Shown: piece by piece, positions 1 to 64,000 of the stretch
Layout of the letters: each line of letters begins with the position of its first letter
Position numbering within the stretch: position 1 is the first letter of the stretch
Source of the DNA: Apostichopus japonicus
Taxonomy: Eukaryota > Echinodermata > Holothuroidea > Aspidochirotida > Stichopodidae
DNA: 64,000 nt
Direction: 5' to 3'
NCBI RefSeq assembly: GCF_037975245.1
Contig: NC_092571.1
Location: 22,987,917 to 23,051,916, forward strand
The notes under the pieces: generated by a model
What the model saw: only the letters and a program-made list of their open reading frames with translations
Databases searched by the model: none
What the model was told of the DNA's origin: nothing
Program-made: the position numbers and the translations under genes

Positions 1-553
1 GATACAGCTAGATCGTCTATATGTATATTCCTTCTTTGAAGTTACTTATGTTTAATTTTCACTTTTCCTATGATAATTGTCCTCCATCTATATAACTATA
101 TAAAGTTCACACAATTGTTAAGCTAGAATGTCCCAGTGTGTTATCTTGTTGCCAAGGTGAGTTCCGGGACACAGATTGGTGAGATCAGAAACTTAGATTT
201 CAGAATAAATCATGATGGTTCTACGTCACACTTCATAAAGATTGCAACCTTTTCAGGCCGTTATTTTATAACTACAATGTATTATATAGATGAATGCATG
301 TATGTCTATTTGCGTGTGTGCGTGTGTGCTCATGGAGGGCGGTGGCTTTAGGGGGTTATGTTGTAAAGTAACGAAGATATGGAGTATAGCAGAGTACCAA
401 TGGGGATGGGTCTTAGCACAATTGGGCAAAATGCGTCTCGCGGGCAAGTTTTTTGCACCCCGGCAGGAAGCCTTCAAAATCCCTGTTAATGTGTATGCGA
501 ATAGAAATATTAATAAGGTATCTTTTATAAACTTTAATTTACCATTTTCAAAG
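1..553. other. Intron/intergenic sequence upstream of secreted-family exon
   Basis: No coding segment resembling the first exon of the related gene at 43 kb is visible here, so the first exon of the 554-1296 gene probably lies upstream of the window. A GT-rich stretch occurs at about 312-330. The sequence ends in a splice acceptor (AG at 552-553). I see nothing else. Confidence 0.5.
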
Positions 554-1296
554 GAACTCTGAATTTACCTAACTACCCCATTCTTCCGGAGTTCCTTCAG
601 CCGGACGAACACGTCGTTGGCATCTCCATTGGACACCTCTCGGCCCAATCATTCATCGATACCTTAACCTGCGATGTTGCTGAAAAATACTCATTGAAAA
701 CTGCCACAATTCAATTCTTTGTGCCGTATTTGACCGGACCGGACCCTAATGATCTGCCAAATTTTAAGCTTGCTCTTAGCAGTTTTGTGTCAACGGAGAA
801 GCCATTTCTTGACCCTAACATGGCAGTACCCGCTTTTCAAGTTGAAGAACTCATCATAAATGAATTCGGAGTGAGCATGAAAGACGGAGAAGACTATTTC
901 ACTGCCTCGTGGAAAGAAGCTGAATCATGCCATATTGTTGATTACGTCATCAACGATGACGTCAATGAATATATTGATGAACTTATGTTTTCTCTTAACC
1001 ACGAATTGGACTTCTCTGCCTGTGAGTCATCTGATGTGCAGGACGTGGACATGTGCATGGCACGTGAAGAGATGAGTAGCATTTTGGCGCAGAATAGGCT
1101 CAACGCGTGCGAGTATTGGACTCCAATGGAACCCTTTACGAAATGCACACTGGAGTACTATGCTCTGGAGTCTATTTCTGAAAAATTCAAAGAGGCGAGT
1201 CTGCTCTCGGAGGAAAACACATACCCGATCGTCTTTGAGAAACAGCCTCAAGCAGTCTTTGCTGCAAATATCAAAGTTCCTTGCATTGAATTCTAG
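554..1296 (+). CDS. Last exon of a secreted protein of an unrecognised family (copy 1)
   Basis: Open exon of 743 nt (247 codons plus 2 nt) that starts right after an acceptor AG at 552-553 and ends at TAG 1294-1296. The reading begins GTLNLPNYPILPEF and ends VPCIEF. It matches the last exon of the gene at 41048-43167 along its whole length with no net length difference, including the blocks SSFVSTEKPFL, NHELDFSAC and the C-terminal PCIE. Six cysteines are shared with that copy (those in SCH, SAC, DMC, ACEY, TKC and PC), which suits a disulfide-bonded secreted protein. The entry phase needs one nucleotide from the previous exon, the same as in the other copy. No start codon is expected in this exon; the signal-peptide exon should be upstream of position 1. 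I do not recognise the domain. Equal exon length with divergent sequence argues that both copies are under selection. Confidence 0.75.
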
Positions 1297-1379
1297 CAAA
1301 TTCAATCACGATAACATATTGGTGGAGGGTAACAAACGAAGATGATTTAGTTTAGAATCTCGAAACATTTCCCGTACAT

Positions 1380-1385
1380 AATAAA
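1380..1385 (+). promoter_or_regulatory. Polyadenylation signal of copy 1
   Basis: AATAAA lies 84 nt after the stop codon of the 554-1296 exon, a usual position for the signal. Only the hexamer and its location support it. Confidence 0.45.
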
Positions 1386-3660
1386 TGTGACTAACACATA
1401 TGCTGTTATTTATGTAATACTGTAATAGGAATTTATTGATAGATCATGAACCTGGAAGAATATAAAGAGCCTACTACAAGCTCCGAAATTGTGTTTATTT
1501 AACTTACTAATTCATGTTTAAGTCAAGTGCAGTAGGTATAGGAAACAATCTAACGCAGTTAATATTCAATTAAGTTTTGCTTCCCGACTCATCCGTGACT
1601 GCCGATAGAGGTACAATTGTTGTAGAATTTGGGTGATAGGTGCTGCCCCATCTTCAATATATCAGATATATCAGATATAAATAGCCTACCCTAGTCTAGC
1701 TGAAGCCATTATTTTTTGTTAACATTTAAAGTAATCAATTACGATTGGCGTATTGTTTTTCTTTGGACGACACCTTGAAGATGTTGCGTATCTAACTTGC
1801 ATGAAGCAACCATTTTCTTCCAAATTAAGGACAATAGAGTTGCTGTATACAAATCTAGCTATTCGACATTGCTTACCTTGTAGAAGTCCTATGCAGGATG
1901 GGAAGAGTTTAGCGATATGCATGAGTAACGTTCAGAAGTAACTTGGACGATCCTCCTGGTATCAGCGTTGCTACGTTCTTTAGTTCTGCAGACAATACAT
2001 CTGGAATAAACGTTTAGTGCAAAGCCACTTGAGATTATTTTTTTAATCAGTTATCCCGTCTATAATCCATCTTAATATCTGTTAGTTGTGTGCTCCCAAG
2101 GCCACGTGTTTCTTGTCATACTATTATCGTTAAAATATACACAAGTTCGTTAGTTAATTCCCTCGGAGAAATGTGAGTTTAGTCGTTTCTGTGTCACTTC
2201 TAAAATCGCCGCACTTTCGATGCAACGATGGCAGATCTAACAACATCCCATAAATTTCCTTGCCAATGGTTCCCTTTATAAATCAAACAAAAGAAGAAAA
2301 AAATATAATTGTGAGAATTCTTTCAATATTTACGCTTGAATCACGAGCATATACAGCAGCTATAACTATGAGAGCAAAGCACATTGCTATGGACTACCAG
2401 AGCTAGATGCTTGATGACAACAAAGACCCGAGCACTCGACAAACTATGTTTGCCTAAAATCCCCACAAATCTCCGACAACATGGTAGCCTAACATCTCAA
2501 AAGTCAACATGAAAGTCTAGCCTAGCTTTTCGTGTATTCGTTCAAATTGTGTCGCAGTTAGCTGGCACTAAAGTATTTACCGAATAGTTTCGTCACTGCT
2601 GCTTTCTTTGACCACATGGTAACCTAACACCACACTAAGTATATGGGAAACCTCTCCTAACCATCGATTCGCCAAAAAAAGAAAAAGAAAAAAAGATCAC
2701 ACTCTGCGTAGCCTTGTTTACAACTTTCAATAAGCTAGAACTCGGCAATAGTTTGGAAGTTATGTGCTATGTATGGAAGCGGGAATTTAGTATCTTGCGT
2801 GTACTGTTGCTGAGACGATGGATTGGAGGTTTTCAGGAGTACTTTTCACCGATATAATATTTTCGTTTTCGGTGGTGAGTGATTTTATTCACACACGAAA
2901 ACTACATGATTAAAAGAAAGGGCACATTCGGCGAAGCAAACCAGTGTTACCAGTCTATTTCATTTAATGGGTTCTGGGTTTTACGTCGTATATATTCGGT
3001 GGCTTGACGTTAATCGCGAATAATCGCTAAACAATCGCTATTTTTGCTATTAAACGTTTAATGAACGTGCTACACGGTCGCAGCCATAGGCCGAGCCGCC
3101 CCCGTCACACAGCGAAGCTAAGGCACTGGGCCATCTTGACATATATATCGTCTACAACATTCACAAAGTACAAGTACATGATACGATCGCATCTTTTCAA
3201 CTAAAGAAGGATATACAAGAAACGCAATTGGTGTTCGATCGGGAATTTCTTTACGGGACGCAATTTTTTTCTCTAGGTACATTACTGCCAATATTGTTTA
3301 GTACCGAAAATAGCACATACTGTTCGTATAGGCCTGGTCTATAGGTTAGGCTATAATTTTCAATTGACTTCAGTGTGGTGTTAGGCTACACACAATCATG
3401 GGATGTCAGTAATGTAAAATCTGTGGCAATAAACTAGAACACAATGGATGCAAAAAATAGACCATTCTTAAGTTGCGACGGACTGTGCAAGTAAGCTCTG
3501 ATTCATACATTTCTGTCACTCTTTCTTGTTGCTTTGGAAGCCTATTGTTACGTGTTTGTAGACCCAACCCACAGCTGCCCCATTTATTTCCCCCGTGAAG
3601 TCTTGTAGTCACTGGGCTGTGAAGAATATTCAGTAGCAGCACAATTGGCAGAGGATTTGT
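1386..3660. other. Intergenic sequence, no recognised gene
   Basis: AT-rich sequence with short A-runs and no long open frame. The only candidate coding signal is a possible signal-peptide exon at 2818-2874, listed separately. I recognise no complete mobile element. Confidence 0.4.
2818..2874 (+). CDS. Candidate first coding exon with signal-peptide-like sequence
   Basis: An ATG at 2818 opens 19 codons (MDWRFSGVLFTDIIFSFSV) that end in phase 0 on a strong donor, GTG followed by GTGAGT at 2875-2880. A short, hydrophobic, phase-0 first exon is the usual shape of a secretory leader exon. I found no downstream exon to pair with it and there is no conservation evidence, so this could be chance. 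Confidence 0.18.
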
Positions 3661-3666
3661 GTTGGG

Positions 3667-3701
3667 TTTATTCACAATATTGCATTACAGTAACTCTGGC
3701 G
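3667..3701 (+). repeat. Isolated unit fragment of the 4.17 kb tandem repeat
   Basis: The stretch from GTTTATTCACAATATTGC to TAACTCT repeats the core of the array at 4172-4468. It lies about 500 bp upstream of that array, with the SINE at 3850-4066 between them. Confidence 0.5.
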
Positions 3702-3849
3702 AATTCAACAAGACCCCCCACCGTGGGAGTCGCATTTCAAATACCCAAGGGCCAACCCATCCTTTATGAAAACCTTCAACAGCGCTCTGGCCCTTCCATA
3801 AAAGTTCAGTTTCCACCACACCACCACTTTTGAAATCATGTGGTTAACG

Positions 3850-4066
3850 CTCAGTGGTTAACGCCGGTGCCTTTCGATGATAAGGTCCCGACTTCGAGTC
3901 ACTCCAAGATTAATGTATGTCGTCCAGTTACAGAGTTATTGAAAATTGATAAAATATGAATCTAAGAGACTGACTTCGGTCAGCTTGCCGCTTTGATAAG
4001 CCAATGATGGCTTCTTCCCGAGTTCCTGCTTGCATGAGGATCTAAAATACATACAACTACATATTG
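3850..4066 (+). repeat. tRNA-derived SINE, copy A
   Basis: The head carries tRNA-like internal promoter sequences: an A-box-like TCAGTGGTTAACGCCGG at about 3851 and a B-box-like ACTTCGAGTCACTCC near 3891-3905. The body (TTAATGTATGTCGTCCAGTT, then ACTGACTTCGGTCAGCTTGC) is shared with a second copy at 33203-33432. Both copies end in GAGGATCTAA followed by an ATAC-type tail. Two dispersed copies with a shared tRNA-like head, shared body and simple-repeat tail are the hallmarks of a SINE transcribed by RNA polymerase III and mobilised by a LINE. This copy's tail is short and degraded. Confidence 0.75.
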
Positions 4067-4171
4067 CCAATTGCACTTGCATTGGGAGATTTTATGCTCT
4101 TCTGTAGGGAACAACTTCAAATATGAGAATCGGGCCAATTTATTTTTTATATTGTCAATAGCCTCTGTGGC

Positions 4172-4468
4172 CAGTTACTAATTTTAACTTGTTGAACAGC
4201 GAGAAAATCTCTTCCTGGAGTTTATTCACAATATTGCATTATAGTAACTCTAAAAGAAAAATGGGATGAACAGTTACTGACTACTTTAAATTTGTTGGAC
4301 AGGGAGAAACACTCAATCTGGAGTTTATTCACAATGTTGAATTATAGTAACTCTAAAAGAAAAGTTAGATGAACAGTTACTAATTTCAGCTTGTTGGACA
4401 GGGAGAAACTGTCTATCTGGAGTTTATTCACAATATTGCATAATTATAGTAACTCTGAAACCAAAATG
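4172..4468 (+). repeat. Three-unit tandem repeat, period about 100 bp
   Basis: Units start at CAGTTACT 4172, 4271 and 4373. Each contains TTGTTGGACAGGGAGAAA (or a close variant), then GGAGTTTATTCACAAT and TATAGTAACTCT. A separate fragment of the unit lies at 3667-3701. Confidence 0.75.
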
Positions 4469-5707
4469 GTATAAAGTTGTTGTCATTCTTTTCACTCAGA
4501 CATATTTCCAGTTGCTTTTCATAAACTAAAAATAATTTAACCAAACATGTGAGTTAAGTCGAACGAATTCTTCCGTTTCTTTATGAAATTAGAGAGAAAA
4601 CTAAAGAATCTGAAGTAAAATAGCAGCAGATTGGAAATTGGATAACCCAATTAGAAAGTTATCCTGGTACACTTTCATAGTAATAATTAAAGTGGCCATG
4701 ACACGAAAATTTCAAAGTCCTATATTTTTGGGATCAATCAAAGAATGTTCTCTAGAACATGTATCAACCAATCTGCCAGTTTAAAACTTGATTTTTCAAG
4801 TCGAAAATTGAGAATGAATTTACCCTTTTCGGCGTTTGAAACTTTGTTTACTCAAAGATTTTCCGATTCGCATGACGTCATCTGACGTTGTAGTGATCAT
4901 CACCCTTTTGCATTATGGACTTGCCCACATCCTTGCGTAATCAGCAGTACTCTTCTCGCTATGCATCTTCCAGCGTGACACCACTTGCATGTAAGATTTG
5001 ATACCGGAGAGATGTACTAATCATCAGCCTTTTTAATGACTACATATCAACGCTATATTCAGCAGTAGCTGGAGCGTAATTAGTGGAGATTTTATACAGT
5101 CAAGGCATCATCATTCATCTCTTCATATTTGAGCCTACATCTCGCAATTATCTATTACAAGTCGGCGACTACGAGCAGTTGTATTCATCGTCGCCGCGAG
5201 CTACATAGCCGTTACAGTACTGTATACGCAGCGGTAGCGAGCAAGTCAGACCCTAGCATATTTACAGAGTTATTACTACTAGCGAGCAATTCTTACGTTT
5301 CGGACAAGTAACCGAATTATTATATAAATAAACATTTATCAGTTAGGAAGAGCAGTGAGTTACTACGAAGGACAGGCCTGGATTAAGTGTCAGTCTGAAT
5401 GGAGGCTCCATTACGTGAGCCACGTTTTACTGTACACACGTGAAGATATCGCTAGGCGCCGCCATCTTTGATCTTTGTTGGACCCGAACTTCGAGTGGAC
5501 ACTGCGAATTGCGGAATATCGAAGGAGTTTATTATTAATCTTAGCCTTCAACAACGTCACGTTCTGAACACATTTTGTTGTCGCTGCTTACGCTCCTCCG
5601 AACATATATATCATTCACGTACACAGTAGACAAGTACACATACCACTAGTAGTTACTAAATAAAACACCGATCACAAGTGCGATATCAAATCAAAATTTC
5701 CTGTGAA

Positions 5708-5982
5708 ATGGCGGATCCAGAACCAATTGCGGCAACCGAAGTTCAAAGTGACAATGTTTCTTCACTAGGCAGTGAAATTGGGCTATAATTAGAGTGCCCT
5801 TTCTCATATTCGAAGCAGAGAGTGAAGGCGATGATCATTCCAATATTTAACCGAACGTTGAGGGTGGAGCGGAGGTGTTAGAACCGTGTCAGTTCGAGCC
5901 TGTTAAACGAGCCGAAATTGAAGCTCCACAACATATCGAAGAAAAAATCCGTTCGAAACCATTGCAAGGAACATACAACGTG
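5708..5982 (+). pseudogene. Decayed first exon of a P2X7-like (ballast-domain) gene inside the TTAA element
   Basis: An ATG at 5708 opens MADPEPIAATEVQSDNVSS and then meets a stop (TAA at about 5788). In another frame the sequence continues as an acidic stretch, has a further TAA, and then reads EPCQFEPVKRAEIEAPQ, ending at a donor (GTAAGA at 5983). An acidic N-terminus leading to a P-x-x-F-E-P motif is what I recall of invertebrate 'P2X purinoceptor 7-like' small proteins, but that comparison is from memory. With at least one frameshift and two stops it cannot make the full protein. Confidence 0.4.
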
Positions 5983-6408
5983 GTAAGAATTTATTAACGA
6001 AGCATTTAAAAACAAAATCGAGTCCATTTTGTGCATGTGTTGTTGGAATTCGCGGAACACCCTAAACCGTATTGTGCGTTGTGTTACGGTAACTTACAAC
6101 CCATATGTAGAGTGTGTAGTACTAGTAGGGTTGGTTGCATACTGAAAGTTTGGCTCGGGGATGTAAGTTGCATTATGCAGCCATGCTAGGTAGGCATATG
6201 TGTTATTTCATACTCATTAGTACTTGGCTAGTACTTTGCCTGGAGTTTTGCAAATCAATTTTCTGAAACAAAAGAATGTTTCATGATACATGGAAGGTGT
6301 AAAATCACAACAAATGTAACCATAACTGTACATTGTATGCCTGCTTGTTATTGTGGACATCATGGGCCAACATTAATACATTTTGAACTTTCCTAAATTT
6401 TTTCCCAG

Positions 6409-6566
6409 GCAGTACAGATACATAGCCTACGGTCAACAGGTTCAATGATACTTGGGGTTCCTAGCAAGACACGTCAGGGTTGTGCTACCATCATGTGCAG
6501 TCCAAAGGATCAGAAGTGATTTTCCAGCCAATGGTCATTACACTGGATTCAAGTTGCCAGGAGAAA
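6409..6566 (+). pseudogene. P2X7 C-terminal 'ballast' domain relic
   Basis: After a pyrimidine-rich acceptor (TTTTTTCCCAG ending at 6408), the frame reads QYRYIAYGQQVQ, a TGA stop, then YLGFLARHVRVVLPSC, AVQRIRSDFPANGHYTGFKLP. This resembles the end of the cytoplasmic ballast domain of P2X7 receptors (pattern RYxAYRxF...LPSCxxxxIRxxFP...YxGFK). A TGA stands where a tryptophan is likely and the frame closes downstream. In animals this domain also occurs in stand-alone proteins without the channel. Here it lies inside the TTAA-flanked element, so it is either cargo captured by the transposon or an old host gene into which the ends fortuitously inserted; the first is simpler because the ends match as a pair. 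Confidence 0.6.
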
Positions 6567-8549
6567 ACTCATTGTATAGGAAGCCTTGGTTGAGAAATTC
6601 CTCCAGAAACACCTTTTCAAAACTACGATTGTGTTGGATTATCAATCCGTCAGGGTTCCCTCAATGTTGATATATTGAATTCAAGACTTTTAATTCAGGA
6701 TGAAAAGGTTATTTTCCAGACCCAACATCAACAATGAAAAAAAAGGCATGTTTTGAAGCATTTGGACACAAGTATTGGCGTGACCGTGATGTCATATAAT
6801 ATGTGCATAAGGGAACGGGCATTGACCTTTTTAGGGGCATTTACCTCCCAGACGTTTGATTCGTACCTTTAATCTGGAAGCCAAAATATCCATATCACCA
6901 ATGATATTTGACAGAAAAGTCATAATAAAGACCAATGGAGGCAGCAGAACTCTTGAATGTTTAGACTTTGCTTCTTCAGCAGCAGTTGGTTTGTTTTGTA
7001 GTCTTTCTTCAAAAACTCAGCAGTACACCCTGTTAATGGTCTTCGATTGTTTTAATGCGTGTGATGCTGTGTTTCACATTGCCCATCAGTGTTGTACGTG
7101 TCGTCGTGCTTGTGTAACATTTTTGCATGTGAGTTACTTCGTGCAGTGTTTCTTGGTTTAAATAACCCTTTATTGTATTTGCTTCTGGATTATTCTAATT
7201 AATTTGTCACAACAACGATTGATAGCGATGGACATGCAACTGCTTTATAGGCTTAAAGCAAAAAAATTCATGTAAGTTGTTTTCTTTTAACCTCCTTTGA
7301 TGTCACAAATTACATTAGTGTAATTTAAGAATGATAGTGTTTATGGAAAGTACAGTTTTACTTTTATGTCATATAATACAATGATTGTTGTTAATGTTAG
7401 TTCAGATTGTCCAGAATGACTGTCTAGAACTGATATTGAATAAATTTTGTTCAATGATTTAACACTTGAACTATGTTGTGTGAATTTTTGGCTCTGTGAC
7501 TTTAAAATAAATCGCTTTGAGATTTAATTAAACACCCTTTGGAATAAAATCTTATTACCTACCTATTTTGACCCATCCCCATTACCCCCACTCCCTCCAC
7601 AACATAAAACATGGTTTTGCTGGAATAGGAATAAGAAATTATTGCTATAACTAACTGATCCAGCATATTCCAGAAATAAATTGGGGCACTGAGATTTGTT
7701 CACAAGAAGATGTAACCCATCGCTTCTGAAGCTAACCTCATAGCTTATTAGTATACAATAGAGCAATGAAGGGGGTGTTAATTTAGATGATACAGTAAAA
7801 TCTCTTCGTCTATTGCGACTTCAGTGTAGTAACGCTAATACTATAGTACTACTAGTGCTCGGCGCGCTACCTCCTAAGGATCGCCACTCGCCCCATTGGA
7901 GGTTTCCTGTTCCCCGATCTGGTCTTCAGAGTAAATTGTTGTGGATTACTTGACAGAAGAATGACTCTTTTATGTCGAACCGTTAAAGTCCATTTGTTTT
8001 ATTTCATAACAAAAAGGAGGGATCGTAGTATGCTTCCGAGCTGCATACTAGCTAGGTCCAGTGAAATCGGCGCTGGTGTTGTGCACTAACTTGGTCATAA
8101 TCGCCGTGTTTTTTCGTCCTTCAGCCATGGATGAAGGCTAATTGCATGGGTAATGATATTTATGCAGCCCCCAACAACACAACGGACCGGCATTTCTCTC
8201 GGATAGTTTACAACAGTTGTAAAACAAACTTGACATTTCTAACGATATAGCGTAATACAGTGGTTGTTCTCTCAGTGTAAATGTGCGTGTATATGGAACG
8301 GTATGATCGTCGCGCATCCGATACATGCCTGGGCTTTGCACGTGTGTTCCTAACATGACGTCATCATTGTCTTGTTGTGAAATCGCATTCTCAGATATCT
8401 ATTTTCGGTTGCGAATATTAAAACGTTAATTACTAATTAGTCCTTGAGGTTTTCAAGGTGTTGAGGATAGTTTTGAACATAGATTTTCTCATAGATTCAG
8501 AGAAAGTTACTCTCGATGAGTTGGATTTTTCGTGTCATGGCCTCTTTAA

Positions 8550-9580
8550 GATAAATTGGGGCATGTCGTTTCTTTTAATTGGTTTCTTAGCTATTGGACT
8601 CTATATGAACTTGTAGTCTACTTAAGCGGGCGTAACGAAGTGTTTTACACAACTGATTTTTTTTATCACGCTCAGAGGCATAGTACGCAATGACGACATT
8701 ACCAAACAAGAAAACGATTTAAATGTATTTCAATTGCTTTTGTTTGTTTCGATTGTATTTCTTATTGTGCATGTATGTCAATTTTATTTGTTTGTATTTC
8801 AATTGTATTTCTTTGGTATTCGTATTTCGATTGCACATATATATTTTTTTAAATTTTTTGAAACATTTATCACATATCAAAACAACTGTAGTTCATACTA
8901 AGTAATCGACCTCATTAACAGAAAAGTTTAGTTAGTTCTATCAGTCACTCGTTGATAGTACAAGAAAATTTGGTATTGCTGTGGTGGGCTCAATTTAAAG
9001 TATCACAAAGTATTACTGGCCTGTTGGGGTTAAAACTGCTGGGCATTGGTTACAGAAACCCATGCAAACTGACGTTGACCTCAACGTGAACTCTATACCG
9101 TCCCACAGACGCTGAACGATTGAAAGAAAATAAAGATGAGTATCCTTATCAATCTTAAACTACTCCTCTATTTCTTCACAAAGACCATGCACGGAAACAG
9201 TTTCATTTCTCTGTTTTTTTTTACAATTTCTATATTTTTGGTTTCAACAAAAACTAAAGCACCATATATGTATGTATGCTATATGAGTTCTAAATGGCTA
9301 TATGTATGCTGGCTGATATGGTGCAACACTGCGTATTCTCACCATAATTGATCCTTTTAGGAGTTTCCTGGGATGAGTACCCGTTTTCTTTGGCAAGATG
9401 TTGCCATATTGATGTTTCTTAAGTGAATTGTAACTTTTAACTCTATTCAGCCGATACAAACTTCCTATTTAAGATATTTAACACTTTTGTCAACCTGAGC
9501 TGCAGTGTCTTGCAACACAGGCAAGCACTTTGTTACGTTGCAATGAGTTGCGCAAACCTGTTAAAGGAGATAATGACAAC
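8550..9580. other. Intergenic sequence, no recognised gene
   Basis: A T-rich stretch at about 8715-8860 has repeated TTTCAATTG/TTTCGATTG motifs (imperfect low-complexity repeat). I see no gene. The region just before 9581 may include the 5' untranslated part of the retrotransposon that follows. Confidence 0.4.
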
Positions 9581-10308
9581 ATGAAATCTAGCCAGACCCC
9601 TACTATGTCGCAGAAGAGAGGAAAGAAAGAGATCAGTGTGAGAATATTGGACTATGGATTTATCGCTCAAGATGTAATAAATGCAATTTCGGAAGATGTC
9701 GGGCATATTAACATACTCGGTTGTGTAAAAATCGGGGGTCAATGGGTTATAACTTTGAAAAAACGGCAGCGATGCAGACATGCTGCAAGAAATGGGGATA
9801 AAACTTGGAAATGAACTATGTGATGGCATGGGTGTTACAAAACATATCTTGACCATGAGCCTCTTCAACGTCCCAACATACATAAGTGACGAAGAATTTT
9901 TCAATAAATTGGAAGAATATGGCTGCCAAATTAGAACTAAGTGCACCCACAAATACTACTCAGAATTTCCCAACGTTGAAACGGGATTGATTCGTACGAC
10001 CTGAGCTGCCAGTCAATAACACAAGCCTCCCATACGCAATAACAATAGATAGTGATCACCTTAGACTGAAACACAAAGGTCAAAGCCGTGTTTGCAACCT
10101 TTGTCTCGCTCAAGACCATATAATGAGGGACTGCCCGCATTACAAGTGCAGGCAACGTTGGAAAGACAACTTAAACAGCCGCACCAACACCTACATCAAA
10201 ACCCTGCCGATTCTGGAAAGATTAAAGCAGACAAGGCGAAAAGCCATCACCAACAGACTCGTGCCAATGCAAAGAAAGATAACCCAGAACAGCATCAAAT
10301 ATATATAG
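9581..10308 (+). pseudogene. ORF1 (gag-like) relic of a non-LTR retrotransposon
   Basis: An ATG at 9581 starts MKSSQTPTMSQKRGKKEIS and the frame runs through VRILDYGFIAQDVINAI, GCVKIGGQWVITLK, then shifts frame near 9765 and continues as LQEMGIKLGNELCDGMGV and FNVPTYISDEEFFNKLEE. After a second frame break near 10000 comes a zinc knuckle, C-x2-C-x4-H-x4-C, at about 10093-10134, with a further cysteine after it. This architecture (RRM-like N-terminal half, then a CCHC knuckle) is that of ORF1 proteins of LINE elements, which bind the element RNA. At least two frameshifts make it a relic. It sits upstream of matching reverse-transcriptase fragments on the same strand, so it is read as the 5' part of one LINE. 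Confidence 0.65.
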
Positions 10309-10649
10309 GCGAAACTGTAACGAACCCTGTCATCAAGTGACGGATTTTTTACGGTCTCAAACAAAGCAAACCAAACTCCTCAACGCAGGAATAGGAACCT
10401 TAAGGCCAAATGTTTCAACCGCCAGGCGATTTAATCCGAAGGAAAAGATCAATCAAAACAGAATAAATTTTGTGTCGAATTTTTTATTACTAATTCTCTC
10501 ATTCATGGCAACATCAGACAACTATATAATATAGAATTTAGTGAAAATGTTACATGTAAGTATTACAGAATTGACTCTTATAATAATTTACCCCCAAGTC
10601 ATGGTCTTAACTTTTTATCGTAAACCCTTTGACTCATATATGTAATGTA

Positions 10650-11039
10650 TCCTTTAACACCGGAGTATTCCTCAATGCACTAAAAATTGCTAAAATTATT
10701 CCAATTTTAAAAATTATTCTATTTGCTGATGATACAAATATATTTTTTGAATAAGATGTTAATGTAAACTCATTTCATAATAAAGCTTCCTTAGAACTAG
10801 ATACATTTAATGACTGGTTTGCAGCCAATAAACTATCGCTCAACATAGACAAAACTAATTACATCGTCTTTAATACTTCCAGAACATTCAATTGGGAATC
10901 GATAACGATATTATTATGGGAGGCAAAATTCTCAAGCAAGTTAACACTACTAAGTTCTTAGTGATCCATATTGATCATAACCTTTCCTGGTGTGATCACA
11001 TTTAACAGTCTGAAATTTAAAACACTTTTTGCCACAACA
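10650..11039 (+). pseudogene. Reverse-transcriptase fragment of the same LINE, internally deleted
   Basis: LKIAKIIPIF at about 10678-10710 matches the 'AKVIPIFKKGD' block that opens the LINE reverse-transcriptase palm. The sequence then jumps straight to ILFADDTNIFFE (FADD at 10722-10733), the catalytic D-D box, so the intervening RT segment is deleted. After a stop the frame continues as NVNSFHNKASLELDTFNDW and FAANKLSLNIDKTNYIVF, a typical LINE block, then DHNLSWCDHI. The reading is cut at 11040-11044 by the insertion described next. Several stops show that it is dead. It resembles the Jockey/CR1/Rex group of LINEs, from memory. Confidence 0.7.
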
Positions 11040-11479
11040 CATATCAGTGGCGGATCCAGGATTTCGCCGAAGGGGGGGCCCAGATGGGAAATGCCTAATC
11101 GTCGTCCTGGGGGAGGGGTCTAAGGGGAGTGGGTGCCCCCCTCCCCTTTGGGAAAATTTCACAAAATATGGAGGTCCTCGGTGCAATCTGGTGCTACTTT
11201 TCGTGAAAGTTTGGAGTAAAATTTATTTCCAATAAATCATGTATTCATGGTTTGCCGGGCATATATTTGCAATTTCGAGCAATGAGCTGGGATTTACGTC
11301 TTTGGGGAGTAGGTGGTGATGCAAACTACTTTTTACCAGGCTACTCCAGGCCATTTCATCTTGGATGCACCCTTCCAGATGGAGACTATTGATACAGTCA
11401 GAGTGCCCCTCTCACCTTCACTTTATCAGAATGATGGTGTACTCTTTTTGCAAATTTATTTTACAAAAAATTACACGCA

Positions 11480-12818
11480 CAGTGGCGTAGCTAAGATTTT
11501 TTGAGTGGGGGGACATGGGGGGCTGTTCTTTCTTGTGGGGGGGGGTGGAGTTTACTATCTAAGCGGAGCGCCACCTTGGTTGGCGCGGGCGTACAGAGAA
11601 AATTTGAGATTTCAGCACCCCCCAGATCGCAGGAGATGGCACCTGTGAGGCAAAATAGCAACCAAAAAGATGTGCAACTTTGTTGACAGAAATGCAAAAA
11701 ATGTTTTTTTTCTCTTTCATGCTGACTGGCCTTGCCAACTCAGCCAGACTTTTAACTTGAGGGAAGTTGGCATCATTTGTCGTTTCAAGCTGTCAAGGCC
11801 TTTCTCCCAACTCAAACCCCTGTGGGCTACCGGTAGATTTGCAGGATATGCCCACATGTGGACTTAAATAGCATTAGAGGAAGGGGGTGGAAGACTAACA
11901 CGCATCGATGTTTCGGTAATGGTCCACATTAATGGCTCGGTGCTTATTAGGCCATTTATTGGGTTTCTTGAGGCAGCTGTCATCAGAATCTGGCTTTTTG
12001 TGCCAATCGATGACCGATAACATGTATTGGTATGTAAATTTCTTCTTCATATATCTAGCAACACTCTAAAAACAAATGAGTGGATTTCATTCCATTGGAG
12101 TGATCACTCGGCGCACTTCAAATTAAGAGTAAAATTTAACTCTATTGGAGTTAACCCTCACTCCTAATATGAGTGAATATAACTCTATTAGGAGTTAAGA
12201 TTTACTCCAATGGAGTGGAAATTCACTCTTATACCGGAATGTGCTCAGTGATCACTCCCATGGAGTGAAATTCACCTATGTTTTTATCAGTACAGTACAG
12301 TGCATATCATCATAGACGTACGTACGTACGTACTACGTACGCTCGTATATCAGACGCACTCGATACCCACGATACGATACGGTCCTGGAGAAACTATTTC
12401 CACTCATCATTTTTTAAGGCGATACAGTAGTGAGTATTGAACAGGCACAGCCGCATGTTTGCAGGAAATTCAGAATTCCCAATATTTTATATCTCTACCA
12501 TTAGTGAAAATCATGTTTCGACAGTTTCGTGGACATAAAAAGTTGTTTTGTGGAATATTCAATGACAAATCAGGGGCCGATGCAGGATTTGTGACGGGGG
12601 GGGGGGGGGTCTGACTGGTCCAGCCGCGCCTGAACGTAAGACTATCTAAGCGGAGCGCCATCATCGGTTGGCGCGGAGCGGACAAGAAAATTGTTGGCTT
12701 TACAAACCCCCCAGATGGCCGGAAACGGCACTTCCCGAGTATTCTAAGCAGCATGTACCTAGCCTGAAAATATGGATCTCATGTCTGCAATTTCAGGCCC
12801 CCCGTAGCTACGCCACTG
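11480..12818 (+). mobile_element. Inner hAT-like element nested in the outer element
   Basis: The left end CAGTGGCGTAGCTAAG (11480) is mirrored by TAGCTACGCCACTG ending at 12818. The flanks TACACGCA (left) and ATCACGCA (right) agree at 6 of 8 bases, fitting a worn 8-bp hAT target duplication. Inside, the stretch at about 11545-11635 (ACTATCTAAGCGGAGCGCCA, then TTGGCGCG and CCCCCCAGAT) recurs in direct orientation at about 12643-12735. The 1.3 kb may therefore be two related copies joined, or one element with an internal duplication. No transposase frame is visible. Confidence 0.6.
12064..12290 (+). mobile_element. 227-bp MITE-like inverted-repeat element
   Basis: The left arm starting CTCTAAAAACAAATGAGTGG and containing ATTGGAGTGATCACT pairs with the right arm, whose reverse complement starts CTGATAAAAACATAGGTGAA and contains ATGGGAGTGATCACTGAG. 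Most of the element is an imperfect palindrome built from ACTCC/GGAGT words. It is followed by a short CGTA simple repeat at 12315-12340. A clean target duplication is not obvious. Confidence 0.5.
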
Positions 12819-12853
12819 ATCACGCATGGGGCACTTTCCCTCAAACGCGGTAA

Positions 12854-12876
12854 AAAAAAAAAAAAAAAAAAAAAAA
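12854..12876 (+). repeat. Poly(A) run
   Basis: Uninterrupted run of 23 A. It lies between the inner element and the right end of the outer element and could be the tail of a retroposed sequence or a simple slippage tract. Confidence 0.8.
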
Positions 12877-12942
12877 ATCAGGATTTTCAAAAAGGGGGGG
12901 GGGCCCGGGCCCCCCGGCCCCCCTGGATCCGCCCCTGCATAT

Positions 12943-13290
12943 TAAAGACCCTTTTCTGCAGTAGTACCACATATTTCTTATTGTTCTATTATTTGGTCTG
13001 GCACGTATAATACTAATCTAAAATCACTGATTATACTACAAAAGAAGGCAATGCGACAAATATCACGTACTGTACCTCGTGATCACAACGCCCTATATTT
13101 AAGAATCTTAATTTATTGAAAGTTAATGACATAATACGTGTAAATATTGCCACCTTCACTTATATGACGTGGAATGGACAACTGCCTAATGCATTTTATA
13201 ACTACCTAATTAGTCATAGGGATTTACATCATCACAATACAAGATACGCCGATAATGCGCATCATTACACAAAGAATACTTTAATAGGAA
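12943..13290 (+). pseudogene. Continuation of the LINE ORF2 C-terminal region
   Basis: After the CATAT duplication the LINE reading resumes, with stops and shifts: AMRQISRTV, FKNLNLLKVNDIIRVNIATF, TYMTWNGQLPNAFYNYL and HHHNTRYADNAHHYTK. These are the conserved blocks that follow the LINE reverse transcriptase thumb. The reading is broken again near 13290 by the Penelope-like insertion and picks up at 14700. Confidence 0.65.
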
Positions 13291-13295
13291 ATTGA

Positions 13296-14393
13296 ATCTG
13301 GTGGCGCTACATTGATGACATCTTCTTCGTTTGGACCAGTGATGAGGATAGCCTGCTCACCTTCATCAATCACATCAATTCTTTCCACAGCACTATCAAA
13401 TTCACCTCTGATTACTCTCACCAACAGGTTAACTTTCTCGATGTGACTGTTCGCAAGGAACACGGTTCTCTCTCTACAGACTTATACACCAAGCCCACAG
13501 ACACACACCAGTATCTCCATTTTTCAAGCTGCCATCACCGTCACTGCAAGTCTGGAATTGCCTACAGTCAAGCACTTCGTCTTCGTCGCATTTGCTCTAA
13601 CAATACCTCTTTCATGCGCCATACAGATGCTTTGGAAAAACACCTTACTGTCAGGGGCGATAGTGCGAGAAGGGTGCGTGAAGCCATTCAGAGAGTCCGC
13701 TCCCTATCCAGATCACCTACTGTGGCAGTGAAGGACAAAAAGGGACGAGATTGCAACTACAAGCTACACCCGGTTGTTACTCTCCACCCAAATTTTCCTC
13801 CTCTCCAGCAAATCACCTCTAACAACCACAACATTCTCCTCACTTCAGATAGAGATAGACTCCAACGTCCACGCAACCTACGAGACCTTCTTGTTCCACC
13901 TCTAACTCCTAACCCTACACCCGTTCAGCATGGTACATTCAAATATGATCGTACTTCGAGATGCATCATCTGTAGCCACCTTATTGTTGACTCCAATTCC
14001 ATCACCGGCCACAGTATGCAACTCACACACAATACTAAGGGTCACATCACTTGCACAACCACTAATGTCATCTATCTGATCTCTTGTAGGGTTTGCGGCG
14101 TCCAGTATGACGAAACCAAAACCACCCTCAAGAAGCGATTCTATTGTCACAGATCCACAGTCAACACCATGAAGACTGAGACCCCAGTTGGAGAACACTT
14201 TAACCTTCCCAACCATACCATTAACGACATGTCCCTACAGAGGATTGAATCCTTAAGCAGCCGCCCTTACATCCGAATCAGCAGAGAGAGGCTGTGGATG
14301 CAAGCCTTCGCACCATTCAAGCTCATGGGCTCAGCATTCAGGAAGGACATGACTAACTTTTTTTCTGTCACCCCATCACTTCTCTTCTCATAG
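13296..14393 (+). pseudogene. PLE reverse transcriptase C-terminus plus GIY-YIG endonuclease
   Basis: An open frame without a start (stop just upstream at 13293) begins WWRYIDDIFFVW: the Y-I-D-D box at 13308-13319 is the reverse-transcriptase catalytic motif. It continues through FLDVTVRKEHGSLSTDLYTK and PTDTHQYLHFSSCH, hallmark PLE blocks, then a basic linker, a C-x2-C motif (RCIIC) and a GIY-YIG-type nuclease region (NVIYLISCRVCG, then KTTLKKRF, then CHRS, and PVGEHFN near 14185). The protein ends at TAG 14391-14393. In intact relatives the residues after CG-x2-Y are V-G-E-T; here the reading is QYDETK, so the glycine of the second catalytic motif is lost. Only about 365 codons of a protein that is normally far longer remain, so this copy is inactive, although its frame is unbroken and it is probably young. 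Confidence 0.85.
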
Positions 14394-14658
14394 CTCTCTT
14401 CCACCTTTTTCTCCACACCTTTCTGTCTTTGTCCTACTCCAGCTTATTCCCTACCCCCTTCCCATAATCCTCTCTTTGTCTCTCCACTGTTTATCTCCTA
14501 CCTCTCCTCTTCTCCTGTTGGTTTCTTTCTTTCTTCTCTCCATCCCTTGTCTATTAATTCCTTTTCATATATCTCTTTGTGTTCACCATGCTCATTAACC
14601 TGTCTGTATTCTGTGAGTGTTTTTGTCCCTTATGTTACTGCTACTTGTCATTTAGGCT

Positions 14659-14689
14659 CTGAAGAAGATCCTGCTAGGATCGAAACGTC
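14659..14689 (+). ncRNA. Hammerhead-like ribozyme motif of the PLE
   Basis: CTGAAGA (14659-14665) fits the conserved CUGANGA core. A hairpin with stem GATCC/GGATC and loop TGCTA follows (14667-14681), then GAAAC (14682-14686) and GTC (14687-14689). Hammerhead motifs near the ends of Penelope-like elements are established (Cervera and De la Peña, 2014). The short outer stems mean cleavage would probably need a dimeric form. Activity is inferred only from the core match. Confidence 0.55.
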
Positions 14690-14699
14690 ATGCCAACTT

Positions 14700-14837
14700 A
14701 CTTTTACACATTCATTAGGAAAGTTAAGCTTAAGAAATCGCGCAATAAAAACTTGGAATTCTATAACAGAAATTAACAAAAATAAATTATCGAAAAGAAC
14801 ATTTAGAAAATATTTAATTGCATGCGCATTACAATGA
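14700..14837 (+). pseudogene. LINE ORF2 C-terminus, downstream of the PLE insertion
   Basis: The frame LGKLSLRNRAIKTWNSITEI, then KRTFRKYLIACALQ, ends at TGA 14835-14837. 'GxxSLRxxAIxxWNSI' followed by a K/F/Y-rich end is the usual C-terminus of this type of LINE protein. Joined to 12943-13290 it restores block order, showing that the PLE landed in the LINE. Confidence 0.65.
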
Positions 14838-17227
14838 TTAATTTAAACAAATCACAAACAACTTACCGACAGAAGTACTAAATCCCAATCCATTTATATG
14901 TAAATAGGAGATCATTCTTATCAAGACTACAAAAGACAGCCATACCAATGGAACACATCAAACACTTCAAAGTGGTCTAAAACACTTCTGAGAGCTAATT
15001 GTGGGAAAAAAATCTTCATCAATCTAAAGACATTACATTTTTACATTTTTTCCCCGAGCATAGTCATCTTGTATCGCCACCACATGACGAAAGACTTTGA
15101 GAAGTTTTGAAACAATTTTGAGTTTTTTTTCAACCTTTGAATTCACCTCCATCAAATTTCAGGGCTTGTTTGATATTTCTAAGACAGATGGGGTTTGGAA
15201 ACCGGATTGTGAATACACCAACCATGTAAACCGACAAGAGAGTTGTTGAATTTACAACAAGTGAAAGCCATAGCATTATAATTTTATAACAATGATCGTT
15301 AACGTTAGGAAAATTCAAATAATATCTTGAAATAATATCTCCTTGCTTATGAATTAAGGATTGTTGTAATAGGCTAGTTACTCCATTGATTATAGCAAAA
15401 TCAAGTAAAATCCCCCAAACTCAAATATCTAAAAAAAATATTCCAAATCAATTACCCATCAGATAGCCAACCCAACATATAATATGCCAGCCTATAATAT
15501 GCATAATATAAATGAGAATACCCAATGTAATATATATATATTTATATTTAACAGTTACACCCAAAATGTGAGAATAAAAGATACGGGACTACATATGTAC
15601 CAAATTGAAACCAAATCAATGGAAAAACAACCCATACTCAAAATACACAAATGTGACTTTGAACCAGGGCTGATTTATTTTAATGTGAGAAAATGAAAAA
15701 GACATTGATACATGTGAGACAGGGGCCATGCAGTTACCCCTGATAACCCTTGATAACCAGATATTCAGGTCTTGTCACACTGTTGGATTATTGCTCTCCC
15801 GACGGGGAAGGAAAATAGTTAATTCAGTATTCATAGTTTTAGTCTGTTTTGTCTTGTCCTCTGTCGTGTCTTGTCTTAATTGATTTGTTTGGATATTGAA
15901 CTTGGTCCTTTGCATCTATCTTAAAAAAAGGCAAAAGCAATGCGTAAGAGTAAAGACCAAAACCACTTTTTTCCGACCAGGACAAGAATCCCTTTTAATA
16001 TCATGCACACATGAATAACATATAAAAGAAAAGAATGTGCTGAAACTTGATCTGGATTTGAATCTTAAAAGTGACAATGTTACCTGCCTACACACAACAA
16101 CTGCACTCTTGATAGTTCTGTTACTATACAAACCACTTTGGTCGGTAGTATGAAGAACATGATCCTAGATCAGAATGTTCCCGAGCCAATTCTTCTCAAA
16201 GCATCGATACACGATACGTGTTCAAACACAACAATAGCTTTTTGGAGCAGTGAGAAAAGAGGGCGCTCTACCAGAATATCTCCGCACCAATTTGCTATGT
16301 TCACCAATGCAGCAACATTGTGTGGAGGCAGGTGTAACTCTTAAGCTTTGTGAAGTGTTGTGACGTGATTGAAGTTAAGAAATGTGTTAGAAAGTCCACC
16401 ATATAAATAAAAAAAAAATACGTTTGATAATTAGACCAAAGAAATTCCAGGTTAAAATGAAACAGAAAACATAGACTTAACAGCGAGTCTCTTCGAAATA
16501 TAAAACTGTTGAGATGGAAACGAAACACATTCTATCATTGTATTGATTCCTTGTTTTTTAATTTACATAAAATGCTAAAAGCATAGGTTACAGCGGTAAA
16601 ATATTTTGGGTGAGGTGGGATGGGATGGAGTGGAGTGGGGTGGGGTGGGGAAGATTTTAATACTGAAAGCTGGTGATAAATCGTGAATACATAAATCCTC
16701 AACGTCCTCTCCTCTTCGTCTCCCCAAACTATTTAATAAGCACAATCTATTTTCGAGAATTCATACATGGTCAATTTCAAAAAAACAAAAAACACTACCC
16801 TCCAGATTCATGCACCGCAATTAATGGGAACCAAGATGGCTCCTTCCTTTGCCAAAACCTTTATATGAAACTTCGAGAATTTCTATCTCGACAAAAGCTG
16901 AAACCACACACGTGATTACGTTTCATTGACGATATCTTCATGACCCTTGGTATATATGCTAATGTTCCCTCGTATTACATGACGTGACACCTTCATAATG
17001 ACTTGGTTACAGTATCGATGTAACTGGATTGGTGTTGAGAATGGATCAAGTGCCCAGGCTCTAAATTGGGTTGATTTTCTTTAAACAATATAGTAAGGTT
17101 AGTGATTCTCTGTTAATTTCATTTCATTTTTTTTTATTATTTGTAGCTTTAAAACAAGATTACCCAATTCTACTCCCAGCTTGCAGAGTAGATGTACAGC
17201 CCTATTTTTCTGATCAGAAACAGGTTA
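14838..17227. other. Intergenic sequence, no recognised gene
   Basis: AT-rich, with a TATA-type low-complexity patch near 15530-15550 and a G-rich run of GGGATGG/GGGGTGG words at about 16608-16650 that could form a G-quadruplex. No convincing exon or complete element seen. Confidence 0.4.
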
Positions 17228-17395
17228 AACTTAATCGCACTGCCAACACTAGTACTGTGCACGATGTGGTCAATACATAGACTATATATTATACGAATTG
17301 TCCACATTGTTGGGAGTGACTGCGCTGTTTACTAACTATTTTGGTTTCGTAAATCACAGCTTACTTCATCATGGACAGGTAATATTGTGTAATCG
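17228..17395 (+). repeat. 159-bp tandem array, first unit
   Basis: The unit begins ATCGCACTGCCAACACTAGT and includes GTGCACGATGTGGTCAATAC, TCCACATTGTTGGGAGTG and TTACTTCATCATGGACA. It recurs at 18072 and 18231 and partly at 18392. A foldback element (17396-18063) separates this unit from the others. Confidence 0.8.
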
Positions 17396-18063
17396 GCTTT
17401 CTGGTCACTTCGCCCAACAACCATTTCGCCCAACTGCCATTTCGCCGAACCAGCTTGGTCATTTCGCCCAACCTTGTTGGTCATTTCGCCCAACCATTTT
17501 TTTACTCATATTCAGTCAGAACAATATTACTTTTTCTATTTCACTAGTTCAATTTGATTTATTTTGGGTTATATTACTTCGTGGTAGGTAAATAAAGTGA
17601 GGTCCGCTCGCTATCGATCGGAGTCTCAGCAGTTATTTCGGGTATAATGGAAGTTATATTATTACGAAGGGGAATCGAAACACTGATGATCCATCCTGTT
17701 ATTTAATTAAATTATATTAAATTTAACCACTGTATCAATGTAACCACGACTTTAAGTTTCCTTAATACTCGGTTCGTATCCCGTAACGTTAACAATTCCC
17801 GAACGTTTCCTTATTTAAGTTATATAAACTAAAGGACTTCAAGATTCCTTAATATTCGCGTCGTATCCTGTAACGTTAAAAATTCCCGAACGTTTCCTTA
17901 TTGAAGTATAATATTTAATCAAGGTTGGGCGAAATGACCAGGCTGGTTGGGCGAAATGACCAGGCTGGTTGGGCGAAATGACCAGGCTGGGTGGGCGAAA
18001 TGGTAAGGTTGGGCAAAATGGCAGTTAGGCGAAATCGTTGTTGGGCGAAGTGACCAGCTTCTT
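17396..18063. mobile_element. 668-bp foldback element with TTTCGCCCAAC repeats in its arms
   Basis: The left arm (17396-17502) reads CTGGTCACTTCGCCCAACAA followed by further TTTCGCCCAAC units. The right arm (about 17925-18063) carries the same units inverted (GGGCGAAATGACC...). An 8-bp duplication TGTAATCG flanks both sides (17388-17395 and 18064-18071). The surrounding tandem array supplies the uninterrupted site (TGTGTAATCGCACTGTCAAC at about 18220-18240), so the insertion is demonstrated within the window. Inside is AT-rich DNA without a transposase, including two related stretches around TTCCTTAATACTCGG/TTCCTTAATATTCGC. It is a non-autonomous, MITE or foldback-type element. Confidence 0.85.
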
Positions 18064-18071
18064 TGTAATCG

Positions 18072-18396
18072 CACTTTCAACCACTAATACTGTGCACGAT
18101 GTGTCCAATACGTAGACTACTATGATACGAAGTGTCCACATTGTTGGGAGTGCCTGGCGCTGTTAACTAACTGTTGTGGTATAGTAAATCACAGTTTACT
18201 TCATCATGGACAAGTTATATTGTGTAATCGCACTGTCAACCACTAATACTGTGCACGATGTGGTCAATACGTAGACTAGTATGATACGAAATATCCACAT
18301 TGTTGCGATTGCCCGCGCTGTTAACTAACTGTTGTGGAGTATCGTAAATCATGAGCTAACTTAATCATGGAAAAGTTATACTGTGTAAACGCACTG
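18072..18396 (+). repeat. 159-bp tandem array, units two and three
   Basis: Units start with CACTTTCAACCACTAATACT (18072) and CACTGTCAACCACTAATACT (18231); a fourth breaks off at about 18396. Spacing is 159-161 bp. Units are similar but not identical, so the array is not recent. Confidence 0.8.
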
Positions 18397-19450
18397 TATA
18401 TCACATCAATAAATTACTAACAAAGATTGGATATCCAATATTTATGAAAGCTCGAACATCAACAACAAGTGGTTTTCTATTGTTGGATGGAAAAGAGTTT
18501 ACCTTAGGTTAAAGCAGGCCATGTCTTTACGCTATGTGTGATTGTTTTCAAAAGTACAGACATTATAGACATAAGTCTTGTTACTCACCACAGATATACG
18601 TATACATAGTTTAAGATGAAAATGTTTTCGCTTCAATAAACTTTGCGAACTTTGCATATATAGCATTTCAACAGCTTTTTACCAAATATATCCGACAAAC
18701 ACTAACAGAAAACTGCAAACCAATTTTTGTCTAAATGGACCTCAACTTTCCTGTTTGTGTAATTATAGATTATTCCTGTTAGGGATATATGCAATAGAAT
18801 GATTGATGAGTAAACAATATCACCGTATGTTTATAAAGTTTCCTGTTAATGCCTTTGACCTTGAAATATTTATAACCTCCTTCCTCTAGAAATATCAATT
18901 TACAACATTTGAAGGATGTGGTGAAAGAATTAGACAACACCTCTATAAACATATTTTTGGCCTACATATAAATCACTACACTTGGTAACATACCACGTAC
19001 CACGATAGACTATTATAGTCAGACACATAATGTCGCAGAAAATGGAATAAATGGGAAAGCGAAGCAATAACATAACAGTCAAACACAAACACAAGCCGTG
19101 GAAAGAAAATTACGGAAAGAAGGTTTCTTTCTTTCTACTTGGCCATCACAACAGGGGTCGTTACACCTGCTCAGAACCGGGCGCTACTGGGTCCAAGGTG
19201 CCGTAAACACATGCAAGGAAGGCACCTTCTTTTGATTGGCTCTTTGTAGGTTTGCGTATATACTGTCGTATTTACACATCAGTTGTAAACGATGGCCCGC
19301 TTATGTTTAAGTTAGATTCTCTAACTAACAACTGTTAGCCAAATGGCTGGAGGTGTGGTTTGTTCTCATCGTGTTAGTATAGCGTTTTTATGTAAATATA
19401 CAACGGCTTTGGCAGGAAACAGATTGCAGAAGAAAAGAACAAAGAATGTA
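18397..19450. other. Intergenic sequence, no recognised gene
   Basis: AT-rich sequence with no long open frame or recognisable repeat end. Confidence 0.4.
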
Positions 19451-19456
19451 TATATT

Positions 19457-19457
<1 letters not shown>

Positions 19458-19536
<79 letters not shown>
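19458..19536. repeat. (TA)n microsatellite
   Basis: About 39 uninterrupted TA dinucleotides. Open frames of alternating Tyr/Ile across it are artefacts. Confidence 0.95.
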
Positions 19537-19539
<3 letters not shown>

Positions 19540-19540
<1 letters not shown>

Positions 19541-22260
19541 GAACAGTTTGATTTCCTGCCAAAAATCAAATACAGATTAGTTTTTTGATAATCTCTAGTT
19601 CCATCTACGTATTCTAATATACTATAACTTAGCAGCTCCAAATAGCTGTGTACAAGATAAATCATAACGCTACCAATATAACATATATGGCTCTCTGTGA
19701 AATCATATGAGCTGTTACAACCCTTTACATCGTATCGAATGATATATTGAATTACACGTGACTGTGGTTGACGTTTCACCTTTATAACTCTTTCTGGTAA
19801 TGTCAACTGATAAGGGCGTTGTTCCAGTTCGTTCGAAACACAAGCTGTACGTTTGACCGTTGGCCAGCGTTTTTTTCTTGTATACTTCAATGTTATCACG
19901 TTGTGAGTTAGAAGGTAAATATACAGTACTTGACAAATGCTTGGGGATTTCCGACGCAATTGCGTTGGAGATCCTTACTGACTGGATCATGTGACGTAAT
20001 TAGGCCTACGTTTCCATAGCGATCATACTCATGTTTTGTCATTTTACTGTCAGATATACAGAGTTGCCCATTTCCATGACGTTTTAATGACTCGGAAGAT
20101 ACGTCATAGTTCGTCGTTGCCATATATGAACTAGCCCATGCATTGGAAAAACGAAACAACAAAACATAGCAGCAATATAATGAAACATGTTAAACTTTAA
20201 TTAAAGTGATGTTAAAGTTTAATTATAGTCGACAAGAATATATTACAGAAGTGGTATTGTTGTTTCACCAGAAACCCCCATGAAATTCAAACGAAAGCGT
20301 TACCAAAAGTATATATCATTGGTTTACTCTGTACTGTCGAACAGGCTATGTGACCGGTGTCGGTGTGTCTAAGTATAAGGTATGTATTGTTTAAATTATC
20401 TGTTTGTTATATGTTTGTATTTATATATTTTAATTATATATCTGATATTGCATTGTTTCTAATCACTTGTTATCGACAAGGGTTTCTCTGTCACTGTGTT
20501 CTGTATACAAAATACATTACTCTCTGAATGATTGGAGCCCGTGTTGTTGTGTCAGGCAATAACACATATTCAACACAATTTACGAAACTAAAACTTGACT
20601 ATTCTTTTAACATGTTCATGTTTAAGCAGCGTGATAAATGCATTTTCTTCATACTACTTGAATAGAGGAAAATGATGTAATCAAAATAATTCAGTCACAA
20701 ATAAGCTACATATACGCGTTACTGCAAATTTTTGGAGAGTTACATATGGGTGAATGTAATTAGGATATTGCAAAATAACAGTTAGGCAATGGGCATAATG
20801 AATGTTATGTTCTTTTTATTTTCTAGATATTTGCCACATATTTGTCACAAGGTCCAAGCTATTTATTTCGTAGTATGATGATTCAGTCGCAAAACAGTAT
20901 TCCCTAAAATGCCATTGTTTTAAATAAAAAAGATTACCCTGTAGACCACATGAATGAATTTCAGGAAAAACGATAAACCCAGAATCTGTGACCGCAGATA
21001 ATCTTACTTTTCGTTATTCTCCAAGTGACCTTTTCAAATCCCTTGATGCTAATGTGTTTTTCCCACGGGAATGCCGAATATATCGGTGTTATTAGGTTAA
21101 ACAGACCAACAACCTTGGCACTGACACTCAACTTGAAACTAAGTAATACGATAGTTTCACATTTCTCTTATAAACCGTTGAGCCTAATATCATGTTACCT
21201 CTCGGGGAAACCCGTGTGGCAGTTGTATACCAGCATCATCAGAACAATGTTAGCACGTCGCCATTCCATCACTTCTCTGAAAGAAAACAAAGAACGACAA
21301 AGAACGACAACAACTTGAAGCGGTCTTAAACGTTTCCGTATTGAGGAAATGATTCTTCGTGCATATGCGTTCAGAGTGATATGTTGCTTAGTAATTTTTC
21401 AGAATATTCGTATTGCGTTCCTGTGTCACACGTGCATGATTCGTATTGTTCGTGTGTTCCTTGCTTGTTGTATTTTTCGGGAGAGCGAACATGTATATTT
21501 AGTAGAGAAGATTGCCGCGTTTCAAGACATAACATTTATTCACGTTTATGGACATTTTGCACCTGATTTCTACTGGTATGTATATATATGTATGTTTATG
21601 TGTATGATTTGAGGACCATGCAATTTTGTCACGAGGTAACGAAGCTTAAGCTATTTGTGTAGAAGAGCGTCTGATACTCGTCGGTATATTCGGTGTAGAA
21701 TTATTGGTCACAGTTACTGAAGGGTGTCATTTGCCTCTAAGTAAGGTAAGTGTAGCGTTAAATCACTGTAGACTATGATTATTCACGGGGATCATGACAG
21801 CAGGTTAGTGGAAATATTGACCAATTTGATAATTAAACTATGGACGTTACAAATAAGTTACTTCATCCTTGTTTGAACGACCTTAGTCAGAACAATGTGC
21901 GATGACAACAAGTAAAATCCATGTTATCTTAAGCCAAACACAGGAGAGAAGGAAAACAGGCTATGAAATAAAACATTTTACTACAAGAAAAGACTTTTGA
22001 ACCTTTGAGACGAGGCAGTTGTCTCCAGCTTGCAGCTCTAGTAGTTACGCCCATGTAAATATCAGGCTTTTATTTATTTGCTAGCACAATGTGCTCCCGG
22101 GACTAGAAGAATAGCAGAAATGTCAGAAGTTCTGTAATCTAATTGAAACCACAAAATGTCTTTCTTTTTCCGGTTTAGCTTTGTGTCGTTACCTAGCAAC
22201 TAATTGTTGATAAGTCGTTTTTAATAGGGAAATTCAGTGAATAAAAGTAGAATTTACATG
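19540..22260. other. Intergenic sequence, no recognised gene
   Basis: No supported exon. A perfect splice donor context (AAG then GTAAGTG at 21746) lies 3 kb upstream of the Ig-receptor coding exon and could be the donor of a 5' untranslated exon for the acceptor at 24810; this is speculative. Confidence 0.35.
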
Positions 22261-22530
22261 TTATCTCGATTGATTTCCGTCAATGGTAAATTTCAGTCTG
22301 AAGTCATCCCTGAAAAAGAAGCAATTAAAGTAAATGATATGAACGTAAATGTACAGTTGAAAGGAAAACATTTCTATATACCTCTTCTGAGCTAAACCTA
22401 TAGACCAAGTTGGAATCACTCCCTTCAGAGTTTCCGCATTTGTAACGTTGAAGAGTTTCAAATTTAACTTCGTGTGGTAGTTCAAAACGGAAGCGAAGTA
22501 GAAACGTGGGGGCAAACTCGGAAGTGACAT
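22261..22530 (-). CDS. Candidate small two-exon gene, unrecognised
   Basis: On the minus strand an ATG at 22530 opens MSLPSLPPRFYFASVL to GLAQKR and reaches a donor (exon 22530-22382, GT at 22381-22380). A 72-nt AT-rich intron ends in TTCTTTTTCAG, and a second exon (22309-22261) reads DDFRLKFTIDGNQSR and stops. The splice joins in frame and would give 66 residues. The 72-nt segment is a multiple of three and lacks stops, so read-through would also stay open (89 residues). No homolog or domain recognised. The evidence is codon texture and splice signals only, and it may be a fragment of a larger gene. Confidence 0.25.
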   Translation of the reverse strand: MSLPSLPPRFYFASVLNYHTKLNLKLFNVTNAETLKGVIPTWSIGLAQKRYIEMFSFQLYIYVHIIYFNCFFFRDDFRLKFTIDGNQSR

Positions 22531-24825
22531 ATTGGAATGGTCAGGGTTTCACTGTGGTCTTTATAACGTTTTATAGATAAACAACAGCTCCAAACGTTCC
22601 AGAGGGATCCCTTATCTAAACACATTAGCTGTTATACTGGCGGCTATGGCACTAAGCTATAAGATCGCTTTGTGAATAGCTTCAAAAGGTGTTAATGTTC
22701 ATATAATAGTAGCGCATCTTTTCATTAAATATCAGTACCGTTTTCCCTTGTTGCTGGTAATTGGTTATTTTAAACGTGTCGCTTTAATTAAGAATTTAAA
22801 TAAGAATACTTGAAATTGCGATTGCGATTTTGTTCTAAACATTTTGCTGTCTCTAATCAAAGTCCCTTTCCTCTTCTACGTTGTTCCACATCCCTGCCAG
22901 ATTGAACCCTCTTCCGCCCCTCTGGTATCGTCAATGCGTTTTTATGAAATTATGTGCAATAGGCAACCCCCATATTCCTCACCCCCTCCCAAAACAAAAC
23001 AAACTCCCACTCGCTCAGTTTGATATTGTATTGTGATGATGAACGCTATGTTACTTTATACATTAAGAGAAGATGAAATCATATTACATAGTTTCAAATC
23101 GAAGCTACGCTTGATGGTACTATCATTCAGTGAAAAACTGCCCTGCTCAGTTCATGTGACCAAAGAGATTTGTTAACACAGCGACTATTTCCACAAAAAA
23201 TATAAAAACCCTGCAATTGATATTACAGAACTATTAAAGTTATGTATGATATGCGCTGTAACATGTTGACACTGTTTTGCCCTTCTTAGCACATATTATT
23301 AAACATGTTATTTAACTCTAATGGTCAAGTTTAGTCAGCCATGATAAAGCAAACTATCCGCATTCGATTGTTTGAATAGGATGGACAAGTCCAACAGAGA
23401 TGAATATTCAGAAAGTATATTAATCAATCATATAGCGACCCTAGTAGTTCTGAGATAGTCCCCTGGTTTAATGCATCCCTGTGAGCGTGCCTGTTCTCAC
23501 GCTCAAATGTAAAGAAAGAGTTCCCATATTTCTCACGTTCGTTGAATCCCCCCATAACAATGAGATTTTAGTCACCGGTGTTCACCTCTAGACGACATGT
23601 GATCATGTCTAGACGGCAGATATTTCAGGCGTTGCTCACATGAAGATTCCTTGGCTGCAATTGTGAATGGCTCTTTGGAGCAGCCAGTTGGGCAAATTTC
23701 CTAATGCTAATATCTCTTTAAGAAACATGATATTCATCCTACTCGTACTGACAATATGAGTGCTCTGGAGCGGGGCATGACACTATAGTATAGACAAACT
23801 TGTTCCAACTGGGTGCTTTGGGGCAATGTACCAAGGAATATTTGTACGTGTGCCGTTATGGTACTAATCAAAAGTTCGGATACAACATATCCCATTATAG
23901 CAGTCTCCCTCGTATCTTGGTCCGAAATGTGCTGATCGTATCCACGTTCGGCAGATCTACCACTCGAATCAGAAGGATCTCTTACTGATCCAACTCCATC
24001 TGTGATGAAGATGTTTCAAATGGACCATAACCAAATGGTCGCATTCAAATATTGGTTTCATGGTTTGCTGTGCTTGACGAATACATCACCAATACCTTTG
24101 GCACTATTTCCGCCATTGGCATTAGATTTAATTTACATAGGCTACTTTGCTCATACTTACTACATGCTTAGTACATTGTCATGCATGCCAAGGGTTCCTG
24201 AATCAATATCGTTATAAGGTTATACCGGACATTTTGAGAGAAGGTTGGAATAACAACCTTAAGCGTGGGATACTTTAAAGCACGATATAGATTAGATTAC
24301 TTAAAGAACAAGATTCATGTCTTTTTGTTTGCCTTATAGATAACAAATCTTTGTGGTAAACTTTAAAAATAAAAGACACAAGGACACATATTGTGGCCAC
24401 TTCTTTTACAAAACGTTTCCATATTGAACATATATGAATGTACTATGGGAACATATTTCTGCTAAAATTGGAGAACGTCACGTTGTGCGAGGTGGTATAT
24501 TGTCGGGTCATGTGTTCATTTCAAACTATTTCTGTTCAAGGTTTACCAAAGGATAAAATAAGACAGGAATGTATTGTATTGTGGGACGCCATATCCCAAA
24601 CCAGAAAGAAAAACGTATGCGCCGATAACGTCGAACACATTTATTCCGTGTTTTTCAAGTTATTCATCTGTCAAAACAAAATACAATATTATCTGCCTTA
24701 TGTAAATGCAACTAACAGTTTTATTTGGAGACCGCACATGCATTTACCTCAACATTTAATACTACGCGAGATTATTATTATTCTTATTATATTTCTTTGC
24801 TTTTCTTCAGGTAATATTTTACAAG
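22531..24825. other. Upstream region of the Ig-receptor gene
   Basis: No confident exon. A 143-codon frame (24438-24869) overlaps the start of the receptor exon in another frame and I do not credit it. TTTCTTTGCTTTTCTTCAG ends at 24810, a strong acceptor 15 nt before the receptor ATG, implying an untranslated first exon further upstream. Confidence 0.4.
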
Positions 24826-27108
24826 ATGTCAGCTATAGCATTATTTTCAATTATTTCCATTATAATTGATCACTCCGTTGGGCAGACAATCACGATTGAA
24901 CCCTCGGGGGAGATTCGGCTTCACGAAGGAGACCAGCTGGAGCTAGGGTGTGTTGTACGGGACCCGCTGTACACCAGCATTGAATGGTTCTTTGAAAAAA
25001 AGAGATTGTCTGTTAATTTGGAATCCTCCGATTCGAAATATTCAGTGGCACTGGTTTCCACACAAGAAACTGGATTAAGAAAATATGTATTGTCCACAAA
25101 TGTTACCAAAGAAGATGATGGGACTTTTAAGTGCAAACCATTCAGGGAGGGCTCAAGTAGTCCCAGAACTGTTCAGAAGGTACGGGTAGTTGTGTCTTAT
25201 ATACCTGCTCCGATATACCCACTATGCTCGTATGAGGTAGCCACTCACAACTTGGAATGCAGCAGTGAAATTGGCAAACCGCTGAAAAACTTAACATGGA
25301 ACCAATATGTTACAGAGATCCAGTCGACTAATCACCCTGACGGTAGATTTAACCATACGCAGATCGTTCATCTGATTGACGTACCTCTACCTCTTACTAC
25401 AAACGATTCACTTGTTTGCTCCTTCGCCGACGAAGATACCAGAAACTGTTCCATTAAATATGGCGACGTGTACAATAGCATCCCTCCTCCTCTTATAAAT
25501 CCTGACGTTAACTTTACATTTTCAGTGTCGATTGATGAGAAACTTTCGGTTAATTGCACCTCAACAAATCTTTTGAACGGTAGTAACCTTATTTTGGATT
25601 ATGAAACCTTTCCAGATAAAATTACAGTTAACTATGTCAAAAAAGACAAGATGTTTATTTTTACTGACTTACCAGCATCAATCCAGTCGATTAGATGTTA
25701 TTGTACGCTCAAGTGGGGAAAGCTTCAAAGTTTAAAATCGGACGCCCTCACCATCGAAGTGATACAACCTTCTGATAAGGAAATTTCCACAACACCTGAA
25801 TTGACAACCTTCGTCCAACCATCAAAAGTAACAAATACAAAAACTTCGATGGTGTCAACTAACACAAATGTCACAGAACTTAGCAGAAATGTTCATAATC
25901 AGAGTAGCACTATTTCACCTGCGTCGCATCAAACTTTCCTTCCGTCGTTATCCGCTAGGTCACCTGTGCTGTCAAGTGATCCAGCAATTCCAACAGAAAT
26001 GGTCTCGACAACACCAAATACACCTCAAGTGATTGATGCCAACCAGACATTGGCTTCATTGTTTACTACTTTGAAACCACGAACCACGTCTAAGGTAACA
26101 ACGGCACCTTTGTATTCAACCACGTCTTCGACAGCAAAACGTACCTCTGAAGAAGGAGCAATGCACCCAGAACTGAGCACAGCAGTAACTCCAACAGTAA
26201 ACCATAGAAAAACATCAAATAAAACCCCTGCATTTATCGTTTCAATAAACCCAGCGACAACGCTACAAATGACCGAAGAACAAACCAACAAAATAAATAC
26301 AAAGGCAAACACAAAGGCAACCGTAGGTTCACATTTGTCGTCCGAATCAGCATCTTTCCTATCGACCACCACAGTAACTAGCAGAGCTCCGCCTTCGACC
26401 TCGCTGAATACACAGTCCCTGACAACGTCTTTTCTGCCATCGTCAGGGGAAGATACAACCACCTTCTCTTCTTCTTCATCGGTGGTAACAATTCCAGTAA
26501 GCAGCACCCGGGTAACAAACACACTAGAGCCCACTGACAAACAATCAACGAGCTTTCCTGATGCAACTTCAACGCCACCCCGTCCAACGTCAAGGAAAGA
26601 TACAACCACCTTCTCTTCTTCTTCAGCGGTGGTAACACTTCCAGTAAGCAGCACCCGGGTACCAAACACATTAGAGCCCACTGACAAACAATCAACGCGC
26701 TTCCCTGATACAACTTCAACGCCACCTCGTTCATCGTCAAGGAAAGATACAACCACCTTCTCTTCTTCTACTTCTTCATCGGTGGTAACACTTCCAGTAA
26801 GCAGCACTCGGATAACAAACACACTAGAGCCCACCGACAAACAATCAACGCGCTTTTCAGATGCAACTTCAACTGAAAGACCAAAAGAAGGCAAAAACGA
26901 CAATGATTCTCACATACACAAGAAGGAAACCAAGTACCTTCTAATCTTTTTAGTAATAGCCACAATAGTCACTGTTCCAGCATTAATAGTGCTGTTTATC
27001 TACGTTAGACGGAGATGTACCGAAGAAGGGCAATATAGAGTAGTTACCAAAATGATTTGGGTGAACAATGGGACATCAACGATTGGTTTAAAGGAATTAC
27101 ATATTTAA
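24826..27108 (+). CDS. Ig-domain, mucin-stalk type I membrane receptor
   Basis: A 760-residue open frame in one exon, with ATG 24826 just after an acceptor at 24810. Residues 1-20 form a signal peptide (MSAIALFSIISIII...). Residues about 21-125 are an Ig-like domain with Cys42, Trp54 and Cys103 in a D-D-G-T-F-K-C context. Residues about 126-215 are a second (Cys145, Trp158, Cys198) and about 216-315 a weaker third (Cys244, Cys291/293). Residues about 316-700 are a Thr/Ser/Pro-rich stalk fit for dense O-glycosylation, with three 49-residue repeats at its end. Residues 704-726 (YLLIFLVIATIV...) form one membrane helix, then RRRC and a 34-residue tail with a YRVV motif (Tyr737), a possible YxxΦ sorting signal; no clear ITIM. 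The layout resembles surface immune or adhesion receptors, but I assign no family. Encoding all domains in one exon is unusual for IgSF genes and suggests retroposition or intron loss. An alternative 3' splice form with another tail is possible. Confidence 0.85.
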   Translation: MSAIALFSIISIIIDHSVGQTITIEPSGEIRLHEGDQLELGCVVRDPLYTSIEWFFEKKRLSVNLESSDSKYSVALVSTQETGLRKYVLSTNVTKEDDGTFKCKPFREGSSSPRTVQKVRVVVSYIPAPIYPLCSYEVATHNLECSSEIGKPLKNLTWNQYVTEIQSTNHPDGRFNHTQIVHLIDVPLPLTTNDSLVCSFADEDTRNCSIKYGDVYNSIPPPLINPDVNFTFSVSIDEKLSVNCTSTNLLNGSNLILDYETFPDKITVNYVKKDKMFIFTDLPASIQSIRCYCTLKWGKLQSLKSDALTIEVIQPSDKEISTTPELTTFVQPSKVTNTKTSMVSTNTNVTELSRNVHNQSSTISPASHQTFLPSLSARSPVLSSDPAIPTEMVSTTPNTPQVIDANQTLASLFTTLKPRTTSKVTTAPLYSTTSSTAKRTSEEGAMHPELSTAVTPTVNHRKTSNKTPAFIVSINPATTLQMTEEQTNKINTKANTKATVGSHLSSESASFLSTTTVTSRAPPSTSLNTQSLTTSFLPSSGEDTTTFSSSSSVVTIPVSSTRVTNTLEPTDKQSTSFPDATSTPPRPTSRKDTTTFSSSSAVVTLPVSSTRVPNTLEPTDKQSTRFPDTTSTPPRSSSRKDTTTFSSSTSSSVVTLPVSSTRITNTLEPTDKQSTRFSDATSTERPKEGKNDNDSHIHKKETKYLLIFLVIATIVTVPALIVLFIYVRRRCTEEGQYRVVTKMIWVNNGTSTIGLKELHI
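26448..26875 (+). repeat. Coding minisatellite, three 147-bp units in the receptor stalk
   Basis: Units start at about 26448, 26595 and 26742. Each encodes a 49-residue block with KDTTTFSSSS, VVTLPVSSTR, NTLEPTDKQS and TSTPP elements. Unit three has 6 extra bases (two residues, TS) in its Ser run and is cut short before the membrane segment. Units are nearly identical, which suggests recent expansion or ongoing homogenisation, and stalk length is likely to vary between individuals. Confidence 0.9.
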
Positions 27109-28319
27109 AATTAAATTCGGAACCAGAGAGGTACTTTGTTACAATTGATAATAAGATTATAAATATTTTTCGTTGGGATTTCATAACATCTTTGTCATCT
27201 CTGGTGGTGTGATAACGTTCGTTTGGAACACTCCTTTGTTGCAAGATACCAGGTAAATTGGGTTGTTCTGTCATCTCGAACTCTAAATAGTAACTCTGAC
27301 AAAGATAGGCTGGTCCCATCTCGAATCGCATTATATTTTCGGTAATTTTTTAACATCTCAATCAGGGGCGTAACCATGTACTGGGTGGGAGGGGCGGGGG
27401 GGGGGGATTTATTAAGTCGTTAAATGGATGAAACGCGATGATACAGCACGTACATGTTATATATTTATGACTCTTCATATAAGCTTTTTGTAAATTTTCT
27501 GTTTGCCAGTGGAAAGTGGAGGAGCTGGGCCCGTCTGATGTTATGCTGGTTGGAGAAGGGGCGGGAGGAGGGCAGGGTGTGCTTTTTATTTCAAAAAGTG
27601 ATGTAGCATAGCGTCTGTAAATATGATGGAAATCTCGGTATTGCTTAAACGTGTACATGTTTTGAGTGTCTCTACAGTACTACTGTTCTGAAAGTAACTA
27701 GTTCTTTTCAGGTGGAATGATGTTATAATGTAGAAAAGGATTCATAAATTGTAGAAACATCAGAGTAAAGAGTGTAATTATAGTGGGTATGTTAAGAGTG
27801 TGTTTTTGTTCTCTTCATAATTAAGTTTCTTTTGAAATTATTCATCTGAAAGAAGTAGGAAAACGTTGATTTTTTCAGTACAGAGAATCTTTGAAGCTAT
27901 ATAAACGTTACATATTAATCAGGTTTGAAGCATTAATCACTAACAATATCATAGTAGAAATGAAGAGCTCTGGAAGGTCTTCCGTCATGATGACGTCATA
28001 TGTAACATAACATAGGTAACATAGGAAACATCCGCTTCCCAGGTTAAGTGGGAAGTGGAGGGTGTAGCCAGCTAACGTAGGTTACATTGAATCAAGCATA
28101 TTTCGAATTAGGGACAATATGCTGAGCTAGATTTTCAACTAATGTGAAGGGAGCTTTCATATTCAACTCTGCAATGTGGAATATTTGTATGTTAAAGATA
28201 AATTGTATGCTATCCTTAGTTCAGTTATACTGGCAGCTGTTACACGAAGCTACACGAACACCCTGTGAATAGTCTCACAAATTGCCCGTGTTTATCACTT
28301 TAAAAACACACTAGTTAAA
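27109..28319. other. 3' flank of the receptor gene and intergenic DNA
   Basis: ATTAAA occurs just after the stop codon as a possible poly(A) signal. CAGGGGCGTAACCATG at 27364 followed by a G-run looks like one end of a hAT-type short element, but I found no matching second end. A TGACGTCA palindrome lies at about 27993. Nothing else supported. Confidence 0.35.
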
Positions 28320-28339
28320 GGTAACTCCCCCCCCCCCAG

Positions 28340-28630
28340 ATAGGGGTCGAAAGATTAGCAGGTTCCTGGTCAGTATGACAACCACACGATCCTGGTCAAA
28401 GAAAACTCACCAAGATCCTGGCCAATCCCAACCAGGAAAAGTGGTCATAAATTTAACAAATAATGCTGGTAAAATAACTTAGAACAATACCAGGATTCTC
28501 TTCAAATACGTAACCTCTAACCAGAAACCATAGTCAAATATTAATCAGACTCCTTGTTAAATATGATCAGGATTCAGGGTGAGGAATGCACCTCAGCCAG
28601 GAATTGTGGTCAACATAGATTCCTGGATAA
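28340..28630. repeat. Degenerate short repeats built on TCCTGGTCA
   Basis: TCCTGGTCA or variants (and the inverse ACCAGGA/CCAGGAT) recur roughly every 25-35 bp, for example at 28366, 28390, 28416 and 28610. It looks like a worn satellite-like patch; unit boundaries are not clean. Confidence 0.4.
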
Positions 28631-29454
28631 AACAAAAGACCTTAAACTCGATCATAAGTAGCAATATTACCATAGTGCAGTTATGGCATTTCATTGCAAA
28701 ACCATGATATATTTAAATAATTAAAATTTGGTAAGAGGAAAACAATTCAGTCAAATGATAAACTGGTGTGGACCTTAAGTCACTCACCATCGACCGATAA
28801 ACTATAACTTTATATAACGATCATTTGAAAAAAAAAATACTCATGAAAACAATTTTAAAGTTGAGACTATACCATTACACTTAATTGAAAATTATAATGC
28901 ATGTCATCTTGGAACAAAATCTGGCTAGTCAGTGATGAATTGGCGTAATAAGACAACATGACACACACTATGTATATACGTGGGGGGAGGAGGAGGGAGT
29001 GGGGGGGGTGCATTTGGGAGATGAGTGTTCATTATGCAAGAGCTGGGTAATATTTGTTTTCATACTTTGGGATTGCAATAAGTGTGTTTCTTGTATACAT
29101 TACTGCAGCTTTGATTGATTATAACCAACTTCTATCTGAGTCATGATATCTTTATTGAAAGTAGGGAACTAGGGATAAAAATGTACAAATGATGTATTTT
29201 ATCAAATATATTTCTGTGTAGACATTAATGTTGTGTACATACTTAATATGATCAAATTCAGCGAAACATCGAAAACACACTACTGAAAGCTCTGAACATA
29301 TTATTCAATCAACAATGTCCCCATTAGCGATTATATTAACAGATCGTTTATTGTACTCCCATGTATGTCCCTGAAAGACTGACTACAGGTGCATACATAT
29401 GGCGATCTTGCTGTATGGGGCGATATGTCCTACATAAAAGGATTTGAATCCGTG

Positions 29455-29493
<39 letters not shown>

Positions 29494-32415
29494 AAGTACA
29501 CTAATGTATCATATATTTTTTTAGTGCACCATGTTCAAACAAAACATCGCTTAACTAGGTCTTGTACAAAATGCATGTGCGTTGCTTTTGTTGGCCTATT
29601 TATTACACATGCCACTCACTGTTTACGATCCAGTTTGATCCATCAATGAATGAACATTCATAAAGGATCGAAAATATGAAAGTGCATGACTTGTGAAAAC
29701 CACACATTACTTCCAATACAAACTATACATATATGGGTCCAACATAATGCCAAGCACAACCAATGTAGAGTTACCGTAGAGTTATCGATCAACCTGTACA
29801 AACTGCGTGAAGACGAGAAGTATGTTATTATCGATCAAGGATTATGATGTATCTTACCTTAAGGAGACGACAAAAACAGTACTTGCTGTACCGCGGCTTG
29901 CCGCATGACGTTAGCATGGCATGACGTTCATTTGGTCAGGAATTCGAATTAACACTCCATGTGTATAGTTGATATGTTAATAGTAGCCTAAACGTGCCAT
30001 GGGCTATGAAACAATGAACACAGTAACTTGTAATGATTCGAAAGGAAGACTTTTTACAAGTTATAGTGCTACTACAGCAAGTTCATATTCTTATCTGGTC
30101 CATGTGAATTGTATTTCAATAGCCACAAAAAAAAAAAAAAAAAAAGAAGGAAAAGGTAGGTTATATATGAATGAATGTCTTATTTGGAGATTGTTTCTGA
30201 TTGCTACTGATACGAAGGCATTTCTGACTGAAATGCTATGTCTGACTTTAAATGGGATCTTCATTAACTTATTTACAGGTATTGCTGGTGAATTACATTA
30301 AATGTAAATAACCTACGAGATCTTTTATATAGTTAGTTTCAAATTACTGCACAACCTGGAATTGACAATGTGAAACTGGTAAAGCTCTACCTATTACTAC
30401 CTTGACACATTTAAAGGTGTAGTCTCGGCATTCGTCTTCAAACCTCTGACTAATGCGTCTCCGGACATGTTGCAACCTCTTCCCTTGCCATACACTTGCA
30501 GAATTCAACTTTTTTCCAATAGTTAACAAAGCTTTATATGTGGTTGGCATGAGCCAATTATAGGTCTTCGAAAATTACCTATAAAAATTGTTTCACAGAA
30601 TCCGAAAAAAAACTTCTACAAATAAGCACTTACGTGAGGCTAACCCAAACGTGGATTTTTGAGCTGAACCATTAATATCCCTTTCGAGATTCGGAATGCC
30701 ACATTCTTAGGATAGCAGTCCATTATCAGAATACAGACGACTTTTGACGATGAGTGATTAAAAAGGTAATTAATTTTCTTAGTTTCTTGTAAAGTGCCGT
30801 TCAATCTCTCATTGAATTTCTTCTGAGATTTTACAAATGGTTTCTTGTAATTCAGGAATAACATATTGTAACTGAGGGTGTAGGCATAATGTCAATTAAT
30901 GAACTGTCTTACTTGTTTTGAACCACTGGACTGCATCAATTATTGTGCATGTGGCCTAGTTGGTTTGGGCATTCACATATAGAGCGGTAAGCGCTAGATT
31001 AAGTCCCGGTGGAAGGAACAAATGTCGTTCATTTTCCACCCATATAGTAGCTGCTCTTTCAAAATGTGTCTTAATCCGTGATCTCTTCTATAAATCCAAT
31101 GAAAGTTTAAACCCGCTGTCTGCTCTGCTTTATTTTGATGATATCACAACATATTAGCATTTATAATCAGATTAATCCATCATGCTACTATATACTACAA
31201 TGTTTTACATACCAACGCTCCATATAGTGTATTTCCCACTTGTAAAGATTTGCTTGATTCGTGTGTTGTACAAAGTTAAACCATTAACCAATAGAAATAA
31301 TATTGTATTTGCATCAGTGAAACTTAACTTTCTAAGATGTAAAAAATTCTCATGAAATTTACACTGGATTGTCCAAAAGCTGGAATGGGCCAGGAATTGG
31401 TATCGATGCAAATGATTATATCATTACATTTAATCTCTTTGGCTTAGAAATGGATATGTGAGGTTTTTCATTCCTACTGGCAACATTTCTCTCGTCTAAA
31501 CGTTCAAACAGATTGGAAGAGGAATTATAAACAAAAACAAACAAACACGCTTATGTCATGTTATTAAAATATCTCCCAAAATAACAAAATAAACACATCA
31601 CCAGTTCTAACTATCATCACCTTTTCGTAGTTATTATGTTTACAAGCCAACACCCACACATTCTATATAAATGTGTTATTATAGAAGACTTAATAGATGA
31701 ATGCAGCAATGATCTTCTATTTCAATATTTATTGATTATCACATCCTGCACAGGGAAATTGTTAAATCAACCAGGAAATGAATGAAAATAATATCACACA
31801 AATGCCAATATAACAGCAGATGTTTAATGATTCCTTTTATGTCTATTTCCTTGTATCCATCAATGGATTGCATGGTTGTTCGTTGTACATGATGTTTGGT
31901 TTATCTAAAGGAATTACTCGCTTCCAACATTAAATACGCAGACCATATTTGTACATCTTCTTTTGCTTTTCAACACATTTAACTATTACAAATGAGTATA
32001 ATGCTGTATTAAAATAGTGGTATCTGCTTCTGCTTGACAGTGAGAAGCTCATTATACCTGAAACTCTAGCCAACACTAGCCTGGACATATAAACTTTTCA
32101 TAAATCAGATACAAGTAGCCTCGCCTAGTCTCCTTTGAATAATAGAGCATACCCTGAAGCTATTACTATTAACCCAATAGGTTTCTGATGGTACTTTCTT
32201 GGACCGATCACTTCGGTGAATCTGCAGGGGGAAATAACTAAAGAAACGTGAACATTTACGCTGTCAGATTCAAAACTAGCGGTTAGGCTATAATTATATA
32301 ACCGGTCAAAAGCACGTTCACTGCCAATAATCAATGATTAATCTGGTATATCGTATACCTTGCATGTACGAATCTGAGATGAAGGTAAATATGTCACTAA
32401 TGCTGAGGGTCGACT
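28631..32415. other. Intergenic sequence, no recognised gene
   Basis: Contains a G-rich tract (28981-29012), an (AT)n run (29456-29486) followed by ACAC, and a poly(A) run (30126-30145). I see no supported gene. Confidence 0.4.
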
Positions 32416-32590
32416 ATCTGTCTCGGCCTTTTGGCTAAGATCATGTGTAGTATCTGTTCCCCTTCGAGTGGAACCGTGATACACACCTGACGATGATCAC
32501 ATAGTGACGGTCTCGACTCAAGGGGACTGGGGTTGAGAGCGGATCACTCAATCAGTTTTTTTTCGTGCCCAGGTTCTTTCCTGGGTGACT
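32416..32590 (+). ncRNA. Divergent U2-like snRNA (or U2-headed repeat), copy 1
   Basis: The first 43 nt follow the 5' end of U2 snRNA: CTCGGCCTTTTGGCTAAGAT, then CATGTGTAGTATCTGTTC, including the GUAGUA that pairs with intron branch sites. The rest is not U2. It can fold: GTTCC/GGAAC closes a short hairpin (or CCCCTTcGAGT pairs with ACTCAAGGGG at 32516-32525), TTGAG/CTCAA forms a second hairpin, a run of eight T (32556-32563) stands where an Sm site would be, and CCCAGG-TTCTTT-CCTGGG (32568-32585) makes a perfect 3' hairpin. TTTTCTTCAAAATAT just downstream resembles an snRNA 3' box. Length (about 175 nt) is close to U2. It could be a variant snRNA gene, a pseudogene, or the head of a snRNA-derived SINE family. 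I cannot show an upstream PSE. Confidence 0.5.
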
Positions 32591-33202
32591 TTTCTTCAAA
32601 ATATCTCTCTCTTCATGGACAAGCAGAAACCCTTTATATCTGAGTTTGTATAAAACGCTGTAGTTGTAATTTGTGTAAACTTAACGAGAGATGGACTATA
32701 CATAAAAAGCGAACAAGGTACAATGTACAACAAGGAACAAGGAACAATGTACAATGGGGAAGTTATGTCAGGTGAAATTCACTCAGCCCTAAGCTAAGTG
32801 TTTTTATAGAACAAACTTGATTCAAACAGGATTGATAAACTATCACCTAGCAATGGACACCAATAGGTCAAGTACATAACAAACGATCAGTTTTCACGAC
32901 GAGTTGTTCCCAGGTACCTCCCATAACGAAATACACAGGAATAGAAAATAATACTAGTAACAGCTTAACTTAGAATACATTATAGTGTTATATAATATAA
33001 AAATATGCAGGATGTCAGGAAGTGGGTTAGGAGTCTTTGGACTCCATATTCTATTTATAAGTCAACCAATTACACATATGCGCTTGTGCATTTCGTAATT
33101 TCAGACTCTCAAGTTGGCATATATGTTTGGTGTTGCAAGAGAGTGATGGGTAGATCTGTCTGGCGCGTAAATCGCTTTCTCTTCTACATTATGTATTGTC
33201 TT
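32591..33202. other. Intergenic sequence
   Basis: A small cluster of ACAAGG/ACAATGTAC words at 32715-32757. No gene seen. Confidence 0.35.
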
Positions 33203-33432
33203 CTAATTGGTTACTCTGAATTGGCAACGACATTATATCAAAAGGTCCCCGGTTCGAGTCACTCCCAGATTAATGTATGTCGTCCAGTTACAGAGTTGTT
33301 GACAATTAACAATTCATAATCATGGACGATAAATATGAATGTGAAAGACTGACTTCGGTCAGCTTGCGGCTTAGGCTTCTTCGCGAGTTCTTGCTTGCAG
33401 GAGGATCTAATATACATACATACATACATATA
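33203..33432 (+). repeat. tRNA-derived SINE, copy B
   Basis: Shares with copy A (3850-4066) the B-box region GGTTCGAGTCACTCCCAGAT, the TTAATGTATGTCGTCCAGTT block, ACTGACTTCGGTCAGCTTGC and GAGGATCTAA, then ends in (ATAC)n. The tRNA-like A-box region is worn here (TTGGTTACTCTGAATTGGC). It differs from copy A by an internal insertion of about 20 nt near 33310-33330 and a deletion after CTTGC. Confidence 0.75.
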
Positions 33433-33651
33433 TATGACAAGTATACACTTGTTACTAATTACGGTAATGTTTATTACTATCTATATGGAAATGTATCATA
33501 AAAAAGTAAAAAAAGAAGAATAAATATGGCGTTGGCGTTTGCTTTTCTTTAAAAGCAAACCCCTAACAATGAAAAAGATCATTCCAATTGCTTCTTCAGA
33601 ACTGTTTATACTGAATCATGGTTAATATGCCAGACCGAAGTAACCATAAAT

Positions 33652-34104
33652 CAGTGGTTCTCAAAGTGGTCCCTGCCGCAGCCCGCGGGCGTTGGGAAGT
33701 CTCAGAGGGGCGCTACAGGCTACAATGGGAGTAGGGGCGTTGCCGGCACTGATTTGCTGGTCCCCGGTTATTAAGACACCTAACTACAGCAATTTAGGGC
33801 AGAATAAGGCATCCAGGGGGTCTGGGAACAAAAACACTACATTTTGTGACCCACAATTATCCAAAAATGGTATTAGAAATTCAATAAATCCACCCCTAGA
33901 TCCGATTTCTTCCGCGTTTGGATTATATTGTAGCAGAGACATCTCCTGTAATTTATAAGCGCCACCGTAATAGCCTTTCATTTGGGGTATTCCTTTAGCT
34001 GGTTACTGATTGCAAAGTTGAGGGGAGGGGGAAGGGGAGGGGGCATTGGGACAGTTCAAGATGGTTGAAGGGGGTGGTCGTCCAAAAAAGTTTGAGAACC
34101 ACTG
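33652..34104. mobile_element. 453-bp hAT-type non-autonomous element
   Basis: The left end CAGTGGTTCTCAAAGTGG (33652) is mirrored by the right end, which reads AAAGTTTGAGAACCACTG up to 34104. Flanks CCATAAAT and ACATAAAT share 7 of 8 bases, a hAT-type 8-bp duplication. This end sequence is typical of hAT (Charlie-like) elements across animals. G-rich runs at 34022-34043 could form a quadruplex. No transposase. Confidence 0.85.
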
Positions 34105-35470
34105 ACATAAATGATCACATCACTATATTGTAGCCTTATAGGAGGAGTGTATGCAGGGTTGTGGGGTGTATATCACCATTTTCAATCTCTCATCAAACCA
34201 AAGGTAACTTTTAAGCACAAACTTGGATGTAGACCTAATTATTGACCAAATTTAGACGTAGAACAGTTTTGGTCGTAAGTGGGCAGGACTCCAGACCCCT
34301 TTATATTAGAGTTTCCCAGGGCCATACCCCTTGTACTAGACTATATTACTCGGATCTCATTCCAGAAACCAACTGTAGAGTTGCCGAAGTAGTCATATAC
34401 ACCCTGCGTTAGAGTTTAGCGATCATAAGTGCCATTAACGTCACAACGTATTGATAGTACGTGTTTTAATGAGTCATGCATTCAAAGAACTTAGGGATTC
34501 ATTCCCACATTTGTGCATGAGAATTGATTTCGCAATCACACTCTAAACGCAACAGTTTCTCACTTTGACCATTTCTGTGGAAGGACCTTGGGAATTCCTT
34601 ACGCTAATCCGTGGACCTATCTAGCAAGTATGCATATTATTCGCTCTTAAGATTCTTTTTAGGAGTTGTTACCAGATATTCTAACTTTTGACATCTTTTC
34701 ACCTCAATTGACCCTTGTCCCCTACTTGCCCTCACTCATTGAAATGTTACAGCTGTAGAGACTTCCAGCAATATTGTGTACAGCTACATGTACTGAAACG
34801 CTCACTCAATCTTCACTAATGTCGAACACGTACTGCAAGCTTCCTTGAGCAGGAAACACATTAAACACTTTTCCCACATGCATGCTAAACCAGTCAACGC
34901 CGTTGAAAATCTTATTAAGACCTTCAATATTCGGTTACGTACAAAAGCAAAAACAGGAAATTGTTTCATATAAACCATCGGGTTGTCTATGGTTGTATAG
35001 GACAGGTGAAACAAGACTATTCAGCATATTTCTTTCCTTTATCGAACATCAAGACATGCAGTTTGTCATTTATAACGGTTTCCTTCCCATATTATAGTAA
35101 CATGACTCCAATATCTACAGACACGTAAACACACCGTAAAAAAAATTGCTTGCTTAAACCAGGGAGCTGCTACTCTAGCAGCTCCCTGCTTAAACCTTTA
35201 TGCTGTGTTTCATTGTATTGTGTAGTTTACTATATATAACTCTTCCCAGGGTAGAAATCGAGTCCAGCGTTGCAGGGAAGGAGATCACATTATAGCGAGG
35301 ATACATACCATGTATTTAAGGAAAGGCAGGTTGTCACGGAATGTGTCCAATCCTCGCGTCATCCCTTAAAATCCATACACATTATATAAAAAACAAGATC
35401 CCAAAGGGCACTATGGTTACTAGGCTTAGCGGAGTACTAAGTTTTGTATGTCATCAAAGAATATCAAAAT
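34105..35470. other. Intergenic sequence, no recognised gene
   Basis: A short palindrome (GGGAGCTGCTACTCTAGCAGCTCCC at 35162-35186, arms GGGAGCTGCTA/TAGCAGCTCCC) could form a hairpin. No exon or element recognised. Confidence 0.4.
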
Positions 35471-35471
35471 A

Positions 35472-35830
35472 TGTTTGCCCACATGTACCAGTTATTAACT
35501 AACAACTGTATGACAACTTTGGATAAAATCTAATTTAAGGTTGTGGAGTTATTGTAACTTGAAAGTTTTGGCCCTCCCCAAAAATTGGGCCCAATAAATG
35601 TTGCGCCCAAATGGTCCCGAAAATATTTGGACCCCACAAATTCGGGCCCAAATAATGTGTCCCAAACTGCATTTGAGGTGAAAATAAAGTCTGGGACAAC
35701 TCGGCCCAAAAATTGACGCGTAATTGTTTGGGGCCCAGATGGCCTATATGTACCAGACATTAACCACCAACTGTATACCAAGTTTGGCTACAATCGGACG
35801 AAATATCATGTAAAAATGGTTTTGGACTCG
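35472..35830. repeat. Repeat family with GGGCCCAAAT words and TACATGTACCAGTTATTAAC units
   Basis: CATGTACCAGTTATTAACTA to GGAGTTATTGTAACTTGAAA (35483-35568) recurs as TATGTACCAGACATTAACCA at about 35748 and as TACATGAATCAGCTATTAAC at 36722. The spacer is rich in GGGCCCAAAT/TTGGGGCCCAGATGG. It is a worn dispersed or tandem family with part of its unit in two neighbouring copies here. Confidence 0.6.
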
Positions 35831-36589
35831 TCCAGATGTTTCTGTCGGGGCTGGAAGCTTAGCAGAGCGTAGTCTTGTTAAGACTAGTGTTTTAGTCTTG
35901 TTATACTATATAAGTATACAATAAGCAACTGCTTCAGTATAGGCCGGACGAAAGGAACTTTATGTTGGCTCTGTGGTGTATGCTTATAGTGCGCCCCCAA
36001 TTTCCTCGTTTTCTTTTCGATACTAGGTTTGTAACGGACAGATCCTCGGGCAAGTTTAATTCAGTTGGCATGCGCCCTCTTAGCATACATAAACCCAGAG
36101 ATGTGTAGGTACAGCATAGAATGCATAGCGACTACAGCTGTGTATTGAAGCTAGCTGCTTCAATGGAGCGGACGAGCGCCCCCGATCTTGCAGACACGTA
36201 ATCGGTATCGTGCAAGACTAGGTAAAGTGTCTTATCGAGGATCATATATCATATATCGGAATATAACAGTTAGAACTTGAAATGTCGTTGGACTTACGAT
36301 AGGTAAACAGATGTACGATGAAATAAAAAACTTTGAAGCAATAATTTTGATTTGGCGATTTGTTGTTTATTGATTTCTTCTCCTGATTTCAATGCCAAAA
36401 AAATGATTCATTAATCATTAATCGACAATTAGTATATAAAGAAACAAATAATAGCTGGATCTAGAGCTAACAAGTTAGGTCTACATGCTGTCAATTAGAA
36501 ATCAGAAGCGAGACTCTTCCTTAAGGAAACTGTTTTGGCAGCCAAGCTAACTTTCCTCGTGGCTAGACATACGATTGCAATGTAAATAA

Positions 36590-36825
36590 ACTATGGGCCC
36601 ATATGATCTCAAAATTGTTGTGCCCCAAAATTCATTAAGGAGGAAATACAATTTTAACTCAACTAGCACAAAAGTAGTCCAACGCATATTTGGGGCCCAG
36701 ATGGTCCCAACACAATAAGGCCTACATGAATCAGCTATTAACCAATAACTGTGTACCAAGGTTGGATACAATCCGACGTAAGGTCGCAGAGTTATTGCAA
36801 TGTAAAGATTTTTACGTTTGACCTC
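36590..36825. repeat. Second copy of the GGGCCC/CAGTTATTAACC repeat
   Basis: TTTGGGGCCCAGATGGTCCC at 36691 onward, then CAGCTATTAACCAATAACTG, GTTGGATACAATCCGACGTA and GCAGAGTTATTGCAATGTAA, parallels 35735-35830 and 35472-35570. Confidence 0.6.
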
Positions 36826-36890
36826 ATAACCTCATTAATATTCATAAAGTCACCACCTGATTCTCATATAGTTATCATCAGAAGCTGGTT

Positions 36891-37310
36891 ATGATTTTAA
36901 GAACAGTAAATCGGTTATTGCAAGGCTATTTGTGGCAGCTTGACGATTCCTTAGAGTTTCCTTTCACCCTTTTCCTCTCTTTTCTTTTTCAGAATAACAA
37001 AAATGTACAGCCTTCTTTAGCCAGTCGGTCGCTTCAGCATAAATACAAGATAACCTCATATCACCAGTCGCTTATTAGTTTCTCTGATTTCTCCATTAGT
37101 ATAACAGCTTCACAGTTCTTACTGTATATGTTATATTTTCATAATATCTGGTTAACTTTTCAATACCGTAGCCAGTTTCTGCTGATCATTCTTTTGAGAA
37201 TCGGGTGCTTCCACGTGTATATACCTATCATTGAATCCATGCATGTCTGTATAAACATCGCCATTACTTGTGTGATTCTTCAAATTTCACAAGTTCATTA
37301 CAAGTTTCAA
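36891..37310. other. AT-rich intergenic sequence
   Basis: A 157-codon frame from ATG 36891 runs through here and ends inside the inverted-repeat element at 37311-37500. It is low in complexity, has no motif and I do not credit it. Confidence 0.35.
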
Positions 37311-37500
37311 CCCTCGCTTGGTTTATACCGGGGAAATAACGACGATTTTCCGGGTATCACGTGATCTACGAAGTAACCAAAACTGTCTAAACTATCTTAA
37401 TGCTCCCTCTCTTTTGTGAAAGTTCATTCTTGCTGCAGCTGCTTCATTTGTTAATATAAGGAAAACAGCTGTGTTTATCCGGGTATAAGTCAAGCGAGGG
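37311..37500. mobile_element. 190-bp MITE with CCCTCGCTTG ends
   Basis: The left end CCCTCGCTTGGTTTATACCG and the inverted right end CCCTCGCTTGACTTATACCC match over most of 25 bp. I see no clear target duplication. No coding content. Confidence 0.6.
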
Positions 37501-37978
37501 CTAACCAGATTGATTTCGTAATGTTACGTTTTCCTTGACGCAAATGGGACCTGTAAAAATATCTTTTCAAGGAAGCACTGTAATATTTCGAATACATTAT
37601 GTTGTAAACTTTAACATCATACATCAAATATTATGCTCATAACTGCTTCTGTGCTCCTCTATAATTGAACCGAATAGGTAATAGTGAAAAAAATGACGTC
37701 ATCGTGAGAATTGAATAACTGTATTGAAGGAAATGCTGCAAAACAAGCTCACAATCCATAGACGGATCTACAGGGAGGTATCCCGCGTACTTGATAAATT
37801 TGGTTGGCAATTAAAATGAGCTGCAATCACAATTTTGCTCAAATCAATTGATATACTCAGCTAGAGGGAAGATTCAGCACGCCATACTTGTCTGGTATTC
37901 CGTTGCCTTTTTTTACTGTTATAATCTCGGTAGTGATTTCGGTATTTACCGATACTCCTCTCCCGGGAACCCTAAGAT

Positions 37979-38260
37979 TTACAGAAACAATACGTTAACA
38001 TTGGAGTCTGCACTGAGTGCCAATGGCACTGGCGATGTAGCCTCAATGGAACATTTCAGAGAGTCAGTATTATTGGTAAATATCTTGACAATTTGACCAG
38101 AGTTAGACACCGTTGCCGGCATACCCATATTTCTGATTCTCGCACGTTTCGGTCGTTTTTTACTGGTTGTTGCCATAGCGCCAGTAGGAATAGTTCGACT
38201 CTCATGAGTAGATTTGGGGTCATGCAGCCTTTCAGCCGTTACCATCAAGTTGCCAAGCAT
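37979..38260 (-). CDS. Unrecognised basic 93-residue open frame
   Basis: On the minus strand an ATG at 38260 opens MLGNLMVTAERLHDPKS..., then MATTSKKRPKRARIRNMGMP, a nuclear-localisation-like basic cluster, ending at TAA 37979. The frame is open for a further 21 codons upstream. Codon texture is better than in neighbouring shadows, but there is no domain, partner exon or promoter evidence. It may be a transposon fragment. An overlapping frame at 38269-38466 is also open and equally unrecognised. Confidence 0.2.
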   Translation of the reverse strand: MLGNLMVTAERLHDPKSTHESRTIPTGAMATTSKKRPKRARIRNMGMPATVSNSGQIVKIFTNNTDSLKCSIEATSPVPLALSADSNVNVLFL

Positions 38261-38854
38261 GTGTCCATCTATCCATGCAATGGTAATAAAAATGCGAGAT
38301 AATAATCGATCACACGAGCGCAACGATCAGCACTGCCCTTGTCGAGTAATAAACAAGAGGTTCTGATAAACCATGGTTCTACTGTAATCCCACGATTATA
38401 TATTCCCTCGACCACAGACATCACCGACATACCCTTATCAAGGAAGCACGGTTGCCTCTCCTTCACATGGCCTTTGTGCTGATGCTGATGGAGTTATAAC
38501 AAAGAAAGCCAGGCCAGACCCTTTTCACACACTGAGTTAAATGCGCAATCTGATATCAAGGACAATGTCGAAGTGGTCCCTGTGTGAAGTATATGAGTAC
38601 AAAAGATGCATCGAGCTACATACTATGTGCGACTCACAGAAACACAGTTGGAAATATAACCCATCGTCTTGGCGAGCTCTTCCGTTGGTGTTGCGGTGTC
38701 TTTGCTTAGTGTTTGGCGGTCAATGGACTAAAATGAGTATAAAAGATAAGTCCGGTTCTACAAATGAGAGGTGAGGTCGATATAGATACCGCTAATACGC
38801 TTGGTGTTAGTCTCTCAGATTCACAGTACACTGTAGATTGCTCATCGATCTTAA

Positions 38855-39073
38855 AACGGCCATGACACGACCATTTCAATGTCCAATCTTTTGGAGATCC
38901 ATCTTAGCATGCTCTCTAGAACATGAATCAACCTAATATGACGTCGAATTTTAAAACTTTAATTTATAATAAGTGCTTCAGGTTTTAAGGGTAAAGAGAA
39001 TTGAACATAGATCTTCTCATAAGTTTAGAGGAAGCTACTCTCGATTAGTTTGACTTTACGTGTCATGACCTCT
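38855..39073. mobile_element. 219-bp MITE, deletion derivative of the TTAA element
   Basis: Ends AACGGCCATGACACGA (38855) and, inverted, AGAGGTCATGACACG (39073) sit between TTAA 38851-38854 and TTAA 39074-39077. The first 110 bp parallel the left end of 4691-8545 (including CTCTAGAACATG...ATCAACC) and the last 95 bp parallel its right end (TTGAACATAGAT.TTCTCATA, CTACTCTCGAT). The middle 3.6 kb is absent, so it is an internal-deletion MITE mobilised in trans. It sits at the edge of, probably within, the second U2-like sequence. Confidence 0.85.
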
Positions 39074-39075
39074 TT

Positions 39076-39248
39076 AAGCCAAGAACATGTGTAGTATATC
39101 TATTATCTTTTCAAGGGACACGAGATACCTTACTTGATATACCGCCGTCATGATCACACTTCTATAGACTCCATGTAAGGGGACTGGTGATGAGGATGAA
39201 TCGAATTGTTTGGTTTTCGTGCCCAGGCTCAGCTTTGGATGATTTTTG
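39076..39248 (+). ncRNA. U2-like sequence, copy 2 (decayed, interrupted by a MITE)
   Basis: GCCAAGAACATGTGTAGTAT matches copy 1 (GGCTAAGATCATGTGTAGTAT) and the U2 branch-site-binding segment. Further matches along the body include GATGATCACAT versus CATGATCACAC, AAGGGGACTGG, and TTTTCGTGCCCAGGCTC near the 3' end, then TTTTTGTTAAAAAAGC as a possible 3' box. The U2 5' stem-loop is missing: the MITE at 38855-39073 stands there, and ATCG lies just before it (38845-38848). Pairing of the stems is weaker than in copy 1, so this copy is probably dead. Confidence 0.45.
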
Positions 39249-40385
39249 TTAAAAAAGCATACCACCATTATTTCAGGAAACGACTCCGTCACTAAATGAA
39301 TCTCTTCATTGACATGATGTCGTAACCATGCGTGAATAATACTCCGCCTACTGTATCCAAGACAGTTATAACTTCCTAAGTGAACAATGGATCGTATGGC
39401 TACAGTCTTCTTACCTTCCACACACCTTACGTGCAACGTTGTTTGTATTGTACATGGACATCGACATGCGACACCGACCGTACGAAGAAGGGATACAGGC
39501 CTGGCAGATGTTCCTTAGCCAAGGCCTTGGCCGGTTATGCTATTGAAGAAGTTTTTGTGTACCTTATTGTCGATACATGGCATGTGTTATGTATCTCCAT
39601 ATAACATCTCAATGCAATATTTGTTGTCTTCAAATTCGGGAAAAGTTGTGAGCATCTTTTAAATAGGGGTCGAAGTGAAGGGGAGGGGGGTGGTGGGGGT
39701 TGAAAAAAATCACCCGCAGTATTGTTGTGTAATGGGAAAAGGTATGTAAGTACACATACAACTGGGAGTCTTCAGAGTTCGATGATTTGACTGTCAAAAT
39801 TGAATTTTTACAGAATGATTCTGAGGATGGCGCTGATCTGTAAACCTAATTAACAATTATAACTATAGGCTACGTGACCCCACTCCCTCCTCCCTGTGTA
39901 TTTCGGTCTATATTGTTATCTAGGAATTAGAGCATGCGATTTTAAGGTTTCTTACTATTAGAAACAAATGAAAGTATTCGCTATACATGATACAGTCGCA
40001 ACGGGGTGACGTTAGATCTTTCAAGGGGTTAGGCATGTCGTCCCGCATATTTAAGTAGATGGCGCTGTTGACGAAACCACACACATAAGTAAATCGTATA
40101 TGGTAAGAAAGATCTTTCCGTTATAAATGCGATGGCGCTGAGAACTTGGACTCTTATCGATGGAAAAGAAACTACAAAGAACAGGTACACTGGATTTGCA
40201 AATGTTACTATTCAATGTGTACATGCAAGTGGGTACAATTAAGAACGTGTTACTTTAACGGAAAGAATTTCAATTAGATTTATCAACATTAAAGTAATAT
40301 TTCAGGACAAACGTTGGGATCGGTGTGACGAAGGCGAGAAAACCAAATGGATCCGTTGCTATACTATCGATATTCTAAATATAAC
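39249..40385. other. Intergenic sequence, no recognised gene
   Basis: A G-rich run at about 39678-39705. Nothing else supported. Confidence 0.4.
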
Positions 40386-40455
40386 TGACAGGGCTGTCAG
40401 GGCTGACAGGGCTGACAGGGCTGACAGGGCTGACAGGGCTGACAGGGCTGACAGT
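40386..40455. repeat. 9-bp minisatellite (GGGCTGACA)n
   Basis: Seven near-perfect units of GGGCTGACA; the first has TGTCA for TGACA. Ser-Pro-Val repeats seen in open frames on the minus strand are by-products. Confidence 0.95.
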
Positions 40456-41047
40456 CTGAAATATTCCTTGAAGTCGGCTCCTGCAGCAGGCCAATGTTAA
40501 TGTTAATTCAATAACCCCGCATATAAAACTCTTTGTGATATTCATACAAGCGATAGATTTATACCCGTGAATGACATTCATCACCATTTTCTTGAACTTT
40601 TTTTAAATAATGCAACAGGACTTTGTTATTTGAAGTTATGAACCAATTGAGTTTTAATATTGCGTTTGTGTCGCTGGACTAAGTAGTCCAGTCACTTTCA
40701 ACTGATGACCTAATGATGCTCTGTTCGCCATTTTTGTTTAAAACAAGATTGTGATAACAGTGGTTTCAATGACCTAAAATGTCACCGTCAATTATGTGTT
40801 AACTTTCATCCATTAAAATTAAAACATTTAAAGATAAAACTTCATACAATAAAAGAGAAGAATTACACGCTAAATTACTTCCAGAGAGCAACCTTTCACC
40901 AGTTTGTTAATCATTTGGTATGAATTTGCAAAATGAATGCTAGTATTACATTCATTAGGGCTCAACATGATAACAATGAAGATATAAGGGGAATTCTTAA
41001 ACCATAGACTGTCGGTCAACCTCCACCAATCCACCCAGCCCTCATAT
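40456..41047. other. 3' flank of the secreted-family gene (minus strand)
   Basis: No AATAAA on the minus strand close to the stop codon at 41048; the true 3' end is undetermined. No other feature seen. Confidence 0.35.
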
Positions 41048-43167
41048 TTACAACTCAATACAAGGGATTTTAAGATTAGCAGCGAAGTCGGCTTGATGTT
41101 GTATTTCATAGACAATGGGAGCTTTGTTGTCCTTCGAGAGCAGACTTGCCTCTTGGAATGCTTCGGAAATGGAATCTAAAGCATAATTTTCGAGTGTACA
41201 CTTTCTGAAGGATTCCAAAGGCGACCAATACTCGCAAACGTTGTGCCTATTCTGCGACATAGCTGGAGTTAGCTTGTCACGCGCCTTGCACATGTCAACC
41301 TCCTGTACATCTTGTGACTGACAGGCCGAGAAGTCTAACTCGTGGTTAGCGGAGAACATGAGTTCATCAAGATATTCATTAATATCAGCGTTGATGACGT
41401 GATCAACAAGATGGCAACACTCGGCTTCTTCCCAAGACACACTGAAATAGTCACATCCGTTCGTTATGCTCGCTCCGAACTCCGTAATGACGAACTCATC
41501 AACTTGTTTGACCGGTAATGCCATATTAGGGTTAAGAAATGGTTTCTCCGTCGACACAAAACTACTGAGATGCACCTTGTACTGGGCCGGACCATTGGCG
41601 TCTGGTCCGGTCAAAAGCGGTATGAAGAATGAAACCAAGGGTGTGTCTAGTGAGTATTGGTCAGCAACATCGCTGGGTAAGGTGTCTTTGAACGACTTCG
41701 ATGAGAAGTTGCCAATGCCAACAGCAATAACATGCTCGCCTGGCGCAAGGAACTCCGTCAGAATGCGGTAGTTGGGTAAATTCAAAGTACCTTGAACAGA
41801 ATAATTAAAAAGACATGAATACATGATAAAAATGTATTAGATGTTTCTGCAACATGTAACTTGCTAACTATTGTTACCCGACCCAGGAAAGAAAATATAT
41901 CTAGGATTTATGAAATATGCAGTAATCATATATTAAAAAAAATGAAGTCATCCAAACCAGATAAACTGAACAATCTTGAAAGATAAAGTTCTAACTGAGA
42001 CGAAACAATGTGATAACGACTGGGATTTATTCCATAAGAGATTTTTGTGACCGGTGATGAACAGATGAACGCTAATGTACATATTTATTATCTTCTTTAG
42101 ATACTGAACCCTTTTATGCATTACAGTATTTGAGGAACAGACACGACACTTTTTCCATTTCTTGATATGCGGGAAGAGTGGAATATATCAATGTTAATGA
42201 AATGAACGGCGAATGTTATGTTATCGTTCTTAAGGAATGTACTAAACATATACCAAATTTTTCAATACCAGCGGAAAGTAGCGTTTCAAAGTATAACAAC
42301 TGTGGAGAAAATAAAAAAATTTCTGCATAAATGAATAATCTGGATGCAAACATTATTTGTGACCTATGAAAAAGTAGTGTTATGCAAGTATGCTGTTAAT
42401 CTGTGGGTTCAATTTATCAATTTAATGTTAAAATCAATGAAATCATTAATATTACTAGTAGAGTCCGTAGTTGTACTCATATTCCAGCAAAGTTACCTGT
42501 GTTCGTACTCGACCTTGTGGTTAGTACTCGAACTGGTTCCGTCCGTGCATTTTTGTATTGTAAAATTTGATCTAATGCAAATTCAATAGTTGTTCTTGCT
42601 CTTATGGAGGTTTTTCTTACTTATGACAGTGAAACTTACATACTTGTACTCGTAATCATAAATTTGGGTACTTACATGCTATTACTCATCCTCATAACAT
42701 GGGTACTTACAAGCTTGGAGTCGTATTAGTAACATACTCGTACTCACATCATGTTGTATACTAAAACTAAGTCTAAAAGACCAAAAGTCTGCCAACGGAA
42801 ACGGAGAAAGCGAGGAAGAAAAATACCGTGACTAAAAACGTCGCAAAATGTATTGCAATTTAACAATGCATTACAGCATTTTACGACAGACGCACATATT
42901 TGAACCTGCGACATAATCTAAGATATTTTTCTCCGTTCTTCTTCCAAATTTGATACAGATTACTCTTACGTCATATATATTACCTTCTTGATCCGGAATT
43001 AATGCGTTCATTTCGTTGAGTTTATTGGCGATTCTCTCCTCTGGAACTGGAAAGAGTGCTATGGTTCCGGCAAAGCCGATCCCTGTGAGTTCGGGAAACG
43101 TTTCTGCTACAGATGCTTGACAGAAGTAGAACATGTAGAGAACAGTCAAAGCTGAGAACGACTTCAT
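41048..43167 (-). CDS. Complete two-exon gene for a secreted protein of an unrecognised family (copy 2)
   Basis: Exon 1 (43167-42984) starts at an ATG and encodes a signal peptide (MKSFSALTVLYMFYFCQASV), then ETFPELTGIGFAGTIALFPV and NKLNEMNALIPDQE. It ends in phase 1 on GAAG followed by GTAATA. Exon 2 (41790-41048, 743 nt) starts after TTCTGTTCAAG and joins in frame as E-G-T-L-N-L-P-N-Y, ending at IPCIEL and a stop. The product is 308 residues, about 290 after leader removal, with eight cysteines in exon 2, six of them shared with copy 1 at 554-1296. No membrane segment beyond the leader, so secretion is inferred. I do not recognise a domain. Acidic blocks such as NADINEYLDELMFSANHELD are strongly conserved between copies. 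The gene lies in a segment duplicated at 46.4-47.4 kb. The intron is 1193 nt. Confidence 0.8.
42460..42760. repeat. Degenerate TACTCGTACTC motif cluster inside the intron
   Basis: Words such as TTGTACTC, TTCGTACTCGA, TAGTACTCGAACT, TTGTACTCGTAATC, GGGTACTTACA and CATACTCGTACTC recur within 300 bp. It looks like a decayed short-repeat element. It is absent from the third gene copy because the whole interval is deleted there. Confidence 0.4.
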
Positions 43168-43258
43168 CTTGATGAGAGAAAGAAACAACTTCGTTGGTGA
43201 AATTCAAAGTCTCACAAACAAAACTCTTTACTGAATGAATGACCAGAAGGTTGTGTGG

Positions 43259-43266
43259 ATATTTAT
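43259..43266 (-). promoter_or_regulatory. TATA-like box upstream of copy 2
   Basis: The minus strand reads GCATAAATATCC, about 93 bp before the ATG at 43167, leaving room for a 5' leader of roughly 60 nt. Position and sequence only. Confidence 0.3.
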
Positions 43267-43825
43267 GCTCAGTACGACCTTTCCTCCATACGGAAGTTGA
43301 GAAGTGGCATCATGATGAAACAATAATTACGGGTAAATTTAATTTTTGAAATAGCTTGTGAGGATTTGTAAGTTATTTTGGTGTAATTCCTTAGTTTTTG
43401 ATGTATTTATAGTTAGGATAAACCACTTCATAGGCTCTAAGCAACGATGAGTTTCTTGTGAAACAATAACATGACTTATTTGCTGTGCGAGAGAGGAACA
43501 TCTAGAAACTATTGTGTAATTTAGATTTAAGTCGTTGACATAAATGTCAGACCATTTTTTACTAATGATTCTATTTTGATTTTGATCACATCTCAACCTT
43601 ATAAAGGGACAACAAATGAATTCCACCAAATGCAAAATCAATGCGGGCCTCATTAAAATGTTAAAGAGAACAGCAATGGAACGTCCCTGTATGAAATGAT
43701 CTTTAGAAGCTACCTTACACCGATAAAAACTATTTCATTAGAAAGGATTTTTACTTTTGGTATTTTTGGCTCAAGTTTAATTAGAACTTTCAATATTTAA
43801 GGTTATGCACTGGCAAATGCCAATG

Positions 43826-44162
43826 CAATGGTGTGTAGAATTTTTTTCACGGTTAGTAACTGCCTCAGTAAAATGCCTGGTATAGCTTTAGGAAATTGTC
43901 TAAAATCAAAATTACACAAGGTCAAAATTTGTTTTCTCACGTAGAAGAACCGGAACGAAAAAAGGGAGGTGTTGCTGGTTGAAATTTTAAAAATTATTGC
44001 TCTAAATAAGACATACAGTGACAAAGCATTACGTCGCTTCCGATTTAGCATTTCGTTTCGTCCTTAGTTTGTGAGCTTTCGATATTAGTCTTGAAAGTTA
44101 GGACATAAGTTAGGCACAAAATTGATTTTAACATGTTGTAGACCGTTTTAATTACACTGCTT
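43826..44162. repeat. Upstream block of a local segmental duplication (source copy)
   Basis: GCAATGGTGTGTAGAA, TTAGTAACTGCCTCAGT, ACACAAGGTCAAAATTTGTT, CTCCGATTTAGCAT-like sequence and TTGTAGACCGTTTTAATTAC match, in order, 47063-47393. Together with the gene exon and the start of the intron this defines a duplicated segment of the minus-strand gene and its upstream DNA. Confidence 0.8.
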
Positions 44163-44393
44163 ATAGTCCTCCAGGATGGACTAGTTGGCCTAACTCATAA
44201 GATCAGTCCATTGGACGTATTAGGTGGAATACTCCTATTAGCGTCATATTAAGTTGCTGAAAAAACCCTTATGGCCTGGACATTGAACCTTTGTCCTCTT
44301 CTTCTTTTTCATTTCACCCATTAAGCACAACATCTTACTGTGATGGTAACCAATACGAAATTTATCAATGGTAACGTTCTCAACAAGTACATA

Positions 44394-44768
44394 CAGGGGC
44401 GTCGGAGCCACGGTACGGCAGGTCCGGCGAACGCCGGACCAATATTCACGGCGCAAAGAAAAAAAAATAGTAAAACTAAGAAAAAAAAGTGGCAAAAAAT
44501 AAAGAACCAAAATGAAACATACTTCAAAATGTGTTTCAGAAGATTAATCGGGTACAAAAACAGACAAGGGAGAACGCACAGAAGAAAAGCCTACACCAGC
44601 ATTGCAGCAATCTGGGAGGCATTTTTGCAAAATTTTCTCCATTACGCTACGCGCCAACCATGGTGGCGCGTAGCGTAGTTTGACCTGCCAAACGTCCCCC
44701 CGATAATTATAATAGATGGCCACACTCTGATCTGCCGTACCAATCCCAAATAGCTTCCGACGCCACTG
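44394..44768. mobile_element. 375-bp hAT-like MITE with internal palindrome
   Basis: The left end CAGGGGCGTCGGAGC (44394) is mirrored by GCTTCCGACGCCACTG ending at 44768. ACATA flanks both sides (44389-44393 and 44769-44773), the same 5-bp style as the element at 11045-12937. Inside, TACGCTACGCGCCA (44643) pairs with TGGCGCGTAGCGTA (to about 44678) in a near-perfect palindrome. No coding content. Confidence 0.8.
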
Positions 44769-44773
44769 ACATA

Positions 44774-46269
44774 TCTGCACTGGCTGGCAGGAGCAAATGG
44801 AGATCTTACTTTTTGCATGAAGAAGAAAGTTATTATATTGACGATCATATTCTGCAAAAAGAGAAAGAGAGAGTCTTGTTAGAGGCCACGCAGTTGCAGT
44901 GTTTCCTTTATTATACCCCTCTTATCTTCCATATCATTGGAACTAACTGCCACATCTACACCAGAAGGGTAGGCATATCACCAGTGCAATTGGCATCAGC
45001 TTCATCAGCTTTACAAGCAGTAACGTTGAACCTGCTACATGGTTTAAAGGTTGTTGCACGCCTACCAAACAAGCCTTTCCTTCTACCCATTCGTGTTCAT
45101 AATATTCCTATGTTATACTTTACAAATAATAGTGTTACCAGTAGGCAATTCACTAGTTTTGTGTGTAAGCATTTATGGGAAGCCGAAGCAATTGAATAGC
45201 TGAGCATAGAATGATAGAAGACAACATTTACACTGAGAAACTTGTCAATATGATCGATGACAACGATTTGGAACGTTGCTTGAACAGGGCCCTCATTCAA
45301 GATCTGGGCACAGTTCACTACTTTTTTTAATTTTATTTTGCCCCCAAATCTGACAAAATGACTTTTTAAAATAGTGCCAAAGTAACAAGTATATTGTCTC
45401 TTTCATTTCATGGCCACAGATCAGTACTAATGCTTACTGGGTGATGGGAGTGATGAAGGTTTCACAGGGAAAAACGGCCAAGTTGTGTCAAGTTTCCTGT
45501 CACACAGGAACATTTGTCCCGCCAGAGGGGCTAAGTAGCACCAAACAGAGGGACTGATTAAAATACATTCTGTGGAACCAAGAACAACTTAGACATGCAT
45601 TGGATCCCAGCCATGCTGATGGATGACATCTTATCACACCAGGGAATATGTCCACCATTGGGGACTTGCTTGTTTAAAGTTCAGTATTTGGTATGCATAT
45701 GGACTATACAACATGAATGAAGCACGATATGAAGAGTCACCCAATAGACAGAGATAAACAAAAACGGTATAAGTTATGTACTTTCTGGCTTTCAAGACTT
45801 CTCAAACTGTCATAAAAAGAGGTTTAAAGTAGAGTTTAAAAGTTTCAACTGTTTCATAATGGTGGGATAATACTATTAGCGTCTATATCAATCCGACCCA
45901 AAATGTTCTCATTCAGTAAAGGGGCCAAAGAGCAGCAGAAGAAAATTTTTTTTTTATATGTTATCAATTAGGATCTGGTTTTGTGTGTCTTGGATGTTTA
46001 AGAGCATGAATGAAAGTACATGTGGTGCAAACATTGGGTCAATTGAGGCAATATTAGAACCCCTCGTGCCTCACAGCAGCAGCGTATGAAAAGTGTTAAA
46101 TACTGAGTAAAGAGGTTTGTTAACAGGTGAAGAAAACATCAGGCTCTCAGAGCAAAAGTTCTGCGCGGTCATGATAAGGAAAATTGATAATGCCATGAAT
46201 GGCCAACTTGTCAGCTTCTATCTAGACTTAATAACCACATTAATTTTCTGATTTAGTGTGTAAGTCAAT
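44774..46269. other. Unassigned sequence between the duplicated blocks
   Basis: A 128-codon frame lacking an ATG (44813-45199, plus) and an overlapping one on the minus strand (45097-45318) are open but carry no motif I recognise. The region may be a decayed DNA transposon. It separates the two copies of the duplicated segment. Confidence 0.3.
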
Positions 46270-46371
46270 GGGGGTGGGTGAAGCGGCGGGGACGTGAACC
46301 TCAGGTTAATAAACCCTGGGTTACACAGCCAAAACTGGCTTTCGGTATATAAACGTTCTGAAGTTGGCGTT
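46270..46371. repeat. Repeat that truncates the third gene copy
   Basis: CAGGTTAATAAACCCTGGGTTA, CAAAACTGGCTTTCGGTATA and AAACGTTCTGAAGTTGGCGTT match 47920-48015 in the same orientation. The gene-derived sequence begins directly at 46372. The pair flanks the pseudogene and its upstream block, so the repeat may have mediated the rearrangement or inserted at its edge. Confidence 0.65.
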
Positions 46372-46908
46372 GACCAATACTCGCAAACGTTGTGCCTATT
46401 CTGCGACATAGATGGAGTCAGCTTGTCACGCGCCTTGCACATGTCAACCTCATTTACATCTTGTGACTGACAGGCCGAGAAGTCCAACTCGTGATTAACG
46501 GAGAACATGAGTTCATCAATATATTCATTCATGTCAGCGTTGACGACGTAATCAACAAGATGGCAAGACTCGGCTTCTTCCCAAGACACGCTGCGAACTC
46601 CGTAATGAAGAACTCATCAACTTGTGTGACCGGTAATGCCATATTAGGGTTAAGAAATGGTTTCTCTGTCGACACAAAGCTACTGATATGCACCTTGTAC
46701 TGCGGAGGACCATTGGCGTCTGGTCCGGTCAAAAGCGGTATGAAGAATGAAACCAAGGGTGTGTCTAGTGAGTATTGGCCAGCAGCATCGTTGGGTAAGT
46801 TGTCTTTGAACGACTTCGATGAGAAGTTGCCAATTCCAACAACAATAACATGCTTGCCTGGCGCAAGGAACTCCGACAGAATGCGGTAGTTGGGTAAATT
46901 CAAAGTAC
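46372..46908 (-). pseudogene. Broken third copy of the secreted-family gene
   Basis: The minus-strand sequence from 46908 (same acceptor context as copy 2) reads GTLNLPNYRILSEFLAPGKH and follows copy 2 closely. A 31-nt deletion lies between 46594 and 46593 (relative to copy 2 it removes 41443-41473 or thereabouts) and shifts the frame inside ITEFAA. The old frame then resumes as SWEEAESCHLVDYV and runs to NVCEYW, where similarity stops at 46372. The last about 60 codons, including the final three cysteine positions, are replaced by a repeat. Exon 1 and most of the intron are also missing. It cannot make the family protein. Its closeness to copy 2 indicates a recent duplication. Confidence 0.9.
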
Positions 46909-47062
46909 CTTGAACGGAATAATTCAAAAGACATGAATACAGGATGAAAATGTGTTGGATTTTTCATGTTTCTGCAACATGTAACCTGCTTGTTATTGTT
47001 ACCCTACCTAGGAAATAAATTATATCTGGAATTTATAAAATATGCAGTCAAATGAAGTCAAT

Positions 47063-47393
47063 CGTGCGATGGTGTGTAGCATATTTTCACAGTTAGTAAC
47101 TGCCTCAGTTATATGCCTAGTAAAAGTTTCCAAAATAACACAAGGTCAAAATTTGTTTCCTCATGTAGAAGAAAAGGAACGAACAAAAGGAGGTGTTGAT
47201 GGTTGATATTTAAACAAGTATTGTTTTGAATAAACGATACAGTGACATACTATTACGTCGCCTCCGATTTAGTATGATCGTTTGAATTCGTTCTTACTTA
47301 GTGAGGTTTCAATATCAGTGCTGAATGTAATGGTTTAAGTACAATATTTAATGTTAACATTTTGTAGACCGTTCAATTACACTGCTTTCTGTA
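47063..47393. repeat. Upstream block of the segmental duplication (daughter copy)
   Basis: Matches 43826-44162. It is joined at about 47060 directly to intron sequence that corresponds to about 41950, so roughly 1.9 kb, including exon 1 and the TATA-like box, is absent from this copy. Confidence 0.8.
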
Positions 47394-47919
47394 TGTAGTG
47401 CTTTAAATGGTAGGCCTAGTGGTAAGACTACGACCATTTGTTATGTCATCATTTCTGATTGGTTGTAATATAGTTCAACGATATATAATAACAGCCTTAG
47501 TGTATCCTATTTTGCCCGACGATATGACAAATACCTACGAAAGTGTGGTATAGAGAAAGGTGGCGTTCAGAACATTTCACATGTGTGGGTCGAATTCAAA
47601 AGTTCCCCGGACTGATTAAAGTAGGGACCTAAACTTTTCCCTTCAACTGTCGATGGACTATTCCCCCGCCCCACCCTCCCTGGCGCACGTAGGGGTGGGG
47701 TGAGAAGTATATATTGTACATTGTGGGTTTCATTACGCTATCGATACAGCTGATAGTCGTTAGAGATAACACGGTAAAGCAAATGCTTCTAAACGGTTTC
47801 CAATACTCGCAGAAATAATTTGGACACCTTAAACCATTTATATGGATGAACTTACCTTTGCAGGAAAATTTGTTGCTTATAGTAGTTTCTCATCCCTCGG
47901 AGCCTATCTCGCAACCCAG
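47394..47919. other. Intergenic sequence
   Basis: Nothing recognised apart from a C-rich/G-rich patch near 47663-47702. Confidence 0.35.
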
Positions 47920-48015
47920 GGGTGGTTGAGTGAGGTGGGACGTTAACTTCAGGTTAATAAACCATGGGTTACCGGCAAAACCGGCTCTCAGTATAAACGT
48001 TCTGACGTTGGCGTT
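47920..48015. repeat. Second copy of the repeat at 46270-46371
   Basis: TTCAGGTTAATAAACCATGG, GCAAAACCGGCTCTCAGTAT and AAACGTTCTGACGTTGGCGT parallel the copy that ends the pseudogene. Its limits are set only by this pairwise match. Confidence 0.65.
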
Positions 48016-51000
48016 GTTAACACAAGAAAGTAATGAAACTATGTATACGATAATTTCTTCTTTGTTTCAAATTTAGTAATTAGCAAGAAGGAACTGTGAT
48101 TTAAGATTTCTAAGTAGAAGAAATATATAACTGATTATTATCAACAACGGTGTAGTCTACAAGACACTATTCTCCGAAATGCATGATACAACGTGCAAGC
48201 CGTTGGCATTTGATACTTTAAAGAGCTGGTAATCCATCCCATTAGTTGACATACATGGAGCTGTTGATAAACACACACTATAGAGTCATAAACAGAGATC
48301 AAATCAAATCACGTCTCAGTTTCAAATTCTTCAAATACCAGCAGATGAATTGGCAATCATCGGTAGTACCAGAGCCTGTTATAAAATACTACATACGTTT
48401 ACCAGTACCCCTTATCCCAAATGGATAAAAAAGAGCCACTTTTAATAAAAGATGGCTACTCTTCCTACAAATCTGAGTCGTCTTTTCGATTTGACCTGCT
48501 TTAAAATTGTAAACCATTTGGCTATATAACTGTTTCAATTATCTCGAAGTTAAAGGCACCATGCCTATATGTTACTAGGAATTTAAAAAAATTGAAAACC
48601 AACGCTCATGAAACGTGTATTATAATATGTGCATTGTAAAACTCAAGACAACAAGATGATTATTTTTTTAAATTTGAAAGGTAAACAGGAAGACACAAAT
48701 ACTATAATTAACCTAATACACACGTATTTTTTTGTGCTAAATAAATTTCTTTCTAGAATACCTTTGAACGCACTGCACTGTTTATCCCAATCTTGTTTTT
48801 CCTCAATATCTTCAATGTCTCTATCAACATGTTAACTATAATGAAATGTATGTTTTAAAGAATGGAAGTGTTTAAACTGACAATTTAATTAAATTATTAG
48901 TTGTTCCCTTGCTAAACTTAATAACTTAATCACAGCAGGTTAAGTTAAAGGATCTTAACATAGAATGATGATACAGTTTGTACATAAATCTGCATCTAAA
49001 AGGGCGACAAAAGAGTTCACTTGATGCGTATAGCACAACTGTTGTCAATTTAATCAATGATAATTTTCAAAAAGGAACTTAAAAAAAAAAACAGAAAAGA
49101 AAAAGAAAAAATAACGTTCATTTCTTCAATCAGCACTCAGTTAAGGATCGTGTGATATTGTTTAAAACTGCACAATAATTATGTGTGGAATGACCGATTT
49201 CATTCTTTGATGAAGATCGAACTACGAAGTTCAGTTTACGAAAGTCGTCGATGAACGAACAGTATAGTCGAAACTAATCTCATGAATATTTATATTAATC
49301 AGCCAATGACAGTGATGTATTTTTTGGGGGGCATTTATACATGACACAAATACTACACGTGTACTTGTTTATATTTTTACAAGAATAATATAAAGATACA
49401 CTAGAAACTGTCAAAGTGCATTTACTACCCTGAAATCTAATTGCAGTGGATAGAAAAAGAATAAAATAGTATGAATAATACACAATATTGAAAATATTTA
49501 CAAGATTCTCTTCTCTCAAATTCTTTACGAAGTTCATAAAAGTTCCCTCTGTTTGTACGTTACGTTATTAAGTGTCTCACAGTGTTTGATTTAACGTTAG
49601 ATGTGAATGATTTGCGCAAAAAAAAAAGCATTTTAAATAACATAATTAACTCTAGGCATGATAAAATTCAAGAAATGGAGTGTGCCATGGTGTCTATTTC
49701 TACACGATGACGTAATTTTGATCTTCTCAATAATGTCCTCTGTTGATTCACTTCATAAAAGTTGGATTATATTGGTTAAAGAAAAGCAAATGAGCAATAT
49801 TTTCACAGGCTTTGCGTATTACATTAATATATCATGACCTTTACAAACAAAATTATGTACACGGTACTCCATCAGGGACAAATTAGAAATGTTCCCAGAA
49901 CATCATTTAAAAACAATGAATTCAATTACAGCAATCTGAAATTGAAATGCTAATGTCTAGTGAATTGTCTTTAGTATCAGCAATGGGTGTTGGGAGTCCC
50001 CAAAGGCAGTTTATAAATATACCCAGTTAGGCCATTATCTGCAAAGGACATGTGATTAATTTCTTTAAACTTTACATCGTAAATTCACAAGCTATGTTGC
50101 TAGAACTGTAATCAAATCACTAGCTGTGTTAAGAAAGCTAGATAGCCTTGATTTAACATCATGTTAAATGTAGCATCATTTTAATACTTTTATTTCATAA
50201 ACGAAACATGCCGCTATTGAAATAAGGTGATGATATGGAACGCTATTCGGTTAACAAACCTCTATTGGAATTTAAAGGGAAAACAAAGTTGTCACACCAA
50301 GCAATTTGACAACTTCTCTCCCAAGAATCCAATATTCTTAATTTAAAAGTGTGTACTATGCAATAATGTGTAAACTTCATGCTTGTTAAGTGGAAACGTA
50401 AACTTGCCTTTGCTTTTCATCGTTCTTATAGATTTCATAATTGAAACTACTTTTTCTTTTGGTTGAAGTAAGTTGATACCTTGCCAAAAGTAAAATAAAA
50501 ATCCATCGGATAGCTGAATTATTTTCCCTGGTAATATAATCATTTCCGCTTTAAAGGAAAACAAAGTAACCATAGATGTCAATCTACTTTACCAAATATA
50601 GTTAATAAAGTGCAATACCGTATATCTCAATAAAGGAAAAAGCCATGAAACTATATATTTGATTTGGATCAATGTGCTTCGTCTCACATCTGACAATTTG
50701 CTTACTTATGATCTGCTTGGAATTTCAAAGTTACGAATCACTGTTACTCCCGATGTTAATAATTTACCAAATAAACATCTTTGGATACTTATCTGTGTGG
50801 GACAAGGGCGAGTCGGCACATTGTACATAAACTTTAGCACTGAATTGTTTGGAACCGGTATCATAATTATTATTATCATTAGTACTATCATCTTAGTATT
50901 ATGAGAAAGTTTTTAAAATCGCCTAGTTCAAATCTTATATGTCTGACCATCTCTACGAAATATCATAAAGCACGTATCATAGCAACGAATATGTGAATTG

Positions 51001-51967
51001 GTGTACGGAATACGGTGTGTTAGAAGGGAAGGGAGAGGACCGGAAGCCGATTCATTGGATAGCGTGTTCAGTTGCCTTCTATTATTATACGTTTCGTCTT
51101 CTGATTGCACGCTTCATCCTCTCTCTTCGTTGTCATCCGCTGAACATTTCACCGGGCAGGGCTTATTCGTCATGTGCTTCCCCGTTTGCCATTTTGTTCT
51201 ATGTCATTGACACATCTTCCATACTACTACTACTATACAAGTGCAGACGCCATGTTGCCACGTGAAACCTATATCCATAAGCAGTGTCATTTAAATGGTA
51301 TTAATTAGCTAATTTCCGTCAAACCACTCTGTTAGTGACTCTTCGTGGTATCAATAACTTGTTGTTGTAGCATCATCTATACATGTGGAAACAAAGAAAG
51401 AAGGAAAGTCGTTTGTAGCAAGCGTGGTAAACTTATAATTTATGAACTGAGGGTGGGCGAAGCATCCGGAATCCCGAGATTGTTCAAAGGCCTGTTATGT
51501 CTATGCTTTAGGTTTATGGTAAACGTGTTGATAGTGGTTCATACTACATATGATGCATTAACTGTTGTAAGTATTATATGATGGAAAGTTATCATAACAC
51601 TTAATCAGTTAGTAGAAAGCATCGGTAAATGCATTTTCATTTCATAATTCTTTCAAAGGAAATCTATTCTGATATATGTTGTCTACCTCCTACAGAATTA
51701 TAATATATTAAACGCTGACTTAAAATCTCCTTAACCCTGACCATGATTCCCATGCATTGAAAATGATTATTCTCCCTCTACAGAGCACGCTTCATTGAGA
51801 AAAATATTTGGCAGGACAAGAAAAAACGTTCTGGCGATAAAGTACAATGTCTCCCTCTCAATTCAGAACTTTAAGATACCGTCCGTAATCAAATCAAACG
51901 AGACAGTGTTAAAGATCCAAGTAGAAAACTAATTGTGAAACAGCGACACCCAGTTTAGGCCACTTAC
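48016..51967. other. AT-rich sequence, probably intergenic or intronic
   Basis: Long A-runs at 49080-49113 and 49619-49628. A segment on the minus strand at about 50479-50547 has plausible acceptor and donor (TTTCCTTTAAAG and CAAGGTATCA) and reads EMIILPGKIIQLSDGF, but its phase does not join the exon at 51968-52124, so I do not call it. No other feature supported. Confidence 0.35.
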
Positions 51968-52124
51968 ATTTTGTGTGTTGTCCGTACTGATGATTTGTGG
52001 TGAGGTCTCTCTGAAAGAGGACGACGGTTCGTCAAGATCGATCGTTATCGATGTATCGTCCCTGCTTTGTTCATCCTCATTTTCAAATTGGGCGTAGTTT
52101 TGGGTCGCCATTCGCCATTCAGAT
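51968..52124 (-). CDS. Exon of an unidentified membrane protein: cytoplasmic-tail-like segment
   Basis: 157-nt exon on the minus strand between a good acceptor (TTATCTTGTCTCGTAG ending at 52125) and a perfect donor (AAT followed by GTAAGTG at 51967). It reads SEWRMATQNYAQFENEDEQS, then RDDTSITIDLDEPSSSFRE and TSPQIISTDNTQN, an acidic and Ser/Thr-rich stretch. Its first base completes a codon with the last two bases of the exon at 54028-54193 (AG plus A gives Arg), so the two exons are phase-compatible and adjacent. It ends in phase 0. An alternative start at the internal ATG is possible. Downstream exons (below 51967) were not identified. Confidence 0.55.
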
Positions 52125-52244
52125 CTACGAGACAAGATAACGGACACGTCATTTTGTAAACAGCCATTTTTTGTTACATATAGCGGTAAATGAACAACAG
52201 AAAACTAGATGAGTAATTATAGACAAACTTGAAAAGAGCAATGA

Positions 52245-52325
52245 AAGTTTTGGAGATACGGGATTCGATCCAATGACCTTAGCACTACAAGCACTGTTTT
52301 GTAATCAAACTTAGATATTCAGTTG
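52245..52325 (-). repeat. tRNA-like B-box remnant
   Basis: The minus strand reads GCTAAGGTCATTGGATCGAATCCCGTATCTCC; the GGATCGAATCC core matches a Pol III B box, and CCCGTATCTCC looks like a tRNA 3' arm. The matching 5' acceptor arm (GGAGATAC) is absent upstream, so this is a tRNA pseudogene or SINE fragment rather than a tRNA gene. Confidence 0.3.
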
Positions 52326-54027
52326 ATTCTAATCCTTATACCTTTTATGCCCTTTCCCAAACATTAAGAAATGTGTTGTGGTTACGACACCAACAGCTAG
52401 ATACATGGCTAGACCTGATTACCGAAGTTGAGTTGTACGTTTGAAAGTCTGGATCGCTTCAACAGCAAACAGATAAACCGCCGGAAAAACGTCTTTACAT
52501 GTTGGGACGATATGTATTTGCTCAACGATTGTATTTTTTCGCTTGTTCGCCCCTCAGAGTGCTGGTCTAGACTATAGTTTTATGGTATTTTATTAGATTT
52601 AATCATTCAAAACCTGCTAGAAATACCAAATATGTGCTCAATAATGATTGTTTTTAAAATTGTTTACCAACTTAGTATTAGCTTGTTAGAATAATGAATA
52701 CACGATCGTCGAAATGCGAATACGGTGTGCTGAAATACTGAAAATGTCTGTCTGATAGTCTAATGATTACAACACCAATGTCATTAAGGGGCAAGTTAGC
52801 GTTTCCTCAAATACTGCAACTTCTGTGCGATCGCTCGTCAGTGCTTGTCTTCTTAAAAAAATATTTCTTCATGTTTAAACATTCATATCAACGATTTCAC
52901 TGTAAACAAACTCCTTGATGTAATGATATATAATAATGCCTTGATTCCTCCCTTTACATTGTTTAAACACTAAACTGCGTATTCTAATTCACGTCTAACT
53001 AACGGTTTCGCAAAATGCTGTTAATTTCCGAAAATGATAGTTCCGCGAAACGATACGCTAGCTTGATCGTGTGGATGGAAGGTATAGCGATCATGTATAC
53101 ATCGCCTAAGGCGCTATGACAAATCAGTGTTCATTACTTACATGAATACATTTCAACGAAGAGACGCATAAGCTATTAGATCTTACATTTCACTTTCTTC
53201 GGTGTACACAAACCATTTCTGTCGAAGTAAAGAACTTGAAGCCATAAACCAAACTTGTTGTTGACAGATTTTCTTTCTCATGTTAAAACAGTTTCTCATT
53301 AGCAACTGAATTTGTGTAAACTCAGAATCACATTTTTAAATTATGTTATCGCATACGTCAAAATGATCTTTCAACAATTGCATATTTGAAGCTTGAAAAG
53401 ACGTAGATATATTACCACGACTGAAGGCGATGTCATAGAAACTGTTGAACTGGAAAAAAAGTCGAACAACTAAAGCACAGCCCAGCAGTACATTATATAG
53501 ATGAATATTGGATATACAAGTGACATACAATTATGATGTAGTATATATGGTGCCAAATGCAAATAACATAGGTATTATGGAATTACATGAGGATAACGTA
53601 CTGTAATGTAAATAATGGAACTGCTAAAAGAAAAACATCAAAGTATTTTTTGTTTTTTTAGTTAACTATAATGTTTTACAATTCACTGCTTTTAAAAATG
53701 GCCATTTTAGTTAATAGGGATGAGCATTGTGTATATTTATATCTGGAATGGTTTGAATGATGTGAGGCCTTCTGTTTGTAAGACACATAGCAATTTGCTA
53801 TTTACTTGTGTACTGAAAAGGTTCGTTATGTAGTTGGAATGGGTTAAATAAATGTCACTGTTTGTAAGAAACAGAACAATGTGCTATTTACTTGAGTATT
53901 GAAAAGCCGAGTTGTCTAGTCACAAATACACTGTTTACCTATAACCAACAACCTCAACCGCATTTCCCTTTTAAGGCGAACGCTTTAACGTTTTAATTAT
54001 GTTTATTGTTCTACAAATTATACATAC
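52326..54027. other. Intron between the two exons of the minus-strand gene
   Basis: A 34-nt segment at about 53402-53435 has an acceptor (TTTTTTTCCAG) and donor (GTAATA) and reads FNSFYDIAFSR, but including it would put a stop in the next exon, so I treat it as intronic. A near-duplicate of about 70 bp occurs at 53769-53835 and 53855-53910 (TGTTTGTAAG...CACATAGCAATTTGCTATTTACTTG). Confidence 0.4.
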
Positions 54028-54193
54028 CTTCCCTTCTCGTGGATGAAGAGAGCCAAAATGTAGGTCAACAAAATGGCGACGAACCCAACAGTAATCCAGA
54101 CGGCTGCATGGTTGATGGTTCTACGTTGAATGTATTCCGGGCTGTTCTCGTAAAGATTATTATACTCAATGGCTTTGGCAGTGTGGAATATTT
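54028..54193 (-). CDS. Exon of an unidentified membrane protein: transmembrane segment
   Basis: 166-nt exon on the minus strand between an acceptor (CTAATCTCATTACAG ending at 54194) and a donor (AAG followed by GTATGTA). It reads IFHTAKAIEYNNLYENSPEY, then IQRRTINHAAVWITVGFVAI and LLTYILALFIHEKG. The segment AAVWITVGFVAILLTYILALF is a clear membrane helix flanked by charged residues. Phase in is 1 and phase out is 2, matching the exon at 51968-52124. The joined piece has a juxtamembrane region, a helix and an acidic tail, like the C-terminal part of a single- or multi-pass membrane protein. I do not recognise the family. A candidate upstream exon at about 54620-54683 has the right phase but an in-frame stop at its start. 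Confidence 0.6.
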
Positions 54194-57100
54194 CTGTAAT
54201 GAGATTAGTTGCATTAAAGTTTGCATTAAAATATTTCGTTATTTACATGCATGGAATCAACCAAGAGCACACTGCAATAACACTTTGTGAACTTTTCATA
54301 AAGGACTAAAAAAATGCTTTATTTGTCAATTGTTATTTTAGCAGGAGCAAAATATCACTTGACTGTCTCTAGTCATCACCCAATTCCACATACACAAAAT
54401 AATAAGAGAAGACGAAGGAACTCTCTCTGTCTTTCGTCTATATAAACACATACCGTACATGATGAAACGTAAAGATTAATATTTGATAACTTATCAATTG
54501 TCAGTATGTAGGCAACCAGCCATACTGGAGGAACACTTTTCATTTCCTTATGTTAAAAAAAATAGGCAGGAAAGAGAAAAAAACGCTATGCACAAAAATT
54601 AACAAAATACATAACACACCTTGCTCCTTGAACAGAGATATAGGCGAGATGTTCGCGTTGAAGAGCAAGACGAAGTGTATTTAGCTATACAGCTCCCCAA
54701 AGTATTGCGTTGTCCAAATAATGGTGTGAACTGCAGTTGTCAAGGAACCCTTAATAAAATTTAATTTCATACAGAAGTGCAAATATTTACCCAACACAGT
54801 TATTGACATAAGTCAAAGCATTGCATTTTTTTTCATCATTTCTCTTGTTTGACTGTATAAACAATCTCTTTTCTTATATATATATATTACCTTAAAAATT
54901 ACTCAGCTCGTCGGCAAAGCGCGATATTCACGTACGGCAAATAGATTTGTAAGCTACATCGTTCAAGTAAGGCATGAGCAATCGTGCGCAACATCAGGTC
55001 TTAAAGCAACATTTTTGTTAAAGCGTTCATCATTGAAGATGCTTCCCAAATTAAGCCACTATCATAAGCTTAACAATCTCAGTTTGTCTTGGTGGATCAT
55101 ACTGATTGGACGGGGAGATATCAACCCAGCTAGCTACATTATTCAGACGTAGTAGTTTCACTCAAGGGACATGGCATATCGTTGGTTGATCTTTCATCAA
55201 GAATCCGATAATTACTAGCCTACTATTACAGTTCCGTATCAAATAGCAAACCTAGTGTTACTAAACGGTTTGTAGCACGATTTGTAATTAACGTTTCTCT
55301 GTTTAAGCGAGTTTTCATCAAAGTAGGTTCGTTTTTGGTTACATTTTGGGTTGCATACTTTTCATGATTGTCACATATTTCATGAAAATTATTTAATATA
55401 CTTTACAACTCACCAATTTCAATGAAAGTATATTTCCTGTAGATATTTTACTCTACAGTTCAAAATGAGAGTTTTTTTTTAACAGTGAGCTATAAATTTA
55501 TTAACGTGTCCCGTACGACTTAATTTGACATGAACGTGTTATTGGTTCGTTCAAACACAAAATAAGACAGATGAAAAGGAACTAAGAAACAAAGGCACAT
55601 TACGTAGTTTTCAGCACAATACTATTACCAATAAACTTATCTAAAACTAAAGTCCTGTAAGTGTCGAATTATTTTTTATCAATATCTAGGCATTTAACAT
55701 TTCCTCTTGTCCCACAACAATTGTAGATAAACAAGATTGCAGATATCAAGAATTTGTTCACCTCTTCCATTTCAACAACTAAACTGGCCAACCAATACGG
55801 CCCAGTCACTGCCGATGGGTAGCTTAAGAAACCCCAAATGAGTATTGATCGTATGTTTATGTCATGATGTTCGGAATTATTAAAAAGAGAAACAGGTCAT
55901 CTTTGATATCTTTCACAAGTTCACATCCGGTCATTATGAATATAACTATTGATCTTTACAGAAAAAAATCCCCCGCTTCTGGTAAAAAACAAAATCGTCT
56001 ATGAACGTTGCCCTGTGGAGCCTTCGTATTTGATTTATAATGATGCATGTTTTCTCCCTATTCCCAGGGTGTTTTTAATTATGGCAACGTACGGTAACTC
56101 ACATCGTATAACTAATTTTAGTAAAAGTCCTAACCAACTCTCTTTTATCTTTGGTTGACTTTATCAGTATCTTTGAAGTGTAGCCCAAGGCGCATTTTCT
56201 TTATCAAGGGGAGGCACTCACAAGCAATCGAAAATAACTAACTAGGATAAAAGTTTCAGACAGAAAATTCTAAATGACTACAAATGCTAGCAGCAGGAAC
56301 TCTCGGCCGCAAATATTTGCATTTTTCGAACATTCTGTCTGAGGTATGTTGTGGGAAAGGAGAAAATGAGCTGTTTGTGAATTCATTATTCCAAGGTCTG
56401 TGTTGTAACTATTCTTCTGCAAGATATAACAACTTAATGTTGAATATGTTGTTGCAACATGAAACCAATCCCTTGGTAAATTCCATGCATTAGCTTCAAA
56501 TATATAACGAGCAATAAGGTCCATTCTTTAGCACTTGATGCATTCAGCTTTATTTTAAAAATAATAAGACGTCATGTCAAAAAATTACATAATATTGCAC
56601 ATTGAGCTTTAAAATGCCAGTTTAGAAGTTTCCAAAAGGACTTTCCTGGAGATCGTTATTTAACGAATTATTGCTCTGGACTTTGTTATCCTATACGTAT
56701 ATTTAAAATTTCTTAAAGAGGACATCAATACTGCAGTATCCATGCAGAACTGTATTTTATGATAAATGCCATCGTTTTCATATATTGTTAACGTTCGGTA
56801 AATAATTTATGGAAAATGTTAAAACGCTGCACGTGTTTGTCGATGATATAGATCAAGATAGTTGAAGGTGTACCTCTTCAGTTGACATAGTCGTTCCCCG
56901 GCAACTGTTGAGGTATAAGATTTTATTTCTGATAAACTACAGGCCTCTGAATAAGAGATACAAAATATGAGCCAGTGACTCACAAAACAGCTACCGGCAA
57001 ACCAGGAGAAAAAGATTCATTTTCTTATATAGCGTACTATCGATTCACGAGGATAAGATTACTGCGTCAACTCCAAGCTCTGTCCGGATACTTAAAGTAA

Positions 57101-60100
57101 GTCTCTATCGGCAGAATGAGTTTTACATGTAGCCGCTATAGATACTAACTACAACCAGATTGCAATTTGTTACAGAGATTATGTCTGATGTAGGCCTAAT
57201 TAGATAAATGCCACAACTTTCGGGTCTGTAAGATAATCATGAATGATGGGCTTGCAGATCATATGTATATATAAATATATACATATATATATATGTGTGT
57301 GTGTGTGTGTATATATACATATGTATATTTTACCTTAATTAGCTTATATAAACACAGCCTGTTAACTAAGTATCCCTTACACTAACTGTGGCCTGACATA
57401 GAAATGCAAGTTAGTTTAAACATTTAGGTAAAACTGTTTTACCTCCATGGTTTAAAGAACGACCACATTTTAAATTTGCAACGAGATATTATATTGTTAT
57501 AGAGTTTTCAGTAGAAACTGGTTGTGGTTTTAATCCATTCATGAGTTACTACTAGGTTGTGGGACGAACACACGGGAAACGTTTGTTGCAGCTGTCACAG
57601 AAAGAACTGTTACTGCTTAACAATATCACTGAGAAAAGCTTCAAAACTATAACCAGCCTCTACTGATAACTCTGTGAGGATCGAGTACACAAGATGATGT
57701 ATCACAAGAACGTTTCGCGAACCAATAAATCATACATTTTCTCCAATGGAGGACAGTTTCTTTTTCGCGTGCCATAGATACTCACATGTTGTAACCTTAA
57801 ACGAATGCCCCTTTAATGAAACGCAGCTGTGTACACAACTGTGCTTAGTATCTTTCTAGCCAATTTGCTAGTCCGCACCACACGGGGCTAACTGTCAAAA
57901 TGGCGTTAACGAGGTGGCTCTTTTCGAACGATTCAAATGGAAATTACAGAAGGAATTCCCAAATGCCACAAGAAAATGACACCTGAACTTCCCAATAAAT
58001 GATGCAATTTGTTGTATGTAAGCCCTCGTGGGATCTGATGATACTTTTACTGCGATTATTATGTCCTCTTCGCAGCAAATGAGATACTGGATTCAATGAC
58101 AATTTAAAAAAAAAAATAGCACTAAAGGTATTCTTACAATTACATCTAATCTACGGCACTGAATTATCAGGTTTGAAATATTCGGAAGGAAAATTATCTC
58201 CAAAATAAACTGCACCTGATGCCAAAATGATATCCGCTTCGTTCAAGTTTGATAATTCCCATACGATATAAAAAGGGAAGCCTGGGATTTTCATCAGCCC
58301 TATAGTGAAGTTGTTAAGATCGGAAGAGATGGTGAATAAGTTAAAGAAAATTCTAAACAGAGGGGTGAAAAAAAGGTTGTCAAGTTTAAGAAAGCAATGG
58401 AAACCTGTCCTGTATTATTATAAAATCAATGGTACTTGCCTATATATATAGACACAATGTTAACTACATACGATATGCTACCCAGGAGGGAAGGCTCATA
58501 TCGACTCATCATATGAAAAAGACGCCTGTAACAAACTGAAACGTCCAATGTTTGAAACAAACATGTACTTATTAGTGGCATTGATTTAGGAACACTAATA
58601 AGCACTTTTTCGTAATCGCTACCAATCTCATATATTGTTGGCAACTATGTTTCTTGTGAGGTTTGCTTTGGACTTACACAATGAATCATTAAATGTTCTG
58701 TGAAACAACGATCTGGACTAGGGAGTCAAAGCAGTCCATGTGTGGGTTACTTACAGACAGGTCGTTTGAATATATTATGCTTCACTGAGAAAAGAAAAAT
58801 AGACCATTGATTCTTATACGTTGGTATAGTTGAGACACAACGTTACGTTATGCGTATTTCAATTCACACATATCTAGACATATGCAATAGTGTTGAGCTG
58901 TGAATTTATGAATTATGATATCTTCATAGCGGCGATTTGAACGATAATTCCGTCTGCATACCCTTTAGACTATATTATGGTTCATTCTTTACTAGGTTTT
59001 CAACTTCTATTCTCTCGTGATGTTCTAAACCCTGGATTCTCAATTTATTTTCTACGAGATCCAGGAGAGAAAAAGTGGTTGCTCACATTGTACGGTAGGT
59101 TGCTAGGGCGCTGAAGCCTAGCCGACGCGCATACCTATAGTAATGCAAGATTATGTGCCGATTTGTTTTTCATTTAGGTCCGGTTTGACTTGTTTCGCTG
59201 ACCGGATTTTCCTTCTGTTGAAAACGTCTGATATGTAGTATTATAAATAACTTGTGTTCTGTTATACATTCGGTATATGGTATAGGCGTTATATCAGATA
59301 ACTTTATTTCTTCAAAACATTGATGTGTTTGGAAGGTCATGTTTCTGAATGATTTGTTGATACGTTATAAGTCATATACTATCCCTCAACTATTGTAGAC
59401 TCAACGGTTCTGAAGTCTTAAATTGTGAAAAAAAGTGTCTATAGCACATCTCTGCTCCTATATGTTAAAACTTTCTCTTACCCCTGGAATTACTCCCTAT
59501 GCTTTTACACGGTTATAGAACTGATATTCCCACAGCGCATGCTCTTAATATCGTAATGGCATTCGAAATAATTAAATGAGGCGTAAGTAGGCTAAAAATA
59601 TTCTCCGAAGATGGTATTCATACAGATCATTTTCCATAGAATGCAACACAGCGTGAAGTTCTAGGTTGCACATCGCTTTGTGGAGTGTCTGGAAAATCCA
59701 GCTGTCACTTTAAGTTCGTCCAGTTGTCAATATTATGAATCATTAGAATTTTTAAAAACTGAATTAATATCTTTTGCGTGTTGATTTGCTGTATGGTATT
59801 ACGAGGCATTGTAAAACTGCATTCCGCCATGTATACCTAGGTTTGCATGTTTATTATTGATAGCAGTTCCACAAAGTAGAGAGTCACAAAAATATGTTGC
59901 ACGCTTGAGTACATTTAACTCACACCGTGTAAAGTTTCTCAGGGATTTTGGCTATGATCATTTAAGACCACGCAATGGTCTCAAGGTAACCAGTTAGTAC
60001 GTTACAAGACGAACCTAACTCATATATATGTTACTATACTATCAAGAGTAGATGTTCACTTTTTATTACAAAAACAAAGGGTTTGATTTTAAAATTAATT

Positions 60101-60770
60101 CAATGAACGAACAAATTATTTTGCACATTTTTGCGCATATTTATGAGAAAGGAGAAAACCCTTTTTTTTCGAGAGATATGATATACAAACAAACAGAATG
60201 ATTGATACTCCACCGACAGACAAGAGTAGAAAACAAAAATATAAAACGAATGATTATCTATTGAAAGAAGCCTATATCTGAGAAGAGAAACCAAAACTCA
60301 ATTTAAGATGGAATTTTATACTATACGGCGCAGACAAACAAATTTTCTTGGTGCAATCCACATGACAGGATACTATAATTGGATTGCCAACCCGTACCGC
60401 ATCTATAAGTACTTTGAGCTGCTTAATGCGTGACATAAGCCAATATAACATCACGGAAACCGCACGTTACGTTTCAGAGAATGTTATTGAGAGAATTGCC
60501 GACGAGAAAATTTCGGTGACGAATCGATATCAATTTTGGAAGTAAATGAGGCTATAGGTCTTAAAAATCTTTCCGGTCAGAGCTTCGTCTACAAAGCAGT
60601 CCAGTCAACTTATCGACTTAGAAAATGGAAGCAAATCTTATTTAGGTAAAATGAAATACCAAAATTGCAGGTTGAAGCAAAAGTTTCATTTCGACAAAAT
60701 GTTTGTAGTGAAAAAGGTATAGCAGTTTGCTCATATAGTTTAATTATTAAAACTATTTTTAATATAATAT
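54194..60770. other. AT-rich sequence, probably upstream intron or intergenic
   Basis: Contains TA/TG simple repeats (57262-57330). A 71-codon frame without ATG on the minus strand (58429-58641) ends at a GC-type donor-like AG/GCAAGT and could be an upstream exon of the membrane-protein gene by phase, but its acceptor is poor and I do not call it. No recognised element. Confidence 0.3.
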
Positions 60771-60848
60771 TATATATATATATTTATATATATATATTTA
60801 TATATATATATATATATCTATATATATATATATATCTATGTGACAAGG

Positions 60849-60897
<49 letters not shown>
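60770..60897. repeat. Interrupted (TA)n microsatellite
   Basis: TA runs with scattered TTTATA and TATC variants, a 20-bp non-repeat break (CTATGTGACAAGGATATACA, about 60836-60855), then about 20 more TA units. Confidence 0.9.
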
Positions 60898-60898
<1 letters not shown>

Positions 60899-61643
60899 CG
60901 ATTGAATTCAAGTTGCGCGCATCCGTAGAACTTTGTGGAAAGCAAAACTCATATCTACATGGACCCTGGTCACGAGTTAAATAAGCCAATGATGTACTTT
61001 CTAAGCAAAGACACCCAAGACATGTAATATGCATGCATGGAGAAGCAATTAGTTAAATTCAATTCAAATATTTCGTGATATTATTCTCAAGGCATTTATT
61101 ACGTGTGACGTCACTACTGTAGTGAGAATAGAATTTGGTATCGATCGAAAGGCTTTCATGTACAAGCACGCGACTAATGATATAGCCTTGTGGAGGGATA
61201 AAGTATGTGCATTTATAGAAACAGCTTAATGACGTGTATGTAATCTACTGAGGCTAGTAATGTAACAGCAAGTTGAACATGCCAGTTGCACTTTATGACA
61301 ATATTTCATTTTTTTCGTTTTTTTCCTCACTATTTCGTTTGATTTGAAGTCCATGCATACGCGTCCGAAAGAGCACAGTAAGCTAGTAATAAATATCAAT
61401 AGTGAATAAATTCAAATTCCTTCATAATAAACTCGTATATGCAAAGTAAGGTTAAGCTCTAGTTTTATCTGGTACATAAGTGTGGTAGGTTTACATTATT
61501 AGGGTATTTCAAGATTGTATACATGTGTTGTGATATACATGTGAATATGTTACATATAATACATACGTAACGTAGGCTAGGTCTGACTCTAAAAGTCGAT
61601 CGTATACTCTTATTATTATGCGTGAAGGATAGTACATGGATCG
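60898..61643. other. Intergenic sequence
   Basis: Nothing recognised beyond AT-rich sequence. Confidence 0.35.
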
Positions 61644-61914
61644 TTTGGTGCGAAATCAGTGCACACTTTTGTTTTGTATATGCTTAAATTCATTAAGCAG
61701 CTCACTATATAATCCGGATACGCGTCTGTTTATTCCTCCAAGACTTTTGTTCACGGTAAAATCAAAAGGTCGCAAATTTTGGTGCGACATCAGCGCACAC
61801 TCTTGTTTTGTATGCTTAAAATCATTAAGCAACTCACTATTCCTTTAAATCCGGATACGCGTCTTGTTTTTTTCTTTCGACTTTTGTTCACGGTTAAATC
61901 ATAAGGTCGCATGT
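61644..61914. repeat. 134-bp tandem duplication
   Basis: GGTGCGAAATCAGTGCACAC at 61647 repeats as GGTGCGACATCAGCGCACAC at 61781. Both are followed by TTTTGTTTTGTAT, AAATTCATTAAGCA/AAAATCATTAAGCA, CTCACTAT, ATCCGGATACGCGTCT and CTTTTGTTCACGGT, and by AAAGGTCGCA/ATAAGGTCGCA. Confidence 0.85.
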
Positions 61915-64000
61915 ATTCAAAACTAAAATATATACCTAAGTACATCCCTCTTCCAAGCCACTCGTGAACGTCGCATCGCTATTCAATTTAAAGAAACAGA
62001 CTATATGTCATAAGATATGAAATCGAAGTACTTGTCTACATGTTTGATCCTTGTGATATAATCAGAGCGTCCTCTCAGCATCGGAGAGCCTCCTTGCATC
62101 TCAATTTGCGGAGTAATGCGCGAGGATGATTTCAGTCACTGAACAAGCGTACATTGCACTCATGAAAGACCCGAGTTCTTTCTCAAAACTTCTTTTTTTT
62201 TCTCGCTAAAAGTCTTGACGGGGCGTGTGATTCTCTAAAGATATAACGAAACAAATATGCCTGTCAGATAAACTACACGCGAGCAGGGATTGCTGCTGAT
62301 CAACAATAGAAGCAAGAGAGCAGGTTTCTATTGTCTGTGATTTCTATTGTCTGTGATAGACATAATGAAGACTCGCCTATATGTTTACGATCATGCTAAA
62401 CAGTATCAAAACACAGTGTTTATCTATCTACGAATATTTTGGGAATTGATAATGGTCTCGATGTGTGAGGGATAAGCATTTGGGGAGGGGAGGGGAGGGG
62501 GGAGGGTGTTGTAGTAAATTAAACATTGAAAAGTAACATTTGGCAACTAAGTAATGTAATGTTATTAAATATAAAATACACCAAGTATGTGCAAAAGTTC
62601 CAGTAAAGTCATATGTTAGATATGAGAACATGTGACACATATCATGCACTACACCATATAAAAACATGTCTGTAATGCACCGTTGCATAGTAAAATATTG
62701 TACACGGTACATACTGAAACATACAGCAAAGCAGAAATCTAGTTTCACCGAACAATTTTGTAACAGTACTAGCCAAACATACAACAGTTAACAATTTGAG
62801 CATCATACAACAAAACACAATACAGCCCTATATAGGAACTCAAGGCCACGACTTGTCTACGAACTACAACGGCAAATCTCTCCGGCGGAAGTTGAAAATC
62901 TTTCAAATAAACAGCACTTTCGTAACTTTGTAATTCAAAATCAACATCAAACGATCAGGCAAAAACACCTTGGATTTAAAGTATGTTTCTCTGTTTACTT
63001 TTAAAATCCAAATCACGAATTATAACATACGATTCAAAAGCTGTTTTACCCTGGTTCCTTACTCTTCTTTTCTACAAATGCATATTATGATTCCTCATCT
63101 TAAATCACACGGTAACCCAGAGCGTTTGGCTCTTGAGAAATGGTTTTCGAAAATCAGATTATAAGATCGAGAGGCATGCCTACAGTGGTTTCCTTATTAG
63201 TTCTCACAATCACAACACAAGGACAAACTGTGTAAGGCTGTTTGTTGTAAGGCAAGGAAGGCGAGAAAGATATCAAAATAAAAAATAAATTAAAAATTAA
63301 AAAACGACGATGAAGCTTGAAGGCTAGACCTCAAAGAAAAAAAAAAGTATTGATTAAAAATTGAAAACTTAAAGTGCTAATTTGAAGCTGTGCAAGGACA
63401 AGTTTTTCTGGCCAACGTTAAAGCAAATTCTATTATAAACCCGAGGGACGATGCTTTGTACCGCGGTTTAACTGTACTCTATGTCACAAGGAAGTTAGAT
63501 TAACCAACACGAAAAGAAAAAGAAATAAAATATCGCCTCACCCCTTTTGGCATTGCAAGAGATAACAGCTTATCAATGTTGATTATATTATGTCTTCATG
63601 TATGACCTTACCGGCAATTATAATTAATCTAAAGTGGTGGGGGGGGGGGTGGATATTATATATAAAAAGGGTTTATGTTAAGATTTGAAAAGTAAAGGTA
63701 TGAAAATATTTCACATCCAGAGTTATAGCACGTATAGGATCCTTAGAGAGTAATCTCGTTGTAAGGTTGCGAAAGTACTCAATATGTTTTGGAGGATATG
63801 AATGAATACGCGAAACGAGATGGGTTGAAAGCTAAAGTGGATATTAATGTTACGTTATTTTATGTCAATGTTGATGTTCAATATAACACCCAATGGTTCT
63901 ATTTGTAGAGGAAACTGTATAACAGGGTACTGATTTATAAGGCATGGGGCATGGGCAGTATGGGCACAATATTACTCTGCTCTATTTGGTAAATAGTAGT
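61915..64000. other. Intergenic sequence
   Basis: Contains a strong G-quadruplex-type run at 62482-62506 and a poly(G) run at about 63638-63650. No exon or mobile element recognised; a 118-codon minus-strand frame at 62428-62784 is low in complexity and not credited. Confidence 0.35.

Follow-up and report, generated by a model that had tools for sequence, protein, structure and literature searches.

The two U2-headed sequences in the window (the whole 64,000-nucleotide stretch of Apostichopus japonicus DNA analyzed here) are copies of one dispersed SINE family, not an snRNA gene. The family has a 45-nt head derived from host U2 and a body and tail of its own; it was very probably spread by a LINE, with heads probably gained by template jumping. 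An earlier note on this DNA had offered a U2-derived SINE as one of several readings; it is now supported by more than 1,000 dispersed copies, constant at both ends and set in flanks unrelated to one another, with target-site duplications at some loci.

Family size and structure

A pattern search of the A. japonicus genome (671.6 Mb) for the junction between U2 and body gave 1,647 matches at two or fewer mismatches, including at least 46 genuine U2 genes; the reversed-pattern control gave none. Copies are short (~190 bp) and non-coding. In young copies, a head identical to host U2 nt 1-45 (by alignment with genuine U2 genes) is followed by ~100 nt of SINE-specific body and a ~40-nt tail, which contains a terminal hairpin and has a fixed, non-poly(A) end, ..TTCTTAAAAAGTA. 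The 29 young copies aligned, from 21 loci, were picked for similarity to copy 1 of the window, so that their divergence figures (4-14% from the majority sequence) are biased low; partial matches of less than 140 nt at one locus, L056, were left out. Older copies are far more divergent, and include a subfamily with shared differences of its own. In a tree built from the body alone (57 rows, with a single young row kept for each locus and L102 and L108 excluded), the young copies lie inside one supported clade (SH-aLRT 97) with short tips, which also includes L113 and L066, the latter a row labelled old; the tree leaves the old copies unresolved, with 43 of 54 inner branches open.

Could these be U2 retropseudogenes, made by a LINE straight from U2 RNA with no SINE involved? 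Their heads do start at or near U2 +1, and template-switched snRNA copies are described as common across many LINE families in PMC4476161. The aligned copies nevertheless have a non-U2 body and tail in common at fixed positions, and the older subfamily has a character of its own, making such an origin extremely improbable.

Four exact-pattern scans of viral contigs gave 0, 1, 0, and 0 matches, the single one seemingly unrelated by eye, and prokaryote genomes gave no exact-pattern matches to the SINE. In the open-licence literature, searched in part through best-ranked matches only, no such element was found for an echinoderm.

Insertion ends and flanks

The 29 young copies have both ends in common, the 3' end being ..CTTAAAAAGTA, and are embedded in unrelated flanks. 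This 3' end is the motif previously taken for a 3' box lying outside an RNA. By unbroken match, 11 rows start at U2 nt 1 (one of them, L059_750, mis-anchored on its neighbour's head) and 18 at nt 2-8. Exact flank-to-flank repeats of at least 8 nt occur in 13 of 28 rows (L059_750 being skipped), vs. 8.3% of 738 mismatched pairs; nine of the 13 belong to arrays, and in L042_946, L042_1145, and L044_584 the word common to the flanks coincides with, or contains, the head of the following copy. Among single-copy loci, 4 of 12 have such an exact repeat, with imperfect or no visible repeats elsewhere. Target-site duplications are thus present at some loci.

Copy 1

Copy 1 (32415-32611 with its flanking repeats, forward strand) accounts for the only match in the window above an Rfam gathering threshold: U2, 32414-32633, 50.6 bits, carried by the first 45 nt. 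Its head, at 32421-32459, corresponds to U2 nt 7-45 and comprises the 5' stem-loop and the branch-site-pairing GTAGTA, matching the Rfam consensus at 38 of 39 letters and U2 of its own genome at 39 of 39, so that the one departure from the consensus is a letter found in host U2 itself. The earlier claim that these elements were retained holds for this interval, while 32416-32420 are not U2. Downstream, the departure from U2 noted earlier is borne out, with a SINE-specific body (32460-32555, delimited by family alignment and profile) that does not align to RF00004. A T8 tract (32556-32563) follows, and then the tail (32564-32601), with its hairpin CCCAGG/CCTGGG (32568-32573 and 32580-32585) and the end TGACTTTTCTTCAAAA. 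The hairpin is real and family-wide, as part of the SINE tail rather than of an snRNA architecture. By eye, the likely target-site duplications are TATCTGTCTC (32415-32424, overlapping the first U2 letters) and TATCTCTCTC (32602-32611), which match at 9 of 10 letters with an exact common word of just 5 nt.

Copy 1 is a member of the young clade. The block containing it (31000-33434) recurs in contig C11: 31000-33428 at ~6.7 Mb (94.8 and 91.1% identical in two pieces, the 5' limit being a bound set by the length compared), and 31985-33434 at ~10.1 Mb (94.2%). Since the surrounding block is present at both places, copy 1 and its two C11 relatives are one SINE insertion, afterwards copied as DNA. 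The earlier note had argued for DNA-level duplication from the supposed 3' box; that argument falls with the motif, but duplication of the copy 1 block itself is seen.

Spread of the whole family at the DNA level, by segmental or tandem duplication or by hitch-hiking in another transposon, would accommodate this 1.4-2.4 kb common block as well as L056, a tandem of ~1.18-kb units with one SINE copy per unit. The other aligned loci, however, lack common flanks and yet have the same end letters, and in four of five head-to-tail arrays the members differ by 11-17%, like unrelated loci (mean 12.2%). As a general explanation it has almost nothing to recommend it.

Copies 2 and 3

The proposed homology of copy 2 to copy 1 along the body, and with it the existence of a family, is confirmed (nhmmer E 4e-13; family profile E 6e-22). 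Its placement, previously from 39076, needs revision. The copy, on the forward strand, is split by a 227-bp MITE-like element (38851-39077) with TTAA ends and near-matching terminal inverted repeats, TTAAAACGGCCATGACACG and TTAAAGAGGTCATGACACG; relatives of this element lie at 8412-8550 and 4687-4795. Upstream of it, 38821-38850 matches the old-family profile from position 43 onward (a linker and the start of an old, diverged U2 head); the rest of the head, the body, and the tail, of the old subfamily by profile matches, continue at 39078-39255. When the flanks are joined, the old-family score increases from 105.3 to 122.7 bits and the match continues over the join, and so copy 2 begins near 38821. 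Anchored comparison of the head's first 18 letters is a weak test, with 77 of 5000 random windows and 37 of 534 TTAA sites scoring as well; the joined-flank profile match is the better evidence for this head. The best-scoring genomic relatives of copy 2 are 73% identical to it.

Besides the two copies originally described, both real, the window contains a third that had been missed (16976-17088, forward strand; E 1.4e-15). By profile matches it retains an old copy's body and tail, with the T-tract region deleted and the 5' part unrecognisable: its fit to a U2 head scores 8, equalled by 660 of 2000 random windows. Copies 2 and 3 are both old fossils.

Genuine U2 genes and the snRNA reading

Apart from the SINE, the genome has genuine, normal-bodied U2 genes, mainly in an array on C16 and also on C15, which disposes of the idea that the family might simply be U2 as it occurs in this genome. 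Forty-six of them score 181.8-186.8 bits against RF00004, vs. 50.6 for copy 1, which lacks the full U2 body with its downstream stem-loops. A host U2 gene has the Sm site ATTTTTG at nt 100; none of the 29 young copies has an Sm-like AT4-6G. The U8 tract of copy 1, earlier assigned to the Sm position, is not an Sm site: such long T runs (8, 15, and 9) are private to this copy and its pair of duplicates on C11, the other 26 copies having 3-5 T. Nor did the upstream regions bear out the suggestion of an element shared with genuine U2 genes: at the 15 of 18 loci that could be anchored, similarity to the two U2 gene classes or among the loci was no better than shuffled, in a test that is weak, the two genuine classes themselves having just a 7-letter word in common upstream.

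Functional variant spliceosomal RNA genes, encoding a U2-like snRNA whose 3' domain is new, were another reading of the earlier note. The perfect U2 nt 7-45 of copy 1, a stable predicted fold, and a head that varies less than the body (mean pairwise difference 0.037 vs. 0.075 over 19 loci, selected for their resemblance to copy 1) would all fit. Such genes are nevertheless very unlikely in view of the missing Sm-like site, the upstream regions resembling neither U2 genes nor one another, the sheer copy number, the divergence among copies, the flank repeats around them, and the separate array of normal-bodied U2 genes.

Each of the 29 young copies contains two or three runs of T4 or longer. These count against transcription by RNA polymerase III, making RNA polymerase II the more likely candidate for SINE source copies.

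Double heads and a proposed mechanism

With a composite two-head query, 18 of 46 matches begin at position 1-19 and cover both heads. The first head is joined near U2 nt 33, 34, or 52 in 16 of the 18 aligned loci (L118 and L119 lie outside this alignment), in junction classes that were set by eye and form no supported clades in the body tree; a single origin for each class may be possible. Of 21 old sequences, 5 contain a far U2 head at p no higher than 0.01, and in the other 16, including copy 2 (p 0.34), none was found at p 0.01. L113 carries two fresh U2 heads, and by eye both L113 and L046 have a further U2 piece ahead of the young head. Head-to-tail junctions between SINE copies number 29 (control 0), and in three of these AAAAAGT abuts ATCGCTTCTCGG with nothing between.

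Serial U2 heads with several breakpoints, together with gapless 3'-to-5' fusions, suggest that a LINE reverse transcriptase jumped between templates, and the family seems to have gained its U2 start more than once. In the mechanism we propose, a SINE RNA of ~190 nt, running from U2 +1 to ..AAAAAGTA, would be copied into new sites by target-primed reverse transcription, through a partner LINE with specificity for the fixed 3' tail; the tail letters expected on the 3' end of that LINE are GTGCCCAGG..CCTGGGTGACTTTTCTTAAAAAGTA. On reaching the 5' end of its template, the reverse transcriptase would sometimes switch onto a second SINE RNA at its 3' end, producing concatemers, or alternatively into U2 snRNA, producing a new U2 head. 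Repeated jumps would put U2 heads ahead of an older, diverged one, and probably also supplied the fresh head of the young family.

A further step would be that the SINE renews its 5' end by re-capturing host U2 RNA, with old heads decaying and the fresh-headed form taking over; this is possible, but we hold it tentatively. If so, the U2 start (+1 and the cap-proximal stem-loop) would serve the element, for instance through a U2-type RNA polymerase II promoter at source copies, or through U2-like RNAs being favoured templates in the nucleus. Another possibility, itself rather unlikely, is that the family is a SINE in which an internal deletion, running from one U2-like head to the other within an old double-headed copy, produced the young head with no new U2 capture: GATCATGTG(TAGTATCT) is found in both heads, so that loss of the stretch between them would yield a single fresh head. 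This would leave unexplained the several U2 breakpoints in old copies and the extra U2 piece seen by eye before the young head in L113 and L046, and the first U2 head would still need to be captured.

Significance and comparison with known systems

This family would extend the rare class of snRNA-headed SINEs from crocodilians to an echinoderm. More than 1,000 copies with the junction lie in a single assembly, where their end structures, double heads, and concatemers are directly readable. An exact host-U2 head has consequences for annotation as well: 14 of the 20 family loci examined pass the Rfam U2 threshold. In the published A. japonicus annotation there are 996 spliceosomal RNAs and only 159,644 bp of SINEs, less than the space that ~1,430 copies of 190 bp would occupy; some of the family has therefore probably been entered there as U2 genes or unknown repeats.

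The closest parallel is the crocodilian SINEU-1, -2, and -3, reportedly described by Kojima in 2015 as SINEs headed by sequence of a U1 or U2 snRNA gene; SINEU is said to have gained snRNA heads repeatedly, and Tx1-Mar to have been proposed as the partner LINE. The sea cucumber SINE likewise has a head from a U2 snRNA gene and heads added repeatedly, but comes from a different phylum, has its own body and tail, and gives no sign of favouring a particular transposon family as its target (flanks of 40-60 nt at 21 loci). It is a new member of the snRNA-headed SINEs, probably of independent origin. SINEU appears as a class name in PMC5753468.

A different association of U2 with a retroelement is seen in Utopia and Keno, LINEs that, according to PMC4640811, insert into U2 genes, Utopia occurring in a starfish as well as sea urchins; downstream of these elements, U2 begins at nt 39. 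In the SINE, by contrast, U2 is at the 5' end and extends to nt 45 (~33, 34, or 52 in old copies), with no U2 seen behind the 3' end save where another copy follows. A Utopia/Keno insertion scar was considered and rejected, both breakpoint and side being wrong.

Genuine host U2 genes (the C16 array and C15) have the same nt 1-45 as the young head and differ from the SINE in their normal body, Sm site, and own flanks. The proposed way in which U2 heads joined the SINE most resembles the LINE template switching from which, according to PMC4476161 and PMC2104539, snRNA and chimeric retropseudogenes arise. Those are individual chimeras, whereas the sea cucumber chimera became an amplifying family.

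The U2-headed family and the genuine U2 genes

The U2-headed sequences are real and make up a clearly delimited SINE family, which adds a new member to a class that is known but rare. Copy 1 (32421-32601, + strand) has a U2 head followed by a SINE body and tail: its first 39 letters are identical to nt 7-45 of the same genome's U2 genes, beyond U2 nt 45 there is no U2 sequence any more, and the Rfam U2 model scores it at 50.6 bits (threshold 46). The body of copy 2 is homologous (nhmmer E 4e-13), hence a family. The earlier note was thus right that copy 1 keeps the U2 head before departing into a body unrelated to U2, and that copy 2 shares this body. A profile built from 29 family copies (E up to 10) matches the window on the + strand at copy 1 (32419-32603, E 8e-62), copy 2 (39072-39257, E 6e-22) and a third copy (16995-17087, E 3e-7), whose start is moved to 16976 by an old-family profile.

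In the genome searched (671,581,487 bases, 35 contigs), RF00004 finds at least 46 genuine U2 genes (the best 46 of 40,968 first-look candidates were scored, 46/46 above cut-off), at 181.8-186.8 bits versus 50.6 for copy 1. Of those scored, 42 lie on contig C16 at 31.015-31.156 Mb, frequently 645 bp apart, and four on C15. Thirty fetched genes, compared on one strand by eye, represent three sequence types: 27 identical (C16), two identical and one differing (C15). All three types start ATCGCTTCTCGGCCTTTTGGCTAAGATCATGTGTAGTATCTGTTC, so the letter in which copy 1 leaves the Rfam consensus is the host's own; the U2 body is normal, with the Sm site ATTTTTG located by script in locus L011 and visible in the others. 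Genuine U2 with a normal body therefore exists separately, and the possibility that copy 1's body is simply that of the host's normal U2 falls away. On C15, a genuine U2 gene has a young SINE copy (L012:2884-3070) at a distance of about 1.2 kb.

Young copies: number, ends and flanks

With copy 1 as query, 45 matches are listed (best 40 of 2,118 candidates scored). With up to 2 mismatches allowed, the head/body junction pattern has 816 + 831 = 1,647 occurrences (reversed pattern 0), a count that takes in genuine U2 genes (at least 46, about 220 if the C16 stretch is full of 645-bp units), leaving about 1,430-1,600 SINE copies. An alignment of 29 young copies, drawn from the locus of copy 1 and 20 fetched loci (21 in all), shows host U2 nt 1-45 as the head and a common body and tail; in 11 rows (one mis-anchored) the continuous U2 match begins at nt 1, in the other 18 at nt 2-8 (nt 1-7 inspected). 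The 3' end ..TTCTTAAAAAGTA recurs among the aligned young copies and carries neither a poly(A) nor a simple-repeat tail. Flanks are unrelated beyond the common limits, except in arrays and between copy 1 and two duplicates. An exact word of at least 8 nt stands in both flanks in 13 of 28 rows, versus 8.3% of 738 mismatched pairs; nine of these 13 belong to arrays, and three have a word that consists of, or takes in, the head of the following copy. Single-copy loci have such a word in 4 of 12 cases, e.g., ATTGGCTGTAGTCC at L054, and imperfect flank repeats are seen by eye at further loci. At L056:250-2992 (G000:C9:5502700-5506000) the SINE is now part of a larger tandem repeat, whose units, about 1.18 kb long, contain one full and one partial copy each.

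Among the readings first entertained, copy number and fixed ends bear out a U2-derived SINE. An snRNA gene was rejected as the identity of the family: a script search found the Sm-like AT4-6G in 0/29 family copies. The U8 tract of copy 1, once read as an Sm-site counterpart, loses that role as well, since long T tracts are confined to copy 1 and its two duplicates (8, 15 and 9 T, versus 3-5 T in the other 26 copies). Nor do the copies share upstream sequence with U2 genes: at 15 loci anchored (18 tried), likeness to two U2 upstream classes or to each other does not exceed that of shuffled sequence, a comparison of little force against snRNA promoters in general, because the two U2 classes themselves share just a 7-letter word.

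The surroundings of copy 1 are also duplicated on its own contig, C11: window 31000-33428 at about 6.7 Mb (94.8% and 91.1%, two pieces) and 31985-33434 at about 10.1 Mb (94.2%). The SINE sits at the same point in all three blocks, so it is one insertion, later copied as DNA; the three SINEs are 0.5-2.0% different. The first letters of copy 1, TATCTGTCTC, are repeated as TATCTCTCTC 3' of its tail.

Old copies and serial U2 heads

Old copies, read at 22 places (two sets of 20 loci, 18 places common), have a diverged U2-like head, ATCGCTCACCAACCTTTAACCTGATCATGTGTAGTATCTATT, with a linker, ACAGTACACAGTAG, in front; the old-head majority aligns to host U2 with a score of 23. By its sequence, copy 2 is to be placed here. 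It is interrupted by a 227-bp MITE-like element (38851-39077) that ends in TTAA and has terminal inverted repeats that nearly match; once its flanks are joined, the old-family profile runs unbroken over 38821-39250 (122.7 bits versus 105.3 unjoined). Identity to its best-scoring genomic relatives is 73% (best 40 of 130 candidates scored). The TTAA family, which we take to be piggyBac-like from its target, has relatives at 8412-8550 and 4687-4795, with inverted repeats around GGCCATGACACG.

A second, better kept U2 head precedes the linker in 5 of 21 sequences (L080, L086, L087, L095, L099; p ≤ 0.01, with 3,000 stretches of the window as background); at that level none was found in the other 16, including copy 2 (p 0.34). 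A composite query gave 46 matches (best 40 of 2,078 candidates scored), 18 of which begin at query position 1-19 and span both heads. Of 20 further loci fetched with it, 18 were aligned and their junctions classed by eye: five loci (L100, L101, L106, L108, L110; L100 and L108 being near-duplicates) pass from first head to linker near U2 nt 34, six (L103, L109, L112, L114, L115, L117) do so near nt 33 and have an additional ATCATGTGTA-like stretch, and another five (L104, L105, L107, L111, L116) make the change near nt 52; a first head is not clearly visible in L102, and L113, a young copy, carries two fresh heads. Another young copy, L046, has a U2 piece in front of its head. A body-only tree (57 rows) unites the young copies in a single clade with short tips (support 97), to which L113 and also L066, labeled old and probably a 5'-truncated young copy, belong; it does not separate the old copies into supported groups, and each junction class may have a single origin. 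At one place only (C6, about 8.56 Mb; L096:310-340 = L078:110-140), an inverted U2-head piece lies directly before an old copy's head, perhaps from a twin-priming-like event.

Concatemers and a proposed mechanism

A tail-to-head pattern occurs at 29 places (16 + 13; reversed control 0), and the tail ..AAAAAGT is joined directly to ATCGCTTCTCGG at C3:24885579, C8:31426274 and C13:14926363. Such joins, which also mark both ends of the SINE RNA, lack an intervening target-site duplication and fit the expected trace of end-to-end template jumping. Members are 11-17% different in four of five head-to-tail arrays examined (unrelated loci mean 12.2%) and 2.6-6.7% in the fifth, L042. In L042 and L045 a target-like word stands between copies, and there re-insertion at the same site fits as well.

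The mechanism proposed for the observed family, its ends, its U2 heads and the joins is a LINE reverse transcriptase that would recognize the SINE tail, copy SINE RNA, and jump onto other SINE RNAs and U2 RNA. The young head would stem from such a jump into U2 RNA; the main alternative is internal deletion between two heads, as the two-headed copies might allow. Capture by jumping has precedents: template switching by LINEs of many families is described as a way of capturing snRNAs (PMC4476161), and chimeras of several parts have been described from a fungus and from mammals (PMC2104539). The signs of repeated U2 capture and template jumping are unusually clear in this SINE family. Runs of four or more T occur two or three times in every one of the 29 copies, and in the majority sequence the 3' end lies beyond the last such run, which disfavors RNA polymerase III; transcription by RNA polymerase II is preferred, if unproven.

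Other features of the window

A long ORF (13296-14393, +) resembles the terminal part of a Penelope-like element, judging from a YIDDIFF motif spotted by eye, and matched nothing in Pfam up to E 1. Another (24760-27108, +) has one immunoglobulin domain (PF00047, E 1.4e-5) and three 147-nt repeats encoding a Thr/Ser-rich stretch. Three related ORF stretches (538-1296, +; 41048-41836, -; 46218-46963, -) gave no Pfam match in the two tested; two of the three lie in blocks that are separated by about 5.1 kb and share 94% identity. A tandem-repeat cluster at 17409-18010 has 16- and 22-nt units (CATTTCGCCCAACCAGCTTGGT and complement) in inverted orientation.

Comparison with known systems

SINEs headed by snRNA (SINEU) were reportedly described in crocodilians by Kojima in 2015. 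In the literature searched, with long result lists covered in part, no U2-headed SINE was found in an echinoderm. The published A. japonicus annotation gives 159,644 bp of SINEs and 996 spliceosomal RNAs (PMC10344927), and the Rfam U2 threshold is passed by 14 of 20 SINE loci (18 matches); some members of the family have therefore probably been taken for U2. The class name SINEU appears in a passage of PMC5753468. According to PMC4640811, the U2 sequence downstream of Utopia begins at nt 39, and this site is shared by Keno, an arrangement that differs from that of the sea cucumber SINE family.
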